Assembly (NCBI GenBank): GCA_963969495.1
Contig: OZ018326.1
Span: 181,203,653 to 181,267,652 of the forward strand
Direction: 5' to 3'
DNA: 64,000 bases
Source: Ceratothoa steindachneri
Lineage: Eukaryota; Arthropoda; Malacostraca; Isopoda; Cymothoidae
Shown: positions 1 through 64,000 of the stretch, piece by piece
How the letters are laid out: each line of letters starts with the position of its first letter
Numbering within the stretch: position 1 is the stretch's first letter
Notes under the pieces: model-generated
Databases searched by the model: none
Told to the model about the DNA's origin: nothing
Seen by the model: the letters and a program-made list of their open reading frames with translations, nothing else
Program-made: the position numbers and the translations under genes

Positions 1-133
1 TCGAGAAAAAATGGAACAACCGAAGAGAGTGGAGTTAAAATCCGATAAGAAGGGCAGAGGATACCTATCCGGAACTGTACAGGCATTGAGTCGCATATGG
101 TCACCTACAGCTCTGAATTCCCCCAGAGTAGAC

Positions 134-1153
134 TTAGGTACTACATGAAGCGGTGAAGCAGATGAGGAGACGGATGGGGAATCGATCCCGGCCTCCATCA
201 TGTTTAAATTCTTGCTTCATTAGGGCAAGTTCATCCAAAGCCAGTCGACGGGGGCGTGAGAATACTGGCTCTCCTGTTGTCTCGATCTTGTGCACTACAT
301 TCTGCTTAATGGGTCTGTCCTTAGAAGGAGGCAGACTGAGGCTTGGAAACTCCCGCAGAAGTTGCTCGAAGCGGGGAGCATTTGCAGGGAGACTAACAGA
401 GAGGAGAGAGCTGGTAGAAGGAAAAAATGAACCAGCAACTGTTAGTGTCGTGGTTCTGTCGATAAGCTTGTGGTGACAAGAATCTACCAAAAGGTCCTGA
501 GCGGAAAGGAAATCGAGGCCCAAAATTGGAATGTCGACGTCGGCAATCAAGAATACCCATGATAAAACACGACGTAACCCGAGAAAGAGAGAGAGAGAGA
601 GAGAGAGCTCGAGGATACGCCTCCCATAAGTCTTTATGTCCGATGAATAGGCAGTTTTAAGGACAAGATCAGAAGAAGTGAAAGCTTTCTCGACTGAAGA
701 GGCAGGAATGACACTGCATTGAGCGCCAGTATCTACCAAGGACGATAAACCAGAGAGTGGGGCATGAAAACAAAATGGAGGATCGACCTGATGAAGGGAT
801 GATTTTGCAGAGGTGACAGACCCATGTATCACTTGCGTTTCTAGTTTTAAGCATGCTGCGCTGGGTTTGAAAGTTGAGTAAGAGAACCAACCCGTAGAAT
901 TTTGTAGTTTTGAAGGTGGTGAAGTTAGTCTAGGCGAAGTTTGAGATGAAAATTGAGCATTTTTGATGATACGAGCGTAGGCTTGAGCATTTTTCAGTCT
1001 TGCACCAAATTTAAGGTTGTACAAGCAAAAGCTTGAAAATTGGGGAAAGGAAACTTGAGCAGCATGATTAGCCGGAGGGTTGAAGTTTTGAGAATGCATA
1101 CATGCGTGGTAAAAGCTGCAAGGCTGTACACAGCGCGCAGCCTTGCTACCATA
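134..1153 (-). pseudogene. pol: protease and N-terminal reverse transcriptase of the gypsy fragment
   Basis: The frame begins with the gag-end motif WYHASYGSKAARCVQPC, a Cys-His pattern common just before the protease in arthropod gypsy elements. It is followed by a retropepsin: active-site motif LVDTGAQCSVI and the later ILGLDFL. The linker into reverse transcriptase reads HKIETTGEPVFSRPRRL. The RT N-terminus continues in a shifted frame from about position 210 to the window start (ASPLHVV, then YPLPFL). The polyprotein would be cut by its own protease and copy element RNA into DNA. A GA microsatellite at 584-607 falls within the protease and is read as alternating Leu-Ser, which may have disturbed the fold. 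The frameshift at about 210 shows the copy is inactive. Confidence 0.8.
584..607. repeat. (GA)n microsatellite inside the gypsy protease
   Basis: About twelve GA units. On the minus strand they encode alternating Leu and Ser within the retropepsin domain. Confidence 0.95.
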
Positions 1154-1154
1154 A

Positions 1155-2060
1155 CTAGCATGATACCAGCGTGATACCCTGAGGATTATTAGGATAGGTG
1201 GAATTTGACGAAGGTTGAAAATGAACCTGCCTTGCCTCACCTCTTGTGCTGGAGTTCTCTCGTTGGTTGTGTCTTGAACAGGATGATGAACAGCGCCTGA
1301 CTCCATTGTTCTGCCCACGACTGTGCTCTCGCTGCAAACCCATTTGCAACTTAAGGGCACGAATATCCTTCTCAATCCTCTCCAAGACAGAAGCAAGATC
1401 CTGAGCTTGGGAGGGGGCGCCGCGTGGGAGTTCTGCCTGGTTGTAAGGAGATCCGATCGATGCCCTAACATGTGAAATATACATTTTTACATTTGGGTCG
1501 CAATTTATATTATCATTCACGTTACCCCAGCTGACGTATCGGTTGTTGAAAATCTCATCGGCAGCTTTTGCCATGTCCTCCACGTTAGCGGGTGACGCCA
1601 TTAATATTAGTGGCCTAAATTGCTCCGGGACCCCACGCCTAAATATTTCAGTTAGCAAAGGATCTAACTGCTCCAATTGTGCACCCTTAGCGTGAGCTAA
1701 GCTCTTGAGGTGCTCCAGGAAACGCGAGAGACGCCTAGCACGCACCTCCTGTGTTTCAAGGAGAATACGCTGGTCCTCGATTTTCGACCTCCCAAATTCT
1801 TCCCTAAATGCCACTTTCAATTTCTCCCAAGACCCAGAATTGCCGCTCTCGAACATGGTGTGCTTAAAAATAGAAAAGATACTTAGGGGCAACTTCTGGG
1901 CGATGCAGAGCGTTTTATGTTGATCGGGGATGGCGTGGTTGTCCATGATGAAATTGGCCAACTTCAACCATGCAATAGGGTTCTCTGCATCGAAGGTTGG
2001 GAGAAGAATGGCAGATCGAGGGGAGAGGGCAGGTGCTGGTGATTAAAGGATTGCTGCGGA
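1155..2060 (-). pseudogene. gag: gag gene of the gypsy fragment
   Basis: A 270-codon open frame (1155-1967) has the layout of a Ty3/gypsy gag capsid. It has a helical stretch beginning KLANFIMDNHAI, then WEKLKVAFREEFG and a region around RRGVPEQFRPLI. Its C-terminal third is Gln- and Arg-rich. The conserved start of the capsid (reading FDAENPIAW) lies just upstream in another frame at about 1967-2010, so a frameshift separates the N-terminus. Gag forms the cytoplasmic particle that packages element RNA. The frame continues into the protease frame only through another shift near 1160. The assignment rests on family resemblance and on the retropepsin that follows. Confidence 0.75.
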
Positions 2061-2198
2061 AAGATGCTCGAACGGGGGCCACTCGTGGAGGAAAATATGG
2101 AAGTGGTGCTGCCTAGACAAGCCATTGAGGTAGTGACTGAGGTGGACGTCAGTGTAGTGGTTGAGGTCACGTTAACCATTATGATAGACGCTTTACCA

Positions 2199-2323
<125 letters not shown>

Positions 2324-2705
2324 TTTTTGTGAGAAAAACGAAAGAAGGATGGGGGGATTTGACTCTAAGCTGACGCCTTGTTTACGCGACGTACCGAAAT
2401 TCCCTCAATTTTGTGACTTATCGAACGGGTCTGGGTAACCAATAAAGCGGTTTGTGTGTGGCTTATAAAGTGGTTAATAATAAGTTGAATGTTTGTAATG
2501 GTAATTAGTCTAGGGAATCTGGGGTACCGGCACAAGTAAGAAATTATTTTGGCAATGAATTGAGATTGAAAATTGAATGGACTAAATAAAGGCAGTTCTT
2601 CAGAAGGGATATCAATTATAAGTTTTAACAAAATATATTTATTTGAGAAATCTAATATTTTAATATCTTAGTTGAGGTAATATAATATGGGAAGAGCTAA
2701 GTTAT
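2324..2705. other. Spacer without recognisable gene
   Basis: AT-rich sequence between the TA microsatellite and the 3' end of the CR1-like element. I see no conserved coding, structural RNA or terminal repeats in it. Confidence 0.6.
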
Positions 2706-2730
2706 TTAACATAACATAACATAACATAAT
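2706..2730 (-). repeat. (GTTAT)n 3' terminal microsatellite of the CR1-like element
   Basis: About four to five units of ATAAC on the + strand, at the point where the LINE 3' UTR ends. Such simple terminal repeats are usual at CR1-type 3' ends. Confidence 0.7.
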
Positions 2731-2732
2731 TT

Positions 2733-2893
2733 CACTGATGACAAAAGCCACAAGGGCCTATCAAAGGTCAACCGCATCCGTCAAAACCCACCCACAAAAA
2801 GCACCATCACCAGGGGAAGACAAAATCAAAGTCCCCCACAATATAATATAACAGATGAAAAAAGCCACAAGGGCTCATCATAGGTCATCCGAG
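2733..2893 (-). repeat. Two diverged copies of a ~40-bp motif in the LINE 3' UTR
   Basis: The segments at about 2737-2777 and 2850-2890 share a GATGA-AAAAGCCACAAGGGC core followed by a similar GGTCA-CCG block. They are direct repeats about 113 bp apart in the 3' UTR of the CR1-like element. Confidence 0.7.
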
Positions 2894-3162
2894 TCAAACG
2901 GCCTCTTTTTTAACGAACCCAAACTCCCAGGAAAACTACATCCAGAGGATTGCGTCTAGAAACAAGGGTATCACCAATCAATGCTTGTCAAGAACTAACC
3001 AATCATACAGCTATAGATATATACAAACAATATTAATATATACAAAACTTAGGAACCATCACAACTTTCCCTCCCCATAAACTCATCCAACCTACTCTTA
3101 AATATATCTAAATTTGGACTACCTATTACCCTCCGCGGCAATTTGTTCCAGAAGTCTACCAC

Positions 3163-4199
3163 TCAATTGGTGAAAAAATATTTTCTTAAATCCAACCTAC
3201 ACCCTTGCTTTTTAATTTTCACGTGGTGACCTCTCGCCCAATTTCCATCATCTAACTCAAAAAACTTGCTAACATCCAATTTATCTATCCCGGAAAAAAA
3301 TTTAAAGAGCTCAATCATATCCCCTCTCACATACCTCCTTTCGAACGAGAACATATTTAATACCCTCAGTCTATTTATATATTCAAGGTGCCTCAGGGAA
3401 GGACTAATCTTTGTTGCCCTCCGTTGCACTGAAACCTGAGGAACCCAACTGATAACATCCCTCCACTCTGACTTTACACCATTTAGCACTACCCCTTGCT
3501 TCCTGTCTTTCAGCCACTCAGCTATCCAATTTGAAACACCCCCACATATCCTAATCATTTTTAATTTATGAACTAGTCTCCTATGTGGTACCTTATCAAA
3601 TGCTTTACTAAAATCTAAGTAAATTATATCTACATTCTCTCCCTTATCTACATGATCTGTTACAAACTCCAGAAAGTCTAGTAAATTAGTCAAACATGAT
3701 CTACCTGATCTAAACCCATGCTGAGCTCGGTGATTAACCCCTCCCTCTCTAGATGCTGGCAAATCCCTTTTTTAACTATTTTCTCAAGAATTTTACAGAC
3801 TACTGGAGTTAGGCTAACCGGTCTAAAGTTATTTGGATCCTCTTTACTACCCTTCTTGAAAATGGGGACTAGATTCGCTCTCTTCCAATCATCGGGTATT
3901 TGTCCATATTCCAGTGACCTAGTATACAACTTCTCCAGAGCTATTGAGATACTTTCTACCCCTTCTTTAAGTATCCTAGAATGAATATTATTAGGGCCGG
4001 AGGCCTTGGTAGTATCTAACTCACCTATTAGTTCTTTTTTCATGCTCCAATCAACACTAATGGTAGTAAACACCTCTTTCCCTGACCAATGAGTACTATA
4101 CATAAGACTATTTAGCTTCTCCTTTGTAAATACTGATGCAAAATGACCATTTAGTACCTCAACTAGTTCCTCATCAGTTTCTCTCACAACCCCCTTCAT
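3163..4199 (-). pseudogene. Reverse transcriptase region of the CR1-like element (catalytic core deleted)
   Basis: Two overlapping open stretches give a LINE reverse transcriptase. The thumb-proximal part carries PIFKKGSKEDPNNFRPVSL, then HGFRSGRSCLTNLLDF and the first catalytic Asp in YLDFSKAFDKVPHRRL. After WVPQV the frame jumps directly to the C-terminal VQRRATKISPSLRHLEY block. The segment with the second catalytic motif (FADD, seen in the sister copy near 11513-11524) is therefore missing. The tail reads YFFTN, a stop, then FWNKLP and FKSRLDEFM, typical of CR1-like proteins. The start of the RT linker is at about 4390-4674 in other frames. The gene cannot make active polymerase. Confidence 0.85.
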
Positions 4200-4609
4200 A
4201 TTTGATAGGCCCTATTTTAACTCTGCCAGACTTATTATTAATTTTATAGTAACTAAAGAACTTTCTAGGATCTTTGTTGCTATTCCTAGCCATTCTATAA
4301 TCACTTAAATTTTGAATATTATTTTCTACCTGTATTTTTTTATATGCCCTTTTCTTCTCTGAAATTTTTCTAGGTATCTCCTGATTCCATCATAATGGTT
4401 TCCTACTTTTGTTCCTAATGGCCTTCATTGGGATACATTGTTCTTGGACTACATTTATTATATGCTTGAAAGTATCCCACATCCTATAACCATTTTTACA
4501 TCTGAATTCTACATCCCAGTCTACCAAATTTAGCAAGTTTTGGAGTTTTACATAATCTCCCTTATGAAAATTTGGAACTTTTACAGCCTTCTCGTTTATT
4601 TTCCCCCTC

Positions 4610-5260
4610 TCAATTCCCAAGTTAAAACGAACTATCTGATGGTCACTATTTCCCAATGTTTCCCCAACAGTCAATTCTTGAACTAAATGATCAGTGTTAG
4701 AAAGTACTTAATCTAATATATTCCCCCCCCCCTCGTTGGCTCATTAACAAATTGATTCAAAAAATTATCCTCAAAGCATTCTATGAACCTGCCACTTGTT
4801 ATATCCCTACCTATCATATTTTCCCAGTCCACAGAGTTTAAGTTGAAGTCCCTAATAATAACTGCATCTGTTTCACACCCATTACTTATTTCCCTTATCA
4901 TTTGTTCATCCATATCATCAGTCTGCCCAGATGGCCTGTAAAAAGCTCCCAAAAGCACCATTATATTTTTACTGAACCTAATATCTATCCAAAGTGACTC
5001 AACTCCATCCTGCTTTATTGAAGTATTTAAACTCGAAACAATGTTGTTTTTTATATAGATAATTATTCCTCCACCAATCCTACCTGTCCTTTGATTAATG
5101 AACATATTATAGCCTTGTAAATCAAATTCACTTATAGTGTCACTAAATTCTATTTCATTAACCAATGATTCAGTAACACATAATGTATCTATTTTCTCAT
5201 TTCTAATATAACTAAATAGCTCATCCTTCTTGTTTCTAAGACTACGAGCATTTTCTATAG
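4610..5260 (-). pseudogene. APE-type endonuclease of the CR1-like element
   Basis: The frame 4713-5165 shows an apurinic-like endonuclease: GGGIIIYIKNN, LWIDIRF, LLGAFYRPSGQ and IIRDFNLNSVDWEN. The last motif is normally GDFN, so Gly has become Arg. The closing catalytic motif GNSDHQIVRF lies at about 4620-4660 in a shifted frame, after a damaged poly-C stretch near 4723. In LINEs this domain nicks the target DNA to prime reverse transcription. Upstream codons reading RSLRNKKDEL and IDTLCVTESL (about 5150-5260) form its N-terminus. Confidence 0.8.
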
Positions 5261-5412
5261 AAACAATTTAACCCCCCTATCCCTGAAGCAGCTCTTGAAA
5301 CCTGAATGACCTCACCTCTATCGCCTTGGAACCTATTTCTGTTATCTGCCAAGTCCATTCTACTTTCAGTACTATAATGTCCTCTCATAATTCCCTGACC
5401 ACTATTAGTATC

Positions 5413-5593
5413 TAGTTTCCCGCCCGCAAAGAACTAATAACACGATCATACTCCTCCCACAATACATATACCCCCCTCCTACTCAAATGCAGTCCATCCA
5501 TCGCATACATTTCTTTCATTCCAACAAACCTATCCCACACATCCACAAACATGACACCTTCCATCTCACACATCCTCCTCACATAATCATTCA
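5413..5593 (-). pseudogene. CR1-like ORF1, C-terminal part: esterase catalytic Asp-His block
   Basis: The minus-strand frame reads IGLNDYVRRMCEMEGV, then FVDVWDRF and MDGLHLSRRGV, and ends at a stop after SLRAGN. DGLHLS is the SGNH block V motif with the catalytic Asp and His. Together with the GDS and GVND motifs at about 6990-7130, the full catalytic set was present before the LINE insertion split the gene. The ORF2 endonuclease follows after about 150 bases. Confidence 0.75.
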
Positions 5594-6825
5594 GCCCAAT
5601 TGCACAAGACTCTTATTGCTTACACTCCTCCTAATGAATCCCAATATCCTATTAGCTTTATTCTTAGCATTTAGGCATTGCTTTCTAGGACGAAGGTCTG
5701 AACTTACCAAAATACCCAAGTCCCTCTCACAATCGGTCCTCCCTAAAATTCTCCCATTTAATTTATAACTATTCAGTGGATTATTTCTACCTATACTAAG
5801 CACACTACATTTGTTTATGTTAAACTTCACTGTCCAATTGGGCCGAGAAATGGCAAATGAAGTTTAACATAGACAAATGTAGTGTGCTTAGTATAGGTAG
5901 AAATAATCCACTGAATAGTTATAAATTAAATGGGAGAATTTTAGGGAGGACCGATTATGAGAGGGACTTGGGTATTTTGGTAAGTTCAGACCTTCGTCCT
6001 AGAAAGCAATGCCTAAATGCTAAGAATAAAGCTAATAGGATATTGGGATTCATTAGGAGGAGTGTAAGCAATAAGAGTGCTGAAGTCATTCTAAAACTGT
6101 ATCTGGCGCTAGTTAGGCCTCATCTAGACTATGCAGTACAATTTTGGTCACCATATTATAGGAAGGATATTGATTTGCTTGAGTCTGTGCAGAGAAGGAT
6201 GACAAAGATGATTGGTGGGCTAAGGAACTTACCTTATGGTGAAAGGCTCAGAAAACTAAATCTACATACATTGGAAAGGAGAAGAGTCAGAGGGGAATTG
6301 ATTGAAGTCTTCAAATGGGTAAAAGGATATAATAAAGGGGATCTGGGTAAGGTTCTTATACTTAGTGAACATGACAGGACACGTAGCAATGGGTTTAAGC
6401 TTGATAAGTATAGGTTTAGGAAGGAGATTGGGAGGAATTGGTTTACAAATCGTGTAGTAGATGAATGGAATAGACTCACTAGACATGTGATAGAAGCCTC
6501 CTCTCTGGGTAGTTTTAAGAAGAGATTAGATAAATCTATGGATGAAGCTGCTAGATGGAACTGACTTTTTTTATGTACATATGTATATATTTTTCTGCGG
6601 AGTGGGGAGATTATATTTTGCGGTTGCATGAATGGACATTATCCTCTGGATGCATTTTATGTATATTGTAGATTAGATCTGACGAACTCCTTAAGGGTGA
6701 CAATGTTGATGACAATTCTCTGGTAAGAAATCTTTTGTGTGTTGACTGGAACAGGAGCTGCCAAGTGTAGGCCATGAATGGTCTTTTGCAGTCTCCTTCT
6801 TTTCTTATGTTCTTATCCATTCCAC
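5594..6825 (+). mobile_element. Nested LINE insertion with a 5' inversion (twin-priming structure)
   Basis: This insert splits the esterase ORF1. Its right part (about 5832-6825, + strand) carries the C-terminal half of a CR1-like RT (235 codons from 5857: [42 protein letters not shown]) and a 3' UTR. Its left part (about 5594-5831) is an inverted copy of the first 75 codons of the same segment. An internal inversion at the 5' side is the signature of twin priming during LINE integration. The 5857 frame is open to its natural stop at about 6562, so the insert is fairly young. No clear target-site duplication was found. Confidence 0.75.
5612..6076. repeat. Large inverted repeat, arms about 220 bp, spacer about 25 bp
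   Basis: The left arm (5612-5831) and right arm (about 5857-6076) are near-identical reverse complements. Both encode MKFNI-KCSVLSIG through RRSVSNKS on opposite strands. Transcripts across this point would form a long hairpin. It is produced by the inversion in the nested LINE. Confidence 0.9.
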
Positions 6826-7767
6826 CCCAACATCCATTCTTGGAAGCACACCTGTCACAACACCTTTCATTCTACTTTCTTTCACATTTTCAATCAACCT
6901 CTTGTACCTCTCACGTAATTCACATGCACCCACTTTCTTCACATCATTCACTCCTGAATGTGTAATCACAACCGCATCCCTTGCACAGCCAGACATCAGC
7001 TCCTCATACCTATTAGACAGATCTCTCTCTCTAGCACCGGGCAAACACACCCTCAAACCATTCAATCTACTTGCATTCAACTTCGTATCTAAATATCTAA
7101 CTCGCGAATCACCCATCACAAGCACTTCAGTCAGACTCCTATTCTTAACTCCGACAGACCTAACTCCATCCCCACTCCTATTCTCATTCAAACTACCAGT
7201 CACTCGAACTCCACCCCCACCCCCATCAGTCATATCACTTCCAGTTACTTCCTCTCTTAGGGCACTGAATCTATTAGTCAAGCTAATAGGTTCTGTGTCC
7301 CTCTGACTCACACACCTATTCTCCCCCTGGCTAACAACCTCAACAGAGGCAACCCTATTCTTACAAAGAACAGGGGAAGCCTCCCTAGCTACACGTTTCC
7401 TAGCACTCTCCACTGTCCCCCATCTTCACTAGGCCTATTTCTAACTAATCTAAGGGGGCTAACTTCACTATCCCTAGAACTATCATATCCTACCTCCTCC
7501 ACCGGCCCTCTACCTTCACTTGAAACATCTAACTGGCCTACCTCACCACCTAACCTATTCCCAGCTCTAGGCCTAACACTAAGTTTTCCCCTGAGCTCAG
7601 CAACTAACTCCTCCAGTCTACATATCCTGTCTAAATCCTGCCTTCTCATCCCCTTAAATCTACAATGCATTCACGCAGCCCACATACAACACATGTATAC
7701 CCCTCACCTAATACACCACAACCAATGCATACATTCCGACACTCATGCTCACTTCCATCCCCGAACT
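6826..7767 (-). pseudogene. CR1-like ORF1, N-terminal part: Cys-rich finger, coiled region and SGNH esterase start
   Basis: From an ATG at about 7767, the first 40 codons are Cys-rich in a CxxxCxxC...CxxC...C pattern, like the PHD-type finger of CR1 ORF1 proteins. After a frameshift comes a charged helical segment (RICRLEELVAELRGKL, 7389-7670) and a low-complexity linker. Then a hydrolase of the SGNH/GDSL type begins: VLVMGDSRVRYLD (block I, nucleophile Ser in GDS) and THSGVNDVKKVG (Gly and Asn of the oxyanion-hole block). The frame breaks at GVEW near 6825, where another LINE is inserted. It resumes at 5593. The domain is known in CR1-clade ORF1 proteins; its role in retrotransposition is not settled. 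Confidence 0.75.
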
Positions 7768-7790
7768 CCATCACTTATTCAAAGAAAGAA

Positions 7791-8969
7791 AGAACTTAAG
7801 TAGTAATAAGAAAAAAAAAAGAAGAGCAACTTAGCTTTCGCTGATTGTGGTGAAAAAACAAAAAAACAAACAAACTGTAGAAAAATCTGAAAAATAAATC
7901 AACAGACTGAGAGCTCCATGAAACACGTGGTACCTGTTCGAAGGTCAGTCGAAGGTCCTTTGAATGACAAAAGTAAGAATCCTTGCAGTACGACAATTAT
8001 GGTGTTTTGAAAACAGGCAACGCTATTAATCAATGAATTGAAAAAGCACCTAATGGAGGGGACTTGAAAATTGTGATGATGATTGTGGACAATTATTAAA
8101 TAGAAGAATGGGTGATTGATAATTGAAACTATACGATATGTAAATAAATTTGGGATGATATGCCGATTGCAATATATTGAATATAAGGCGAAATTTATCA
8201 TATATATATATAGCGTGGGATGAATTAGTTTTAGGGTGAAGGAAATGTCTATGATTATGGTTAACGTGACTTTACGGGTCTGTTAATAGCGGGAGCAAAA
8301 TTGAAATGGGACACTGCCTGTATTTCCGTGCGCATGGTTAAATGAAATTTTGTTAGTTTATACATTCCCGATATAACTATATATATACATATTGTTTTGT
8401 GTGAAGTTCATATAGAACTGGTAAGGGTGAAACCACTACACATCCTTGTGTGATTTGCTGCTGTCTGGGTGCATGTTATTCTATTCTGTGGCGACTTCCC
8501 GGTGAATGCAAAAAACTTGCGCTCTCTCCTCTCTAGTGAGTAACATAGTTCAACTGCAACATAATAAAAATATTAAATCTATATGGCTCGAAACTTCTTG
8601 TACATCCTGTAAAACATATGTTGCACAAAGTTTCTAGTTTTTTTTGTGAGTGGGGGCAGGGGGTAAATAATTTGCAAACAACGTTTTTTTTACTTTGTTG
8701 TGTACCGTTGTAACGGCTAGATCCAAAATCAACACTATGTCTGATCGTTCTCATACAAAGGGTGGCTCAACAACCTGATGGTTAGATGGAGCCAATTATT
8801 TGGTTACTTCTGTGGCCACTTTAAAAATCTTTGGAACCACAACCAGAAAGCCCCCAAATCCCCAAGAAGAAGAAGAAAACTTTAATAATTGTCAGAATTT
8901 CCTTTTTTAAATATTTTTATTTATCCAATAATATAGGTAAATATTTAATTAGTGTGAAATCATTTAAAA
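7791..8969. promoter_or_regulatory. 5' flank of UCHL5: presumed promoter and 5' UTR region
   Basis: About 1.2 kb between the CR1-like element and the UCHL5 start codon. It is AT-rich and has a short TA run near 8201-8212. I see no coding conservation. The core promoter should lie in the last few hundred bases, but I could not identify a start site or TATA box with confidence, and an upstream non-coding exon is possible. Confidence 0.35.
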
Positions 8970-9042
8970 ATGGCTGATGGTGGAAATTGGTGTCTAATTG
9001 AAAGTGATCCGGGAGTCTTTACTGAACTTATTCATAAATTTG
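8970..9042 (+). CDS. UCHL5: UCHL5 exon 1 (coding start)
   Basis: The first codon is the ATG at 8970, preceded by an A-rich context (ATTTAAAA). The exon encodes 24 residues beginning MADGGNWCLIESDPGVF and ends with the first base of a Gly codon. The donor is G|GTAAGT at 9043. WCLIESDPGVFTELI matches the conserved start of UCH-family enzymes, where this segment forms the first strand and helix of the catalytic fold. It is too short to stand out as an open reading frame and was recognised by sequence. A MITE begins only 28 bases into the following intron. Confidence 0.93.
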
Positions 9043-9070
9043 GTAAGTTGGTAAAATTAGTAAAACTCAT

Positions 9071-9385
9071 GGTAAATATGTAGATTAGCGGCCCGGCCGA
9101 AAAAAAACATTTGTGTGTAAATATTATCGTTCACTAGTGTCGGAATATTCATGCGCGTTTGAGTCCTTTTCGAATTATTCTATAAACAATTAGGATTATA
9201 TACTGGGGGCTGTGCCCCCCACACCCCCCCAATTTAATGAAACTGGATCATCGTAGTATAGTCCCCCCATTGGGTTTACCTCCACCGAGCCGTCAACTTA
9301 AATGTACTCCAAAAACGTGAAACATTTTGGAACACGGACGAAATAGTACGTTCCATCGTTCGCGCTGATAATCTACATATTTACC
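9071..9385. mobile_element. MITE with perfect 17-bp terminal inverted repeats and an 8-bp target duplication
   Basis: The left end GGTAAATATGTAGATTA (9071-9087) is the exact reverse complement of 9369-9385. The direct repeat AAACTCAT flanks the element at 9063-9070 and 9386-9393. It is 315 bp long, has no coding capacity and has a GC-rich middle. An 8-bp duplication fits hAT-, Merlin- or P-type transposases; the GG start leans to Merlin, but this is not decided. It lies in intron 1 of UCHL5, just after the splice donor of exon 1. Confidence 0.88.
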
Positions 9386-9393
9386 AAACTCAT

Positions 9394-9533
9394 TATTGTG
9401 TTCTTTTCCTTTTTTAAAAGGAATGGTTGATTGTTATGGACTTAGATAAATTCCTACCATGCACTAGCCACAATGCACTGCATTACGGCTGAAATTAAAA
9501 TAATACCTAAACCTACAGTTAACTCGGTCTAGA
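9394..9533. other. Intron 1 sequence, nothing recognised
   Basis: Short AT-rich spacer between the MITE and a LINE 3' end. Confidence 0.5.
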
Positions 9534-10041
9534 TCTTGATTCTCAGGCAGGTGACCGCCATGCGGCAATCCCCTTGGCCTTTGTATCGGCTCTACCTGTG
9601 AGGGCAGGGAAACGGTTAGTATTATCCTAATGTTACCTGTCAATCAACACATTCAAACTTTCCATATGCTCTCTAGGAACTCTTTCACTTCTACAATCAT
9701 TCGTCCATTTGTCTGGTCACAGAGTCCCAACAGGATAAGAAGCCATTCTCTTCCACTCTTTTCTATCACATTCATTTTACATCCATTTCATTCAGGATGA
9801 CCTGCATCATTTCCATTCTCACTAACATACTTGTCACATTCGAACATGATATGCTCTACTGTCTCATCTTCACCCGTGTCACACATCTCACATTTTACTG
9901 CCAGACTGACCATCTGTAACTTCGGTAATTCTGAAGATCCATACCCTGTGAGCTTTCCCGCTTGCATTCCCATAATATTTATTCCATCTCCCAACATGTT
10001 TTCACCCAACTGTGTGATTAACTTGTCTTATTACTTGTTCT
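9534..10041 (-). mobile_element. 3' end of a LINE (RT C-terminus with Cys-His motif)
   Basis: On the minus strand an open frame (9788-10009) encodes the C-terminal tail of a non-LTR reverse transcriptase. It has the zinc-like motif CEMCDTGEDETVEHIMFEC (CxxC, His, Cys). The frame continues, broken, to about 9670 with EWLLILLGLCDQTNGR, then a 3' UTR. Only this tail is present. The 5' side is cut by, or abuts, the I-like fragment at 10042. Clade is uncertain. Confidence 0.65.
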
Positions 10042-10845
10042 GTATACGGATGGCTCCAAGTCCCAAGAGGGGGTCGGCTTCCACGCCGTATCCCCTCTGT
10101 TTGAAGTCAGCGGGGCTCTACCAGGCGCTGCGTCTGTCTTCACGGCCAAGCTGGTGGCAATACACCACTCGGTACGGGAGATTACGCGACGTGCCCGGTT
10201 CGGAGACCGGATTGTGATCTATAGCGACTCACAAAGCGCCCTGAGTGCTCTCGGGGCATTGGAATCTCCGCATCCCCTGGTTCGCGAAATCCGTGACACC
10301 ACGGTTTTGGCGACCGGGCAGATGTCGAGATTATCTTCTGCTGGGTTCCTGGACATGTAGGAATTGCGGGGAATGAGCGCGCCGATGAGGGCGCCAAAGA
10401 GTCTGCGAGGACTCTGCAACCGGACCAGCGTTTCGCTCTTCCTCACACTGACTACATGGCAGGAATACGGGCAGCTCTTCGGACTGCTTGGCAAAGAAGA
10501 TGGGAGACGGTCGAGGGGAACTTAAAGTTGCGTGCCATTGCGCCGCGACCGTTCCCATGGACCTATCCCCCAATGCTGCGGCGGCTTCAGGTTGCTTTCT
10601 GTCGTCTTCGAATCGGACACACTCGTGTGATGCATCGCTACTTGATGGAGCACTCGCCTGCGCCCTATTGCAACGACTGCATCGTCCCCCAGATTGTTCG
10701 GCACATTCTTGTCGAATGTCCCAGTCTGGGTGATCTTCGCGCACGATACCTGTCCCGGTACCGGGATGGGCGGGGTCGCTACCGCCTGTCCCTTGTACTC
10801 GGGACGAGTGCGTGCACCATGACTAGTGGACTTATTGACTTTTGG
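10042..10845 (+). mobile_element. I-like LINE fragment A: RNase H and C-terminal zinc motif
   Basis: Truncated on both sides. It encodes the RNase H domain of the I-like family: VYTDGSKSQEGVGFHAV (first Asp), FTAKLVAIH (the usual catalytic Glu has become Lys) and IYSDSQSALSALG (Asp). This is followed by the Cys-His tail CNDCIVPQIVRHILVEC. One frame break lies near 10320, where ASRADVEIIFCW has become ATGQMSRLSS. It ends where the family sequence GACTTTTGGGG gives way to unrelated bases near 10845. It matches the segments at 26340, 27810, 57100 and 59414. Confidence 0.85.
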
Positions 10846-10886
10846 GGGGGCATAGCCCCCCCATACCTGACCCTAATAATTTCATT

Positions 10887-12129
10887 CTAGGATACTTGAA
10901 GAAGGGGTAGAAAGTATCTCAATAGCTCTGGAGAAGTTGTATACTAGGTCACTGGAATATGGAGAAATACCCGATTATTGGAAGAGAGCGAATGTAGTCC
11001 CCATTTTCAAGAAGGGTAGTAAAGAGGATCCAAATAACTTTAGACCGGTTAGCCTAACTCCTGTAGTCTGTAAAATTCTTGAGAAAATAGTTAAAAAAAG
11101 GGATTTGCCAACATCTAGAGAGGGAGGGGTTAATCAGCGATGCTCAGCATGGGTTTAGATCAGGTAGATCATGTTTGACTAATTTACTAGACTTTCTGCA
11201 GTTCGTAACAAATCAAGTAGATAAGGGAGAGAATGTAGATGTAATTTACTTGGATTTTAGTAAAGCATTTGATAAGGTACCACATAGGAGACTAGTTCAT
11301 AAATTAAAAATGATTAGGATATGTGGGGGTGTTTCAAATTGGATAGCTGAGTGGCTGAAAGATAGGAAGCCATGGGTAGGGCTAAATGGTGCAAAGTAAG
11401 AGTGGAGGGATGTTATTAGTGGGGCTCCTTAGGGATCAGTTCTCGGTCCATTATTATTTGTCATCTATATAAACGATCGTGGGGAGGCAGTTAATAATAA
11501 AGTGTCAATTTTTGCGGATGATGCCAAATATGCAGCTGTAGTTAGAGATATTGATGATAATTTTAAAGTGTAGGGGGATTTAAATAAATTGTTATCCTGG
11601 GCACATAAGTGGCAAATGACTTTCAACCTTGATAAGTGCAAAGTTATTAACATGGGAAAATATAATAGAGAATTTAACTATAAAATGGATGGGCATTGGC
11701 TGAGCTCAGTAGAGGATGAGAAAGATCTAGGAGTAGTAATAGATAAGTCATTAAGGTTTTCTAAGCAGTGTATTCAAGCTAGAAATAGGGCAAATAGAGT
11801 ACTGTATACAGGCATGGTCCCCCACATTTTAGACACGATATTAACCTTCTTGAGTCAGTGCAACGGAGAGCAACAAAGATTATTCCTTCCCTGAGGCACC
11901 TTGAATATATAGATAGACTGAGGGTATTAAATATTTTCTCGTTCGAAAGGAGGTGTGTGAGAGGGGATATGATTGAGCTGTTTAAAATTTTTTCTGGGAT
12001 AGATAAATTGGATGTTAGCAAGTTTTTTGAGTTAGATGATGGAAATTGGACCTGAGGTCACCACTTGAAAATTAAAAAGCAAGGGTGTAGGTTGGATTTA
12101 AGAAAATATTTTTTTCACCAATATAGTGG
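10887..12129 (+). mobile_element. 5'-truncated CR1-like LINE, sister of the 2706-7790 element
   Basis: The RT starts in mid-domain (ILKEGVESISIALEKLYTRSLEYG) and continues PIFKKGSKEDPNNFRPVSL, YLDFSKAFDKVPHRRL, GSVLGPLLFVIYIN and the FADD catalytic motif at about 11513-11524. The C-terminal block around LRHLEYIDRLRVLNIF follows. It needs several frameshifts, and stops are visible (for example after LNGAK near 11399 and in the GAP-stop-GSVLG motif), so it is inactive. Its RT keeps the motif that the minus-strand sister has lost. The right end is cut at ACCAATATAG near 12129 by the solo LTR that follows. Confidence 0.85.
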
Positions 12130-12516
12130 TGCACTTTGTACCCACATGAGTAGCAGCCGGCAGGACTCCCCCAGGGCACCTAAATATCTAAAAAAAATCC
12201 ATGGTGATATGTGAGGCCTTGCTAATTTATTGCTCATTTATCTTGTTAGTTTATAAATAATTGCGAGGTACTATTCACACAGGATTTATTTATTTTTGGG
12301 ATTGTGTACATATAGTAAAATTATCTATACATATTTTTTGTTTGTTTATATATAAGTAAAGAAATCTCTTGTAAATATTTACTATCATATTTTTTGGTAA
12401 ATAAAGGACTGTATATTCAGTCCATTTCATTTCTCCCTCGATTTCTCACATCCGAATTAGTGTAGGAAGTGTGTTGGAACGATTGCGATTCGATTATAGA
12501 TTTTTGGCCCGCTACA
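12127..12516 (+). mobile_element. Solo LTR related to the intron-4 gypsy family
   Basis: The right end (about 12400-12516) reads CTGTATATTCAGTCC, CTCCCTCGATTTCTCACATCC, GTGTAGGAAG and CCCGCTACA. Each block aligns in order with the 5'-LTR end seen on the minus strand at 51483-51610. An AATAAA lies at about 12401. The left part does not align by eye with that LTR, so this is a related but different family, and the left boundary is tentative. No internal domain follows, hence solo LTR. Confidence 0.6.
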
Positions 12517-12754
12517 TCATGCTTCGGCAACTGAGAGAATTGATGATCACCACAATTCACAATAGAGTTGAAACATTGCTGCTGCATGGCATACCCTAAA
12601 CGAAGTCCAATTTCCTTCTAATTTCATCTCATATGTTTGCTCACATAGCAGCAACGAATAAGCAATGAGCACCAATGAAAAAATTAAAAATTTGATTTTC
12701 ACTATAATTTGAGGACCACCCTAAAGTGCATGTGGGCACTGTGTTCCATGGAAA
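12517..12754. other. Intron 1 sequence, nothing recognised
   Basis: No coding or repeat structure identified. Confidence 0.5.
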
Positions 12755-13150
12755 TCAGAGGAAAAATTGACACACCATCACCTGTCTGCAGTGCTTACTG
12801 ACATGTCCAAAACGTTGACAATGAAAGCACCTACGGGGATTCTCCACGTAGTGCTTCACAGGAATACACAGATAACCAGCCTTGCTATTCTTAGGGAGTT
12901 CCAACCTATTGAGAATTAATTTTATAGTAGCGGAAGGAACTCTGGTGCCATTAATATTACGAGTGACATGGTATGCACCAACTACCTTCTGAGAAGTCAG
13001 TTTTGCAACAAACCGGTCCACATCATATTCAATAAGCTCTCCCGACCTGATAACCCCCTCGCAGGTGTTAAAGGTATGATGGGCTGATGAGGAGATATTG
13101 AGGGAAGCGAGCACCGAACCTACACTTGAACCCCAATCGTTCCAACCCAA
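12755..13150 (-). pseudogene. ORF1 (gag-like) fragment of a LINE, different family
   Basis: An open frame of 131 codons encodes the end of a LINE ORF1 protein. It contains GELIEYDVDRFVAKL, TIKLILNRLELP and the zinc knuckle CFHCQRFGHVSKHC (CxxCxxxxHxxxxC). Such gag-like proteins bind element RNA. It resembles the I-like ORF1 in plan but not in sequence, so it belongs to another Jockey or I-type family. No ORF2 follows on this strand. Confidence 0.7.
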
Positions 13151-13319
13151 GATAGGTAATGCTTTGTGTATTTTACAATCAAAATATTTCAGTTAAGCTA
13201 AAAGGAAAACATGCTCCTATTGATCACAGCTCTTATTAATCACATCAATAATCTAAATCATTTTAAAAGTGGCCTATTTTTCAAGGTCAGCAGTCCATGA
13301 TAATAAATGCAATTGTTGA

Positions 13320-13850
13320 AAGATTGGGTACTGATAAGAATGCACCAAAAATGCAATTTTCATTTTACTCCCCATAAATGTTATCCCTAAGAGCAGAACT
13401 GAAATGATGTATCTGGGAAGTTCTGTGTGATAATCCTAGCACAGATTGTGATTATATTGAAGAAACATTTAAGGGTATGTTTCTTAACTGCAGTGTTTTG
13501 AGCGATTTGAAACTTAGTTCTCACAAATTTTCATATGTTATAACAGAAGCTCTTGGACCATATTTTAAAGAAAAACTCAAGGATTTGTGAGATTCTTATT
13601 TTTCTTTGATGTTTGGTGAGATGACAAATGCTGCTGGGTTTAAAGAAATGCAAGTCATGGTTCAGTATTGGTCTGAAATGTTGAAAGAAATTCATTCATT
13701 TTATCTTAAAACAATTAGGAGTCTTAATATAGCATTAGATGATGCATCACTGAAACTTGAGAAAATATTAGCAATTGGCTTAGATGGACCAAATATTAAT
13801 AAAAATGTTTTTTGTTTGATCAATGAAGATATTAACCCATTGCCTGCGGC
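13320..13850 (+). pseudogene. hAT-like transposase relic, N-terminal/central part
   Basis: A broken + strand frame shows FSYVITEALGPYFKEKL, then a stop, then FSLMFGEMTNAAGFKEM, VMVQYWSEM and ILAIGLDGPNINKN. The order resembles the catalytic region of one hAT transposase group, where DETTN normally stands in place of GEMTN. The element is dead through stops and the altered motif. A matching C-terminal part lies at 19620-20690 on the same strand, so the two may be one element split by later insertions. Confidence 0.55.
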
Positions 13851-13869
13851 AGGCCCAAAATCATCCTGT

Positions 13870-14457
13870 CCTAAATGGCACCTGGTTTTAAGACGAATCG
13901 CATTTTGAAGTACATGGGCATAGGCCAGAGGTAGTAAGATGAAGCAAAGATGAATCACTTCACCCAGGACACATTCAACAGGCACCAAAATACCCACCTA
14001 AGAAGATGTTTTGGGGTTGCTTAAACGCTAAAGGCCTAGGGCAGCTTGTTACTATTGAGGGAATGATGAACAGCGTAAAATACAAGGCAATGCTGCAGAC
14101 TCACTTGCTTCCCGCAATGCAGAAAGACTTTACTGATGGAAGTGACATTTTCCAGCAAGATCTGGCTCCATGCCATACTTCCCAAATAACACGCACATTC
14201 TTCGAAAAAAGTGGACTTACCACTATAGAGTGGCCTGGGAATTCACCTGACATAAACCCCATCGAGAATCTATTGGCTATAATTAAATGTAGAATCGAGA
14301 AAACCGACTTTTAGACGATGCAGAAGATGATTTGTACATTATCAATGCATGGTACCATAACGAAGAACTGGCAGAAATGTGTTCAAATATGGTTGAATCT
14401 ATGCCAGAGTGAGTGAAGCAGGTTCTAAAAGCAAAGGGCAGTCATATTTCATATTAA
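13870..14457 (+). pseudogene. Tc1-like transposase, C-terminal two thirds
   Basis: Starting in the catalytic domain after LHPGHIQQAPKYPP, the frame 14006-14314 reads MFWGCLNAKGLGQL, DIFQQDLAPCHTSQ and EWPGNSPDINPIENL. The second catalytic Asp (QQD) and the Glu (PIEN) are 34 residues apart, the DD34E spacing of Tc1 elements. The C-terminus (WYHNEELAEMCSNMVESMPE, ending GSHISY) follows after a frame break. The N-terminal DNA-binding domain and first Asp are missing or scrambled, and no terminal inverted repeats were found. Confidence 0.85.
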
Positions 14458-14640
14458 ATGTACCATTTATCTTATCATTGACATATTCTTTTCAAATATA
14501 AACAACAATTATCAAGTAATTGTATTATATATATATATATGAACAGGAAAAGTACAAATTAAATTGCCATAATTAAACTAGTGAATTTAATTCGTAAATT
14601 ATATAAATATTCTATCACATACAATTAAGACACTTAAAAG
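14458..14640. other. AT-rich intron 1 sequence
   Basis: AT-rich with a short TA run at about 14527-14540. No gene seen. Confidence 0.5.
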
Positions 14641-17360
14641 AGGGTGTTTTATTACACTCAGAACAAGAAAAAAGTCAGATTTGCACCACAGTACAACTGC
14701 TATTTAAAACCTGACTTTTCTTGCCTTCCTTGGTGGAAAGTCATCAATTAAATCACCATATGAAATCTGCCCAGAAATTGTATGATTTATACTGATGATG
14801 GCAAGACCAGTAAGACACTCCTGTGACATAGATGATCTTGGATAAGACTTGATGAAGCTCCTCTCTGTTTCAGCAACAGTGAGTGTAAGAGTAAGACCAA
14901 TTCTGAGAGCAGTCCACAAATTTGGATATATTTCAGAGAGCTCCCTTTCATGCATAAATGTCAGCAATTCAAGCAAGGATATGCTCTTTAATGGCAATTC
15001 AGGCAATTTCTTCAGCTCCTGTGCAAGCTCTTTGCCATCTAAGTCAGATTGTCCCTCAAAGTGTAGCATAGTACTAAGGTTCGCATATTGCTCTGTTAGC
15101 TCCTCAAATGTGAGATTTTAAAAATGTGTCAGCACTCAAAACTTCTCTCCCACAATTTCCAATACAGGAAATCTTTCATGCATGGCTAATTTGGCAGAAT
15201 CTACCACTGCATTGAAAAATGACACCTCCAGCTTCTTCAAAGCATCAATCAAGGCCTCATCAAATGTTTCATTGGAGAAGTACCCCTTTGGACCTCAGCC
15301 CTTTTCATTTTAACACAGCCTCTACATTCATTTATTCATATATATCTGAGGCTGCCATTTGTGCAGCCACAAAACCTATTTTCCTATAATTGCAGAGACC
15401 TCTCTCTGTTTCATTTAAAAGATTTACTGCAACATCAATGTTCATGCTAAGAGATTGCATCTGTTTGATCACATGCTGAATTTGGCACAACAGGTCATAC
15501 CACACCACTGAGCAAATGGCGAAGCGGTATGACCCACCCTCCTTGGCTAGAGATTGAGCCTATACTTTTACTACTGAGTTGTTAGTGTTGTCCCTCACCT
15601 CGATCAGTGCATCTCTCACAGCAGATGCCTCATATCTCAGGGTTTCCGCACTCTTGATCTTGCTTTCCCATCTTGTATCGGACTACATCTTCAATGTGAT
15701 GTCCACATAATTTTTCAAGATGGTCCATCGGTGTGTGGAGGCTGAAAACAAGTTGTAAAGTTTGCAAGAAACCAAAGTAACTTGTGGCATCAATAGATCC
15801 CTTAGCAGCATCAGCCAACACCAAATTCAGAGATTGAGTTTCACATGGAACAAACAGAGCTCTGGGATTAATTCTAAGAGCCTGGATTGAACACCCTCGT
15901 TTTTTCCTATCATGTTAGCCCCGTTAGTCTTTTCAGAATCAAGAATGCTATATGTTGACCTCGGGACTTCTCTGCTTCCAAGAAAACCATGAAATGTTCC
16001 TTTATAGGGGGTTTCTTCTCCAGTGACACAACCTGAATCACAATTGACAACTGTTCAGTGTGGCTGATATCTGGAGTGCAATTTAAAATTATTGAAAAAC
16101 TTTGATTGATTGCTTGATGTCGCTCACCATTTTTATGATAATCTTGCTGCTCAACAAATCAATGAGTTTGTTTTGTATGTGGTGGCCAAAGTAGCTGGTG
16201 TAACAGGATTGACTTTTTGGACATGGCTAATGTGCTTTTGCATTATAGGATCAAATTTTGCCATTAGTTCAACTTCTCTCAGAAAATTGCCAATTGATGG
16301 TGAGAATAACTTCTGTATGCCCCCTTAGTGCCAAATTCCTAACTACCAAAGAATGCACAATATCAGTGAGGCGAGTCAGTACCACTCTCCATCTTAACTT
16401 CTAAGCCTCCAGAAGTTCCATCTCCCGCTTGTCAATGGTCTCCATTTATCATCCTCACTGATAATTCTTTCCACATTTTCAAAGAATTTAGATGTTCTGA
16501 ACTGTTTTCAAGTGCTGTGAGCAATGTATGCTTCCAGTCTCTTAGTCCCAAACTTATTAAATTTATTTTCTTCTTGGAAAAAAATATGCAACAGAAACAA
16601 AAAAGGTTGTCGTTTTTCAAGGAATAGACCAACCAACCAACTTCTGGTTATATTCTCTCCACTAACCAATGGCTTCCTGAAGTAATGATGGTGACGACTT
16701 CTTCCATGTGTGTTGTTCCTAGGGAATACAAAATCAGATGGCACTTGACTGGGTCCTCTGGAAACCAGTTTTATCCAAATTCTCTCAGTCAGAATGGATG
16801 GCCAGTTAGTGGACAGACACTCATCCTCAGGAGGAAATTCTGTTCCAGGCATTTATAATTGAAAAAACAAGAGAAATAGTATACACAAATGTTAGATAAT
16901 CATAGGTGTAACTCATGGGGAAATGGGGCACTAGTTTTTCTGATTTCCCAGAGATTTGCTTGTCCTAGGATACCTAGGCCAAGATTGGCTTTTATTAAAA
17001 GAAATGCCTAAATATAAAAAAATCCACTGAAAAGTATTTTTAATGTAGTGGGTTTCACTACTTTTCACCACTGTTATAAGCCTCAATGATACAATAAACT
17101 GTTCTAAAATACTGCAAAATGCTTTGCAGAGATGCACACATTCACTGACATATGTGCAAACAAACTCACCTGAAGAATCTTGCTGGGAAGAAGTAGAAGC
17201 AAATGGGTCTTCATCACCTGAAGGCTCAAAGACCATTTCTGTAGAGGCCTGTTTTGTTGTAGAAGTAGATGGCTTCTCATCCTGGCTAGTGGCAGAGGAT
17301 GGTCCAAAACTTTCAAAAGTGCCGCTGCAGTAAGATTGAACATAACTGACCAATGCATGA
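14641..17360 (-). pseudogene. hAT-type (ZMYM1-like) transposase, degenerate, with an apparent intron
   Basis: On the minus strand, a Ser-rich N-terminal segment (about 17170-17353: SATSQDEKPSTSTTKQ) ends at a good splice donor, CAG|GTGAGT near 17168. A candidate acceptor stands before a TTF-type zinc-finger region at 16432-16852 (WPSILTERIWIKLVSRGP, GRSRHHHYFRKPLVSGE, LRDWKHTLLTALE). The central catalytic part (about 15300-16300) is open only in short pieces such as VLADAAKGSIDATSYFGFLQ. The C-terminal hAT dimerisation block is at 14704-15069 (LTVAETERSFIKSYPRSSM). This plan is that of ZMYM1-like proteins, which derive from hAT transposases. Several frameshifts make it a pseudogene. Confidence 0.7.
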
Positions 17361-18378
17361 ATAATTTAGTACAATTAATTTAAAATGTCATTAAGCATAA
17401 TTTATTGAACTTTTAGTCTGTAATCTAAACTAAATTTTCTTTATTCTATTTCAGGACATATGTGCTGTATGTTTTGTGTGAATAAAACCTAAAGAAAAGG
17501 CCTTTTAACTATTTATACAACAAAAGATTTTGCCATTTTTACCAATTTCTCTTAATGTTGTGAAAATATCAACACAATTAAACACTATATTAAACAATCT
17601 GTTAATGATACATCTGTTAGTATAGATTAGTTTTTATTTATATATATATATATATATATTATTATACTATAATATTATTTTTTATATATTATTTATTTAT
17701 TTTTATAGTAGATTTTAAATGACTCTAAAAGCTATATCACAAAATAGCAGTATAAATGATAGTGAAAAGTAGATGGCATACCTTCATCCTTTGCTCGTTG
17801 CTCTTCTTCTTAATTGAGCACCTGATAGCTTTGATCCTTTCTTATACATTTGCGGTTATTTGACAGATCCTGATGGAAGATTCGTTTTTTAATGTATTTA
17901 TATACTTGACTATTTAACCAAAACAATAAAAATAACATTATATATGTTAAAGTATTAAGTATAAGACTTTATTCTTAGTAGTATACTAATCTGGAAACAT
18001 TGGAGAACAAATAGGTCTACTAAGAAATTTTGCATTGTGCAGGTCTTTTTTAATAAAATAAATCAATGATTTTTTGGATTTTCTTTATTCTTTAAAAAAA
18101 ATCCAATGGTTAAAAAAATTCAGTTCTCTATTATAAGATTTTGAAACTATTATAATAAAAAACTGAATTCCAAACTGAGCTGATTTTCGATTTTTGTAAC
18201 AAACTATTTTTGTGAAACACAGATGTTTTTATATATTCCTAAAAAATATATATATTTATTTTTTTTATGATTTATTCTATTTTAATTTATATCTTTATTT
18301 TTATTTTTATAGTTTTGGTGCCTCTTAACAAGTGTGGCCCTGGGCGGTTGCCCATATTGCCCATAGGCAGAACCAACA

Positions 18379-18421
<43 letters not shown>

Positions 18422-18934
18422 GGTATATTACAAAATAAAAAACTATCATGATTTAATAATATTAGGAGTGGCTCACATATGCATAAACATTTTTATTTAA
18501 AAAAGAAATTATAAATGAATAAAATTTGACATGATAATTTTGTTTATTTATGCATAATTTTTTAGGACTTGCAAACTAAATATATGTTTACCTCCTTTCC
18601 TCAAATTTTCATTTATCTATTGGAGATTCTCTTGAGAGTGGTATACCTGAAAGTGAGGCACTATGCAGAGTGGAATGTTGCACTGGTATACACTCTTCTT
18701 ATTTTTTTCTGGACTGCATAATAGTTTTTATTTAATAAAACTCAATATATTCTCTGCCTCAATACTGTAACTAGATTTTTTAGATAGCATCTAGATTTAG
18801 CTTCACAACAAGATTGCCTTATATTTTGGAGGCACTAAATATAGTTCCAGTGCAGTAAATGGGTTAAGGAGGTGAAACGAAAAGTTTATTGCACATTGGT
18901 ACATGGAATTTAAATATTGTTCACAATGCTTATA
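17361..18934. other. AT-rich intron 1 stretch
   Basis: About 1.6 kb of AT-rich DNA with TA-rich runs near 17640-17700. No coding segment recognised. The block around 18330-18375 (CCTGGGCGGTTGCCCATATT) looks like part of a non-autonomous element, but I could not define ends. Confidence 0.5.
18379..18421. repeat. (TA)n microsatellite
   Basis: About 20 TA units in intron 1. Confidence 0.95.
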
Positions 18935-19575
18935 CGAGGGGCGGTCAATTAGTTTTGCAATTTGGATATAAGGAAATGAGATATAAGGAAAAGTGTTTTA
19001 TTATTTTTCAATATAACTACCCTCGACTTCAATGCACTTGCGCCACTTGTCCCCGAGGCTTCGAATTCCTGACAACTAGAAATCTCCCAACTGCTGTTCA
19101 ATCCACTCCTGGACGGCGAGCTAGACATCTTCATCATCCCCAAACCGGAATCCACGCAGTGCAGCCTTGAGCTGGTAGAATAAAAAGTCACTAGGGGCCA
19201 GATCTGGACTGTAGGGGGGATGGTTGAGCTCCTCAAATCCGCACTCACGCAGGGCAGCTTGTGCAACTCTGGCCTCCGAACTTTGACGACGTTGAAGTCG
19301 ATCATGGGGCGTGGCGTTTCTAGGGACCCGACAGGCAGACACCTTGGTTATGGCCAAATTGTTGTGGATGATGTTGATAACACTTTCATGTGATATTCCA
19401 AGTTCTCGCTCGATTTCTTCAACCTTCACCCATCGATTTTCGAGGATCATCCTCTCCACACGGGGCATATTGTCCTCGTTGGTCACGTCTGGCGGACGTC
19501 CTGGACGGGGGTCATCTTCAAGGGACTCATGACCATGGCGGAACTCCCTATTCTAGCGAGCAATGGTTGCATAGG
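18935..19575 (-). mobile_element. Mariner element, internally deleted and 5'-truncated
   Basis: The left end, CGAGGGGCGGTCAATTAG after a TA, is a mariner terminal repeat and matches the ends of the mariner at 30602-31863. The minus-strand frame has the helix-turn-helix part (MTNEDNMPRVERMI, ELGISHESVINIIHNNLA) joined directly to the C-terminal ARVAQAALRECGFEEL and HPPYSPDLAPSDF. The segment with the first two catalytic Asp residues is deleted. The start of the transposase and the other terminal repeat are missing near 19575. Confidence 0.85.
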
Positions 19576-19619
19576 AAGGGGAAAATTTGAAAAGTTCTGT
19601 TCAGGAGTTTTACTTAGGA

Positions 19620-20694
19620 ACCATTGAGTATCTTCTTTAAAGCTTTGTATCCTGTGAATTTTCTCAAATATTTCTCTTGCTTTGTGCCATCAAAAATAAT
19701 ATCTGAAAGCCAAAATACTATTTTAAGGTTATCTGAAGTTATGCCATTTTATTCTTCTCCAGATGTGTTATTTGATGAATGGAGATGTTTGCAGAGTGAA
19801 GATCTGTCAAAATTTTGTTCAGATGAAGGAATAGATCACTTTTGCCAAAATATTTTCATTCAAACAAACAGTAAGCATTCCGAAATATCCACTTATTACC
19901 CAAATTGTAAAATCCTGATTATTGTGTACACATGGAAGTGCTGCTATAGAAAAAGGGTTTTCTAAGTCAAAAGGAATCATGACTGAGACAGAACAGATTG
20001 CGTGAGTGGATGTTTAATTCAAGACTTCATATAAAGTATGGCATGATGATTTACAAAAACAAGCTATAACTTGCCAAAGCAGCCAGAAAGAGCTATCAGC
20101 ATTATTTGGATGAGCAAAAAATGATCATTGAAATGAAGGAAAGAGCAAAAAAATGAAGAGAACAACAATAAAGATCATCCAAACTGAAGGAAATTACAGT
20201 AAACCCTCGATATAAAAAACTATATGGGGCGGGGGGTCGTTCGTTAAAGCCGAAAGTTTGTTAAACCTGATGGGTGTTAAAAGCAATGGAAATAACGAAC
20301 CAAGTTAGTTATGGATATGTAATACGTATGTAATTACTAATAAAGTTATGTGGACTGCACAACATAGTATTGATACAAACCTTGCACTGTAGGAGACGTG
20401 ACACGCCAACACTCACTCAGGCTGGTCGTAACGCTTGCCTGTTTAAACCGAATGGACTTCGGCCAGGAAATTTGGTTCATTATATCTGAAATTCATTATA
20501 TCAAGGGTTTACTGTAATTCCAAAAGACAAAAACTGGAAGAATTAAATTTTCAGTTAAAGAAGTAAAGAAAAATAGAAGTGTGGAAACAATGATGATAGA
20601 ATTTTTTTTGGAAGAAGCTATTGAGAAAAGCCATGACAAAAAAAGAAGATTTTACTGATGTAGCTCTGGCACAGTTTTTACCTGATGCTACCCC
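19620..20694 (+). pseudogene. hAT-like transposase relic, C-terminal part
   Basis: A + strand frame with several breaks shows the C-terminal hAT block around KILIIVYT, then in a shifted frame EKGFSKSKGIMTETEQI and FNSRLHIKYGMMIYKNKL, then a Lys-rich helical tail (KLKEITVIPKDKNW in part). The tail is interrupted by a pogo-like MITE at 20197-20514 and resumes at 20517. It is then cut by the I-like LINE at 20695. The block resembles the dimerisation region of the same hAT group as the relic at 13320-13850. Confidence 0.5.
20197..20514. mobile_element. Pogo/Tigger-like MITE
   Basis: The left end CAGTAAACCCTCGATATAA and the right end (reverse complement CAGTAAACCCTTGATATAA) are inverted repeats differing at one base. 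Each is flanked by TA (20195-20196 and 20515-20516). It is 318 bp long with no coding capacity. The TA target and CAGT start fit the pogo branch of the Tc1/mariner group. It is inserted in the hAT relic. Confidence 0.85.
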
Positions 20695-21642
20695 GTAAGG
20701 GGCGCGGCGATTTGCCATCCTGACCGCCGTGCTGACAGGATCCAGCGCTCTGTCCGGCCCCAGCTTAGCCTCTCTTCCTTCCTTCAGATAGCCCAATTTC
20801 TCCCCTACCTCGTCGCTTTTCATACAACCTCTCCCACAACTTTTTCTGGTCAGCCTCTAATTTCACAGGGTAGATGCTGACCTTCTTCTCAAGCCAACCA
20901 CCCCGGATCGGGGCTGGGGGGAGAGGGGACATTGTTCCGTAACCCCTGAGCTCCGGATCGGGATGGGTTTTTTTTAACAACCTGCTTCATCCCCACCCAT
21001 ACCTTCCTCACATCCCCTTTCCTCTCCTCTTCACATTCTATCAATTTTACGCCGTGTCCAAGGTGGAGCCACCATGCCGTTGGACTGCCAGGCCACCAGG
21101 CGGGAGGGGTGGTCCCGAATGGCAGCGCCTGGCTCTGCCGGGCTTGTAAGCACCTCTCGCAGTGCGGGCAACTGCGAGAGGTGATGAGCTATTGTGTCCC
21201 GTATTAAAAAGAGGGTCACCATGCCCATGTATGACAAAAAAAACAAAAAAAACCCAACCCCCAACTTCCCCAAGAAAATCAACGGAGCCGCCCTCGGGCA
21301 GCTCCACCGAGAAAATGGAGGTCCCCCCCTTGTGCTTGCACAGGGGACCCTCCATAATTCTTTAACCGGAGAGGAGGCTTACTCCTCTCCTACGCATACG
21401 GGTATAGGGGACTCCCACTCCCTCCCTTCTCTGGAGGTGCTTTCGGGCACCTCCCTATTTCCAGCGGCAGTCCCTCCTTTTCTTTCTAAGGGGACTGCCA
21501 AAAAAGCCAGCAGGCAGCCCATTGCCGACCGCACCCCCTTAGGGAGGAGAGGGAAGCCAGGCCCCTTCAGTCGCTTCCCTCAAAAGACCTGCTGGCAAGG
21601 ATATTAAACCTTGCCGGGGTTAAGGCTTGTGCCTCCCCACAA
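20695..21642 (+). promoter_or_regulatory. 5' UTR of the I-like LINE (internal promoter region)
   Basis: GC-rich leader conserved with 32511-33490 and, in diverged form, with 38610-38830 and 61411-62900. LINEs of this type carry an internal promoter at their 5' end, so the first bases (GTAAGGGGCGCGGCGATTTG) are a candidate, by inference only. Confidence 0.5.
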
Positions 21643-23620
21643 ATGACTCTTGACGCTGCCAAGGGGACCTGCGATGTCCTGGGAGGGGATGGCCAACTGG
21701 AGGCCCCTCCTGTGATAGACATGGTCCTTGAGGAGACCCAGCCTCAGAGGGTAGGGCCTTCCATGGGGGGGAATCCAGGCTCGGCGCCAAGCACCGAACC
21801 CGAGTCCGCCCCTATGCAAGGTCCCCTTCAAACGGCTGAGGGCTCCGAGGCAATACAAGGAGGGGAGGGATCTCCTCCGACAGGTGCCCCCACGACTACC
21901 AGGAACTTCTCCATTTCGGAGAGGGACCTGGCTGAGGCCGGCCCATCTGGCGTGGGTCTTCTGCCGGCGGAGGGGAGAAGCGGGTTCATTCCCCGCCCTC
22001 CTCTCCAAAAAAGAAAAGGATGAAGAAGACTCGGGGCTCCTCTCCATCTGCGGGGGCTACAGGGACGGATGGGTCTGCTGCCACTTTGGCAAGCGACCAA
22101 GCTAAGATCGGCACATCCGGCCCCTCTGCCTCCCCGGGTACGGAGCTCCTGACGATGACAAAGACCAAAAGGTCACAGGGCGGAGCCTCGATGACATCGG
22201 GGCCCCTCATTCAGAGGTTACCTGGCGTTTTCGAGCCCGCTGGCTTCAAACGCTTCCTCGTTATTCGCTCCACTGATGGCAGCATGTTGTCCAAGGGCAA
22301 CATGATCCATCAGAGGAGAGGATTAGCTAGTGCAATTGGTAGAGAGGCGAAGGTAACCCGTTTCTCGGACGGGAGCCTTCTGGCGAATGCGGCGAATCCC
22401 GCCGAGGCGGCCAAGATAAGTGCTCTTCGGACACTTCATGGCACCCCGGTGAGTGTGACGCCGCACTCTACCATGAACTTTGTGAAAGGAGTAGTTTATG
22501 CGAGGGAACTCGTTGACTACTCCATTGAGAACATCACCCTAGAGCTGGCCGACCATGGGGCGGTCAAGGTCGAACGTGTGATGAGAAAACAGGGAGGGGC
22601 CTCGAGACCCACCCCTACACTCTTCGTCAAGTTCGACTGTGACAAGCTCCCTGAGTCGGTGCGTGCTGGTCGGTACCGCTACCGCGTGAAGGCATTCGTG
22701 CCACTGCCGCGGCGGTGCTATTACTGTCACTGCTTCGGCCATATGAATCGCTCATGTAGACGTGCAAAGTCGGGGTCACCCGAAGTATGTGTAAATTGCT
22801 CCAAGGTCGCACACGATAAGTCCAAATCGTGTGTGGCCAAGTGTGTCAATTGCGGAGAGCCGCATCCTGCTTCTTCGAAGCAATGTGGTGCATATCTCCT
22901 TGAGAAAGAAATCCTGGCCATTCAGACCCAGGATCGACTCTCATTCCGCGAGGCAAAGGACTTGGTCCTGGCGCACCTGGCTCTGCCTGAGACGTCATAT
23001 GCCTCAATAGTTAGAAAGGCACCCTCTGCTCCTGGCCCATCCAGGCCAACGAGCACGGTTATTTCCGCGCCCATTCGGAGCCCTTCTGCGGGCTCTACCC
23101 AACCTGGGCGCTCCCCTGGTAAAGCTGGCGGCAAAAAGGGTTCATACCCTGCCCCGGCTAAAACCAGGGCTCCCCCCTCTTCCCCCAGCGTGACCGTTTT
23201 CCGTAAGGCGAAACGGCCACGCGCCTCCACCGAGTCGTTAGACTCACAGGAGGCAACACCCCTGAAGATGGTCGCTAGGCCATCTTCCGGGGTTCCTAAA
23301 GCTGTTCGCCGAAAGGAGGACAGCAACAAAGGAGCTTCGGCCCCTTCGCCCACGCCCCGAGGTGGAGCGAGTGGCTCGGAGACGGTGGTTCCTCGAAAAG
23401 AGGGCCCCCCGCCTCCCAAGCCGCAACGCCCGCCTAAGGTTTCGAGGCCGAGGGAGGAAAAGACTCGCATGGCGAGCCCAACCTCCCCCAATAAGTCCTT
23501 GAAGGCGACAGCGCCTTCAGCGCTTTGTCCGGCCAACAGCGCCCGGGGTTCTGCCCCCGGGAAGCGTACGGCCGTGGACTCCGGGCCAACTGGGAGGAGC
23601 TGTGGAGGCTTGTCTCGTCC
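21643..23620 (+). pseudogene. ORF1 (gag-like RNA-binding protein) of I-like copy B
   Basis: The N-terminal part (21643-22023) is Pro- and Gly-rich and leaves frame near 21950. The rest is open from 22020. It has a folded region starting FKRFLVIRSTDGSML and containing TPHSTMNFVKGVVYAREL. Three zinc knuckles follow at about 22713-22890: CYYCHCFGHMNRSC, CVNCSKVAHDKSKSC and CVNCGEPHPASSKQC. The C-terminal 200 residues are Pro/Ser-rich and basic, suggesting disorder. The annotated end is provisional, because a deletion of about 95 bp at 23570 fuses the frame to out-of-frame ORF2 sequence. In this family type the protein coats element RNA. Confidence 0.85.
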
Positions 23621-24637
23621 CGTTCCCCGTTAGCTATTTTTTTGCAGGAGACCATGCTAAGCGCGTGCCCGCTGCGTGCCCTCCCGGGGTATAAGGGTCT
23701 TGCGACCCCACCACCGCGGGATGGCCGGGCTGGGGGATGCGCGGTTTACACCCGGCATGATGTCTCCGTTCTTCCTTTCTCTTTAGATACCTCTTTTCAG
23801 GGAGTGGCTGTGCAGCTGCACCTGGATAGGAGGTATACTATCATTTCTGCGTACATTCCACCGTCAGCTGACTTCGACGCGGGGGACTTCTGCCGCGTCG
23901 TGGCACGGTTGCCGAGGCCCTATCTCTTGCTTGGAGATCTGAACGGCAGGCATCCTCTCTGGGGAGATTACTCCATAAATCCCAGGGGACAAGTCCTTGC
24001 CGATCTGATCGAGGGGCTTGAGATGGGTGTCCTAAACGTGGATGAGTTTATGCATCACTGTCCGAGAACCGCTTCATTTTCTTGCCTTGACCTATCTTTG
24101 TGCTCTTCGGATGCACAGCCTGATTTTGATTGGGGGGTGGTCGATGACCTCCATGGTAGTGATCACTTTCCCATTCAAATATCATTTTCAGGGCAACTGC
24201 CGCCTGAGAGACCACCTCGGTGGTGCTTGGCGCGGGTGCGTGGGCCTGCATTTCAGGAAATGACTGAATTCTCTATCTCAGTCGAGGAGTTTACGTCGGT
24301 AGATGAGGCTGTTGAGTTCTTCTCCGGCAACCTCATCGCCGTGGGCCTGACTACTATTCCTAGGACGTCTGGCCGTTTTGCACGCCGACCACTCCCATGG
24401 TGGTCGGCTGAGTGTGAGACGGCCCTCAAACAGAAGCGTTATGCCTACATGCGCTATAAGCGCCGCCCGAACGATTTCACTGTCGCTGAATTTCGTCGGG
24501 CTAGGGCTAGGTTCCGGTATATTTCGAAGCACGCCCGCCGCTCTTCTTGGTGGGCATACATGTCTTTACTTAACGGGAAGACCCCTTTAGCTGAGGTGTG
24601 GAAGCGAGTCAAAAGGATTCGGGGCAAGTTCTCGTAG
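23570..24637 (+). pseudogene. ORF2 endonuclease of I-like copy B
   Basis: APE-type endonuclease with IFLQETML (catalytic Glu), LLGDLNGRHPLWG, SFSCLDLSLCS and LHGSDHFPIQI. The true start seen in copy E (MFLQCNCRGLRANW, at 54229) is deleted here. The frame then covers the linker to the RT (WWSAECETALKQKRYAYM, KHARRSSWWAYMSLLNGK). It stops at GKFS-stop near 24635, where copy E has a Gln codon, so this is a CAG to TAG change. The domain would nick target DNA to prime copying. Confidence 0.88.
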
Positions 24638-24774
24638 GACCCCCCTCCCGTTCTCCAGGAGAATGGGACCGCAATCTCGGACCCCGCGTCCGTGGCGGAA
24701 TCCTTAGCGACCGCTTTTTCCGCATTCTCTAGCCGTGATGCTGCTCCGCCAGCATTCAATGCACGTCGTGATGT

Positions 24775-24835
24775 GGCGACTAATGCCCAAGTAGGCAGTC
24801 CCCAGATGAGCTCTTAAAAAAAACAACAAAAAAAA
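24775..24835 (+). mobile_element. 61-bp 3'-end-only insertion of the I-like LINE into copy B, with a 13-bp target duplication
   Basis: The insert is just the family's last bases, from GGCGACTAATGCCC through the A-rich tail. It is flanked on both sides by CACGTCGTGATGT (24762-24774 and 24836-24848). Copy E at 55443-55460 shows the same site empty. It breaks the RT reading frame of copy B. Confidence 0.92.
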
Positions 24836-24848
24836 CACGTCGTGATGT

Positions 24849-26125
24849 CGCGGAAGCCGCCGGCTGGACTTTACCTACAGAGGCGGAAAACCCTTCAACG
24901 ACAAGTTTACTGTGAGTGAGTTGCGTTCCGCTCTCGCTTCGTGCGCGGACACCGCCCATGGTCCGGACGATGTCCCGTACGCCATGCTTCGACACCTGGG
25001 TGAGCGAGGCATGGCCTTTCTGTTAGATTTGTTCAACAGGATCTGGGTGGAAGGTCTTCTCCCAGACTCCTGGCGAATCGCTACTGTGCTCGCCTTTCGC
25101 AAGCCGAGGAGAGATCACTCTACTCCAACCGGTTTTCGCCCAATCTCTCTAACCTCTTGCGTGTGCAAGTTGATGGAGAAATTGGTAAATGTTAGATTAG
25201 CCTTTTTCCTGGACAGTGGAGGCCATCTGTCTTCCGCACAGTGCGGCTTCCGTAAGTTCCACTCCACGTCGGATGCTCTGCTCCGACTGGAAAATGCCGT
25301 CTGCGCGGCTTTCCTTCGTAGACAGCACTACGCCACGGTCTTTTTCGATCTGGAGAAGGCCTATGATACCGCATGGCGATACGGTATCATGGAGACTCTC
25401 CACACGATGGGGGCGAGGGGACGCCTCCCAATGTTTATATCTGAATTTTTGCGAGATCGTCGATTCTGCGTACGGGTGGGGGCAGCCCTCTCCGGCCCAA
25501 AGGAGCAGGAAGAGGGTGTCCCGCAGGGAAGTGTCCTCAGTGTCACACTCTTTGCCCTGAGCATCAACGGCATCACCTCCGTGCTGCCGGAAGATGTTCT
25601 CGCTACGCTCTATGTGGACGACCTTTCAATATCTTTTGGCGCGGCCCAGATGCCAACTCTGGAGCGTCGACTCCAACAGGCATTGAACCGCGTCTCTCGC
25701 TATGCCGAAGCGCACAGGTTTCGGTTTTCTTTGGCCAAGACCAAGGTGGTGCACTTCTGCCGCCATCCACGGCTTCACCCTGACCCAGATTTGTTTCTTA
25801 ATGGGGTGCGCCTGGATGTGGTTGAGTCGCACCGTTTCCTTGGTCTTGTATTCGACCGACGCCTCACCTGGGAGGCTCATATTCGCAGCCTTAGGGTCTC
25901 TTGTACCCGCGCCATGGACATTCTCCGTTCCGTGACGTTCAGCGCTTGGGGCGCTGGTAGGGCTACTGCCTTACTTTTTTATCGATCCTTTATTCGCTCG
26001 AAGCTCGACTACGGATGCGAGTTTTATGCATCCGCAGCCGAGCGTTTATTGCGGAAGGTGGATTCGATCCACCACACCGGCCTTCGCCTTGCGACCGGTG
26101 CCTTCCGCACTTCCCCCATTGAGAG
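24849..26125 (+). pseudogene. Reverse transcriptase of I-like copy B
   Basis: Open from 24912 to about 26125. Motifs in order: ATVLAFRKPRRD, RPISLTSCVCKLMEKLV, AQCGFRKFHSTSDALL, VFFDLEKAYDTAWRYG (first Asp), EGVPQGSVLSVTLFALSING, the catalytic ATLYVDDLSISF (YVDD), then KTKVVHFCRH and HRFLGLVFDRRLTW. The RT core is intact in sequence but its upstream frame is broken by the 61-bp insertion and the stop at 24635. The C-terminus is split by the nested element at 26126. Confidence 0.9.
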
Positions 26126-27412
26126 GGTTTAGGGCCAGGAAACTCCTTCGAGAGGTAGATATCGCTCTCGGGCCGGTGGCGCCCCTGGTTTCGTCCAGGA
26201 CGCCACCCTGGAGGGTACCACATTTGGCTATTGGTCGCCACGCCTCTGCTCCCAAAGCTTGTACTGCGCCGGGAGTATTGCGTTCGACCTTTTTGGAGCA
26301 CACATCGTGTCACGCTGGAACCGTGCCAGTGTATACGGATGGCTCCAAGTCCCAAGAGGGGGTCGGCTTCCACGCCGTATCCCCTCTGTTTGAAGTCAGT
26401 GGGGCTCTACCAGGCGCTGCGTCTGTCTTCACGGCCGAGCTGGTGGCAATACACCACTCGGTACGGGAGATTACGCGACGTGCCCGGTTCGGAGACCGGA
26501 TTGTGATCTATAGCGACTCACAAAGCGCCCTGAGTGCTCTCGGGGCATTGGAATCTCCGCATCCCCTGGTTCGCAATATCCGTGACGCCACGGTTTTGGC
26601 GAGCCGGGCAGATGTCGAGATTATCTTCTGCTGGGTTCCTGGACATGTAGGAATTGCGGGGAATGAGCGTGCCGATGAGGGCGCCAAAGAGTCCGCGAGG
26701 ACTCTGCGACCGGACCAGCGTTTCGCTCTTCCTCACACCGACTACATGGCAGGAATACGGGCAGCTCTTCGGACTGCTTGGCAAAGAAGATTGGAGACGG
26801 TCGAAGGGAACTTAAAGTTGCGTGCCATTGCGCCGCGACTGTTCCCATGGACCTATCCCCCAATGCCGCGGCGGCGGCTTCAGGTTGCTTTCTGTCGTCT
26901 TCGAATCGGACACACTCGTGTGACGCATCGCTACTTGATGGAGCGCTCGCATGCGCCCTATTGCAACGACTGCGTCGTCCCCCAGACTGTTCGGCACATT
27001 CTTGTCGAATGTCCCAGTCTGGGTGATCTTCGCGCACGATACCTGTCTCGGTACCGGGATGGGCGGGGTCGCTACCGCCTGTCCCTTGTACTCGGGACGA
27101 GTGCGTGCACCATGACTGGTGGACTTATTGACTTTTTGGGGGAGGCCGGCCTTCTCCCCTTTATTTAAGGTTCCTTTTTTTTGTTATTGTTTTGTTTGTA
27201 GGTTGCACTCTCCTGCACCGGGGTGAGGGGGACCTTCCCCCACTGCCGGAGATTGCTTCCTGATTGTTAAGTTTTTCCAATTTATATCATTGTTAAGTTT
27301 TCATATTTTTACTTTAAAGTAGCCTAGTTCTAGGCTGTCGTGTTTTTCGGCGACTTATGCCCAAGTGGGTAGTTGCCAGATGGGCTCCATAAAATTAAAA
27401 AAAAAAAATCCG
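26126..27412 (+). mobile_element. Nested 5'-truncated I-like LINE inside copy B, 10-bp target duplication
   Basis: The direct repeat CCATTGAGAG flanks this insert (26116-26125 and 27413-27422). Copy E at 56716-56735 shows the same sequence running on without interruption. The insert starts at GGTTTAGGGCCAGG in the RT-RNase H linker. It holds an intact RNase H frame to a stop at about 27168 (TDGSKSQEGVGFHAV, ASVFTAELVAIH, IYSDSQSALSALG, WVPGHVGIAGNERAD) and the tail CNDCVVPQTVRHILVEC. It ends with the 3' hairpins and an A-rich tail at about 27391-27408. Confidence 0.92.
27209..27257 (+). other. 3' UTR GC-rich hairpin of the I-like LINE (nested copy)
   Basis: CTCCTGCACCGGGG and its partner in CCCCCACTGCCGGAG pair into a stem with a short GA-rich loop. 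Equivalent hairpins stand at 28667-28706, 36837-36886, 53932-53985, 57957-57996 and 60111-60152. Confidence 0.65.
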
Positions 27413-28616
27413 CCATTGAGAGCCTGTTGGTCGATGCTGCGGAGATGCCACTCGCTCGGCGCCTTGTGCAGTGCATCACTCGCCTCTACGCGCGAGCCCG
27501 GCGCCTCCCTCACTCGCTAACAGCTCTCACTGCATCCGTAGCTGATCTCGATGGTGCCTATGCCGCCGAGAGACGCTATTCATACCCTAAGCCCTTTGGA
27601 TTTAGGGCCAGGAAACTCCTTCGAGAGGTAGATATAGCTCTCGGGCCGGTGGCGCCCCTGGTTCTGCCCAGGACGCCACCCTGGAGGGTACCACATTTGG
27701 CTATTTGTAGCCACGCCTCTGCTCCCAAAGCTTGTACTGCGCCGGGAGTATTGCGTTTGACCTTTTTGGAGCACACATCGTGTCACGCTGGAACCGTGCC
27801 AGTGTATACGGATGGCTCCAAGTCCCAAGAGGGGGTCGGCTTCCACGCCGTATCCCCTCTGTTTGAAGTCAGTGGGGCTCTACCAGGCGCTGCGTCTGTC
27901 TTCACGGCCGAGCTGGTGGCAATACACCACTCGGTACGGGAGATTACGCGACGTGCCCGGTTCGGAGACCGGATTGTGATCTATAGCGACTCACAAAGCG
28001 CCCTGAGTGCTCTCGGGGCATTGGAATCTCCGCATCCCCTGGTTCGCGAAATCCGTGACGCCACGGTTTTGGCGAGCCGGGCAGATGTCAAGATTATCTT
28101 CTGCTGGGTTCCTGGACATGTAGGAATTGCGGGGACCGAGGGTGCCAAAGAGTCCGCGAGGACTCTGCGACCGGACCAGCGTTTCGCTCTTCCTCACACC
28201 GAATACATGGCAGGGATACGGGCAGCTCTTCGGACTGCTTGGCAAAGAAGATGGGAGATGGTCGAAGGGAACTTAAAGTTGCGTGCCATTGCGCCGCGAC
28301 TGTTCCCATGGACCTATCCCCCAATGCCACGGCGGCTTCAGTTTGCTTTCTGTCGTCTCCGAATCGTGCACACTCGTGTGACGCATCGCTATTTGATGGA
28401 GCGCTCGCCGGCGCCCTATTGTGATGACTGCGTTGTCCCCCAGACTGTTCGGCACATTCTTGTCGAATGTCCCAGTCTGGGTGATCTCTGCGCACGTTAC
28501 CTGTCCCGGTACCAGGATGGGCGGGATCGCTACTGCTTCTCCATTGTACTCGGGACAAGTTCGTGCACATGGCCTTATAGACTTTTCGGGGGAGGCCGGC
28601 CTTCTGCCCTTTATTT
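27413..28616 (+). pseudogene. RT C-terminus and RNase H of I-like copy B, resumed after the nested insert
   Basis: Picks up exactly where 26125 stopped (AIESLLVDAAEMPLARRLVQ) and runs through VYTDGSKSQEGVGFHAV, FTAELVAIH, YSDSQSALSALG and WVPGHVGIAG. The bases for NERADE are reduced to TEG, so the last RNase H motif (Asp) is lost. The Cys-His tail CDDCVVPQTVRHILVEC is intact. The original stop is shifted, so the frame runs on into the 3' UTR. Confidence 0.88.
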
Positions 28617-28871
28617 AACTGGGTTTTGTTTTTTGTTATTGTTGTTTTCTTTGTATGTTGCACGCTCCTGCGCCGGGGGGAGGGGACCTCCCCCGACGCC
28701 GGAGCTTGCTTCGTAAGTGTTGTCATCTTTCCTTTTTATCGTTGTTCTGTTTTCATATTCTTATTTTAAAGTAGCCAAGTGCTAGGCTGTATTGATTCCG
28801 GCGACTTATGCCCAAGTAGGCAGTTGCTAGATAGGCTCATAAAGTTATATATATATATATATAATAAAAAA

Positions 28872-29075
28872 ATCGCTAGGACTGGGCAACCAAATCAGCA
28901 TTTCACTCTTACTCACACTCGCTACATAACAGGAATCATCTCTCTCAGGAAAGATGGGAAACAAGCAAGTGGAACTTAAAGTTATGCCATAGTGCCGGCC
29001 ATGACTGTTCCCTTAGACCTACCTCACAATGCCTCGATGGCTTCCAGTTGCTCTCTGTCACCTTTGAATTGGCAA
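28872..29075 (+). mobile_element. Old, diverged I-like LINE fragment (RNase H tail region)
   Basis: Aligns in order with the segment following the RNase H of the I-like family: ACTGGGCAACCAAATCAGCA against the ACCGGACCAGCG block, then TACATAACAGGAATC against TACATGGCAGGAATA, and GTGGAACTTAAAGTT. It shows many substitutions, so it is older than copy B. No open frame remains. Confidence 0.6.
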
Positions 29076-29530
29076 AGATGGAAAAAGTGACAATGTGTGG
29101 AAAATATATATCCACATAGCCTTCTGTTGGTATCTAATCCAGATGTCAGCTGCTTTTGATACCACCTTGCAAGGTTTTATTATCAAAGCTTGAATTGTAA
29201 ACAAAGCTGGTGCATGTCAGGCAAAGTGTGCTTTTACAATTTGAATTAAAAAAAAGAAAAAAAAACATAAATTTAAATTACATTAAAAATAAAACTGCTT
29301 TAGTGAGAATGTGTAAGTGCAAAAAAAAACAAAACAAACTTGATAAATGTAATGCAATCAGCTGCACTGTGCCTTATAGAGCAATAATGCTTCATGTCCC
29401 TTTCACAATGATCAATTCAAAAGTGATTATTATAGATATTTTAAGTGAACTATTTAATGGAGACTATAGCTCCACCCAGTAGTTGTTCTTGACAGTTTTT
29501 TTAGGATTTCTATCATTAGTTTTCTTGCAG
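29076..29530. other. End of intron 1
   Basis: AT-rich, ending in the acceptor TTTTCTTGCAG before exon 2. No other feature seen. Confidence 0.6.
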
Positions 29531-29594
29531 GTGTGAAAGGAGTTCAGGTTGAAGAAATTTGGAGTCTAGATGAAGAATCCTTTAGTACTATAAA
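29531..29594 (+). CDS. UCHL5: UCHL5 exon 2
   Basis: Acceptor TTTCTTGCAG|GT and donor AA|GTAAGT at 29595. The first two bases complete the Gly codon begun in exon 1. Twenty residues follow (VKGVQVEEIWSLDEESFSTI), and the last two bases start a Lys codon. VQVEEIWSL is strongly conserved in UCHL5 proteins, in the region following the first helix. It is only 64 bases long, recognised by sequence and by in-frame splice phases with both neighbours. Confidence 0.95.
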
Positions 29595-29889
29595 GTAAGT
29601 TAGCTAATACTAAGTTTTTCATTTATTTTTTGCAGTAATATATATATAAGGTGTCCTATATTTGAATGTACTTAATAATTTAATAGCCAACCTACTATTT
29701 GTTTTGCCATTGTGGAATGATAATTGATATTGCTTTTCTTTTAGATAGAATTATATTATTTTTCCTTTAACAGCTCTTATAAACAGAATATTTAAAAAAT
29801 TGTTTTATTGCATTATTAAGATAGTAAAATGTATGGGTGACAATAGTGGTTTAATAGTAGGAGTTTTATAAAAGGCTCTCTTGTCTCAG

Positions 29890-29995
29890 GCCTGTTCATG
29901 GACTTGTTTTCTTATTCAAATGGCAGCAGGATGAAGAGCCAGCAGGATCAATAGTCTCAGACAATAGATCAAAGAAAATATTTTTTGCTAAACAG
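29890..29995 (+). CDS. UCHL5: UCHL5 exon 3
   Basis: Acceptor TTGTCTCAG|G completes the split Lys codon, and 35 residues follow: PVHGLVFLFKWQQDEEPAG and on to KIFFAKQ. The donor is CAG|GTATGT at 29996, in phase 0. The final Gln81 (29993-29995) is the conserved oxyanion-hole Gln of UCH enzymes, so the oxyanion residue and the catalytic Cys are split between exons 3 and 4 by a 7.2-kb intron. Intron 2 before it is only 295 bp and free of transposons. Confidence 0.96.
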
Positions 29996-30600
29996 GTATG
30001 TTTTTGTTTCACTTCTCAATCTGGCTACAGACTGCCCTACTGGAAACACTCATGATTTAATGATGTCTACGCTACATTGATTGTGGTTAGTCATTGGATG
30101 GAGTCTTTATTTGGATTGGCTTTACAGTGGCTGACATAAACTTCAATGACGCTACTGAGAAATAAAAGATCCATAGTTACCAAAATTCTCCCATCAGAGC
30201 TACTAGTGAATTAAAGATGAAACTTGTTATTAAGTAGATAAGTTCCTTGCTATTGATTTAAGCAATTAAAATCTAAATGTTTTCATATCTGAAATATATC
30301 TGATCTATCGTAGCCCATTCAAATGGATTTGAATATTGTGAATACCTAAAATGTTGGAATCGTATTTGATGATAGGCTATGGCTGCCCAAATAATTCTTA
30401 TCACATTTAAAAAAAAATATTTCATACGAATGTAAGTTAACTATGATAAATTATTTGTTTTACAAATCCTCTGTAGACTTGCATGGTGCTACTAGGCATG
30501 TTTGTGCTGTTGTCAAGTAATAATATTTTTCTTTGTGTTAGATTGGAAAACTAGAGATAAAAAAAAAATAGCCAATTGTTGATGCAAATATTTTGGATAT
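29996..30600. other. Intron 3, first part
   Basis: AT-rich intronic DNA up to the mariner. No coding signal or repeat family recognised. Confidence 0.55.
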
Positions 30601-30601
30601 A

Positions 30602-31863
30602 CGAGGGGCTGTCAATAAGTTTTGCGAATCGGTAAGGCAAAGCAGAGGCAGGGGAATGGCTGTTTGTGGGGGTGTTACCACAAGTTATGACAAGTCAGGA
30701 CCTGCAGCCGCACGGTCCTGCCTCGTCTATTTAAGAAGCAGTAGCTGATCGCAGATCGTCAGTCACAAATTTTTCAACAATGGAGAAGGTTGAGCACCGC
30801 TCAGTGATCAAATTTTTTACCAAGGAAGGCAAGAATGCAAGAGATACATGAACGCATGGTTGCAGTGTACACCGACACGACCCCTTCCTATGCGACCATT
30901 GCTCGCTGGAATAGAGAGTTCCGCCATGGTCTGAGTCCCTTGAAGATGACCCCCATCCAGGACGCCCGTGAGATGTGACCAACGAGGACAATGTGGCCCG
31001 TGTGGAGAGGATGATCCTCGAAAATCGACAGGTGAAGGTCAAAGAAATCGAGCAAGAACTTGGAATATCACATGGAAGTGTTATCAACATCATCCACGAC
31101 AATTTAGCCATGGTTGCCCATTGGGTCCCTAGAAAACTCACGCCCCATGATCGACTTCAACATCGTCAAAGTTTGGAGGAGCTGATGCTCCTGTACAACC
31201 AAGCTCCGGCAGGATTCAAGTCACGCATAGTGACAAGTGATGAAACATGGGTCCATCACTGGGATCCTGAGACCAAGCTCCCAAGAATGGCCTGGAAGCA
31301 CAGGGACTCTCCGACCCCCATCAAGTTCCGGACCCAACCTTTAGCTAGGAAGATAATTGCCACCATCTTCTGGGATTCTGAGGGAGTGTTGATGGTGGAC
31401 TATGCGCCTCGTGGAGGGACTATCACAGGCCAATATTACGCTGAGGAACCTGCTGGGTTGAAGAAGTGCATCTGTCAGAAGCGGCGCAGCAAGTTGACAA
31501 GCGGTGTCCTGCTCCTCCATGCCAATGCCCCTGTCCACAAGGAAGGCCAGAGTTGCACAAGTGCGGATTCGAGGGGCTCAACCATCCTCCCTACAGTCCA
31601 GATCTGGCTCCTAGCGACTACTTTATATTCTGCCAGCTCAAAGCTGCACTGCATGGACGCCGGTTTGGGGATGATGAAGATGTCTAGCTCGCCTTCCAGG
31701 AGTGGATTGAACAGCAGTTGGGAGATTTCTGGTTGTCGGGAATTCAAAGCCTCAGGGACAAGTGGCGCAAGTCGAGGGTAGTTATATTGAAAAATACTAA
31801 AACACTTTTCCTCATATCTCGTTTCCTTATATCCAAATTGCAAAACTTATTGACCACTCCTCA
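30602..31863 (+). mobile_element. Mariner transposon with both terminal inverted repeats
   Basis: A 1262-bp element flanked by TA (30600-30601 and 31864-31865). The left end CGAGGGGCTGTCAATAAG and right end (reverse complement TGAGGAGTGGTCAATAAG) are inverted repeats. Length and ends fit the mariner family. It holds a broken transposase gene and lies in intron 3 of UCHL5 in sense orientation. Confidence 0.92.
30780..31790 (+). pseudogene. Mariner transposase, inactive
   Basis: Starts MEKVEHRSVIKFFTKEGK and continues, after a frameshift near 30838, through the paired helix-turn-helix DNA-binding part (PSYATIARWNREF, ELGISHGSVINIIHDNLA). The catalytic domain has SDETWVHHWDPETK with the first Asp. 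The second Asp is replaced by Ala (LLLHANAPVHK, where family members have HDNAP). The third Asp is present in YSPDLAPSDY in another frame. With an early frameshift, a shift near 31540 and a lost catalytic residue, this copy cannot transpose itself. Confidence 0.9.
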
Positions 31864-31865
31864 TA

Positions 31866-32510
31866 TCTATGACCATGCAAAATGGTCTGTCTGTTTACTA
31901 GATTGTACAAGGGGTTTGTTACAAGGACCATGCAATTTGCAACTGACAAACTCCAGAATAAACAAAAATTCTATGCACCTTCCACTGCTTGTTTGGTCTG
32001 AAGCCCACTCATTTAAATTGTGTTGGTCAACATGAACAAATCTAACAGAAAGGCCATGCCTTGCTCACCTAGGTGAGAACATCACAATACTACAAGGAAA
32101 TTTTTTCCCAAAGGTAGTAACTAATGGTATGCTAATAAGCTCATCTTTATACAAGATGTTACTTCACCATATTGGGGAAGGAAAGTTTGGTAATGGCTGA
32201 ATGAAAATATGCCTGAAATTGGATGAGTTGATGTTCATCAACAATATGCATGTCCTCCCAATTCTCTTGATCAATGATCAATCCATGTAATTGATTTTTG
32301 TTGGGATTCTTTTGATTGAGAGTACACACAACCAAGCCTGCAAATATTCCCAAATTCAAAAATGGAATTAGAATTTAAGAAATAACCATAAAAAATGAGA
32401 CAGGTTTTTTTTCAGAATAAAAAGAGACTGAATCCAAATCTTTAATTTTACATAGGCAATTACCTAGAGACCTATAATTAGAAATGTAACATATTTCACT
32501 CAAAAACCAT
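31866..32510. other. Intron 3, middle part
   Basis: About 650 bases of AT-rich intron between the mariner and I-like copy C. Nothing recognised. Confidence 0.55.
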
Positions 32511-33494
32511 GTAAGGGGCGCGGCGATTTGCCATCCTGGCCGCCATGCTGACGGGATCCAGTGCTCCGTCCGGCCCCAGCTTAGCCTCTCTTCCTTCCTT
32601 CAGATAGCCTGTATTTCTTCCCTACTTCGTCGCTTTTCATACAACCTCTCTCACAACTTTCTCTGGTCAGCCTCTAATTTCACAGGGTAGATGCTGACCT
32701 TCTTCTCAAGCCAACCGTCCCAGATCAAGGCTGAGGGGGGAGGGGACAATGTTCCCTAACCCCTGAGCTCTGGTCTGGGGTGGTTGGTTCTTAACAACCT
32801 GCTTCATCCCCACCCATAACTTCCTCACATCCCTTTTCTTTTCCTCTTCACAATCTATCTTTTTACGCCGCGTCTAAGGTGGAACCACCATGCCGATGGA
32901 CTGCCAGGCCGCCAGGTGGTAGGGGTGGTCCTGAATGGCGACACCTGGCTCTTCCAGGCCTGTAAGCACCTCTTGCAGTGCAGGCAACTGCGAGAGGTGA
33001 TGAGCGATTGCATCCCGTGAAACAAATAGGGTCACCATGCCCATAGATAAACAACCCCCCCCCCCCAAAACCCCCTCAACTTTCCCTGTTCCATCGACGG
33101 AGCCGCCCTCGGGCAACTCCACCGAAAAAATGGAGGTCTCCTCCCTGTGCTTTCGCAGGGGACCCTCCATATTTCTTTAACCGGAGAGGAGGCTTACTCC
33201 TCTCCTATGCCTACGGGTGCAAGGGACTCCCCTCACCCCCTTCTCTGGAGGTGCTTTCGGGCACCTCCCTATTTCCAGCGGCAGTCCCTCCTTTTCTTTC
33301 TAAGGGGACTGCCAAGAAAGCCAGCAGGCAACCCATTGCCGACTGACCCTCGTGTAAGCGGCTCAGTAGGGCAAACCCCCTTAGGGGGGAGAGGGAAGCC
33401 AGTCCCCTTCGGTTGCTTCCCTCAAAAGACCTGCTGGCAAGAATACTTAACCTTGCAGGGGTCAAGGCCTGTGCCTCCCCACACCAGATGACTA

Positions 33495-34540
33495 ATGAAA
33501 ATACTGCCAACGGGACCTGCTATGTCTTGGGGGGGGGGGGATGGCCAACTGGAGGCCCCCCCACAGGTAGACATGGTCCTTGAGGCAACCCAGCCTCAGA
33601 CGGTAGGGCCTTCCATGGGGGGAAATCTGGGCTCGGCGCCAAGCACTGAATCCGAATCCGCCCCTATGCAAGGTCCTACGCAAACGGCTATGGTTTCTGA
33701 GGTAGTACAAGGAGGGGAGGGATCTCCTCCGACCGGTGCCCCTACGACTAGCAAGACCTTCTCCATTTCAGAGAAGGACCTGGCTGAGGCTGGCTCATCT
33801 GGCATGGGGGCTCCTTCTGGCGGAGGTGAGAAGCGGGTTCATTCCCCGCCCTCCTCTCTGAAAAAAAAAAGACAAAGAAGACTCGGGGCTCCTCTCCATC
33901 TGCCGGGGCTGCGGGGATGGCTGGATTGGCTGCCACTTTGGCAAGCGACCAAGCGAAAATCGGCACATCCGGCCCCTCTACCTCTCCGGGTGCGGAGCCC
34001 CCGACTATGACAAAGACCAAAAGTGGGCAGGGCGGAGCCTCGATAACATCGGGGCCCCTGATTCAGAGGTTACCTGGCGTTTTCGAACCCACTGGCTTCA
34101 AACGCTTCCTCGTCATTCGCTCCACTGATGGCAGCATGTTAGCTAAGGGCAACATGATCCATCAGAGGAGAGGATTAGCTAGTGTAATTGGTCGAGAGCC
34201 AAAGGTGACCCGTTTCTCGGACGGGAACCTTCTGGCGAATCCAGTCGAGGCGGCCAAGATAAGTGCTCTTCAGACACTTCATGGCACCCCTGTGAGTGTG
34301 ATGCCCCACTCTACCATGAACTTTGTGAAAGGAGTAGTTTATGCGAGGGAAATCGTTGACTACTCCATTGAGGACAATCACCTTAGAGCTGGCCAACCAT
34401 GTGGCGGTCAAGGTCGAACGTGTGATGAGGAAACAGGGAGGGACCTCGAGAGCCACCCCTACACTCTTCGTCACGTTTGACTGTGACAAGCTCTCTGAGT
34501 CGGTGCGTGCCGGTTGGTACCGCTATCGCGTGAAGGCATC
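33495..34540 (+). pseudogene. ORF1 of I-like copy C, frameshifted and truncated
   Basis: The N-terminal frame (33495-33880) matches copy B's Pro/Gly-rich head. After a shift, 33917-34375 covers the FKRFLVIRSTDGSMLAKG fold and STMNFVKGVVYAREI. Another shift at IEDNHLRA moves the frame to 34341-34540 (ERVMRKQGGTS, FDCDKLSESVRAG). It then joins directly to ORF2 sequence at GPTGRSCGG, so the three zinc knuckles and the basic tail are deleted. Confidence 0.85.
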
Positions 34541-35450
34541 CGGGCCAACTGGGAGGAGTTGCGGAGGCTCGTCTCGTCCCGTACCCCGTTAGCTATTTTT
34601 AGGCGAGAGACCATGCTAGCGCGTGCCGCCCCCTGCCCGCCCTCCCGGAGTATAAGAGTCTTGCGACCCCACCACCACGTGATGGCTGGGCTTGGAGATG
34701 CGCGGTTTACATCCGGCATGATGTCTCTGTTCTTCCTTTCTCTTTAGATACCTCCTTTCAGGCAGTAGCTGTGCAGCTGCACCTGGATAGGAGGTATACT
34801 ATCATTTCTGCGTACGTTCTATTGTCAACTGACTTCGACGCAGGGGACTTCCGCCGCGTGTTGGCACGGTTGCCGAGGCCCTTTCACTTTCTTGGAGATC
34901 TGAACGGCAGGAATTCTCTCTGGGGAGATTACTCAATAAATCCCAGGGGACAAGTCCTTGCCGATCTCTTTGGAGAGCTTGAGATAGGTGTCCTAAATGT
35001 GGATGATGAGTTTACGCATCACTGCCCGAGAACCGCTTCATTTTCTTGCCTTGACCTATCTTTGTGCTCTTCGGATGCACAGCCTGATTTTGATTGGGGT
35101 GGTGGTCGATGACCTCCATGGTAGTGATCACTTTCCCATTCAAATATCATTTTCAGGGCAACTGCCGCCTGAGAGCCCACCTCGGTGGTGCTTGTTAGAG
35201 AGCCGAAGGTGATCCGTTTCTCGGACGGGAACCTTGTGGCGAATGCGTTGAATCCCGCCCAGGTGGCCAAGATAAGTGCTCTTCGGACACTTCATGGCAC
35301 CCCGGTGAGTGTGACGCCCCACTCTACCATGAACTTTGTGAAAGGAGTAGTTTATGCGAGGGAACTCGTTGACTACTCCATTGAGGACAATCACCTTAGA
35401 GCTGGCTGACTGAATTCACTATCTCAGTTGAGGAGTTTAGGTCGGTATAT
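34540..35450 (+). pseudogene. Endonuclease region of I-like copy C with an inserted ORF1 segment
   Basis: Endonuclease motifs appear in two frames: FHFLGDLNGRNSLWGDYSI, SFSCLDLSLCS and HGSDHFPIQISFSG. After PPRWCL the sequence switches at about 35195 to ORF1 (REPKVIRFSDGNLVANALN to STMNFVKGVVYAREL), then returns at about 35406 to endonuclease-linker bases (CTGAATTCACTATCTCAG). The extra piece duplicates bases that are also present in this element's own ORF1 at 34190-34390. Confidence 0.85.
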
Positions 35451-36777
35451 GAGTCCGTTGAGTTCTTCTCGCTATGCCGAAGCGCACAGGTTTCGGTTCT
35501 CTTTGGCCAAGTCTAAGGTGGTACACTTCTGCCGTCATCCACGGCTCCACCCCGATCCAGATTTATTTCTTAATGGGGTGCGCCTGGATGTGGTTGAATC
35601 GCACCGTTTCCTTGGTCTTGTATTCGACCGACGCCTCACCTGGGAGGCTCATATTCACAGCCTTAGGGTCTCTTGTACCCGTGCCATAGATATCCTCCGT
35701 TCCGTGACGTTCAGCGCTTGGGGCGCTGATAGGGCTCCTGCCTTACTTTTTTACCGATCCTTTGTTCGTTCGAAGCTCGAAAACGGATGTCAGTTTTATG
35801 CATCTGCAGCCGAGCGTTTATTGTGGAAGGTGGATTCGATCCACCACACCGGCCTTCGCCTTGCAACCAGTGCCTTCCGCACTTCCCCCATTGAGAGCCT
35901 GTTGGTCGATGCTGGGGAGATGCCACTCGCTCTGCGCCTGGTTTAGTGCATCACTCTCCTGTACGCGCGAGCCCGGCGCCTCCCTCAGTCGACAACAGCT
36001 CTCACTGCATCCGCAGCTGATCTTGACGGTGCCTATGCCGCCGAGAGACGCCAGTCATACCCTAAGCTTTATGGGTTTAGGGCCAGGAAACTCCTTCGAG
36101 AGCTAGATATAGCTCTCGGGCCGTTGGCGCCCCTGGTTCTGCCCAGGACGCCACCCTGGAGTGTACCACATTTGGCTATTTGTCGCCACGCCTCTGCTCC
36201 CAAAGCTTGTACGGCGCTGGGAGTATTGCGTTCGACCTTTTTGGAGCACACCTCGTGTCACGCTGGAACCGTGCCAGTGTATACCGTTGGCTCCAAGTCC
36301 CAAGAGGGGGTCGGCTTCCATGCCGTGGGGAATGAGGGTGCCAAAGAGTCCGCGAGGACTCTGCAACCGGACCAGCGTTTCGCTCTTCCTCACACCGACT
36401 ACATGGCAGGGATACGGGCAGCTCTTCGGACTGCTTGGCAAAGAAGATGGGAGATGGTCGAAGGGAACTTAAAGTTGCGTGCCATTGCGCCGCGACTGTT
36501 CCCATGGACCTATCCCTCAATGCCGCGACGGCTTCAGGTCGCTTTCTGTCGTCTCCGAATCGGGCACACTCGTGTGACGCATCGCCATTTGATGAAGTGC
36601 TCGCCAGCGCCCTATTGCGACAATTGCGTCGTCCCCCAGACTGTTCGCCACATTCTTGTTGAATGTCCCAGTCTGGGTGATCTTCGCGCACGTTACGTGT
36701 CCCGGGACCGGGATGGGCGGGGTCGCTACCGCCTGTCCCTTATACTCGGGATGAGTTCGTGCACTTTGACTTGTTGA
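35428..36777 (+). pseudogene. RT C-terminal part and remnant RNase H of I-like copy C
   Basis: The join TTCTTCTCGCTATGCC near 35470 removes the RT core, including YVDD. What remains begins at SRYAEAHRFRFSLAKSKVVHF and runs through HRFLGLVFDRRLTW to ESLLVDAGEMPLALRLV and a stop. After a frame change the RNase H starts (VGSKSQEGVGFHAV, where Asp of TDGSKS has become Val). It jumps at 36327 to GNEGAKESARTL, losing the middle of the domain. The tail CDNCVVPQTVRHILVEC is kept. Confidence 0.85.
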
Positions 36778-37024
36778 CTTTTGGGGGAAGGCCGCCCTTC
36801 TCCCTTGTATTTTAGTTGTTTTTTTGTAGGTCGCAGGCTCCTGCGCCTGTGGGAGGGTACCTCCCCCCGACGCCGGAGCTTGCTCCCTGATTGTTCTCTC
36901 TTTTTTATTGTTGTTTCTGTTCCAATTTTTATTTTATGTAGTGTAAAACTAGGCTGTTTTTTTTGCGGTGACTTATGCCTAAGTAGGCAGTCGCCAGATA
37001 GCCCTTTAAAAAAAATTAAAATCC

Positions 37025-37237
37025 CTCAAAAAATTATGAAAACTTTTTATTAACACGTTTAATGTTTCAATTTTTAGCTAAATCAGTAAAAATAAAATAG
37101 TTATAAGTAATAATAATGTTAGAAATGTGTAGGTATTTGTATTTGCATTATTGGTACTTAATATCCTCTTAAATTTAACTTATCGAAAGAGGGATCTTGT
37201 TTTAATTTGACATTTCTCATGTTTGCTTTTTCCACAG
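37025..37237. other. End of intron 3
   Basis: AT-rich, ending in the pyrimidine-rich acceptor TTTGCTTTTTCCACAG before exon 4. Confidence 0.6.
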
Positions 37238-37425
37238 ACGATCAATAATGCTTGTGCCACACAAGCTATTTTATCTATCTTGCTTAACACTCAGCATCCT
37301 GATGTAGAGCTGGGTCCTACCCTCACTGAATTCAAGGAATTCACACAGACCTTTGATGCCAACATGAAAGGACTCACTTTGTCCAATTCAGACACCATAC
37401 GAAATGTACACAATGCATTTGCCAG
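37238..37425 (+). CDS. UCHL5: UCHL5 exon 4 with the catalytic cysteine
   Basis: Acceptor TTTTTCCACAG|ACG in phase 0. Sixty-two residues start [17 protein letters not shown] and end [12 protein letters not shown], plus two bases of an Arg codon. NNACATQA is the UCH active-site motif, and Cys87 (37253-37255) is the nucleophile that attacks the ubiquitin isopeptide bond. [22 protein letters not shown] is near-identical in plan to other animal UCHL5 proteins. The donor AG|GTACTA at 37426 departs from the usual GTRAGT at several positions, but the splice phase fits exon 5 exactly. Confidence 0.97.
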
Positions 37426-38590
37426 GTACTATGTCTCACTTATTCAAGATCAGCTTTATCTTCATTTTTGATTATTTATTTTGGCTTGTATGGAGGTAAC
37501 AGCCTTTTTTTTTTAATGCTCTACTATTTATTTGGAGGGTAAGGGTGCTCCTGATTCTATCCCATTTTTTTTTACCTTATGGCTGCAACACATGGCATTG
37601 CCTAGACGGGGGGTGGGAAACCTTTTTAAGTGTGTGCACCAAAATTGGCAGAATCTTTTATGCTTTGAATAGTCTGTTAGTTTCTTTTTTATCATCCCCC
37701 TGGGGTACCCTGTGTAGTCTGTTACACTTAGTACCTGGAGGGTACTAAGTAGTACTCGGCACTACCTTACCTTTTTATTATTCTTATTTATTAGTAGTAT
37801 TATTTTTATATTTCTTGTGATTATATATTATTAGTTAGTTATTATTATTAGGTATTATACTTATATGTACTAATATTACTGGATTTTATTATTGTGTATT
37901 TTCATTATTATTTGTAGTAGTATTTATTAATATTCTTGTTATTTTTATTTAATAATTATTATTAATTACTCATTATTATCGTTATCCCTTCAACCTTTTC
38001 TACCCGCATATTTGACCAGAGTTTGCTTCATTAGCCATGGTGCATTGGTGATCTGCATTCCATCCTGTGATCGCCTAGCACCATGGGTATGATAATAATC
38101 GGTGATCACCCACTCTACTTGTTAATGGACCCGCCTATCTCTACTTCTCTTTATTACATACCCTCTTACCCCTTTCCACACTTGCTCTTCTATCCACAGA
38201 GGTTCTGGCTGCCTGCCGCACCTTCATCCTCTCATGAGCTTTAATCAAGTGGTGGTGTATACATTGAGGTTCCTACCTGCTGCCAGAGCTGAAAGTCTGC
38301 TGGCTAAGCCAAGTATTAGGTACAGGGTGTGCTGGGCCATTGACTGCTAACCTTCCTCCAATATACATATAAGGTAGCTAACGCCGGCACCATCCTTTAT
38401 ACTTAAAGCTTGAGGACAGTTTCTCCTGAATGGTGGTCTTTGTTGGCAAAGCCCATCAAGGCTGGATCAGGTCTGATTGTGTAAATGATGGCATTCTTGA
38501 ATTTTCTGATAATATGCAGACTTTTCTCTTAACCTCCCAAATAATACTATCTACTTTTGATAAGTTTTTTCTTTTTCCTTGTGCTTTCTC
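37426..38590. other. Intron 4, first part
   Basis: No gene seen. Bases 37760-37980 are rich in TTA/ATT repeats. CTTAGTACC and GGTACTAAG at 37727-37749 form a perfect 9-bp stem with a 5-base loop. The block GGGGGGTGGGAAACCTTTTT near 37600 resembles a hAT-type terminal sequence, but no matching second end was found. Confidence 0.5.
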
Positions 38591-39668
38591 AGGGCCTCCT
38601 CCAACCTTGTTCTACTGGAAATTAGGCTTACGCCTCTCCTAGGCATATGTGTGTAATGGATTCTGCCTCACCCCATTCTTTTGAGGCTTCCTCGAGCAAC
38701 TCCTCCCTACCAGTAGCTGTCCCTCCTTTACTATCACAGGGCATGGCAAGTGATCAAGCAGACAGCCATAAATTGACTGCTTCAGCCAACCCCTTAGGGG
38801 GACAAAGGATAGCAGGGCCTCTGATCCCTGCACCCTACAGTCCTGCAGTCACATTTTGCAAATGGCTCATCATGCCTGCCCCTCTCTCTTCCCAGATGGT
38901 GGTGCTTTCACCGGCCAGAGACGACCCAACAAAAAGTACCTCTAATGAGATCTGCAATGCCTTAGGTTGGAGGCCCAACCTGAGATGGTCATTGTTCCGG
39001 TGTTGACCCAGCTCAAGGCAGCTCCATTCTTCAATGGGGTTGAACCTGGGCTCGCTGCCTAACACAACCTGAGTCCACCCCTGTGCAAGCTTCTTGTCAG
39101 ATTACGAGACTCCAGCACAATGGGAGTGAGAGGACACCTCCCAATCTTTATCTCTGAGTTTTTGTGATATCTTTGATTCTGCTTATGGGAGGGTAGCCTT
39201 CTCTGGTCCAATGGAGCAGGAAGAGGGTGTCCCACAGGGAAGTGTCCTCAGTGTCACATCACTTGTCCCGAGCATCAAAGATATCACCTCAGTACAGCTT
39301 GACGATGTTCTCACTACTCTCTACATGGATAACCTTTTGATCTTTTTGGTGCAGCCCAGATGCCAAATCTGGAGAGTTGACTCCAATAGGTGTTAAACCA
39401 CAACTCTCGTTATGCTGAAGCATTCAGGTTTCGGTTTCCCTTGGCCAAGACTAAGGTGGCACAATTCAGCCACCATTCATGTCTCGATCCTGACCCAAGC
39501 TTGTTCCTAAATGGGGTTCACCTGGAAGTCGTAGATTATCAGTTTCCTTGTTCTTGTTTTTGCCTGATGCCTCAACATTTAAACTCATATTCACAGCCTG
39601 AGGTTCTCTTATATCTATGCCATGGACATTCTTTGTTCTGTGATGTTCAGCACCTTGGGTGCTGACGG
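38591..39668 (+). mobile_element. I-like LINE copy D, old and heavily deleted
   Basis: Bases 38610-38830 match the family 5' UTR in diverged form (TTACGCCTCTCCTAGGCATA, AACCCCTTAGGGGGAC). The sequence then jumps at about 39115 into the RT. There EQEEGVPQGSVLSV is followed by LTTLYMDNLLIF, where YVDD has become YMDN. The motifs RYAEAFRFRFPLAKTKVAQF and DPSLFLNGVHLEVVD follow. Divergence is clearly greater than between copies B, C and E. It ends where a CR1-like LINE begins near 39671. Confidence 0.8.
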
Positions 39669-39670
39669 CA

Positions 39671-40727
39671 ACGGGTGGTGGTGAATGGACAGGCTTCTGA
39701 GTGGGTGCCTGTTACTAGCGGAGTGCCTCAAGGTTCTGTCCTGGTACCACTACTATTCATCATCTACGTCAACGACATGGACGGTGACATGGTTGCCAAG
39801 ATTTCCAAATTTGCCGACGATACCAAGCTTGGTATGAACGTTGCAAAGGGTGAAAATACTGCCCGCCTGCAGGAAGATCTTGGGAAGATTGGGGAGTCGT
39901 CAGACTCGTGGCAAATGCCTTTTAACGTGAACAAATGCAAAGTGATGAATATCGGCCACAGAAACCCCCAATCTCAGTATATCCTTAAGGGCACTGCTAT
40001 TGAATCCACCGACACTGAGAAGGACTTGGGTGTAACAATCACTAGTGACTTCAAGTTCTCGAAACAGTGCATTGAGGCGGAAAAAAGGCCCAAAGGATGC
40101 TAGGTTATATAAAGGACAGTTTGGATATCGGAACAAGGAGATTGTACTGTGTTTGTACAACTCACTTGTGCGACCGCACCTGGAGTATGCCGTACAATTT
40201 TGGAGTCCTTCATTTCGAAAGGACATCGCGAGATTGGAACGTGTACAAGCCAGGGCAACCAAGCTGATTCCCTCTATCCGACATAAAAGTTATGAGGATA
40301 GACTAAGGGAATTAGATCTGTTCTTGCTGGAACCCCGTAGACTGCGTGGTTAGCTCATTGAAGTTTTCAAAATACTTCGAGGGTTCAACAATGTTGACTA
40401 CCAGGATATTTTTACACTGAGTGAGAACAGAGCGCGCAATCACAGCTTCAAACTTGAACTGAAGCGTTACAATCGCAATCTGTGTGGAAATTATTTCACC
40501 TACAGTATCTGCGGTAAGTGGAACGCACTTCCAGTGGAAGTTGTCAACAGTGAATCTGTTGACCAGTTCAAGTCAAGACTAGACAAAGTCTAGAAAAGTG
40601 GCGGTTTAGGGACGCAAAACAATTGAGCAGCCATGTGCCCGCTCGATTGCTAGTCCAAAGGTACCCTCCTTGAATGGACTGTAAGGTCTCCTAGGGTACC
40701 TTCTTTCCTTGTTGTTACATTCAATCT
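39671..40727 (+). mobile_element. CR1-like LINE, 5'-truncated, another family
   Basis: Starts in the RT at VVVNGQASEWVPVTSGVPQG. It has the catalytic KFADDTKLGMN, then [20 protein letters not shown]. After a frameshift near 40085 it shows [19 protein letters not shown], a stop after RRLRG, and the C-terminal NHSFKLELKRYN, KWNALPVEVVNSESVDQF. Its order equals that of the CR1-like copies at 10887 and 5857, but the sequence is distinct. The 3' UTR ends near 40727, where the outer gypsy copy begins. Confidence 0.82.
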
Positions 40728-43124
40728 CTCTCTCAAGCTCCCCCATACCAGAAAGACTCCGCTCAGACTTACTTTCATTAGTACTTGCATTCTTCTTTCA
40801 CTCTTCTTTGCACACTTTCTACTCCTTGAGACCAAGACGAGCTCTTTCCCAGACAGATCCATACTATCACACCATCTCATCATCATGCACCTTTCTCTCT
40901 CTCTGCACAGTTCATACACCAGGTAGTCAGTAGGTTCTCTCCACCTCCTCAACGGACTCTGATGAGCCCGGACACTCTGTCACACCTTCATTTAAACTCC
41001 ACAAAACATACGTCACCCCATTTTCCCAAACTCTCACAACTCTATAAGGTCCATCAAACTTTTCACTCATCTTCAACACATTCAACCTACCTTTTACTTC
41101 TTTTACCTTCAATACCTTTGCACCGATTTCAAATGAATGAAACCTTTCATGTGCCTCACACCATACACTCTGCTCACTTTCACTCAAATGAAACCTATCT
41201 TTCACTCGCCTTTCAAAATTCATAACAAACTGACTCAAAGATATCCCAGTCACACTATGCACTGTTGAATTATACACCCATAACACTACCCAACCATACA
41301 TCCCAGTCATTCAAAGTCTCACTCATCATTCTCAACATCTCACACAAAGTCCTAATGGTGTGTTCAGCCAACCCATTCGAAGACGGGACATACAGAGTCA
41401 TTCTTAAATGCCCCGCACCTTTCTCTCTCACCATTCGCTCAAATACTTCACTCGCAAACTCAGGCCCATTATTACTCAGACATCTCCTAGGCTTCCATAC
41501 ACACATAGGAAAAAACAACTGTTCAACCACACATGCAACAGTCACACTCGTTTTATCTTTCACAGGTGCCGCATACACAAACTTGCTTTTATGATTAACC
41601 ATAACAACCATACCAATATTCCCAGGACTCGTATGCAGTAAAGATGCAATCAATTACCTCTAATTCAAACAGTTCTTTTGCATCAACTTTCAACATCGGC
41701 AGTTTAACTTGCACACCTTGCACCTTTTGCTTCTGGACCTTTCACAGTAGTCGCAACATCATTCACAACAGTTCTCAGAAACGGATGAAACACACACTCC
41801 TTCATACACTCCCACAACTTAAACTTACCCATATTCCCATAATTATCATGCACAACTTTCAACAGACCAATCATACCAACCAAGGACATCACAGGTACAT
41901 ACATATCATCCCCATCCTTCATATGCCTCACAGAATATACAACATACATACAAACAACAAAATCCTTAGCATACCTTTTAAAATCTCTCAAACACTCAGG
42001 CCATTCATTCAAATCAACACGCATCATCACACACACCTTTTCAACTCACTGACAAAAGGACACATCTCTTGCATGTCTAGAATATCATCATCACTTAAAA
42101 TCTCATTCTCATCATCCATGAACAATTTGATCATACCGCAAAATTTGACATTCTTTGCACACTCATTCAACCTCATCACCTCACATTCATCTTTCTAACA
42201 GAATCCTTATCAGCATCCAAATCATTCAATCTCATAAAGTCCACACAAAGCAAGAAACAACACAGCATTTGCTCATCTTTCAGAATCACAGTCCTGCTTC
42301 ACATTCACACCACTGCCCAAACTCACTCTCAGACTAGCCTGTTCCCATGCCACTATCATTCCATTCCCCAATCCACTTATCCATAATTTTACAGGCTTCC
42401 ATTCACAACATCTAAACTCATCGTACTTAACCAGAAGGAACATCAGCACTGATATCCACACCATCATCAACTCCACATCATCACTCATCTTCATACAGAC
42501 AATCATTCTTCTCCCTCATATATAAACACTTTTCAATCACCCAATTGTAATTGCACACCGCTCAACACTGCAGATGTACCACATTAGCATTCAAACCCTT
42601 CGCTTTCTCATCCATGTACACAATCGACCTCTCACCACTAAAGTGCACATAAACAATGACTCTCTACAATCAACACTTCCTGAAATGGCGGGACCCCTGG
42701 CATACACATCGCTCTCAATTCTTTCATAAAGTACTGCATCCTTGCCATACCAATACTTTCAAGCTTCCTACATACTTCACTCATTACCTCCTTCCTAAAT
42801 TCATCCACACTATCGGGCACTCTCAGATCTACTCCATCACTCTTCAAATCTTGCAAACCATTCCATACACTCTCAAACAAGGAATCACCACCACCCTTAC
42901 TCTCCCTTCCATTCATAATCTCTGGAAAATCCTCAGGAACACTCACTCCACACACATTTTCATCATTCGTACCAGGATACCTTGACATCAAATCAGCCAC
43001 TCACATCCATTCACCAGGCATGTACTCAATCACATTGTCAAAATCACTCAAATCTTCCAAAGTCCTTGCAATCCTACTATCAGCCCATTTCATACATTGC
43101 AAATACACAAGAGGTTGGTGATGA
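40728..43124 (-). mobile_element. Outer (older) gypsy copy, part 1: post-integrase tail, integrase, second protease, OTU-like, end of RNase H
   Basis: A diverged copy of the family described at 43125-52346, read on the minus strand. Pieces in order from the right are HHQPLVYLQCMKWADSRIAR (RNase H), GGGDSLFESVWNGLQDL (OTU-like, 42638-43000), KYDEFRCCEWKPVKLWISG (second protease, its DTG region deleted near 42435) and the integrase (CLSNNGPEFASEVF, SNGLAEHTIRTLCEM). The tail MDLSGKELVLVSRSRK follows. Aspartate in SDNGPEF has become Asn. The left end is cut by the CR1-like LINE. The complete copy is inserted exactly after TSD bases 43121-43124. Confidence 0.88.
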
Positions 43125-43984
43125 TGTAGCGGGCCGAAAATATATCTAATCCAATCGATAATCGATCCAACTCGCTTCCTACACTGTCCGGACGTGAGAA
43201 ATTGAGGGAGAATAAAACGGATTGTATATACAGTCCCTTTACTTACAAAAAAAAAAGTACAATGATAATTACAGCTTATATTTACAACAATTTTATATTT
43301 ACTAGGGAAGTGTGCACACTTCAAAATGAGGCTAAATTTCCCAATCCAAACACGATACCAAAAGAGAATTTTATAACCGGGAAATACAACAATTTACTTA
43401 TATTCTCCCCAAAACAAAAAAAACACAACAACCGAACGAAAAGGGGGCACGCACTATCACTTGTGTGCTGGAGGTGGGTGGTAGTAGGCTAACTTAGAAG
43501 GAGGCAGGATTGTCAACGAATGCGGGTATGGCGGTTCAGGTGCTTAGAGAGGCACGAAAGCCCTCCGTCTCAGGGCTGGGCGGAGCACTCGTCTAGAGAA
43601 CCCCTCTTGCTATCAGTCCACACTTCCACTCTCTCTTTCCAGAATATGACGCTTTGATAAAAGTTTATTTTAAGCAAAGTACAATATTATTATAGTGATA
43701 TCTCAAAATTAGCTACTATCTTTCCAGAATATAACGCTTTGTTAAAAGATTAATTTAAGCAAAGTACAATCTTATTATAGTGATATCTCAAAATTAGCTA
43801 CTATCTTTCCAGAATATAACGCCTGGAAAGAAAGAAAAACATGGTAATCATTTTATACATAAAATAAACAAAAATAAAACAAACCCATTCCCATTCACAC
43901 ACATTCTTACAGAGGGAGGGAGAGGGTACTGAGAAAAGGGGTGGGAGAATGGCCCTTTTACACACTCACATTCGCTCCACCACA
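43125..43984 (-). repeat. 3' LTR of the complete gypsy element
   Basis: On the + strand it starts TGTAGCGGGCCG and ends CCACCACA, so the ends are TG and CA on both strands. It is about 99 percent identical to the other LTR at 51483-52346. A tandem 85-bp repeat lies inside it. Confidence 0.95.
43635..43822. repeat. 85-bp direct repeat (2.2 copies) inside the 3' LTR
   Basis: The block beginning CTTTCCAGAATAT starts at 43635, 43720 and 43805, giving an 85-bp period. The first two units are near-identical and the third is partial. In the minus-strand sense this lies in U3, where repeated units often act as enhancers; that role is inferred. Confidence 0.88.
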
Positions 43985-43997
43985 CCCCTCCTTCCTT
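43985..43997 (-). promoter_or_regulatory. Polypurine tract
   Basis: On the minus strand AAGGAAGGAGGGG directly precedes the 3' LTR. This is the usual primer site for plus-strand DNA synthesis. Confidence 0.85.
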
Positions 43998-44033
43998 AAG
44001 CCATTCGACCAGCCACTCACTAAACCCTTTCAA

Positions 44034-44862
44034 TCACTCTTCACGGTACCACTTGTGCTCAATCGCACCCTTCTGCACCCATTCACACTCTTCTACTGGT
44101 CCCTGGCTACGCGTAGCAATTAGTCGGGGTTGTTCATCAGTCGTCCTGTCAGTCTCATCATCACTATTTATCATCTCATCAACCATACTCTTAGCCCTCA
44201 TTACCAGTTCTCCCATCTCACGACAGAATTCTTTCATACTCTTCCGTTCAGAACCCTCACTCTTCATACCCCCATTCATCAGCTCCTCACTCACAGCTCT
44301 CATCCAACTCAAGGTACATTCTTGCGAAACAGACAGGTCACTCACATCCCCTGTATTCTCAACAGGCATACCAGAAACCCCTTCGACTGGTTCCCACCAG
44401 AAACCTGAAAAATCAGCCACTTCATCATTCACTACATCAAACTCATCCCTACTATTACCATTTGTAAAACCCGAAAAATCAGCCACACTAGGTTCATTCT
44501 GCCCATACTCTTCCGTTCAGAACCCTCACTCTTCATACCCCCATTCATCAGCTCCTCACTCACAGCTTTCATCCAACTCAAGGTACATTCTTGCGAAACA
44601 GACAGGTCACTCACATCCCCTGTATTCTCAACAGGCATACCAGAAACCCCTTCGACTGGTTCCCACCAGAAACCTGAAAAATCAGCCACTTCATCATTCA
44701 CTACATCAAACTCATCCCTACTATTACCATTTGTAAAACCCGAAAAATCAGCCACACTAGGTTCATTCTGCCCAAACACACTGTCATTCATACTGTTCCC
44801 AAAACCAGAAAAATCAGGCACAGGCAGCTCACTCACTCGTCTACTTATACCAGCCAGATCAC
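44034..44862 (-). pseudogene. C-terminal extension of pol with a 269-bp tandem duplication
   Basis: After the integrase, the minus strand encodes an acidic, low-complexity protein. It has a helix (LEREIEFLLKQVSDLAGI) and repeated DFSGF motifs (PVPDFSGFGN, VADFSGFTNGN, VADFSGFWWEP). It has no resemblance to an envelope: no signal peptide or membrane segment is seen. A 269-bp unit occurs twice (44235-44503 and 44504-44772) with about two differences. Because 269 is not a multiple of three, the second unit is out of frame with the first. The function is unknown, and it may be a capsid- or integrase-associated tail. Confidence 0.7.
44235..44772. repeat. Tandem duplication, two 269-bp units
   Basis: Both units begin CATACTCTTCCGTTCAG (44235 and 44504). 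They differ at about two bases by eye, for example CAGCTCTCATCC against CAGCTTTCATCC. The duplication is recent and specific to the complete gypsy copy as far as I can see. Confidence 0.93.
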
Positions 44863-47592
44863 TCACCTGTTTAAGCAAAAACTCAATCTCCCTTTCAAGA
44901 TCCCCCATACCAGAAACACTCTGCCAGACTTACTTTCATTCGTACTTGCATTCTTCCTTTCACTCTTCTTTGTACGCTTTCTACTCCTCGAGACTAAGAC
45001 TAGCTCTTTTCCAGACAGATCCATACTATCACATTCAATCTCATCATCATGCACTTTACCTCTCTCTCTACACAGTCCATACACCGGATGGCTCACCAGG
45101 TAGTCAGGAGGTTCTCTCCATCTCCTTAACTGACTCTGATGAGCCCGCACTCTTTCAGTCATACCGTCATTCAAACTCTCCAAAACATACGTCACCCCAT
45201 TTTCCCAAACTCTCACAACTCTATAAGGTCCATCAAACTTCTCACTCATCTTTGATACATTCAACCTACCCTTCACTTCTTTCACCTTCAATACTTTTGT
45301 ACCTAATTCAAATGAACGGAACCTTTCATGCGCCTCACGCCATACACTCTGCTCACTTTCACTCAAACGAAACCTATCTTTCACTCGCCTTTCAAAATTC
45401 ATCACAAACTGACATGGGGACATTCCAGTTGCACTATGCACAGTTGAATTATACGCCCACAACACTCTCCCCAGACACACATCCCAGTCATTCACTGTCG
45501 TACTCATCATTCTCAACATCTCACACAAGGTTCTTATAGTCCGTTCAGCCAATCCATTTGAAGACGGTACATACGGAGTTGTTCTCACATGCTCCACACC
45601 ATTCTCTCTCAACATTTGCTCAAACACTTTCCCTACAAATTCAGGCCCATTATCACTCAGACATCTTCTAGGCTTCCATACACACATAGGAAAAAAAAAC
45701 TGCTCAACCACACGCGCAACAGTCACACTCCTTTTATCTCTCACAGGCGCTGCATACACAAACTTACTTTTATGATCAACCATAACAACCATACCAACAT
45801 TCCCAGCACTCGTACGTGGCAAAGACACACAATCAATCACTACCAATTCAAACGGTTCTTTCGCATCAACTTTCAACATCGGTGGTTTCACTTGCACACC
45901 TTGCACCTTTCGCTTCTGACACCTTTCACACGTAGTTGCAACATCATTCACAACAGTTCTCAGAAACGGGTGGAACACACGCTCCTTCATACACTCCCAC
46001 AGCTTAAACTTACCCATATGCCCATAATTATCATGCACAACCTTCACCAGACCAATCATACCAACTAAGGACATCACAGGTACATACATATCATCACCAC
46101 CCTCCACATGCCTCACAAAATATACAACATCCATACAAACAACAAAATTCTTAGCATACCTTTTAAAATCACTTAAACACTCTAGCCATTCATTCAAATC
46201 AACACGCATCATTACACACTTCTTCAACTCACTAACAAAAGGACACATCTCTTGCATCTCTAGAATATCATCATCACTTAAAATCTCATTCTCATCATCC
46301 ATGACCAACTCAATCATGCCACAAAATTTGACAACATTCTTCGCACACTCATTCAACTTCATCACCTCACATTCACCTTTCATAAGACGATCCTTATCAG
46401 CATCCAAAGACAAATCATTCAATCTCATAAAGTCTACACCAAGCAAGAAACAACAAGGCATTTGCTCACCTTTCAGAATCACAAAGTCATGCTTCACATT
46501 CACACCATTACCCAAACTCACTTTCAGACTAACCTGTTCCCATGCCACTATCAAGCCATTCCCTAATCCACTTATCCGTAACTTCACAGGTTTATGCTCG
46601 CAACATCTAAACTCTTCATACTTACTCAGAATATTCTCATTCACTAAAGACACTTGCGCTCCAGTATCAATCAAACCACAGAACAACCTTTCACCAACTT
46701 TCACTCTCGCTTCCATCATATCAGGTCCACCATGTTCGCAATACACCGAAGGAACAAGCACACCAACATCAGCACTGATATCTACACTGTCATTAACTCC
46801 CATATCATCACTCAACACACACTCATCTTCATCCAGACAATCATTCTTCTCTCTTATATATGAACACTTTTCAATTACCCAATTGTAGTGCACACCGCTC
46901 AAACATTGCAGATGTACCACATTAGGATTCAAACCCTTCATCTTCTCATCCTTGTACACAATCGGCCTCTCACCACCAAAGTGCACATAAACAATCACTC
47001 CATACAAACGACTCACTACAATCAACACTTCCTGAAATGGCGGGACCCCTTGCATACACATCGCTCTCAATTCTTTCATGAAGTTCCGCACCTTTGCCAT
47101 ACCAATGCTTTCAGGCTTCCTACACACTTCATTCATTACCTCCTTCCTTAAATCATCTACACTATCGGGCACTCTCACATCTACTCCATCACTCTTCAAA
47201 TCTTGCAAACCATTCCATACACTCTCAAACAAGGAATCACCACCACCCTTACTCTCTTTTCCATTCGTAATTCCTTTCGGCAAATACTCAGGATCACTCA
47301 CTCCACACACATTTTCATCATTCGTACCAGGATACCTTGACATCAAATCAGCCACTCCATTCCGTTCACCAGGCACATACTCAATCACATAGTCAAAGTC
47401 ACTCAAATCTTCCAATGTCCTTGCAATCCTACTATCAGCCCACTTCATACGCTGCAGATACACAAGAGGTTGATGATCGGTTTTTATCACAAACCTCACA
47501 CCATACAAAAATGGACGCAACACTTTCAAACAATATCTTATCGCAGCCAGCTCTCGTTCCACAGTCGAATACTTTCGTTCTGCAACATTCAT
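44863..47592 (-). CDS. pol: Gypsy pol, C-terminal open frame: RNase H end, OTU-like, second retropepsin-like, integrase
   Basis: 909 codons stay open. Residues 1-90: end of RNase H (FVIKTDHQPLVYLQ, WADSRIARTLEDL). Residues 115-240: an OTU-like segment with GGGDSLFESV, PPFQEVLIVVSRLYG and a final HYN; where OTU enzymes have Asp-Gly-Asn-Cys, this has Gly-Gly-Asp-Ser, so the usual nucleophile is replaced. Residues 300-390: a second retropepsin-like domain (GLIDTGAQVSLV, then LLGVDFM). Residues 515-560: integrase zinc finger with His520, His525, Cys555 and Cys558. Residues 580-690: integrase core with Asp587, Asp647 (LSDNGPEF) and Glu683 (LAERTIRTL), a D,D35E arrangement. Residues 780-805: GPY/F module (FDGPYRVVRV). 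The frame is separated by stops from the upstream RT, so this copy is not functional as a whole. Confidence 0.9.
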   Translation of the reverse strand: MNVAERKYSTVERELAAIRYCLKVLRPFLYGVRFVIKTDHQPLVYLQRMKWADSRIARTLEDLSDFDYVIEYVPGERNGVADLMSRYPGTNDENVCGVSDPEYLPKGITNGKESKGGGDSLFESVWNGLQDLKSDGVDVRVPDSVDDLRKEVMNEVCRKPESIGMAKVRNFMKELRAMCMQGVPPFQEVLIVVSRLYGVIVYVHFGGERPIVYKDEKMKGLNPNVVHLQCLSGVHYNWVIEKCSYIREKNDCLDEDECVLSDDMGVNDSVDISADVGVLVPSVYCEHGGPDMMEARVKVGERLFCGLIDTGAQVSLVNENILSKYEEFRCCEHKPVKLRISGLGNGLIVAWEQVSLKVSLGNGVNVKHDFVILKGEQMPCCFLLGVDFMRLNDLSLDADKDRLMKGECEVMKLNECAKNVVKFCGMIELVMDDENEILSDDDILEMQEMCPFVSELKKCVMMRVDLNEWLECLSDFKRYAKNFVVCMDVVYFVRHVEGGDDMYVPVMSLVGMIGLVKVVHDNYGHMGKFKLWECMKERVFHPFLRTVVNDVATTCERCQKRKVQGVQVKPPMLKVDAKEPFELVVIDCVSLPRTSAGNVGMVVMVDHKSKFVYAAPVRDKRSVTVARVVEQFFFPMCVWKPRRCLSDNGPEFVGKVFEQMLRENGVEHVRTTPYVPSSNGLAERTIRTLCEMLRMMSTTVNDWDVCLGRVLWAYNSTVHSATGMSPCQFVMNFERRVKDRFRLSESEQSVWREAHERFRSFELGTKVLKVKEVKGRLNVSKMSEKFDGPYRVVRVWENGVTYVLESLNDGMTERVRAHQSQLRRWREPPDYLVSHPVYGLCRERGKVHDDEIECDSMDLSGKELVLVSRSRKRTKKSERKNASTNESKSGRVFLVWGILKGRLSFCLNR

Positions 47593-49395
47593 AGCCTTGG
47601 ATACATACCCAATTATTCACCTGACATTCTCTCCATCCAAACGCTGCTCTTGCATCAGAAAACCTCCCATACAATACCCACTCGCATCTGTATACAGCTC
47701 AAGCATTTTAGCATTTACACTATAATCTGGGTAAGCCAATTCAACATCTTCAGCTGCTGCCTCTTTCAGTCTCTCATACGCCTCATTCATCTTATCATTC
47801 CACTTGACAACCGTACTACCTTTCTTGCCCATCTACTCAGTCAGAGGCTTACTCACACCAGAACAATCACGTATTTACTTTCGCTGAAACTCAATCAAAC
47901 CCCAAAATGACTTCAGTTGCTTCACAGTCACCGGTTTAGGAAACATTCGCACCTTCTCAACATACTTCGATGATTTTTGCAATCCATTCTCACTCACCAT
48001 ATGCCCAAGGAATTCCACTTCTTTCGCAAACCATTCACACTTCGCCACTTTCACCTTCACACCAACACTCTCCAACGTTCTCAACACATCATTCACCAAT
48101 CTCATATGCTCCTCAAAAGTCTCAGTCATAATCAAAATATCATCTATAAACGCAATCACATTCTTACTCGCAAACTTACTCAACACAACATTCATTGCCC
48201 GCTGGAAGGCTCCGGGAGCATTAGCCAACCCAAAGCTGAGGTTCCGGAACTGGTAATGCCTCTTTGAGGAAGAGAAGGCAGTTACTGGCCGGCTCTCCTC
48301 AGCAATGGGCATCTGGTAATACCCCCGTACCAGATCCAGCTTCGTAAACCACTCCATCCCATGCATACTATACACACACTCAGATACCACACACATCGGA
48401 AACCTTTCTTTCACAGTCCTTTCATTCACCTTTCGATAATCCACACACAGATGCAATCTTCCATCCGGCTTACGTACAGGTACAATTGGACTATTCCATG
48501 CACTCTCACTCTCTTCAATCACCCCCAATTGCTCCAATTCCAAACACTGCTCCTCAATCTCATCAGCAACCGGACGTGGGAAATGCCTCGGCCGCTGATA
48601 GATTGGGGAGTCCTCCTTCAGGACAATCTTGAATTCCGGGAGCTTTGCAACCCCGAAATCCAGATCACCCTTACTGAGGGCTCCCTTTCGTTCAAATATC
48701 ATTCGATACACATCCTCCCTTTCATACTCAGTTAAACATCCATCCAATTCCACCATGCTCTTCACATCATTATACGTCCATTCACACGTCTCTTCACCTG
48801 CAACATTCACCCTGACATCTGTACTATCATCCATACCTACCTCATTGACAGTGGAGAGGTGGCCCAGTATATCTCCGACTTGGATTCCCCTCACCTGCCC
48901 TTTCACACTGGGGTCCGCCTGCACGCATACAAAAGGATCATTCATTCTCATCAAGCCATTAAACACACAAGCAACACGCCTTACCTTATAACATGCATCC
49001 TTTCCATCCAATATCACAGTGTTCTCACTCACATTCAAACTAACATCCTTACTCCAACTCACTCTAACAGACACCCTTTCACCCTTCACAAGCCTTACAT
49101 TCTCCATAGCAGTCACCTCAATACCAGTAAACACACTCCTCAAAACGCTACCATCTTTCCCTACATACAACTTATACACCCCATTTTTACCAATCTTTCT
49201 CTCAATCTGATCACTCGCAGGATGCACAACCATACAATTCATTTTCATAAAATCATACCCCAAAATCACACCATACTCACTACTCACCTTATCAATCACA
49301 GAAAATTCACATTCATTCATCATCATACCATGCATTCGAACAGCTGACCTTATCATTCCAATCAAAGGCACTCTCCTATTACCAATACCTACCAA
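47593..49395 (-). pseudogene. pol: Gypsy pol, N-terminal part: end of first protease, reverse transcriptase, start of RNase H
   Basis: The frame 47875-49395 starts in the first retropepsin (GVILGYDFMKMNC). It then runs through a long spacer to the RT: YQRPRHFPRPVADEIEEQ, SAWNSPIVPVRKPDGRLHLC, CVDYRKVNERT, WFTKLDLVRGYYQMPI, FGLANAPGAFQRAMN and catalytic VIAFIDDILIMTE (IDD). The RNase H start (LYTDASGYCMGGFLMQEQ, 47617-47832) follows after stops at 47874, 47832 and 47618. The older copy reads sense codons at all three places (Phe, Trp and Arg), which shows these are copy-specific lesions. Confidence 0.9.
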
Positions 49396-49598
49396 ACTAC
49401 CCTTGCACTCAGACAGGAGGGCTTTCTCGCTAACTTGTCATACACATCTTTATACACCAAGCTCACCTTGCATCCAGAATCTATTAAAGCCAAACACTCA
49501 ATTCCATTCAATTCCACCTTAACACTCAGACACTCATACTTCCTACCAGACAGCACTTTCACACTAGACAGACTTACCAACACATTACTCACACTCAT
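49389..49598 (-). pseudogene. First retropepsin of the gypsy element, N-terminal half
   Basis: Contains the active-site motif LALIDSGCKVSLVYKDVYDKL (DSG). The other half, with ILGYDFM, is in a different frame from 49395 on, so one frameshift lies near 49395. In the older copy (58875-59410) gag and protease are in one continuous frame, but the motif there reads DSE. Confidence 0.85.
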
Positions 49599-49636
49599 GC
49601 ACCCAGAGGATACTTCAGCAGGTACCCTCTTACCAT

Positions 49637-51388
49637 TCAGTTTCCCGCTTCAGACTTTCCATTCACACCTTGCGCTCTCAGTCTAATCCAACACTTTTCA
49701 CTTGAATGTCCTTCCATCGCACAATAGCTACATACATTCCTCTGGTCACGACACATCCTTGCATAATGACCAGCCTTTCCACAATTACCACATGCATATT
49801 TCATACTTTCCCCAGCAGTTGTTCCACCATTCAACCTCGGACAATCTTTCTTCAAATGGCCTATTTCTTTACACTCGAAGCACTCTTTCACACTTTCCTG
49901 GCAATCCTTTATCATATGCCCTTTCTTACCACACCCAAAACACGCACCAGATGTCCACCTACATTCTGCCAACATATGACCTTTCCTTCCACACCGACGA
50001 CATTCCACAATCTTTCTCCCACCATTCGGTCTCTCGTTTGCTGGGACATACCTCGGTTTCTCTCTCATATATCCTTTCCCACGCTTGAAATTCATCTGCC
50101 CCCTTCCATTCGACCACCCTCCATTTGCCCATCCATTCTGCCGGCCCAGGAAGTTTGACATCACTCCAGCTGGTGCAGCCTTCAGGGCATCCCTGTAGCT
50201 GACAAACTGCTGGGGTGGATGAAAGCTCCTGGGCTTCTTACCCCCAACATTCACACTGTACCATCCATCCTCTTCTAGATCGCTTTCATCATCAAATCGT
50301 CCATCTTCTAACAGTTCCAACACATCCTCCCACATCAACCGTTCACCTGTCAGTCTCACTCTCTCCTTTCTCTTTCCACTCAGCCATTCACTCACCTTTC
50401 GCGGGATCGTGTCCAAAAACTTCCTCATGAGTGGTTTACATTCATTTACATCATCATCACCATACCTCGTTCTTGCCATACTCTCAAGCCTATGTGCATA
50501 CATATTCACACTTTCACTCTTCCCCATTCGAGCCTTCTCAAATTCATTCACCCTCTTATACTTCACACTCTCTTTCATTCGTTTCACCTGCCCAATCAAT
50601 CTCTTCTTCACTACATCGTACTTTGGCTCTCCCACACTCGTTATCACTCGCAAGAACTCCAACACTTTCCCATCCAAACAATCTCCCAGAACACTCACCC
50701 AGTGACCCTTGTTCTGCGGGTACTTGAGCTTGCAGTACCGCTCAAAATCCCCGAAGAACTCATTCATACTCTTTCCCCCATGCAATCTAAACTTATCAAT
50801 CCTTGGCACTTCCCTAATCAAAATTCCTTTTCCCACATTCACTTCACTCTCCGAAGAGCTACTCTCGGTCTCACTCATTCCAATCATATCGTCACTCTCT
50901 CCCTCATCTGAGTATAGCGAATCCGCACTCTTCCCTCTCGCCTTCCTATCCTTAACCTTAGAACCATGCTTACTTCCTCTCTTACTTTCCACTCTCTTCC
51001 ATTCACCCCCTTTCCTACCACTCACAGTATCTTCTTTAGACTCAATCATACTGCCATCCATTCCATTTAGCGGAGTCCCTTCAGTAGGAGCAGGGGTCAG
51101 GGTTGTAGGTCCTGGGACTGATCCAGCCCCTGTCATCATGTTATACAGGTCCTGCATCCGTCGGTCCGTCTGATCCTGTCGGTCTCCCATTTCCTTCTTC
51201 ATCCTATCAGTCTTTTCATTCATCCCTTTTATTTTATTCTCCATTCCCTCCATCATTCCTCGCAACATTTCACACTCCTCTTCTTTCTTTCTCAACTCCA
51301 GTCTCAATCGCACTACTTCTTCATTCAATGTTTCCGCTACAGCCATTGTTCCCAAGTTAGTAAAAAGATAGGAGGCGGGAAAATTCAA
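49637..51388 (-). CDS. gag: Gypsy gag with N-terminal coiled coil and five zinc knuckles
   Basis: 583 codons; the more likely start is Met15 (MAVAETLNEEVV, at 51346). Residues 20-80 are Leu-, Glu- and Lys-rich and predicted to form a coiled coil (RLRLELRKKEEECEML). An acidic and Ser-rich linker follows. Then comes a capsid-like domain at about 190-370 (IDKFRLHGGKSMNEFFGDFE, YCKLKYPQNKGHWVSVLGD). The C-terminus has five CxxCxxxxHxxxxC knuckles: CRRCGRKGHMLAEC, CFGCGKKGHMIKDC, CFECKEIGHLKKDC, CGNCGKAGHYARMC and CSYCAMEGHSSEKC. One or two knuckles are more usual in gypsy gag proteins. It would assemble particles and bind RNA. The shift into the protease near 49680 looks like a mutation, as the older copy has gag and protease in frame. 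Confidence 0.9.
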   Translation of the reverse strand: MNFPASYLFTNLGTMAVAETLNEEVVRLRLELRKKEEECEMLRGMMEGMENKIKGMNEKTDRMKKEMGDRQDQTDRRMQDLYNMMTGAGSVPGPTTLTPAPTEGTPLNGMDGSMIESKEDTVSGRKGGEWKRVESKRGSKHGSKVKDRKARGKSADSLYSDEGESDDMIGMSETESSSSESEVNVGKGILIREVPRIDKFRLHGGKSMNEFFGDFERYCKLKYPQNKGHWVSVLGDCLDGKVLEFLRVITSVGEPKYDVVKKRLIGQVKRMKESVKYKRVNEFEKARMGKSESVNMYAHRLESMARTRYGDDDVNECKPLMRKFLDTIPRKVSEWLSGKRKERVRLTGERLMWEDVLELLEDGRFDDESDLEEDGWYSVNVGGKKPRSFHPPQQFVSYRDALKAAPAGVMSNFLGRQNGWANGGWSNGRGQMNFKRGKGYMREKPRYVPANERPNGGRKIVECRRCGRKGHMLAECRWTSGACFGCGKKGHMIKDCQESVKECFECKEIGHLKKDCPRLNGGTTAGESMKYACGNCGKAGHYARMCRDQRNVCSYCAMEGHSSEKCWIRLRAQGVNGKSEAGN

Positions 51389-51462
51389 TCAAACTACTTG
51401 TCACACTAATTGGGTATGGACTGCAATCCAATCCAGTCACGCTCCCAGTTTCGAAGTCTCAC

Positions 51463-51480
51463 GTCCCTATTCGGGCGCCA
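51463..51480 (-). promoter_or_regulatory. Primer-binding site matching tRNA-Lys
   Basis: On the minus strand TGGCGCCCGAATAGGGAC begins two bases after the 5' LTR. On the + strand it reads as an 18-base tRNA 3' end finishing in CCA. It differs at one base from the well-known Lys3 primer-binding sequence (TGGCGCCCGAACAGGGAC), so tRNA-Lys(UUU) is the likely primer. Confidence 0.88.
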
Positions 51481-51482
51481 AA

Positions 51483-52346
51483 TGTAGCAGGCCGAAAATA
51501 TATCTCTAATCCCAATCGATAATCGATCCAACCCGCTTCCTACACTGTCCGGACGTGAGAAATCGAGGGAGAATAAAACGGATTGTATATACAGTCCCTT
51601 TACTTACAAAAAAAAAGTACAATGATAATTACAGCTTATATTTACAACAATTTTATATTTACTAGGGAAGTGTGCACACTTCAAAATGAGGCTAAATTCC
51701 CCAATCCAAACACGATACCAAAAGAGAATTTTATAACCGGGAAATACAACAATTTACTTATATTCTCCCCAAAACAAAAAAAACACAACAACCGAACGAA
51801 AAGGGGGCACGCGCTATCACTTGTGTGCTGGAGGTGGGTGGTAGTAGGCTAACTTAGAAGGAGGCAGGATTGTCAACGAATGCGGGTATGGCGGTTCAGG
51901 TGCTTAGAGAGGCACGAAAGCCCTCCATCTCAGGGCTGGGCGGAGCACTCGTCTAGAGAACCCCTCTTGCTATCAGTCCACACTTCCACTCTCTCTTTCC
52001 AGAATATGACGCTTTGATAAAAGTTTATTTTAAGCAAAGTACAATATTATTATAGTGATATCTCAAAATTAGCTACTATCTTTCCAGAATATAACGCTTT
52101 GTTAAAAGATTAATTTAAGCAAAGTACAATCTTATTATAGTGATATCTCAAAATTAGCTACTATCTTTCCAGAATATAACGCCTGGAAAGAAAGAAAAAC
52201 ATGGTAATCATTTTATACATAAAATAAACAAAAATAAAACAAACCTATTCCCATTCACACACATTCTTACAGAGGGAGGGAGAGGGTACTGAGAAAAGGG
52301 GTGGGAGAATGGCCCTTTTACACACACTCACATTCGCTCCACCACA
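51483..52346 (-). repeat. 5' LTR of the complete gypsy element
   Basis: Starts TGTAGCAGGCCG and ends CCACCACA on the + strand, with 864 bp and near-identity to 43125-43984. The 85-bp repeat recurs at about 51995-52182. Confidence 0.95.
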
Positions 52347-53272
52347 ATGATTTAATCACGAACCTCACACCATACCAAAGACAGACGCAACACTTTCCAA
52401 TAATACCTTATTGCAGCTAACTCTTTCTCCACAGTCAAATACTTTTGCTCTGCCACATTCATAGCCTTAGATACATATCCAATTATTCGCCTGACATTCT
52501 CTCCATTCAAATGCTGCTCTTGCATCAAAAAACTTCCCATACAGTACCCACTCGCATCCGTATACAATTCAAGGAATCTTAGCATTTACACTATAGTTAG
52601 GGTATACCAATTCAACATCTTCAGCTGTTCCTTCTTTCAGTTTCTCATACGCCTCGCTCATCTTATCATTCCACATAACAGTAGTTCTACCTTTTTTGCC
52701 CATCCACTCAGTCAGAGGCTTACTCACACCCGAACAATTATGTATAAACTTTCGTTGAAACTCATTCAAACCCAGAAACTACTTCAGCTGCTTTATAGTC
52801 ACCGGTTTCGGAAACATTTGCACCTCAACATACTTTGGTGACTTTCATAACCCATCCTCACTCACCATATGCCCAAGGAATTTCACTTCTTTCACAAACC
52901 ATTCACACTTCGCTACTTTCACCTTCCCACCAACACTCTCCAACGTTCTCAACACATCATTCACCAATCTCATATGCTCCTCAAAAGTCTGTCATAATCA
53001 AAATATCCTCTATAAACACAATCACATTCTTATTCGCAAACTTACTCAACACAACATTCATTGCCCACTGGAAGGCACCGGGAGCATTAGCCAACCCAAA
53101 GCTGAGGTTCTGGAACTGATCATGCCTTTTCATAGAAGAAAAGGCAGTCACTTGCCGCTCTCCTTAGCAATGGGCATCTGGTAATACCCCTGTTCCAGAT
53201 CAAGCTTTGTAAACCACTTTATTGCATGCCTACTATACACACACTCAGATACCACACACATCGGAAACCTCT
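52347..53272 (-). mobile_element. Outer gypsy copy, part 2: start of RNase H and RT C-terminal half
   Basis: Starts with the second ATGA target duplication and continues the older copy. It reads RNase H LYTDASGYCMGSFLMQEQ (52352-52585), the connection NCSGVSKPLTEWMGKKG (52569-52769), and the RT to TKLDLEQGYYQMPI near 53200, all with scattered frameshifts. It breaks at CGGAAACCTCTT, where I-like copy E is inserted. Confidence 0.88.
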
Positions 53273-53279
53273 TCCCCCC

Positions 53280-53886
53280 GACCCAGGATCGACTCTTATT
53301 CCGCAAGGCTAAGGACTTGGTCCTGGCGCGCCTGGCTCTTCCTTGGACGTCACATGCCTCAATAGTTAGAAAGGCACCCTCTTCTCCTGGCCCATCCAGG
53401 CCAACGAGCACGTTTGTTTCCGCGCCCATTCGGAGCCCTTCTGCGGGCTCTACTCAACCCGGGCAGACCCCTGGTAAAGCTGGCGGCAAAAAGGGTTCAC
53501 ACCCAGCCCCGGCTAAAACCCGGGCTCCCCCCTCTTTTCCCAGCGTGACCGTTTCCCGTAAGGCGAAACGGCCACGCGCCTCCACCGTGTCATTAGACTC
53601 ATAGGAGGCAAAACCCCTGAAGTTGGTCGCTAGGCCATCTTCCGGGGTTCCTAAAGCTGTCCACCAAAAGGAGGACAGCAACAAAGGAGCTATGGCTCCT
53701 TCGCCCACGCCTAGAGGTGGAGCGAGTGGCTCGGAGACGGTGGTTCCTCGAAAAGAGGGCCCCCCCCACCTCCCAAGCCGCAACGCCCGCCTAAGGTTTC
53801 GAGGCGGAGGGAGGAAATGACTTGCATGGCGAGCCCAACCTCCCCCAATAAGTCCTCGAAGGCGACAGCGCTTTGTCCGGCCAACA
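53280..53886 (+). pseudogene. ORF1 C-terminal tail of I-like copy E
   Basis: Basic, Pro/Ser-rich tail matching copy B from its residue 300 on (SYASIVRKAPS in B, SHASIVRKAPS here). A stop after VSLDS (53604), where B has SLDSQEATP, and a frameshift in the poly-C at 53760 disrupt it. Confidence 0.8.
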
Positions 53887-54117
53887 TTGTTTTTTTGTTA
53901 TTATTGTTTGTTTTTGTTTTTTTGTAGGTCGCAGGCTCCTGCGCCGGGGGGAGGGGGACCTCCCCCCGACGCCGGAACTTGCTCCCTGATTGTTATCCAC
54001 TTTTTATTGTTGTTTCTGTTAAATTCTTTTATTTTAAAGTAGCCTAGAACTGGGCTGTTTGTTTGCAGCGACTTATGCCCAAGTGGGCAGTTGCCAGATA
54101 GCCCCTTAAAAAAAAAA
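53887..54117 (+). mobile_element. 231-bp 3' UTR-only insertion of the I-like LINE, 14-bp target duplication
   Basis: The direct repeat TTGTCCGGCCAACA flanks it (53873-53886 and 54118-54131). Copy B at 23525-23540 shows the empty site. The insert is the family 3' UTR, with the GC-rich hairpin (53932-53985), the GCGACTTATGCCCAAGTGGG terminal hairpin and the A tail. Confidence 0.93.
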
Positions 54118-54228
54118 TTGTCCGGCCAACAGCGCCCGGGGTTCTGCCTCCCGGAAGTGTACGGCCATTCCCGTGAGGGTCTTCTGTTCGAGGAGGGCCC
54201 CCGAGTCTCCTCCGAGCTAGGCCTGGAG

Positions 54229-55330
54229 GGCATGTTCCTTCAATGCAATTGCCGTGGACTCCGGGCCAACTGGGAGGAGCTGCGGAGGCCCGTCTCGTCC
54301 TGTTCCCCGTTAGCTATCTTTTTGCAGGAGACCATGCTAGGCGCGTGCCCCCTGCCCTCCCTCCCGGGGTATAAGGGTCTTGCGACCCCACCACCACGAG
54401 ATGGCCGGGCTGGGGGATGGGCGGTTTACACCCGGCATGATGTCTCCATTCTTCCTTTCTCTTTAGATACCTCCTTTCAGGCAGTGGCTGTGCAGCTGCA
54501 CCTGGATAGGAGGTATACTATCATTTCTGCGTACATTCCACCGTCAGCTGACTTCGACGCGGGGGACTTCCGCTGCGTCGTGGAACGGTTGCCGAGGCCC
54601 TATCTCTTGCTTGGAGATCTGAACGGCAGGCATCCTCTCTGGGGAGATTACTCCATAAATCCCAGGGGACAAGTCCTTGCCGATCTGATCGAAGAGCTTG
54701 AGATGGGTGTCCTAAACGTGGATGAGTTTACGCATCACTGTCCGAGAACCGCTTCATTTTCTTGCCTTGACCTATCTTTGTGCTCTTCGGATGCACAGCC
54801 TGATTTTGATTGGTGGGTGGTCGATGACCTCCATGGTAGTGATCACTTTCCCATTCAAATATCATTTTCAGGGCAACTGCCGCCTGAGAGACCACCTCGG
54901 TGGTGCTTTGGGCGGGCGCGGTGGCCTGCATTTCAGGAAAGGACTGAATTCTCTATCTCAGTCGAGGAGTTTAGGTCGGTAGATGAGGCCGTTGAGTTCT
55001 TCTCCGGCAACCTCATCGCCGTGGGCCTGACTACTATTCCTAGGACGTCTGGCCGTTTTGCACGCCGACCACTCCCATGGTGGTCGGCCGAGTGTGAGAC
55101 GGCCCTCAAACAGAAGCGTTATGCCTACATGCCCTATAAGCGCCGCCCGAACGATTTCACTGTCGCTGAATTTCGTCGGGCTAGGGCTAGGTTCCGGTAT
55201 ATTTCGAAGCACGCCCGCTGCTCTTCTTGGTGGGGGCATACGTGTCTTCACTTAACGGGAAGACCCCTTTAGCAGAGGTGTGGAAGTGAGTCAAAGGGAT
55301 TCGGGGCAAGTTTTCGCAGGACTCCCCTCC
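54229..55330 (+). pseudogene. ORF2 endonuclease of I-like copy E
   Basis: Best view of the ORF2 start in the window: MFLQCNCRGLRANWEELRRP from 54229. APE motifs IFLQETML, LLGDLNGRHPLWG, SFSCLDLSLCS and GSDHFPIQI are intact. The frame is lost near 55240, where TGGTGGGGGCATACG has extra G bases compared with copy B. Upstream (54160-54228) is the stretch deleted from copy B at the ORF1-ORF2 junction. Confidence 0.88.
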
Positions 55331-56935
55331 CGTTCTCCAGGAGAATGGGACCGCAATCTCGGACCCTGCGTCCGTGGCGGAATCCTTAGCGACCGCTTTT
55401 TTCGCATTCTCTAGCCGAGATGCTGCTCCGCCAGCATTCAATGCACGTCGTGATGACGCGGAAGGCCGCCGACTGGACTTTACCTCCAGAGGCGGAGAAC
55501 CCTTCAACGACAAGTTTACTGTGATTGAGTTGTGGTCCGCTCTCGATTCGTGCGCGGACACCGCCCATGGTCCGGACGATGTCCCGTACGCCATGCTTCG
55601 AAACCTGGGTGAGTGAGGCATGGCCTTTCTGTTAGATTTGTTCAACAGGATCTGGGTGGAGGGTCTTCTCCCAGACTCCTGGCGAATCGCTACTGTGCTC
55701 GCCTTTCGCAAACCGGGGAGAGATGAATCTACTCCGATCCGTTTCCGCCCAATCTCTCTAACCTCTTGCGTGTGCAAGTTGATGGAGAAATTGGTAAATG
55801 TTAGATTAGCCTTTTTCCTGGACAGCGGAGGCCATCTGTCTTCTGCACAGTGGGGCCTACGCAAGTTCCACTCCACGTCGGATGCTCTGCTCCGACCGGA
55901 AAATGCCGCCTGCGAGGCTTTCCTTCGTAGACAGCACTACACCACGGTCTTTTTCGATCTGGAGAAGGCCTATGATACCGCATGGCAATACGGTATCATG
56001 GAGTCTCTCCACACGATGGGGGTGAGGGGACGCCTCCCAATGTTTATATCTGAATTTTTGCGAGATCGTCGATTCCGCGTACGGGTGGGGGGAGCCCTCT
56101 CTGGCCCAAAGGAGCAGGAAGAGGGTGTCCCGCAGGAAAGTGTCCTCAGTGTCACACTCTTTGCCCTGAGCATCAACGGCATCACCTCGGTGCTGCCGAA
56201 AGATGTTCTCGCTACGCTCTACGTGGACGACCTTTCGATCTCTTTTGGCGCGGTCCAGATGCCAACTCTGGAGCGCCGACTCCAACAGGCATTGAACCGC
56301 GTTTCTCGCTATGCCGAAGCGCACAGGTTTCGGTTTTCTTTGGCTAAGACTAAGGTGGTGCACTTCTGCCGCCATCCACGGCTTCACCCCGACCCAGATT
56401 TGTTTCTTAATGGGGTGCGCCTGGATGTGGTGGAATCGCACCGTTTCCTCGGTCTTGTATTCGACCGACGCCTCACCTGGGAGGCTCATATTCGCAGCCT
56501 TAGGGTCTCTTGTACCCGCGTCATGGACATTCTCCGTTCCGTGACGTTCAGCGCTGATAGGGCTACTGCCCTACTTTTTTATCGATCCTTTGTCCGTTCG
56601 AAGCTCGACTACGGATGCGAGTTTTATGCATCCGCAGCCGAGCGTTTATTGCGGAAGGTGGACTCGATCCACTACACCGGCCTTCGCCTTGCGACCGGTG
56701 CCTTCCGCACTTTCCCCATTGAGAGCCTGTTGGTCGATGCTGGGGAGATGCCACTCTCTCTGCGCCGCGTGCAGTGCATCACTCGCCTGTACGCGCGAGC
56801 CCGGCGCCTCCCTCAGTCGCCAACAGCTCTCGCTTCATCCGCAGCTGATCTCGATGGTGCCTATGCCGCCGAGAGACGCCAGTCATACCCTAAGCCCTTT
56901 GGGTTCAGGGCCAGGAAACTCAGAGCTAGATATAG
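55331..56935 (+). pseudogene. Reverse transcriptase of I-like copy E
   Basis: RT motifs in order: GPDDVPYAMLRNLGE, then a stop at 55615 (Arg in copy B). The open frame from 55620 has RPISLTSCVCKLMEKLV, VFFDLEKAYDTAWQYG, EGVPQESVLSVTL (GS has become ES) and catalytic LATLYVDDLSISF. It continues to ESLLVDAGEMPLSLRR and the RNase H linker. A 5-base loss near 56920 (GGAAACTCAGAGC) shifts the frame before RNase H. Confidence 0.9.
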
Positions 56936-57906
56936 CTCTCGGGCTGGTGGCGCCCCTGGTTCTGCCCAGGATGCCACCCTGGAGGGTACCACATTTGGCT
57001 ATTTGTCGCCACGCCTCTGCTCCCAAAGCTTGTATGGCGCCGGAAGTATTGCGTTCGACCTTTTTGGAGCACACCTCGTGTCACGCTGGAACCGTGCCAG
57101 TGTATACGGATGGCTCCAAGTCCCAAGAGGGGGTCGGCTTCCACGCTGTATCCCCTCTGTTTGAAGTCAGCGGGGCTCTGCCAGGCGCTGCGTCTGTCTT
57201 CACGACCGAGCTGGTGGCAATACACTACTCGGTACGGGAGATTACGCGACGTGCCCGGTTCGGAGACCGGATTGTGATCTATAGCAACTCACAAAGCGCC
57301 CTGAGTGCTCTTGCGGCATTGGAATCTCAGCTTCCCCTGGTTCACGGTTATGGCGAGCCGGGCAGATGTCGAGATTATCTTCTGCTGGGTTCCTGGACAT
57401 GTAGGAATTGCGGGGAATGAGGGCGCCAAAGAGTCCGCGAGGACTCTGCGACTGGACCAGCGTTTCGCTCTTCCTCACTCCGACTGCATGGCAGGAATAC
57501 GGGCAGCTCTTCGGACTGCTTGGCAAAGAAGATGGGAGACGGTCGAAGGGAACTTAAAGTTGTGTGCCATTGTGCAGCAACTGTTCCCATGGACCTATCC
57601 CCCAATGCCTCGACGGCTTCAGGTCGCTTTCTGTCGTCTCCGAATCGGACTCACTTGTGTGACGCATCGCTATTTGATGGAGCGCTCGTCTGCACCCTAT
57701 TGCGACGACTGGGTCGTCCCCCAGACTGTTCAGCACATTGTTGTTGAATGTCCCAGTCTGGGTGATCTTCGCGCACGTTGCCTGTCCCGGTACCGGGATG
57801 GGCGGGGTCGCTACCACCTGTCCCTTGTACTCGGGACGAGTGCGTGCACTTTGACTGGTGGACTTGTTGACTTTTGGGGGGAGGCCGCCCTTCTCCCTAT
57901 TATTTA
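56936..57906 (+). pseudogene. RNase H and Cys-His tail of I-like copy E
   Basis: Two overlapping frames read VPVYTDGSKSQEGVGFHAV, ASVFTTELVAIHYSV and IYSNSQSALSALA (catalytic Asp of YSD replaced by Asn). A short deletion near 57340 shifts the frame into ADVEIIFCWVPGHVGIAGNEG. The tail is CDDWVVPQTVQHIVVEC, where one zinc Cys has become Trp. It stops at about 57906. Confidence 0.88.
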
Positions 57907-57956
57907 AGCAAGGTTTGTTTTGTTTTTTGCTTTTTTTTTTTTTTGCTTCAGGTTGC

Positions 57957-57996
57957 ACGCTCCTGCGCCGGGGAAACCTCCCCCCGACGCAGGAGC
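57957..57996 (+). other. 3' UTR hairpin of I-like copy E, fully paired
   Basis: GCTCCTGCG and CGCAGGAGC form a perfect 9-bp outer stem, with CCGGGG/CCCCCC inside. Copies B and C have CGCCGGAGC on the 3' arm, which leaves a mismatch. Confidence 0.75.
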
Positions 57997-58133
57997 TTGC
58001 TTCATTTCCCTCTTTTGGGGGTGTTTTTCCTCTCTTTAATTTTTTTTTAAAGTAGCCTAGAACTAGGCCAGTTTTAATACGGTGACTATTGCCCAAGTAG
58101 GCAGTCGCCAGATGAGCTCTTAAAAAAAAAAAA

Positions 58134-59413
58134 TTCACCTTTTGATAATCCACACAAAGATGCAATGTTGCATCTGGCTTATGTACAGGCACAATCGGGC
58201 TATTCCATGCACTCTCTATTTTTTCATTCAACCCCAATCGTTCTAATTCCGCACACTGCTCAATCTCATCAGAAACCAGACGCGGGAAATGTCTCAGCTG
58301 CTGATAGATTGGGGTGTCCTCCTTCAGGACAATCTTGAATTCTGGAAGCTTTGCAACCCCGAAATCCAAATCGCCCTTACTGAGGACCCCCTTTTGTTCA
58401 AACAGCATTCGATACACATCCTCCCTTTCATACTCAGTCAAACATTCATCCAATTTCACCATCCCTTTCACTTCATTATACATCCATTCACACGTCTTCT
58501 CATTCGCAACATTTACCCTGACATCCGTGCTATCATCCATACCTACCTCATTGACAGTGGAGAGGTGACCTAGTACATCTCCGACTTGGATCCCCCTCAC
58601 CTGCTCTTTCACCCTAGTATAACACACATCCTTTCCATCCAATAACACAGCATTTTTACCCATATCCAATCTCAAATCTTCACTCCAACTCACTCTAACA
58701 TACACCCTTTCACCCTTTACAGGCTTTGCACTCTCCATAGCAGTCACCTCAATACCGCTAAATACACCGCAAAACACTACCATCTTTCCCTACATACAAC
58801 TTACACACCATTTTTACCAATCCTTCTCTCAATTTGATCACTCACAGGATGCACAACCATTTGATTCACTTTCATCAAATCATACCATACTTACTACTCA
58901 CCTTATCCGTCAGAGAGAATTCACACTCATTCATCAACATACCATGCATTAGAACAGCTGACCTTATCATTCCAATCACAGGTACTTTCATATTGTCATA
59001 CACGTCCTTATATACCAAGCTTGTCTTGCACTCAGAATCTATCAAAGCCAAACACTCAATCCTGTTCAATTCAACCTTCACACTCAGACACTCATACCTC
59101 CTACCAGACAGCATTTTCACATTACTCGCACTCATGCACCCAGAGGATACTTTACCAGGTACCCTCTTACAATTTAGTTTCCCACTTCTGACTTTCCATT
59201 CACACTTTGCACTCATTCTAATCCAACACCTTTCACTCGAATGTCCTTCCATCTCACAATAGCTACATACATTCCTCTGGTCACGAAACATCCTCACATA
59301 ATGACCAGCCTTTCTAAAATTACCACAAGCATATTTCATACTCCCCCCAGCAGTCGCTCCACCATTCAACTTCGGACAGTCTCTCTTCAAATGTCCCCTC
59401 TCTTTACATTCGA
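58134..59413 (-). mobile_element. Outer gypsy copy, part 3: RT N-terminal half, first protease, gag zinc knuckles
   Basis: Resumes the older gypsy copy beyond I-like copy E. RT start: CVDYQKVN, SAWNSPIVPVHKPDATLHLC, KGDLDFGVAKLPEFKIV. Then come the spacer and the first protease (LALIDSECKTSLVYKDVYD), and gag knuckles CGNFRKAGHYVRMF (damaged) and CSYCEMEGHSSERC. The gag-protease stretch is a single frame. It is cut at the third knuckle (VECKERGHLKRDC) by I-like copy F, and no gypsy sequence follows copy F. Confidence 0.88.
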
Positions 59414-60284
59414 CGGATTGTGATCTATAGCGACTCACAAAGCGCCCTGAGTGCTCTAGGGGCATTGGAATCTCCGCATCCCCTGGTTCGCGGTATCCGT
59501 GACGCCACGGTTATGGCGAGCCGGGCAGATGTCGAGATTATCTTCTGCTGGGTTCCTGGACATGTAGGAATTGCGGGGAATGAGGGCGCCAAAGAGTCCG
59601 CGAGGACTCTGCGACCGGACCAGCGTTTCGCTCTTCCGCACACCGACTACATGGCAGGAATACGGGCAGCTCTTCGGACCTGTTGGCAAAGAAGATGGGA
59701 GATGGTCGAGGGGAACTTGAAGGTGCGTGCCATTGCGCCTCGACTGTTCCCATGGACCTATCCCCCAATGCCCCGACGGCTTCAGGTCGCTTTCTGTTGT
59801 CTCCGAATCGGACACACTCGTGTGACGCATCGCTATTTGATGGAGCGCTCGCCTGCGCCCTATTGCGACGACTGCGTCGTCCCCCAGACTGTTCGGCACA
59901 TTCTTGTTGAATGTCCCAGTCTGGGTGATCTTCGCGCACGTTACCTGTCCCGGTATCGGGATGGGCGGGGTCGCTACCGCCTGTCCCTTGTACTCGGGAC
60001 GAGTGCGTGCACATTGATTGGTGGACTTGTTGACTTTTGGGGGAGGCCGGCCTTCTCCCTATTATTTAAGCAGGGTTTGTTTTTTTGTTTTTCTTTCCTT
60101 TAGGTTGCACGCTCCTGCGCCGAGGGAACCTTCCCCCGACGCAGGAGCTTGCTTCCTTTCCCCCTTTTGGGGGTGTTTTTCCTATCTTTAATTTTATTTT
60201 AAAGTAGTCTAGAACTAGGCCAGTTTTAATACGGCGACTAATGCCCAAGTAGGTAGTCGCCAGATGAGCTCTTAAAAAAAAAAA
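59414..60284 (+). mobile_element. I-like LINE copy F: RNase H to 3' end
   Basis: 5'-truncated at CGGATTGTGATC. The frame 59420-60103 covers IYSDSQSALSALG, ADVEIIFCWVPGHVGIAGNEG, the tail CDDCVVPQTVRHILVEC and a stop after the family's usual end. It is followed by the fully paired hairpin (60111-60152), the GGCGACTAATGCCC terminal hairpin and an A tail at about 60274-60284. It is one of the least damaged segments of the family. The left flank is gypsy gag and the right flank is a LINE relic, with no clear target duplication. Confidence 0.9.
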
Positions 60285-60289
60285 TTGAA

Positions 60290-60870
60290 AATGTTGATTG
60301 AATTTACCATTTGAGAAAGACAAAGTGAATGCAGAAAAGAGGTTACGGTATTGCATTTTAAATGTGGTTCAGAGGAAGCAGAGTGCGACCACAAGGTTAT
60401 ATATGGCAGGAAAGTATTTGGGGCAATTAAGGCATTGTTGAATACTAAAGGTTTGTGTGTGGAATGTGCCAGGGAGCTGCATAAGAGTATGATGTTGCCA
60501 ACATTGGTGTATGGGAGTAAGACTATAGGATGGAAGAAGGAAATATCTCTAGTGAGAGCAGTGCAAATGGATAACTTGAGAGGGATGCTTGGTGTGCAAA
60601 AGGTGGATATTGAGGGATGACTTGATAAGAGATAGTTATGGTGTGAAGCGTGAGTGTGTTTTGAAGTGGTATGGACCTGTAAGAGATGCTAATAGATTTC
60701 TTAAGAGAATATGCAAGAGTGAGAAGGATTGGGAAGCCCTGTAAAAGGTGGGTTGGTAATGTGAATGAGGGAAGGGTGCTGGAAGATGGTGGGTGGCATT
60801 GACAGGGTTTGCGAGGATGTGTGGTTGGGCCCTTCTGCTTAGGATTGAACCATGCCTGGTCAATATCCTA
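60290..60870 (+). mobile_element. LINE fragment: RT C-terminal domain
   Basis: The frame 60351-60620 reads GRKVFGAIKALLNTKGLCVE, LPTLVYGSKTIGWKK and RAVQMDNLRGMLGVQKVD. This is a block very common at the C-terminus of RTs in one arthropod LINE group. Bases to about 60840 continue in broken frames (KRECVLKWYG). The clade is not decided, and no boundaries or tail were found. Confidence 0.7.
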
Positions 60871-61049
60871 GATTACCTAGCACGTGTGCAGATGAAAGGC
60901 CTTCCAGGTGGCCAAAATCATGGTTGACTTTGTGCTTAATAAGCCATAAAGTGATGGAAAGGTGGGTAGCTTTCAGTGCTCTTGAAGCTCAATGACCCCA
61001 ATTTGTGGCATGCGGGTGGGTGGTTTATTTTTATATCTTTTAATTTCAG
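60871..61049. other. End of intron 4
   Basis: Intron sequence ending in the acceptor ATCTTTTAATTTCAG before exon 5. Confidence 0.6.
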
Positions 61050-61247
61050 GCAAACCCTTTTTGAGTTTGAAGACAAACTGCAATCTAAGAATGATGAGGT
61101 TTATCACTTTGTTGGTTATCTTCCTTTTGAGAATCGCTTGTATGAGCTTGATGGGCTTCGACAGGGCCCCATCGATCTGGGTAGCATACCCCCAGGCACA
61201 GATTGGCTTAAGGTGGTCCAACCAGTCATCCAACAGAGGATCCAAAA
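61050..61247 (+). CDS. UCHL5: UCHL5 exon 5 with catalytic His and Asp
   Basis: The first base completes the Arg codon from exon 4. Sixty-five residues follow, starting QTLFEFEDKLQSKNDEVYHF, and the last two bases begin a Lys codon. His163 (61105-61107, in VYHFVGY) and Asp178 (61150-61152, in YELDGLRQGPIDLG) complete the catalytic triad. YELDGL is the UCH signature around the Asp. The segment between exon 4 and His163 is the crossover loop that limits substrate size in this family. The donor AA|GTAAGA at 61248 is strong. Confidence 0.97.
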
Positions 61248-61807
61248 GTAAGACTCATTTTCTCATTCATCCTTGTCTTTTCTCTAGGTAAACTTCATTC
61301 TTTTTGTGCTTTTATGTTCTACATAACCATTTTTATCAAGGTGGGGTTGGTGCGCATTATTGCACTTTCAGGAATGAGTCTTGGATGGGCTGCTTCCTAG
61401 ACCAGTTACCTAAGGGGCGTGGCGATGTGCTTTCCTGGTTGCCGTGCTGACGGGACTCAGCGCCCTGTCACCCGTAAGGGGCGCTGCAAATTGCCATCCT
61501 GGCCGCTGTGCTGACAGGATCCAGCGCTCCGTCCGGCCCCCCCTTCCTTCAGATAGCCTGTATTTCTCCACTACTTCGTCGCTTTTCATACAACCTCTCC
61601 CACAACTTTCTCTGGTCAGCCTCTAATTTCACAGGGTAGATACTGACCTTCTCAGCCAACCGTCCCAGATACGGGCTGAGAAGGCTTACAGGTTAGGGTC
61701 AGGTATTTATTTCCCCAATTCTATTTTCATCTCCAAAGCCCATTTGTGCTTGATACTATTTTAGTCTTTTTTAATTGTCTCAAATCCCACCCCCTCCATT
61801 TCAACAG
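61248..61807. other. Intron 5
   Basis: 560 bp with partial I-like LINE 5' ends at 61411-61690 and the acceptor CCATTTCAACAG at its end. Confidence 0.85.
61411..61690 (+). mobile_element. I-like LINE 5' end fragments, two heads in tandem
   Basis: TAAGGGGCGTGGCGATGTG at 61411 and GTAAGGGGCGCTGCAAATTG at 61474 are both the family 5' terminus. The second continues through the 5' UTR (ACAACCTCTCCCACAACTTT, GGTCAGCCTCTAATTTCAC) to about 61690. No coding part follows, so it is truncated at its 3' side. Confidence 0.8.
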
Positions 61808-61907
61808 GTATAGCGATGGGGAAATACATTTCAACCTGATGGCCATTGTTAGCGATCGAAAAGTGATGGCAGAGAACAAGATAAGTCAACTGAAAGAGGA
61901 AATTAAG
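61808..61907 (+). CDS. UCHL5: UCHL5 exon 6
   Basis: The first base completes the Lys codon, and 33 residues follow: YSDGEIHFNLMAIVSDRKVM, then AENKISQLKEEIK. The donor is AAG|GTAATA at 61908, in phase 0. EIRFNLMAIVSDR is a hallmark of UCHL5 that separates it from the shorter UCHL1 and UCHL3 enzymes, as it leads into the helical extension and the ULD domain. Those later parts should be encoded by exons to the right of the window. Confidence 0.96.
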
Positions 61908-62358
61908 GTAATATTAAAATATATGTACCTACATTCCTGTTTATACAATGGTAATTCAAATTGTTGTGAAAAATTGGGCAAAATATTGTTAACTTTTCAA
62001 TGTAACTTACATCTTATTGTGTGCAGGGAGGGGCTATAGCCAAACAGTGGAAACGTCACTTGTGATTACAGCAAAGTTCAGCTACATTGGGTGTGATACG
62101 GTGTTACGAGTCCCAATTGGGTTGACTTCCCAGTGGCTGTCATACAGTAAATATCCTCAGTTAAGATTTCCTTCCAACCGGGGTCTAGAAGCCAACTCAT
62201 CCTACATCAAAGTTGCTTATCTGTGAAGCCCGCCTCACAGGACCCTATTCTCCGGCAACCTTAGTGCAATATGACATTGTTCCCCGCTGACCGGGCTTTG
62301 TAGGGCAAAGTGATTAATGATCTTTACTTGTTCTGTTCTCCCCCCTCCCCCGCCCCCC
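61908..62358. other. Intron 6, first part
   Basis: No repeat family recognised. A CAG at about 62026-62028 could look like an acceptor, but the following bases do not encode UCHL5-like sequence. Confidence 0.5.
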
Positions 62359-64000
62359 ATAAGGGGCACGGCGATGTGTTTCTAACGCCGACGTGCTGAC
62401 AGGAAACAGCGCCCCGTCCCGTCTCAGCTTACCCTCTCTTCTTTCATTAAACCCTAATCTCTGCCCCGTAAGGGCCACGGCGATTTGATTTCCTGTCCGG
62501 CCCCAGCTTAGCCTCTTCTGCTTCTTTCTGACACCCTGTCTTTTTACTCTGTTTCCTCACTTTCCATTCAACCTCTTCCAGCCTCTAATTTCACGGAGTA
62601 GACGCCGACCAGCTTCCTCTCGCCCAACCATCCAAGATCGCTGCTGAGGGGAGAGGGGACATCGCCCTGAGCTCCGGTTTGGGGTGGGGAGGTGGGTTTT
62701 TAGCAACCTGCTTCACCCCCACCCTCACCTTTCTCTCTTTACTTTCACAATCTATCAATTTTATAGCGAGTCTAAGGTGGAGCCGCCATGCTGATGTGCT
62801 GCCAGGCCACTAGGCGGGAGAAGTGGCCTCAAATGGCGGCAGCTGGCTTTGCCGGACCCGTATTTACCCCTCGTAGCGCGGGCTACTATGTGGGGTGATT
62901 AGCGTATGCGTCCCCTCCTACAAAAAGGGTCACCATACCCTTTTCTGTTCTGCAGTGGAGCTGCCCTCGGGCAGCTCGGTTCGCCGCGAGAACGGACAGG
63001 TCTGAGGCCATTTCGTTAAGCGACCGAGCCAAGATCGAGCCGTCTGGCGCCGTTGCTTCCCCGGGTGTGGAGTCCCAGACCAAGACAAAAAGGGCGCAGA
63101 ATGGAGCCTCGATTACGTCGGGGACCCTCATTCAAACGCTTCCTCGTTATGCGCTCCACTGGTGGCAGCATGTTGGCTAAGGGCAACATGATCCATGAGA
63201 GGCGAACTCTAGCTAGCGTGATTGGTAGAGAGCCGAAGGTGAGCCGTTTCTCGTATCAGAGCCTTCTGGCTAATACATCGAATCCCTCAGAGGCAGCTAT
63301 GATTAGTGCCCTTCGGACACTTGATGGCACGCCGGTGAGTGTGACGTCGCACTCTACCATGAACTTCGTGAAAGGAGTGGTTTATGCGAGGGAACTCGTG
63401 AACTACTTCATAGAGCTGGCCGATCTTGCAGAGGTCAAAGTCAAACGTGTAATGAGAAAACAGAGAGGGGCCTCTAGACACCCACCCTTACACTCTTTGT
63501 CACGTTCGACTGTGACAAGCTCCCTGAGTCGGTGCCTACCGGTTCGTATCGCTGACGCGTGAAGGCATTCGTACCACTGCCACAGCTTAGGGCATACTAA
63601 TCGCTCCTGTAGACATGCAAAGTCGGGGTTACCCGAAGTCTGTGTAAGGTGCTCCAAGGCCGCACACAAGTCCAAATCGTGTGTTGCCAAGTGTGTCAAT
63701 CGCCGAAAGCCGCATCCAGCTTCTTCGAAGCAATGTGGTGCGTATCTCCTTAAGGAAATCCTGGCCGTTCATCCCAGGATCGACCTTCGTTTCGCGAGAC
63801 TAAGGACTTAATCCTGGTGCGCCCAGCGCTGCCTGGGACGTCTTATGCCTCAATTTTAAGCACTAATGGAGTTTCGGCTTATACACCCACATCAAGTGTT
63901 AGGCTGGGTGATTCGAAGGCGGTGGATCCTCTCCGAGCTAGGCCTGGAGGACATATTCCTTCAATAGAATTGCCGCAGACTCCGGGCCAACTGGGAGGAT
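62359..64000 (+). mobile_element. I-like LINE copy G, diverged, running off the window
   Basis: Two 5' heads in tandem again: ATAAGGGGCACGGCGATGTG at 62359 and CGTAAGGGCCACGGCGATTTG near 62467. Then come a shortened 5' UTR and ORF1 from about 63050. Divergence from copies B, C and E is clear. At 63930-64000 the bases match the start of ORF2 (GAGCTAGGCCTGGAGGACAT), so most of the ORF1 tail is deleted. It lies in intron 6 in sense orientation. Confidence 0.82.
63053..63780 (+). pseudogene. ORF1 of I-like copy G
   Basis: Open from 63053 to 63562: FKRFLVMRSTGGSMLAKGNM, TSHSTMNFVKGVVYAREL, and a frameshift at about 63476 in RHPPLHSLS. Beyond it, the knuckle region is recognisable only in pieces (KSCVAKCVNRRKPHPASSKQ). 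The second knuckle's Cys are partly lost, and the first knuckle is almost entirely deleted near 63590. Confidence 0.78.

Follow-up and report, generated by a model that had tools for sequence, protein, structure and literature searches.

This locus raises the question of what an OTU-like segment and a second retropepsin-like domain might be doing between the RNase H and the integrase (IN) of a Ty3/Gypsy LTR retrotransposon. The initial annotation read the order as gag, protease, reverse transcriptase (RT), RNase H, OTU-like segment, second protease-like domain (PR2) and integrase. Is this arrangement real, is it the property of a family, and which functions are plausible for the two extra domains? 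Throughout, the window is the whole 64-kb stretch of Ceratothoa steindachneri DNA that was analysed, and all features described lie on its minus strand.

The window contains a nested element at 43125-52346 with a 4-bp target-site duplication (TSD); it is inserted in another, older copy of its own family. The 5' LTR (51483-52346) is 864 bp long and the 3' LTR (43125-43984) 860 bp, and over 865 aligned columns there are 9 substitutions and 6 gap columns between them. One copy of the TSD, TCAT, adjoins the 5' LTR at 52347-52350; a polypurine tract (about 43985-43998) leads into the 3' LTR, and the other TCAT (43121-43124) comes after it. The primer-binding site, TGGCGCCCGAATAGGGAC, at 51463-51480, we take to be close to the tRNA-Lys3 type. 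TSD, primer-binding site and polypurine tract were all identified by eye from the sequence.

Inside the young element, the proposed order of domains is borne out. The gag ORF (49637-51388) encodes zinc knuckles, with zf-CCHC in 4 stretches. It is followed, upstream of RT, by a conventional first retropepsin, PR1, within the approximate limits 49200-49540, with the motifs LIDSGCKVSLV (DSG at 49473-49481) and ILGYDFM. The RT is at 47998-48474 (RVT_1, E 1.5e-29), and the closest solved RT is that of Ty3 (E 7.1e-39). The pol frame of this copy is broken: there is a frame change within PR1 near 49.4 kb, and there are stops between RT and RNase H. The N-terminal part of RNase H is in the broken frame, reaching about 47760, and its C-terminal part lies at 47314-47592, at the beginning of an ORF of 909 aa (44863-47592) that continues with the OTU-like domain, PR2 and integrase. 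The OTU-fold domain occupies 46864-47292 (C-terminal limit approximate) and has the motifs GGGDSLF and HYN. PR2 is at 46384-46749, with DTGAQVSLV (DTG at 46660-46668) and LLGVDFM. The integrase (45187-46086) has an H2C2 zinc finger, an rve core and, C-terminal to the core, KFDGPYRV, which is a GPY/F motif. A C-terminal Pol extension covers 44037-44860 (high end approximate), with a stop codon adjoining its low end at 44034-44036; it includes an exact 269-bp tandem duplication (44235-44503 and 44504-44772). Compared by eye, two related proteins, P0001 and P0008, have a C-terminus resembling this extension.

The older, interrupted copy retains the RNase H end and the OTU segment at 42638-43000, with the same GGGDSLFESVWNGL and GGGDS, and another part of it is found at about 52351-53270. 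Beyond the OTU motif this copy is decayed: stops are present, and PR2's DTG stretch is missing in a three-frame reading. The HYN ending attributed to the OTU-like segment thus stands for the young copy, where HYN with its catalytic-type His and Asn is encoded at 46882-46890, but not for the older one, which reads NYN.

To see how far the arrangement extends, proteins P0001-P0146 were collected in two kinds of search, one using the OTU-PR2 segment as query and the other the PR1-RT-RNaseH segment of a relative. From the latter search the best 120 of 1652 matched proteins were taken, so there may be remoter relatives that lack OTU or PR2. Home-made profiles were used to scan 147 proteins: 145 relatives, among them P0019 from the amphipod Hyalella azteca, the window ORF, and as outgroup an ordinary gypsy, P0109 ('K02A2.6-like, partial [Cordylochernes scorpioides]'). 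Of the 147, 103 have all six pol domains, arranged as PR1-RT-RH-OTU-PR2-IN; the rest of the lineage consists of fragments that keep this arrangement. OTU is present in 141 of 145 relatives; the four others (P0083, P0100, P0108, P0114) stop at most 25 residues from RNase H. Ten proteins have OTU but no PR2, and all end 0-43 residues past the OTU match. When only proteins that span RNase H to IN are considered, both OTU and PR2 are found in 112 of 112. Where over 150 residues precede RT, PR1 is found in 128 of 130 proteins. It was not detected in P0001 and P0097, whose RT is at 166 and 181, so there PR1 may be cut off. Among viral contigs, 19 stretches fit a pattern but none was confirmed as a relative.

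Every examined relative that spans the place therefore has both OTU and PR2, and both are real folds as judged by prediction and homology; in line with what had been proposed, the OTU and the retropepsin fold are each matched by a predicted model. We regard PR1-RT-RNaseH-OTU-PR2-IN as the virtually certain architecture of Pol.

The same 3.93 Gb genome (529 contigs) was searched for further copies. With the OTU-PR2 query at least 129 copies were scored, 98-100% identical, and with the RNase H query at least 150, all on contigs C1-C5 and 100% identical over the query. The latter 150, together with 60 places outside C1-C5 found with the OTU-PR2 query, make more than 200 distinct copies; these counts are lower bounds, as there are thousands of further candidates. 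By hand count, an open frame of 1776 codons or more is present in 44 of the 150 copies scored with the RNase H query, which indicates that the OTU-PR2 trait is carried by long, intact-looking pol copies. A more distant query, a piece of P0017, gave at least 123 scored copies, none above 33% identity, and 24 of its loci are 93-98% identical to the window; among the 123 scored, no P0017-like family is thus seen in the genome. We take the window element to be abundant and recently active, one member of a Ty3/Gypsy lineage.

Are the two domains kept for a reason, or are they functionless spacers or decaying passengers? Frames are broken in the window copy and in many others of the genome, as would be expected of passengers. 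We first consider mean pairwise identity among 92 complete proteins, which is 0.60 for RT, 0.57 for RH, 0.45 for IN, 0.33 for OTU, 0.29 for PR2 and 0.26 for PR1. OTU and PR2 are thus no less constrained than PR1. Identity alone marks no domain, as the stretch between PR1 and RT (0.25) is as conserved as PR1; the linkers flanking PR2, on the other hand, are far less conserved than the domains (OTU-PR2 0.12, PR2-IN 0.16).

Selection was assessed between genomic copies. For 24 open copies compared with the window, the median dN/dS is 0.28 (0.13-0.81) for OTU and 0.38 (0.12-0.89) for PR2; the 24 comparisons all share the window row and are therefore not independent. The loci were the 30 best-scoring against a distant relative, with 6 that have stops left out. 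Polymorphism was studied in 12 open, co-linear copies out of a set of 30. In OTU, 13 of 27 changes are nonsynonymous against an expected share of 0.73 (one-sided p 0.0045); in PR2 it is 19 of 27 (p 0.47). Constraint is accordingly seen for both domains in dN/dS, which is below one, and for OTU also in polymorphism, but the polymorphism test for PR2 is not significant, which would also suit a passenger. When the two copies in the window are compared, changes at codon positions 1, 2 and 3 number 8, 12 and 15 in OTU and 21, 24 and 58 in IN, so that third positions are in excess, weakly for OTU and more clearly for IN; these counts carry little weight because the old copy is decayed. Set against the presence of both domains in all 112 spanning proteins, their near-invariant residues, the poorly conserved linkers around PR2 and the dN/dS values, the idea that they are mere passengers appears very improbable.

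The identity of the OTU domain rests on the matches of relatives, on a family profile and on the predicted fold. With Pfam, the window OTU piece alone gave no match, and the best single Pfam OTU match among the relatives has E 1.1e-4; NCBIfam with OTU+PR2 gave only chance-like matches (magnesium chelatase). Support for OTU from sequence by itself is therefore modest. The expectation that profile searches would recognise OTU is hence borne out through the relatives and the family profile, and fails for Pfam on the window piece. In the alignment to OTUD3, GDGNCLF stands against GGGdslF and EHYDSV against iHfNpv.

This alignment puts a Ser where the nucleophilic Cys should be, as had been noted from the window: in the young copy the codon is 47233-47235, within GGGDS at 47233-47247. 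The older copy has the same Ser, and the suggestion that it is a family trait and not damage proved right. Among 139 family members the position is Ser in 128, Thr in 7, Ala in 4 and Cys in none; one of the 128 Ser rows, P0065, has no N-terminal motif and is perhaps misaligned, and by motif the Ser count is 127 (124 plus three odd motifs assigned by eye). Also the replacement of the Asp preceding the nucleophile by Gly holds in the family (Gly 137, Ser 1 of 138). The other catalytic-type residues are kept: of 136 proteins, 134 have the His and all 136 the Asn/Asp. An OTU cysteine protease would have all three, and here the His and the Asn/Asp are present but the catalytic Cys is not. Loss of the Cys, with His and Asn/Asp retained, is thus a trait of the lineage.

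A Cys-to-Ser change normally abolishes the activity of a thiol protease, and from these residues we judge the OTU domain to be probably non-catalytic. The main rival is that it remains an enzyme, in which a Ser (or Thr) nucleophile forms a triad with the conserved His and Asn/Asp. Ser or Thr is found in 135 of 139 proteins, and retention of the triad residues at about 33% mean identity seems beyond the needs of the fold alone. Further, near-invariance of the Ser is not needed by the drifting site of a pseudo-enzyme, and its hydroxyl may be catalytic or structural, as a helix cap. However, Ser or Thr would fit a helix N-cap as well, the Asp that OTUD3 has in GDGNC is not retained, and four relatives (1470, 1726, 2074 and 1940 aa), in which the other domains are still detected, have Ala at the position, which weighs against a Ser-based enzyme. 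We found no precedent for such a Ser in Drosophila Otu in the open-access literature. In sum, a Ser-based enzyme is unlikely and a non-catalytic OTU domain is preferred; that the latter binds ubiquitin is a putative role, which we propose tentatively and with less confidence than the loss of catalysis.

For PR2 the picture is different in that the active-site motifs are kept. The Asp is present in 132 of 132 proteins, the Gly of the DTG in 131 of 132 and the Gly of LLG in 126 of 127. The middle residue is T in 119, S in 8 and another in 5 of 132, so that D-[ST]-G is found in 127; together with the hydrophobic-hydrophobic-Gly motif and the predicted fold, this places PR2 among the retropepsins (clan AA). 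On the strength of these motifs PR2 is likely to be an active second aspartic protease.

PR2 can also be told from PR1. A Cys four residues ahead of the Asp is found in 130 of 132 PR2 but in none of 124 PR1, and a Cys four residues ahead of the LLG Gly in 124 of 126 PR2 but in none of 122 PR1. In the 909-aa ORF the Cys/His set of PR2 consists of C285 (46738-46740), H287 (46732-46734), C305 (46678-46680) and C381 (46450-46452).

Where does PR2 come from? In a profile comparison PR1 and PR2 match strongly (E 4.5e-27; 53 PR1 and 67 PR2 sequences, the PR1 profile consisting only of copies upstream of RT). In a tree of 12 elements and two outgroups, PR2 is one clade with support 98/93; PR1 is not one clade there, and the two outgroups are distant. 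A single early copying of the element's own retropepsin, or that of a near relative, followed by divergence, would be consistent with this, and the gain of the Cys/His set may have created a zinc site or a redox pair.

The best solved relatives of PR2 by sequence are ASPRV1 and DDI1, the latter also by predicted fold, and DDI1, like OTU, is part of ubiquitin biology. Both points would fit a capture of PR2 from a host gene of the DDI1/ASPRV1 type, with or after OTU. However, PR1 matches DDI1 even better (E 1.3e-13) than does the OTU+PR2 profile (E 7.5e-7), so the match to DDI1 cannot mark out PR2, and the strong match between the PR1 and PR2 profiles also speaks against capture. We consider host capture rather improbable compared with an origin from a retropepsin of the element.

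The closeness of the two proteases in sequence allows another reading, in which PR1 and PR2 pair within one polyprotein to form a pepsin-like heterodimeric active site, with no need for two polyproteins to meet. Each keeps its own Asp (124 of 124 in PR1), the predicted fold of PR2 and the sequence of PR1 both match DDI1, and a precedent exists in the pepsins, which PMC2642776 describes, in its accessible text, as thought to derive from a duplicated dimeric retropepsin-like ancestor. On the other hand, each domain has a complete active site, as two homodimers would have, and RT and RNase H stand between them. Such pairing also seems rather improbable, and we continue with PR2 as a protease in its own right.

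How does this element compare with known systems? LTRs, TSD, primer-binding site, polypurine tract, the order PR-RT-RNaseH-IN, a Ty3-type RT and the GPY/F motif, given as a hallmark in the abstract of PMC2836005, all mark it as Ty3/Gypsy, and with these elements (Metaviridae) it also shares the zinc-knuckle gag. Unlike ordinary members it has an OTU fold and another retropepsin inserted between RNase H and IN; in P0109 the RNase H match and the IN match are just 22-24 residues apart. From the OTU deubiquitinases OTUD3, yeast Otu2, OTUD1 and OTUD5/DUBA it differs by Ser, Thr or Ala for Cys in 139 of 139 proteins, by GGG for GDG and by its place in a retroelement Pol. With DDI1 and ASPRV1, PR2 shares a single-domain retropepsin fold, but these are host proteins.

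OTU domains are known from other mobile elements. According to the accessible text of PMC2836005, Ginger1 DNA transposons have terminal inverted repeats, and in them an OTU (or Ulp1) follows a gypsy-like transposase core on its C-terminal side; this domain is annotated as a cysteine protease. A gypsy-like integrase and an OTU in one mobile-element protein are thus shared, but the window element has LTRs and RT, and its OTU is N-terminal to IN, which sets it outside Ginger1. Helentrons likewise carry OTU, as an additional ORF or domain (PMC4067079, PMC6431247, as far as their available text goes), but are rolling-circle elements, and PMC4067079 states, in the same part, that every residue needed for function is conserved in their OTU. 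Among gypsy elements, the giant Burro has MATH, BIR, BCL-2, SUMO-like and dUTPase-like motifs, some tied to ubiquitination, and dUTPase-like accessory domains of gypsy Pol are placed between PR and RT (accessible text of PMC6431247). Burro and the window element both have a gypsy Pol with extra domains; those of Burro are placed elsewhere, and the same text of PMC6431247 mentions no OTU or second retropepsin. The abbreviation has other uses: in the accessible part of PMC6875170, and probably in several other papers, OTU means operational taxonomic unit.

The initial annotation knew of no description of this architecture. Among the papers listed in searches of an open-access library, none was seen to describe an LTR retrotransposon that has an OTU domain or that places another retropepsin after RNase H and before IN; the arrangement may be annotated in Repbase, in Dfam or in papers behind a subscription. 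As far as searched, the element is an undescribed Ty3/Gypsy variant with a pseudo-OTU and a second retropepsin.

Taken as a whole, the explanation that we narrowly favour is an active second protease in PR2 combined with a non-catalytic OTU, perhaps a ubiquitin-binding module. The substrate of PR2 would be the RNaseH-OTU-PR2-IN portion of the polyprotein, cleaved perhaps at a step other than that of PR1, and the position of PR2 between OTU and IN would suit release of IN or trimming of Pol in its C-terminal half. The OTU domain may descend from a deubiquitinase of the OTUD3/OTUD5/Otu2 type, with the Cys lost before the relatives seen here diverged. Lacking thiol catalysis, it would most likely serve for binding ubiquitin or a ubiquitin-like protein and as a scaffold, such a ligand being the simplest given its descent. 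The module might shield Pol or the integrase from ubiquitin-dependent destruction by the proteasome, or alternatively act as a tether to a ubiquitinated host factor. More speculatively, and with a small chance of being right, the pseudo-OTU could be a ubiquitin reader joined to a separately regulated PR2 that has a metal or redox site of its own; PR2, by itself or paired with PR1, would become active only once the reader meets a ubiquitin-type signal, so that host ubiquitin would time Pol maturation or IN release.

If the preferred explanation is true, two retropepsins and a conserved pseudo-deubiquitinase are the standard Pol equipment of this lineage and not a one-off capture. The family would then offer a set of naturally occurring OTU domains whose nucleophile position is Ser, useful for exploring the role of OTU folds that have lost catalysis. 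It would also offer a naturally occurring polyprotein with two proteases, in which the control of retropepsin activation could be studied.

The second retropepsin of the element (PR2, between the OTU and integrase domains) carries a set of Cys and His residues that is near-invariant across 132 family rows: a CxH/C motif, a Cys four residues before the Asp, and a Cys four residues before the Gly of LLG. In the window copy these residues fall within 46450-46740. This set is absent from the first retropepsin (PR1), upstream of the reverse transcriptase (RT). It is possibly a zinc site or a redox pair next to the active site.

Repeats are found within the window element itself. In its Pol C-terminal extension, 269 bp are exactly duplicated in tandem (44235-44503 and 44504-44772), and each LTR contains a pair of overlapping 107-nt repeats (43631-43822 and 51991-52182), whose starts are 85 bp apart and which are 94% alike. 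The window also holds other mobile-element ORFs: two non-LTR retrotransposon-like ones on the plus strand, with endonuclease and RT (54091-57164) and with RT and RNase H (24912-28713), and one with a Transposase_1 domain (30975-31781; E 1.3e-14), presumably of mariner type.

Elsewhere in the source genome, scoring of the genome copies located five family copies head to tail on one contig (C9, about 271978-353078), spaced by ~20,046 bp and each with an open frame of 1782 codons. Either a 20-kb segment bearing the element is repeated here in tandem, or the series is an assembly artefact.

Among the precomputed Pfam accessions of one protein relative, P0046, are PF00018, PF14604 and PF07653, which we take to be SH3-type; by these matches, an SH3-type domain may be another accessory domain in this relative.
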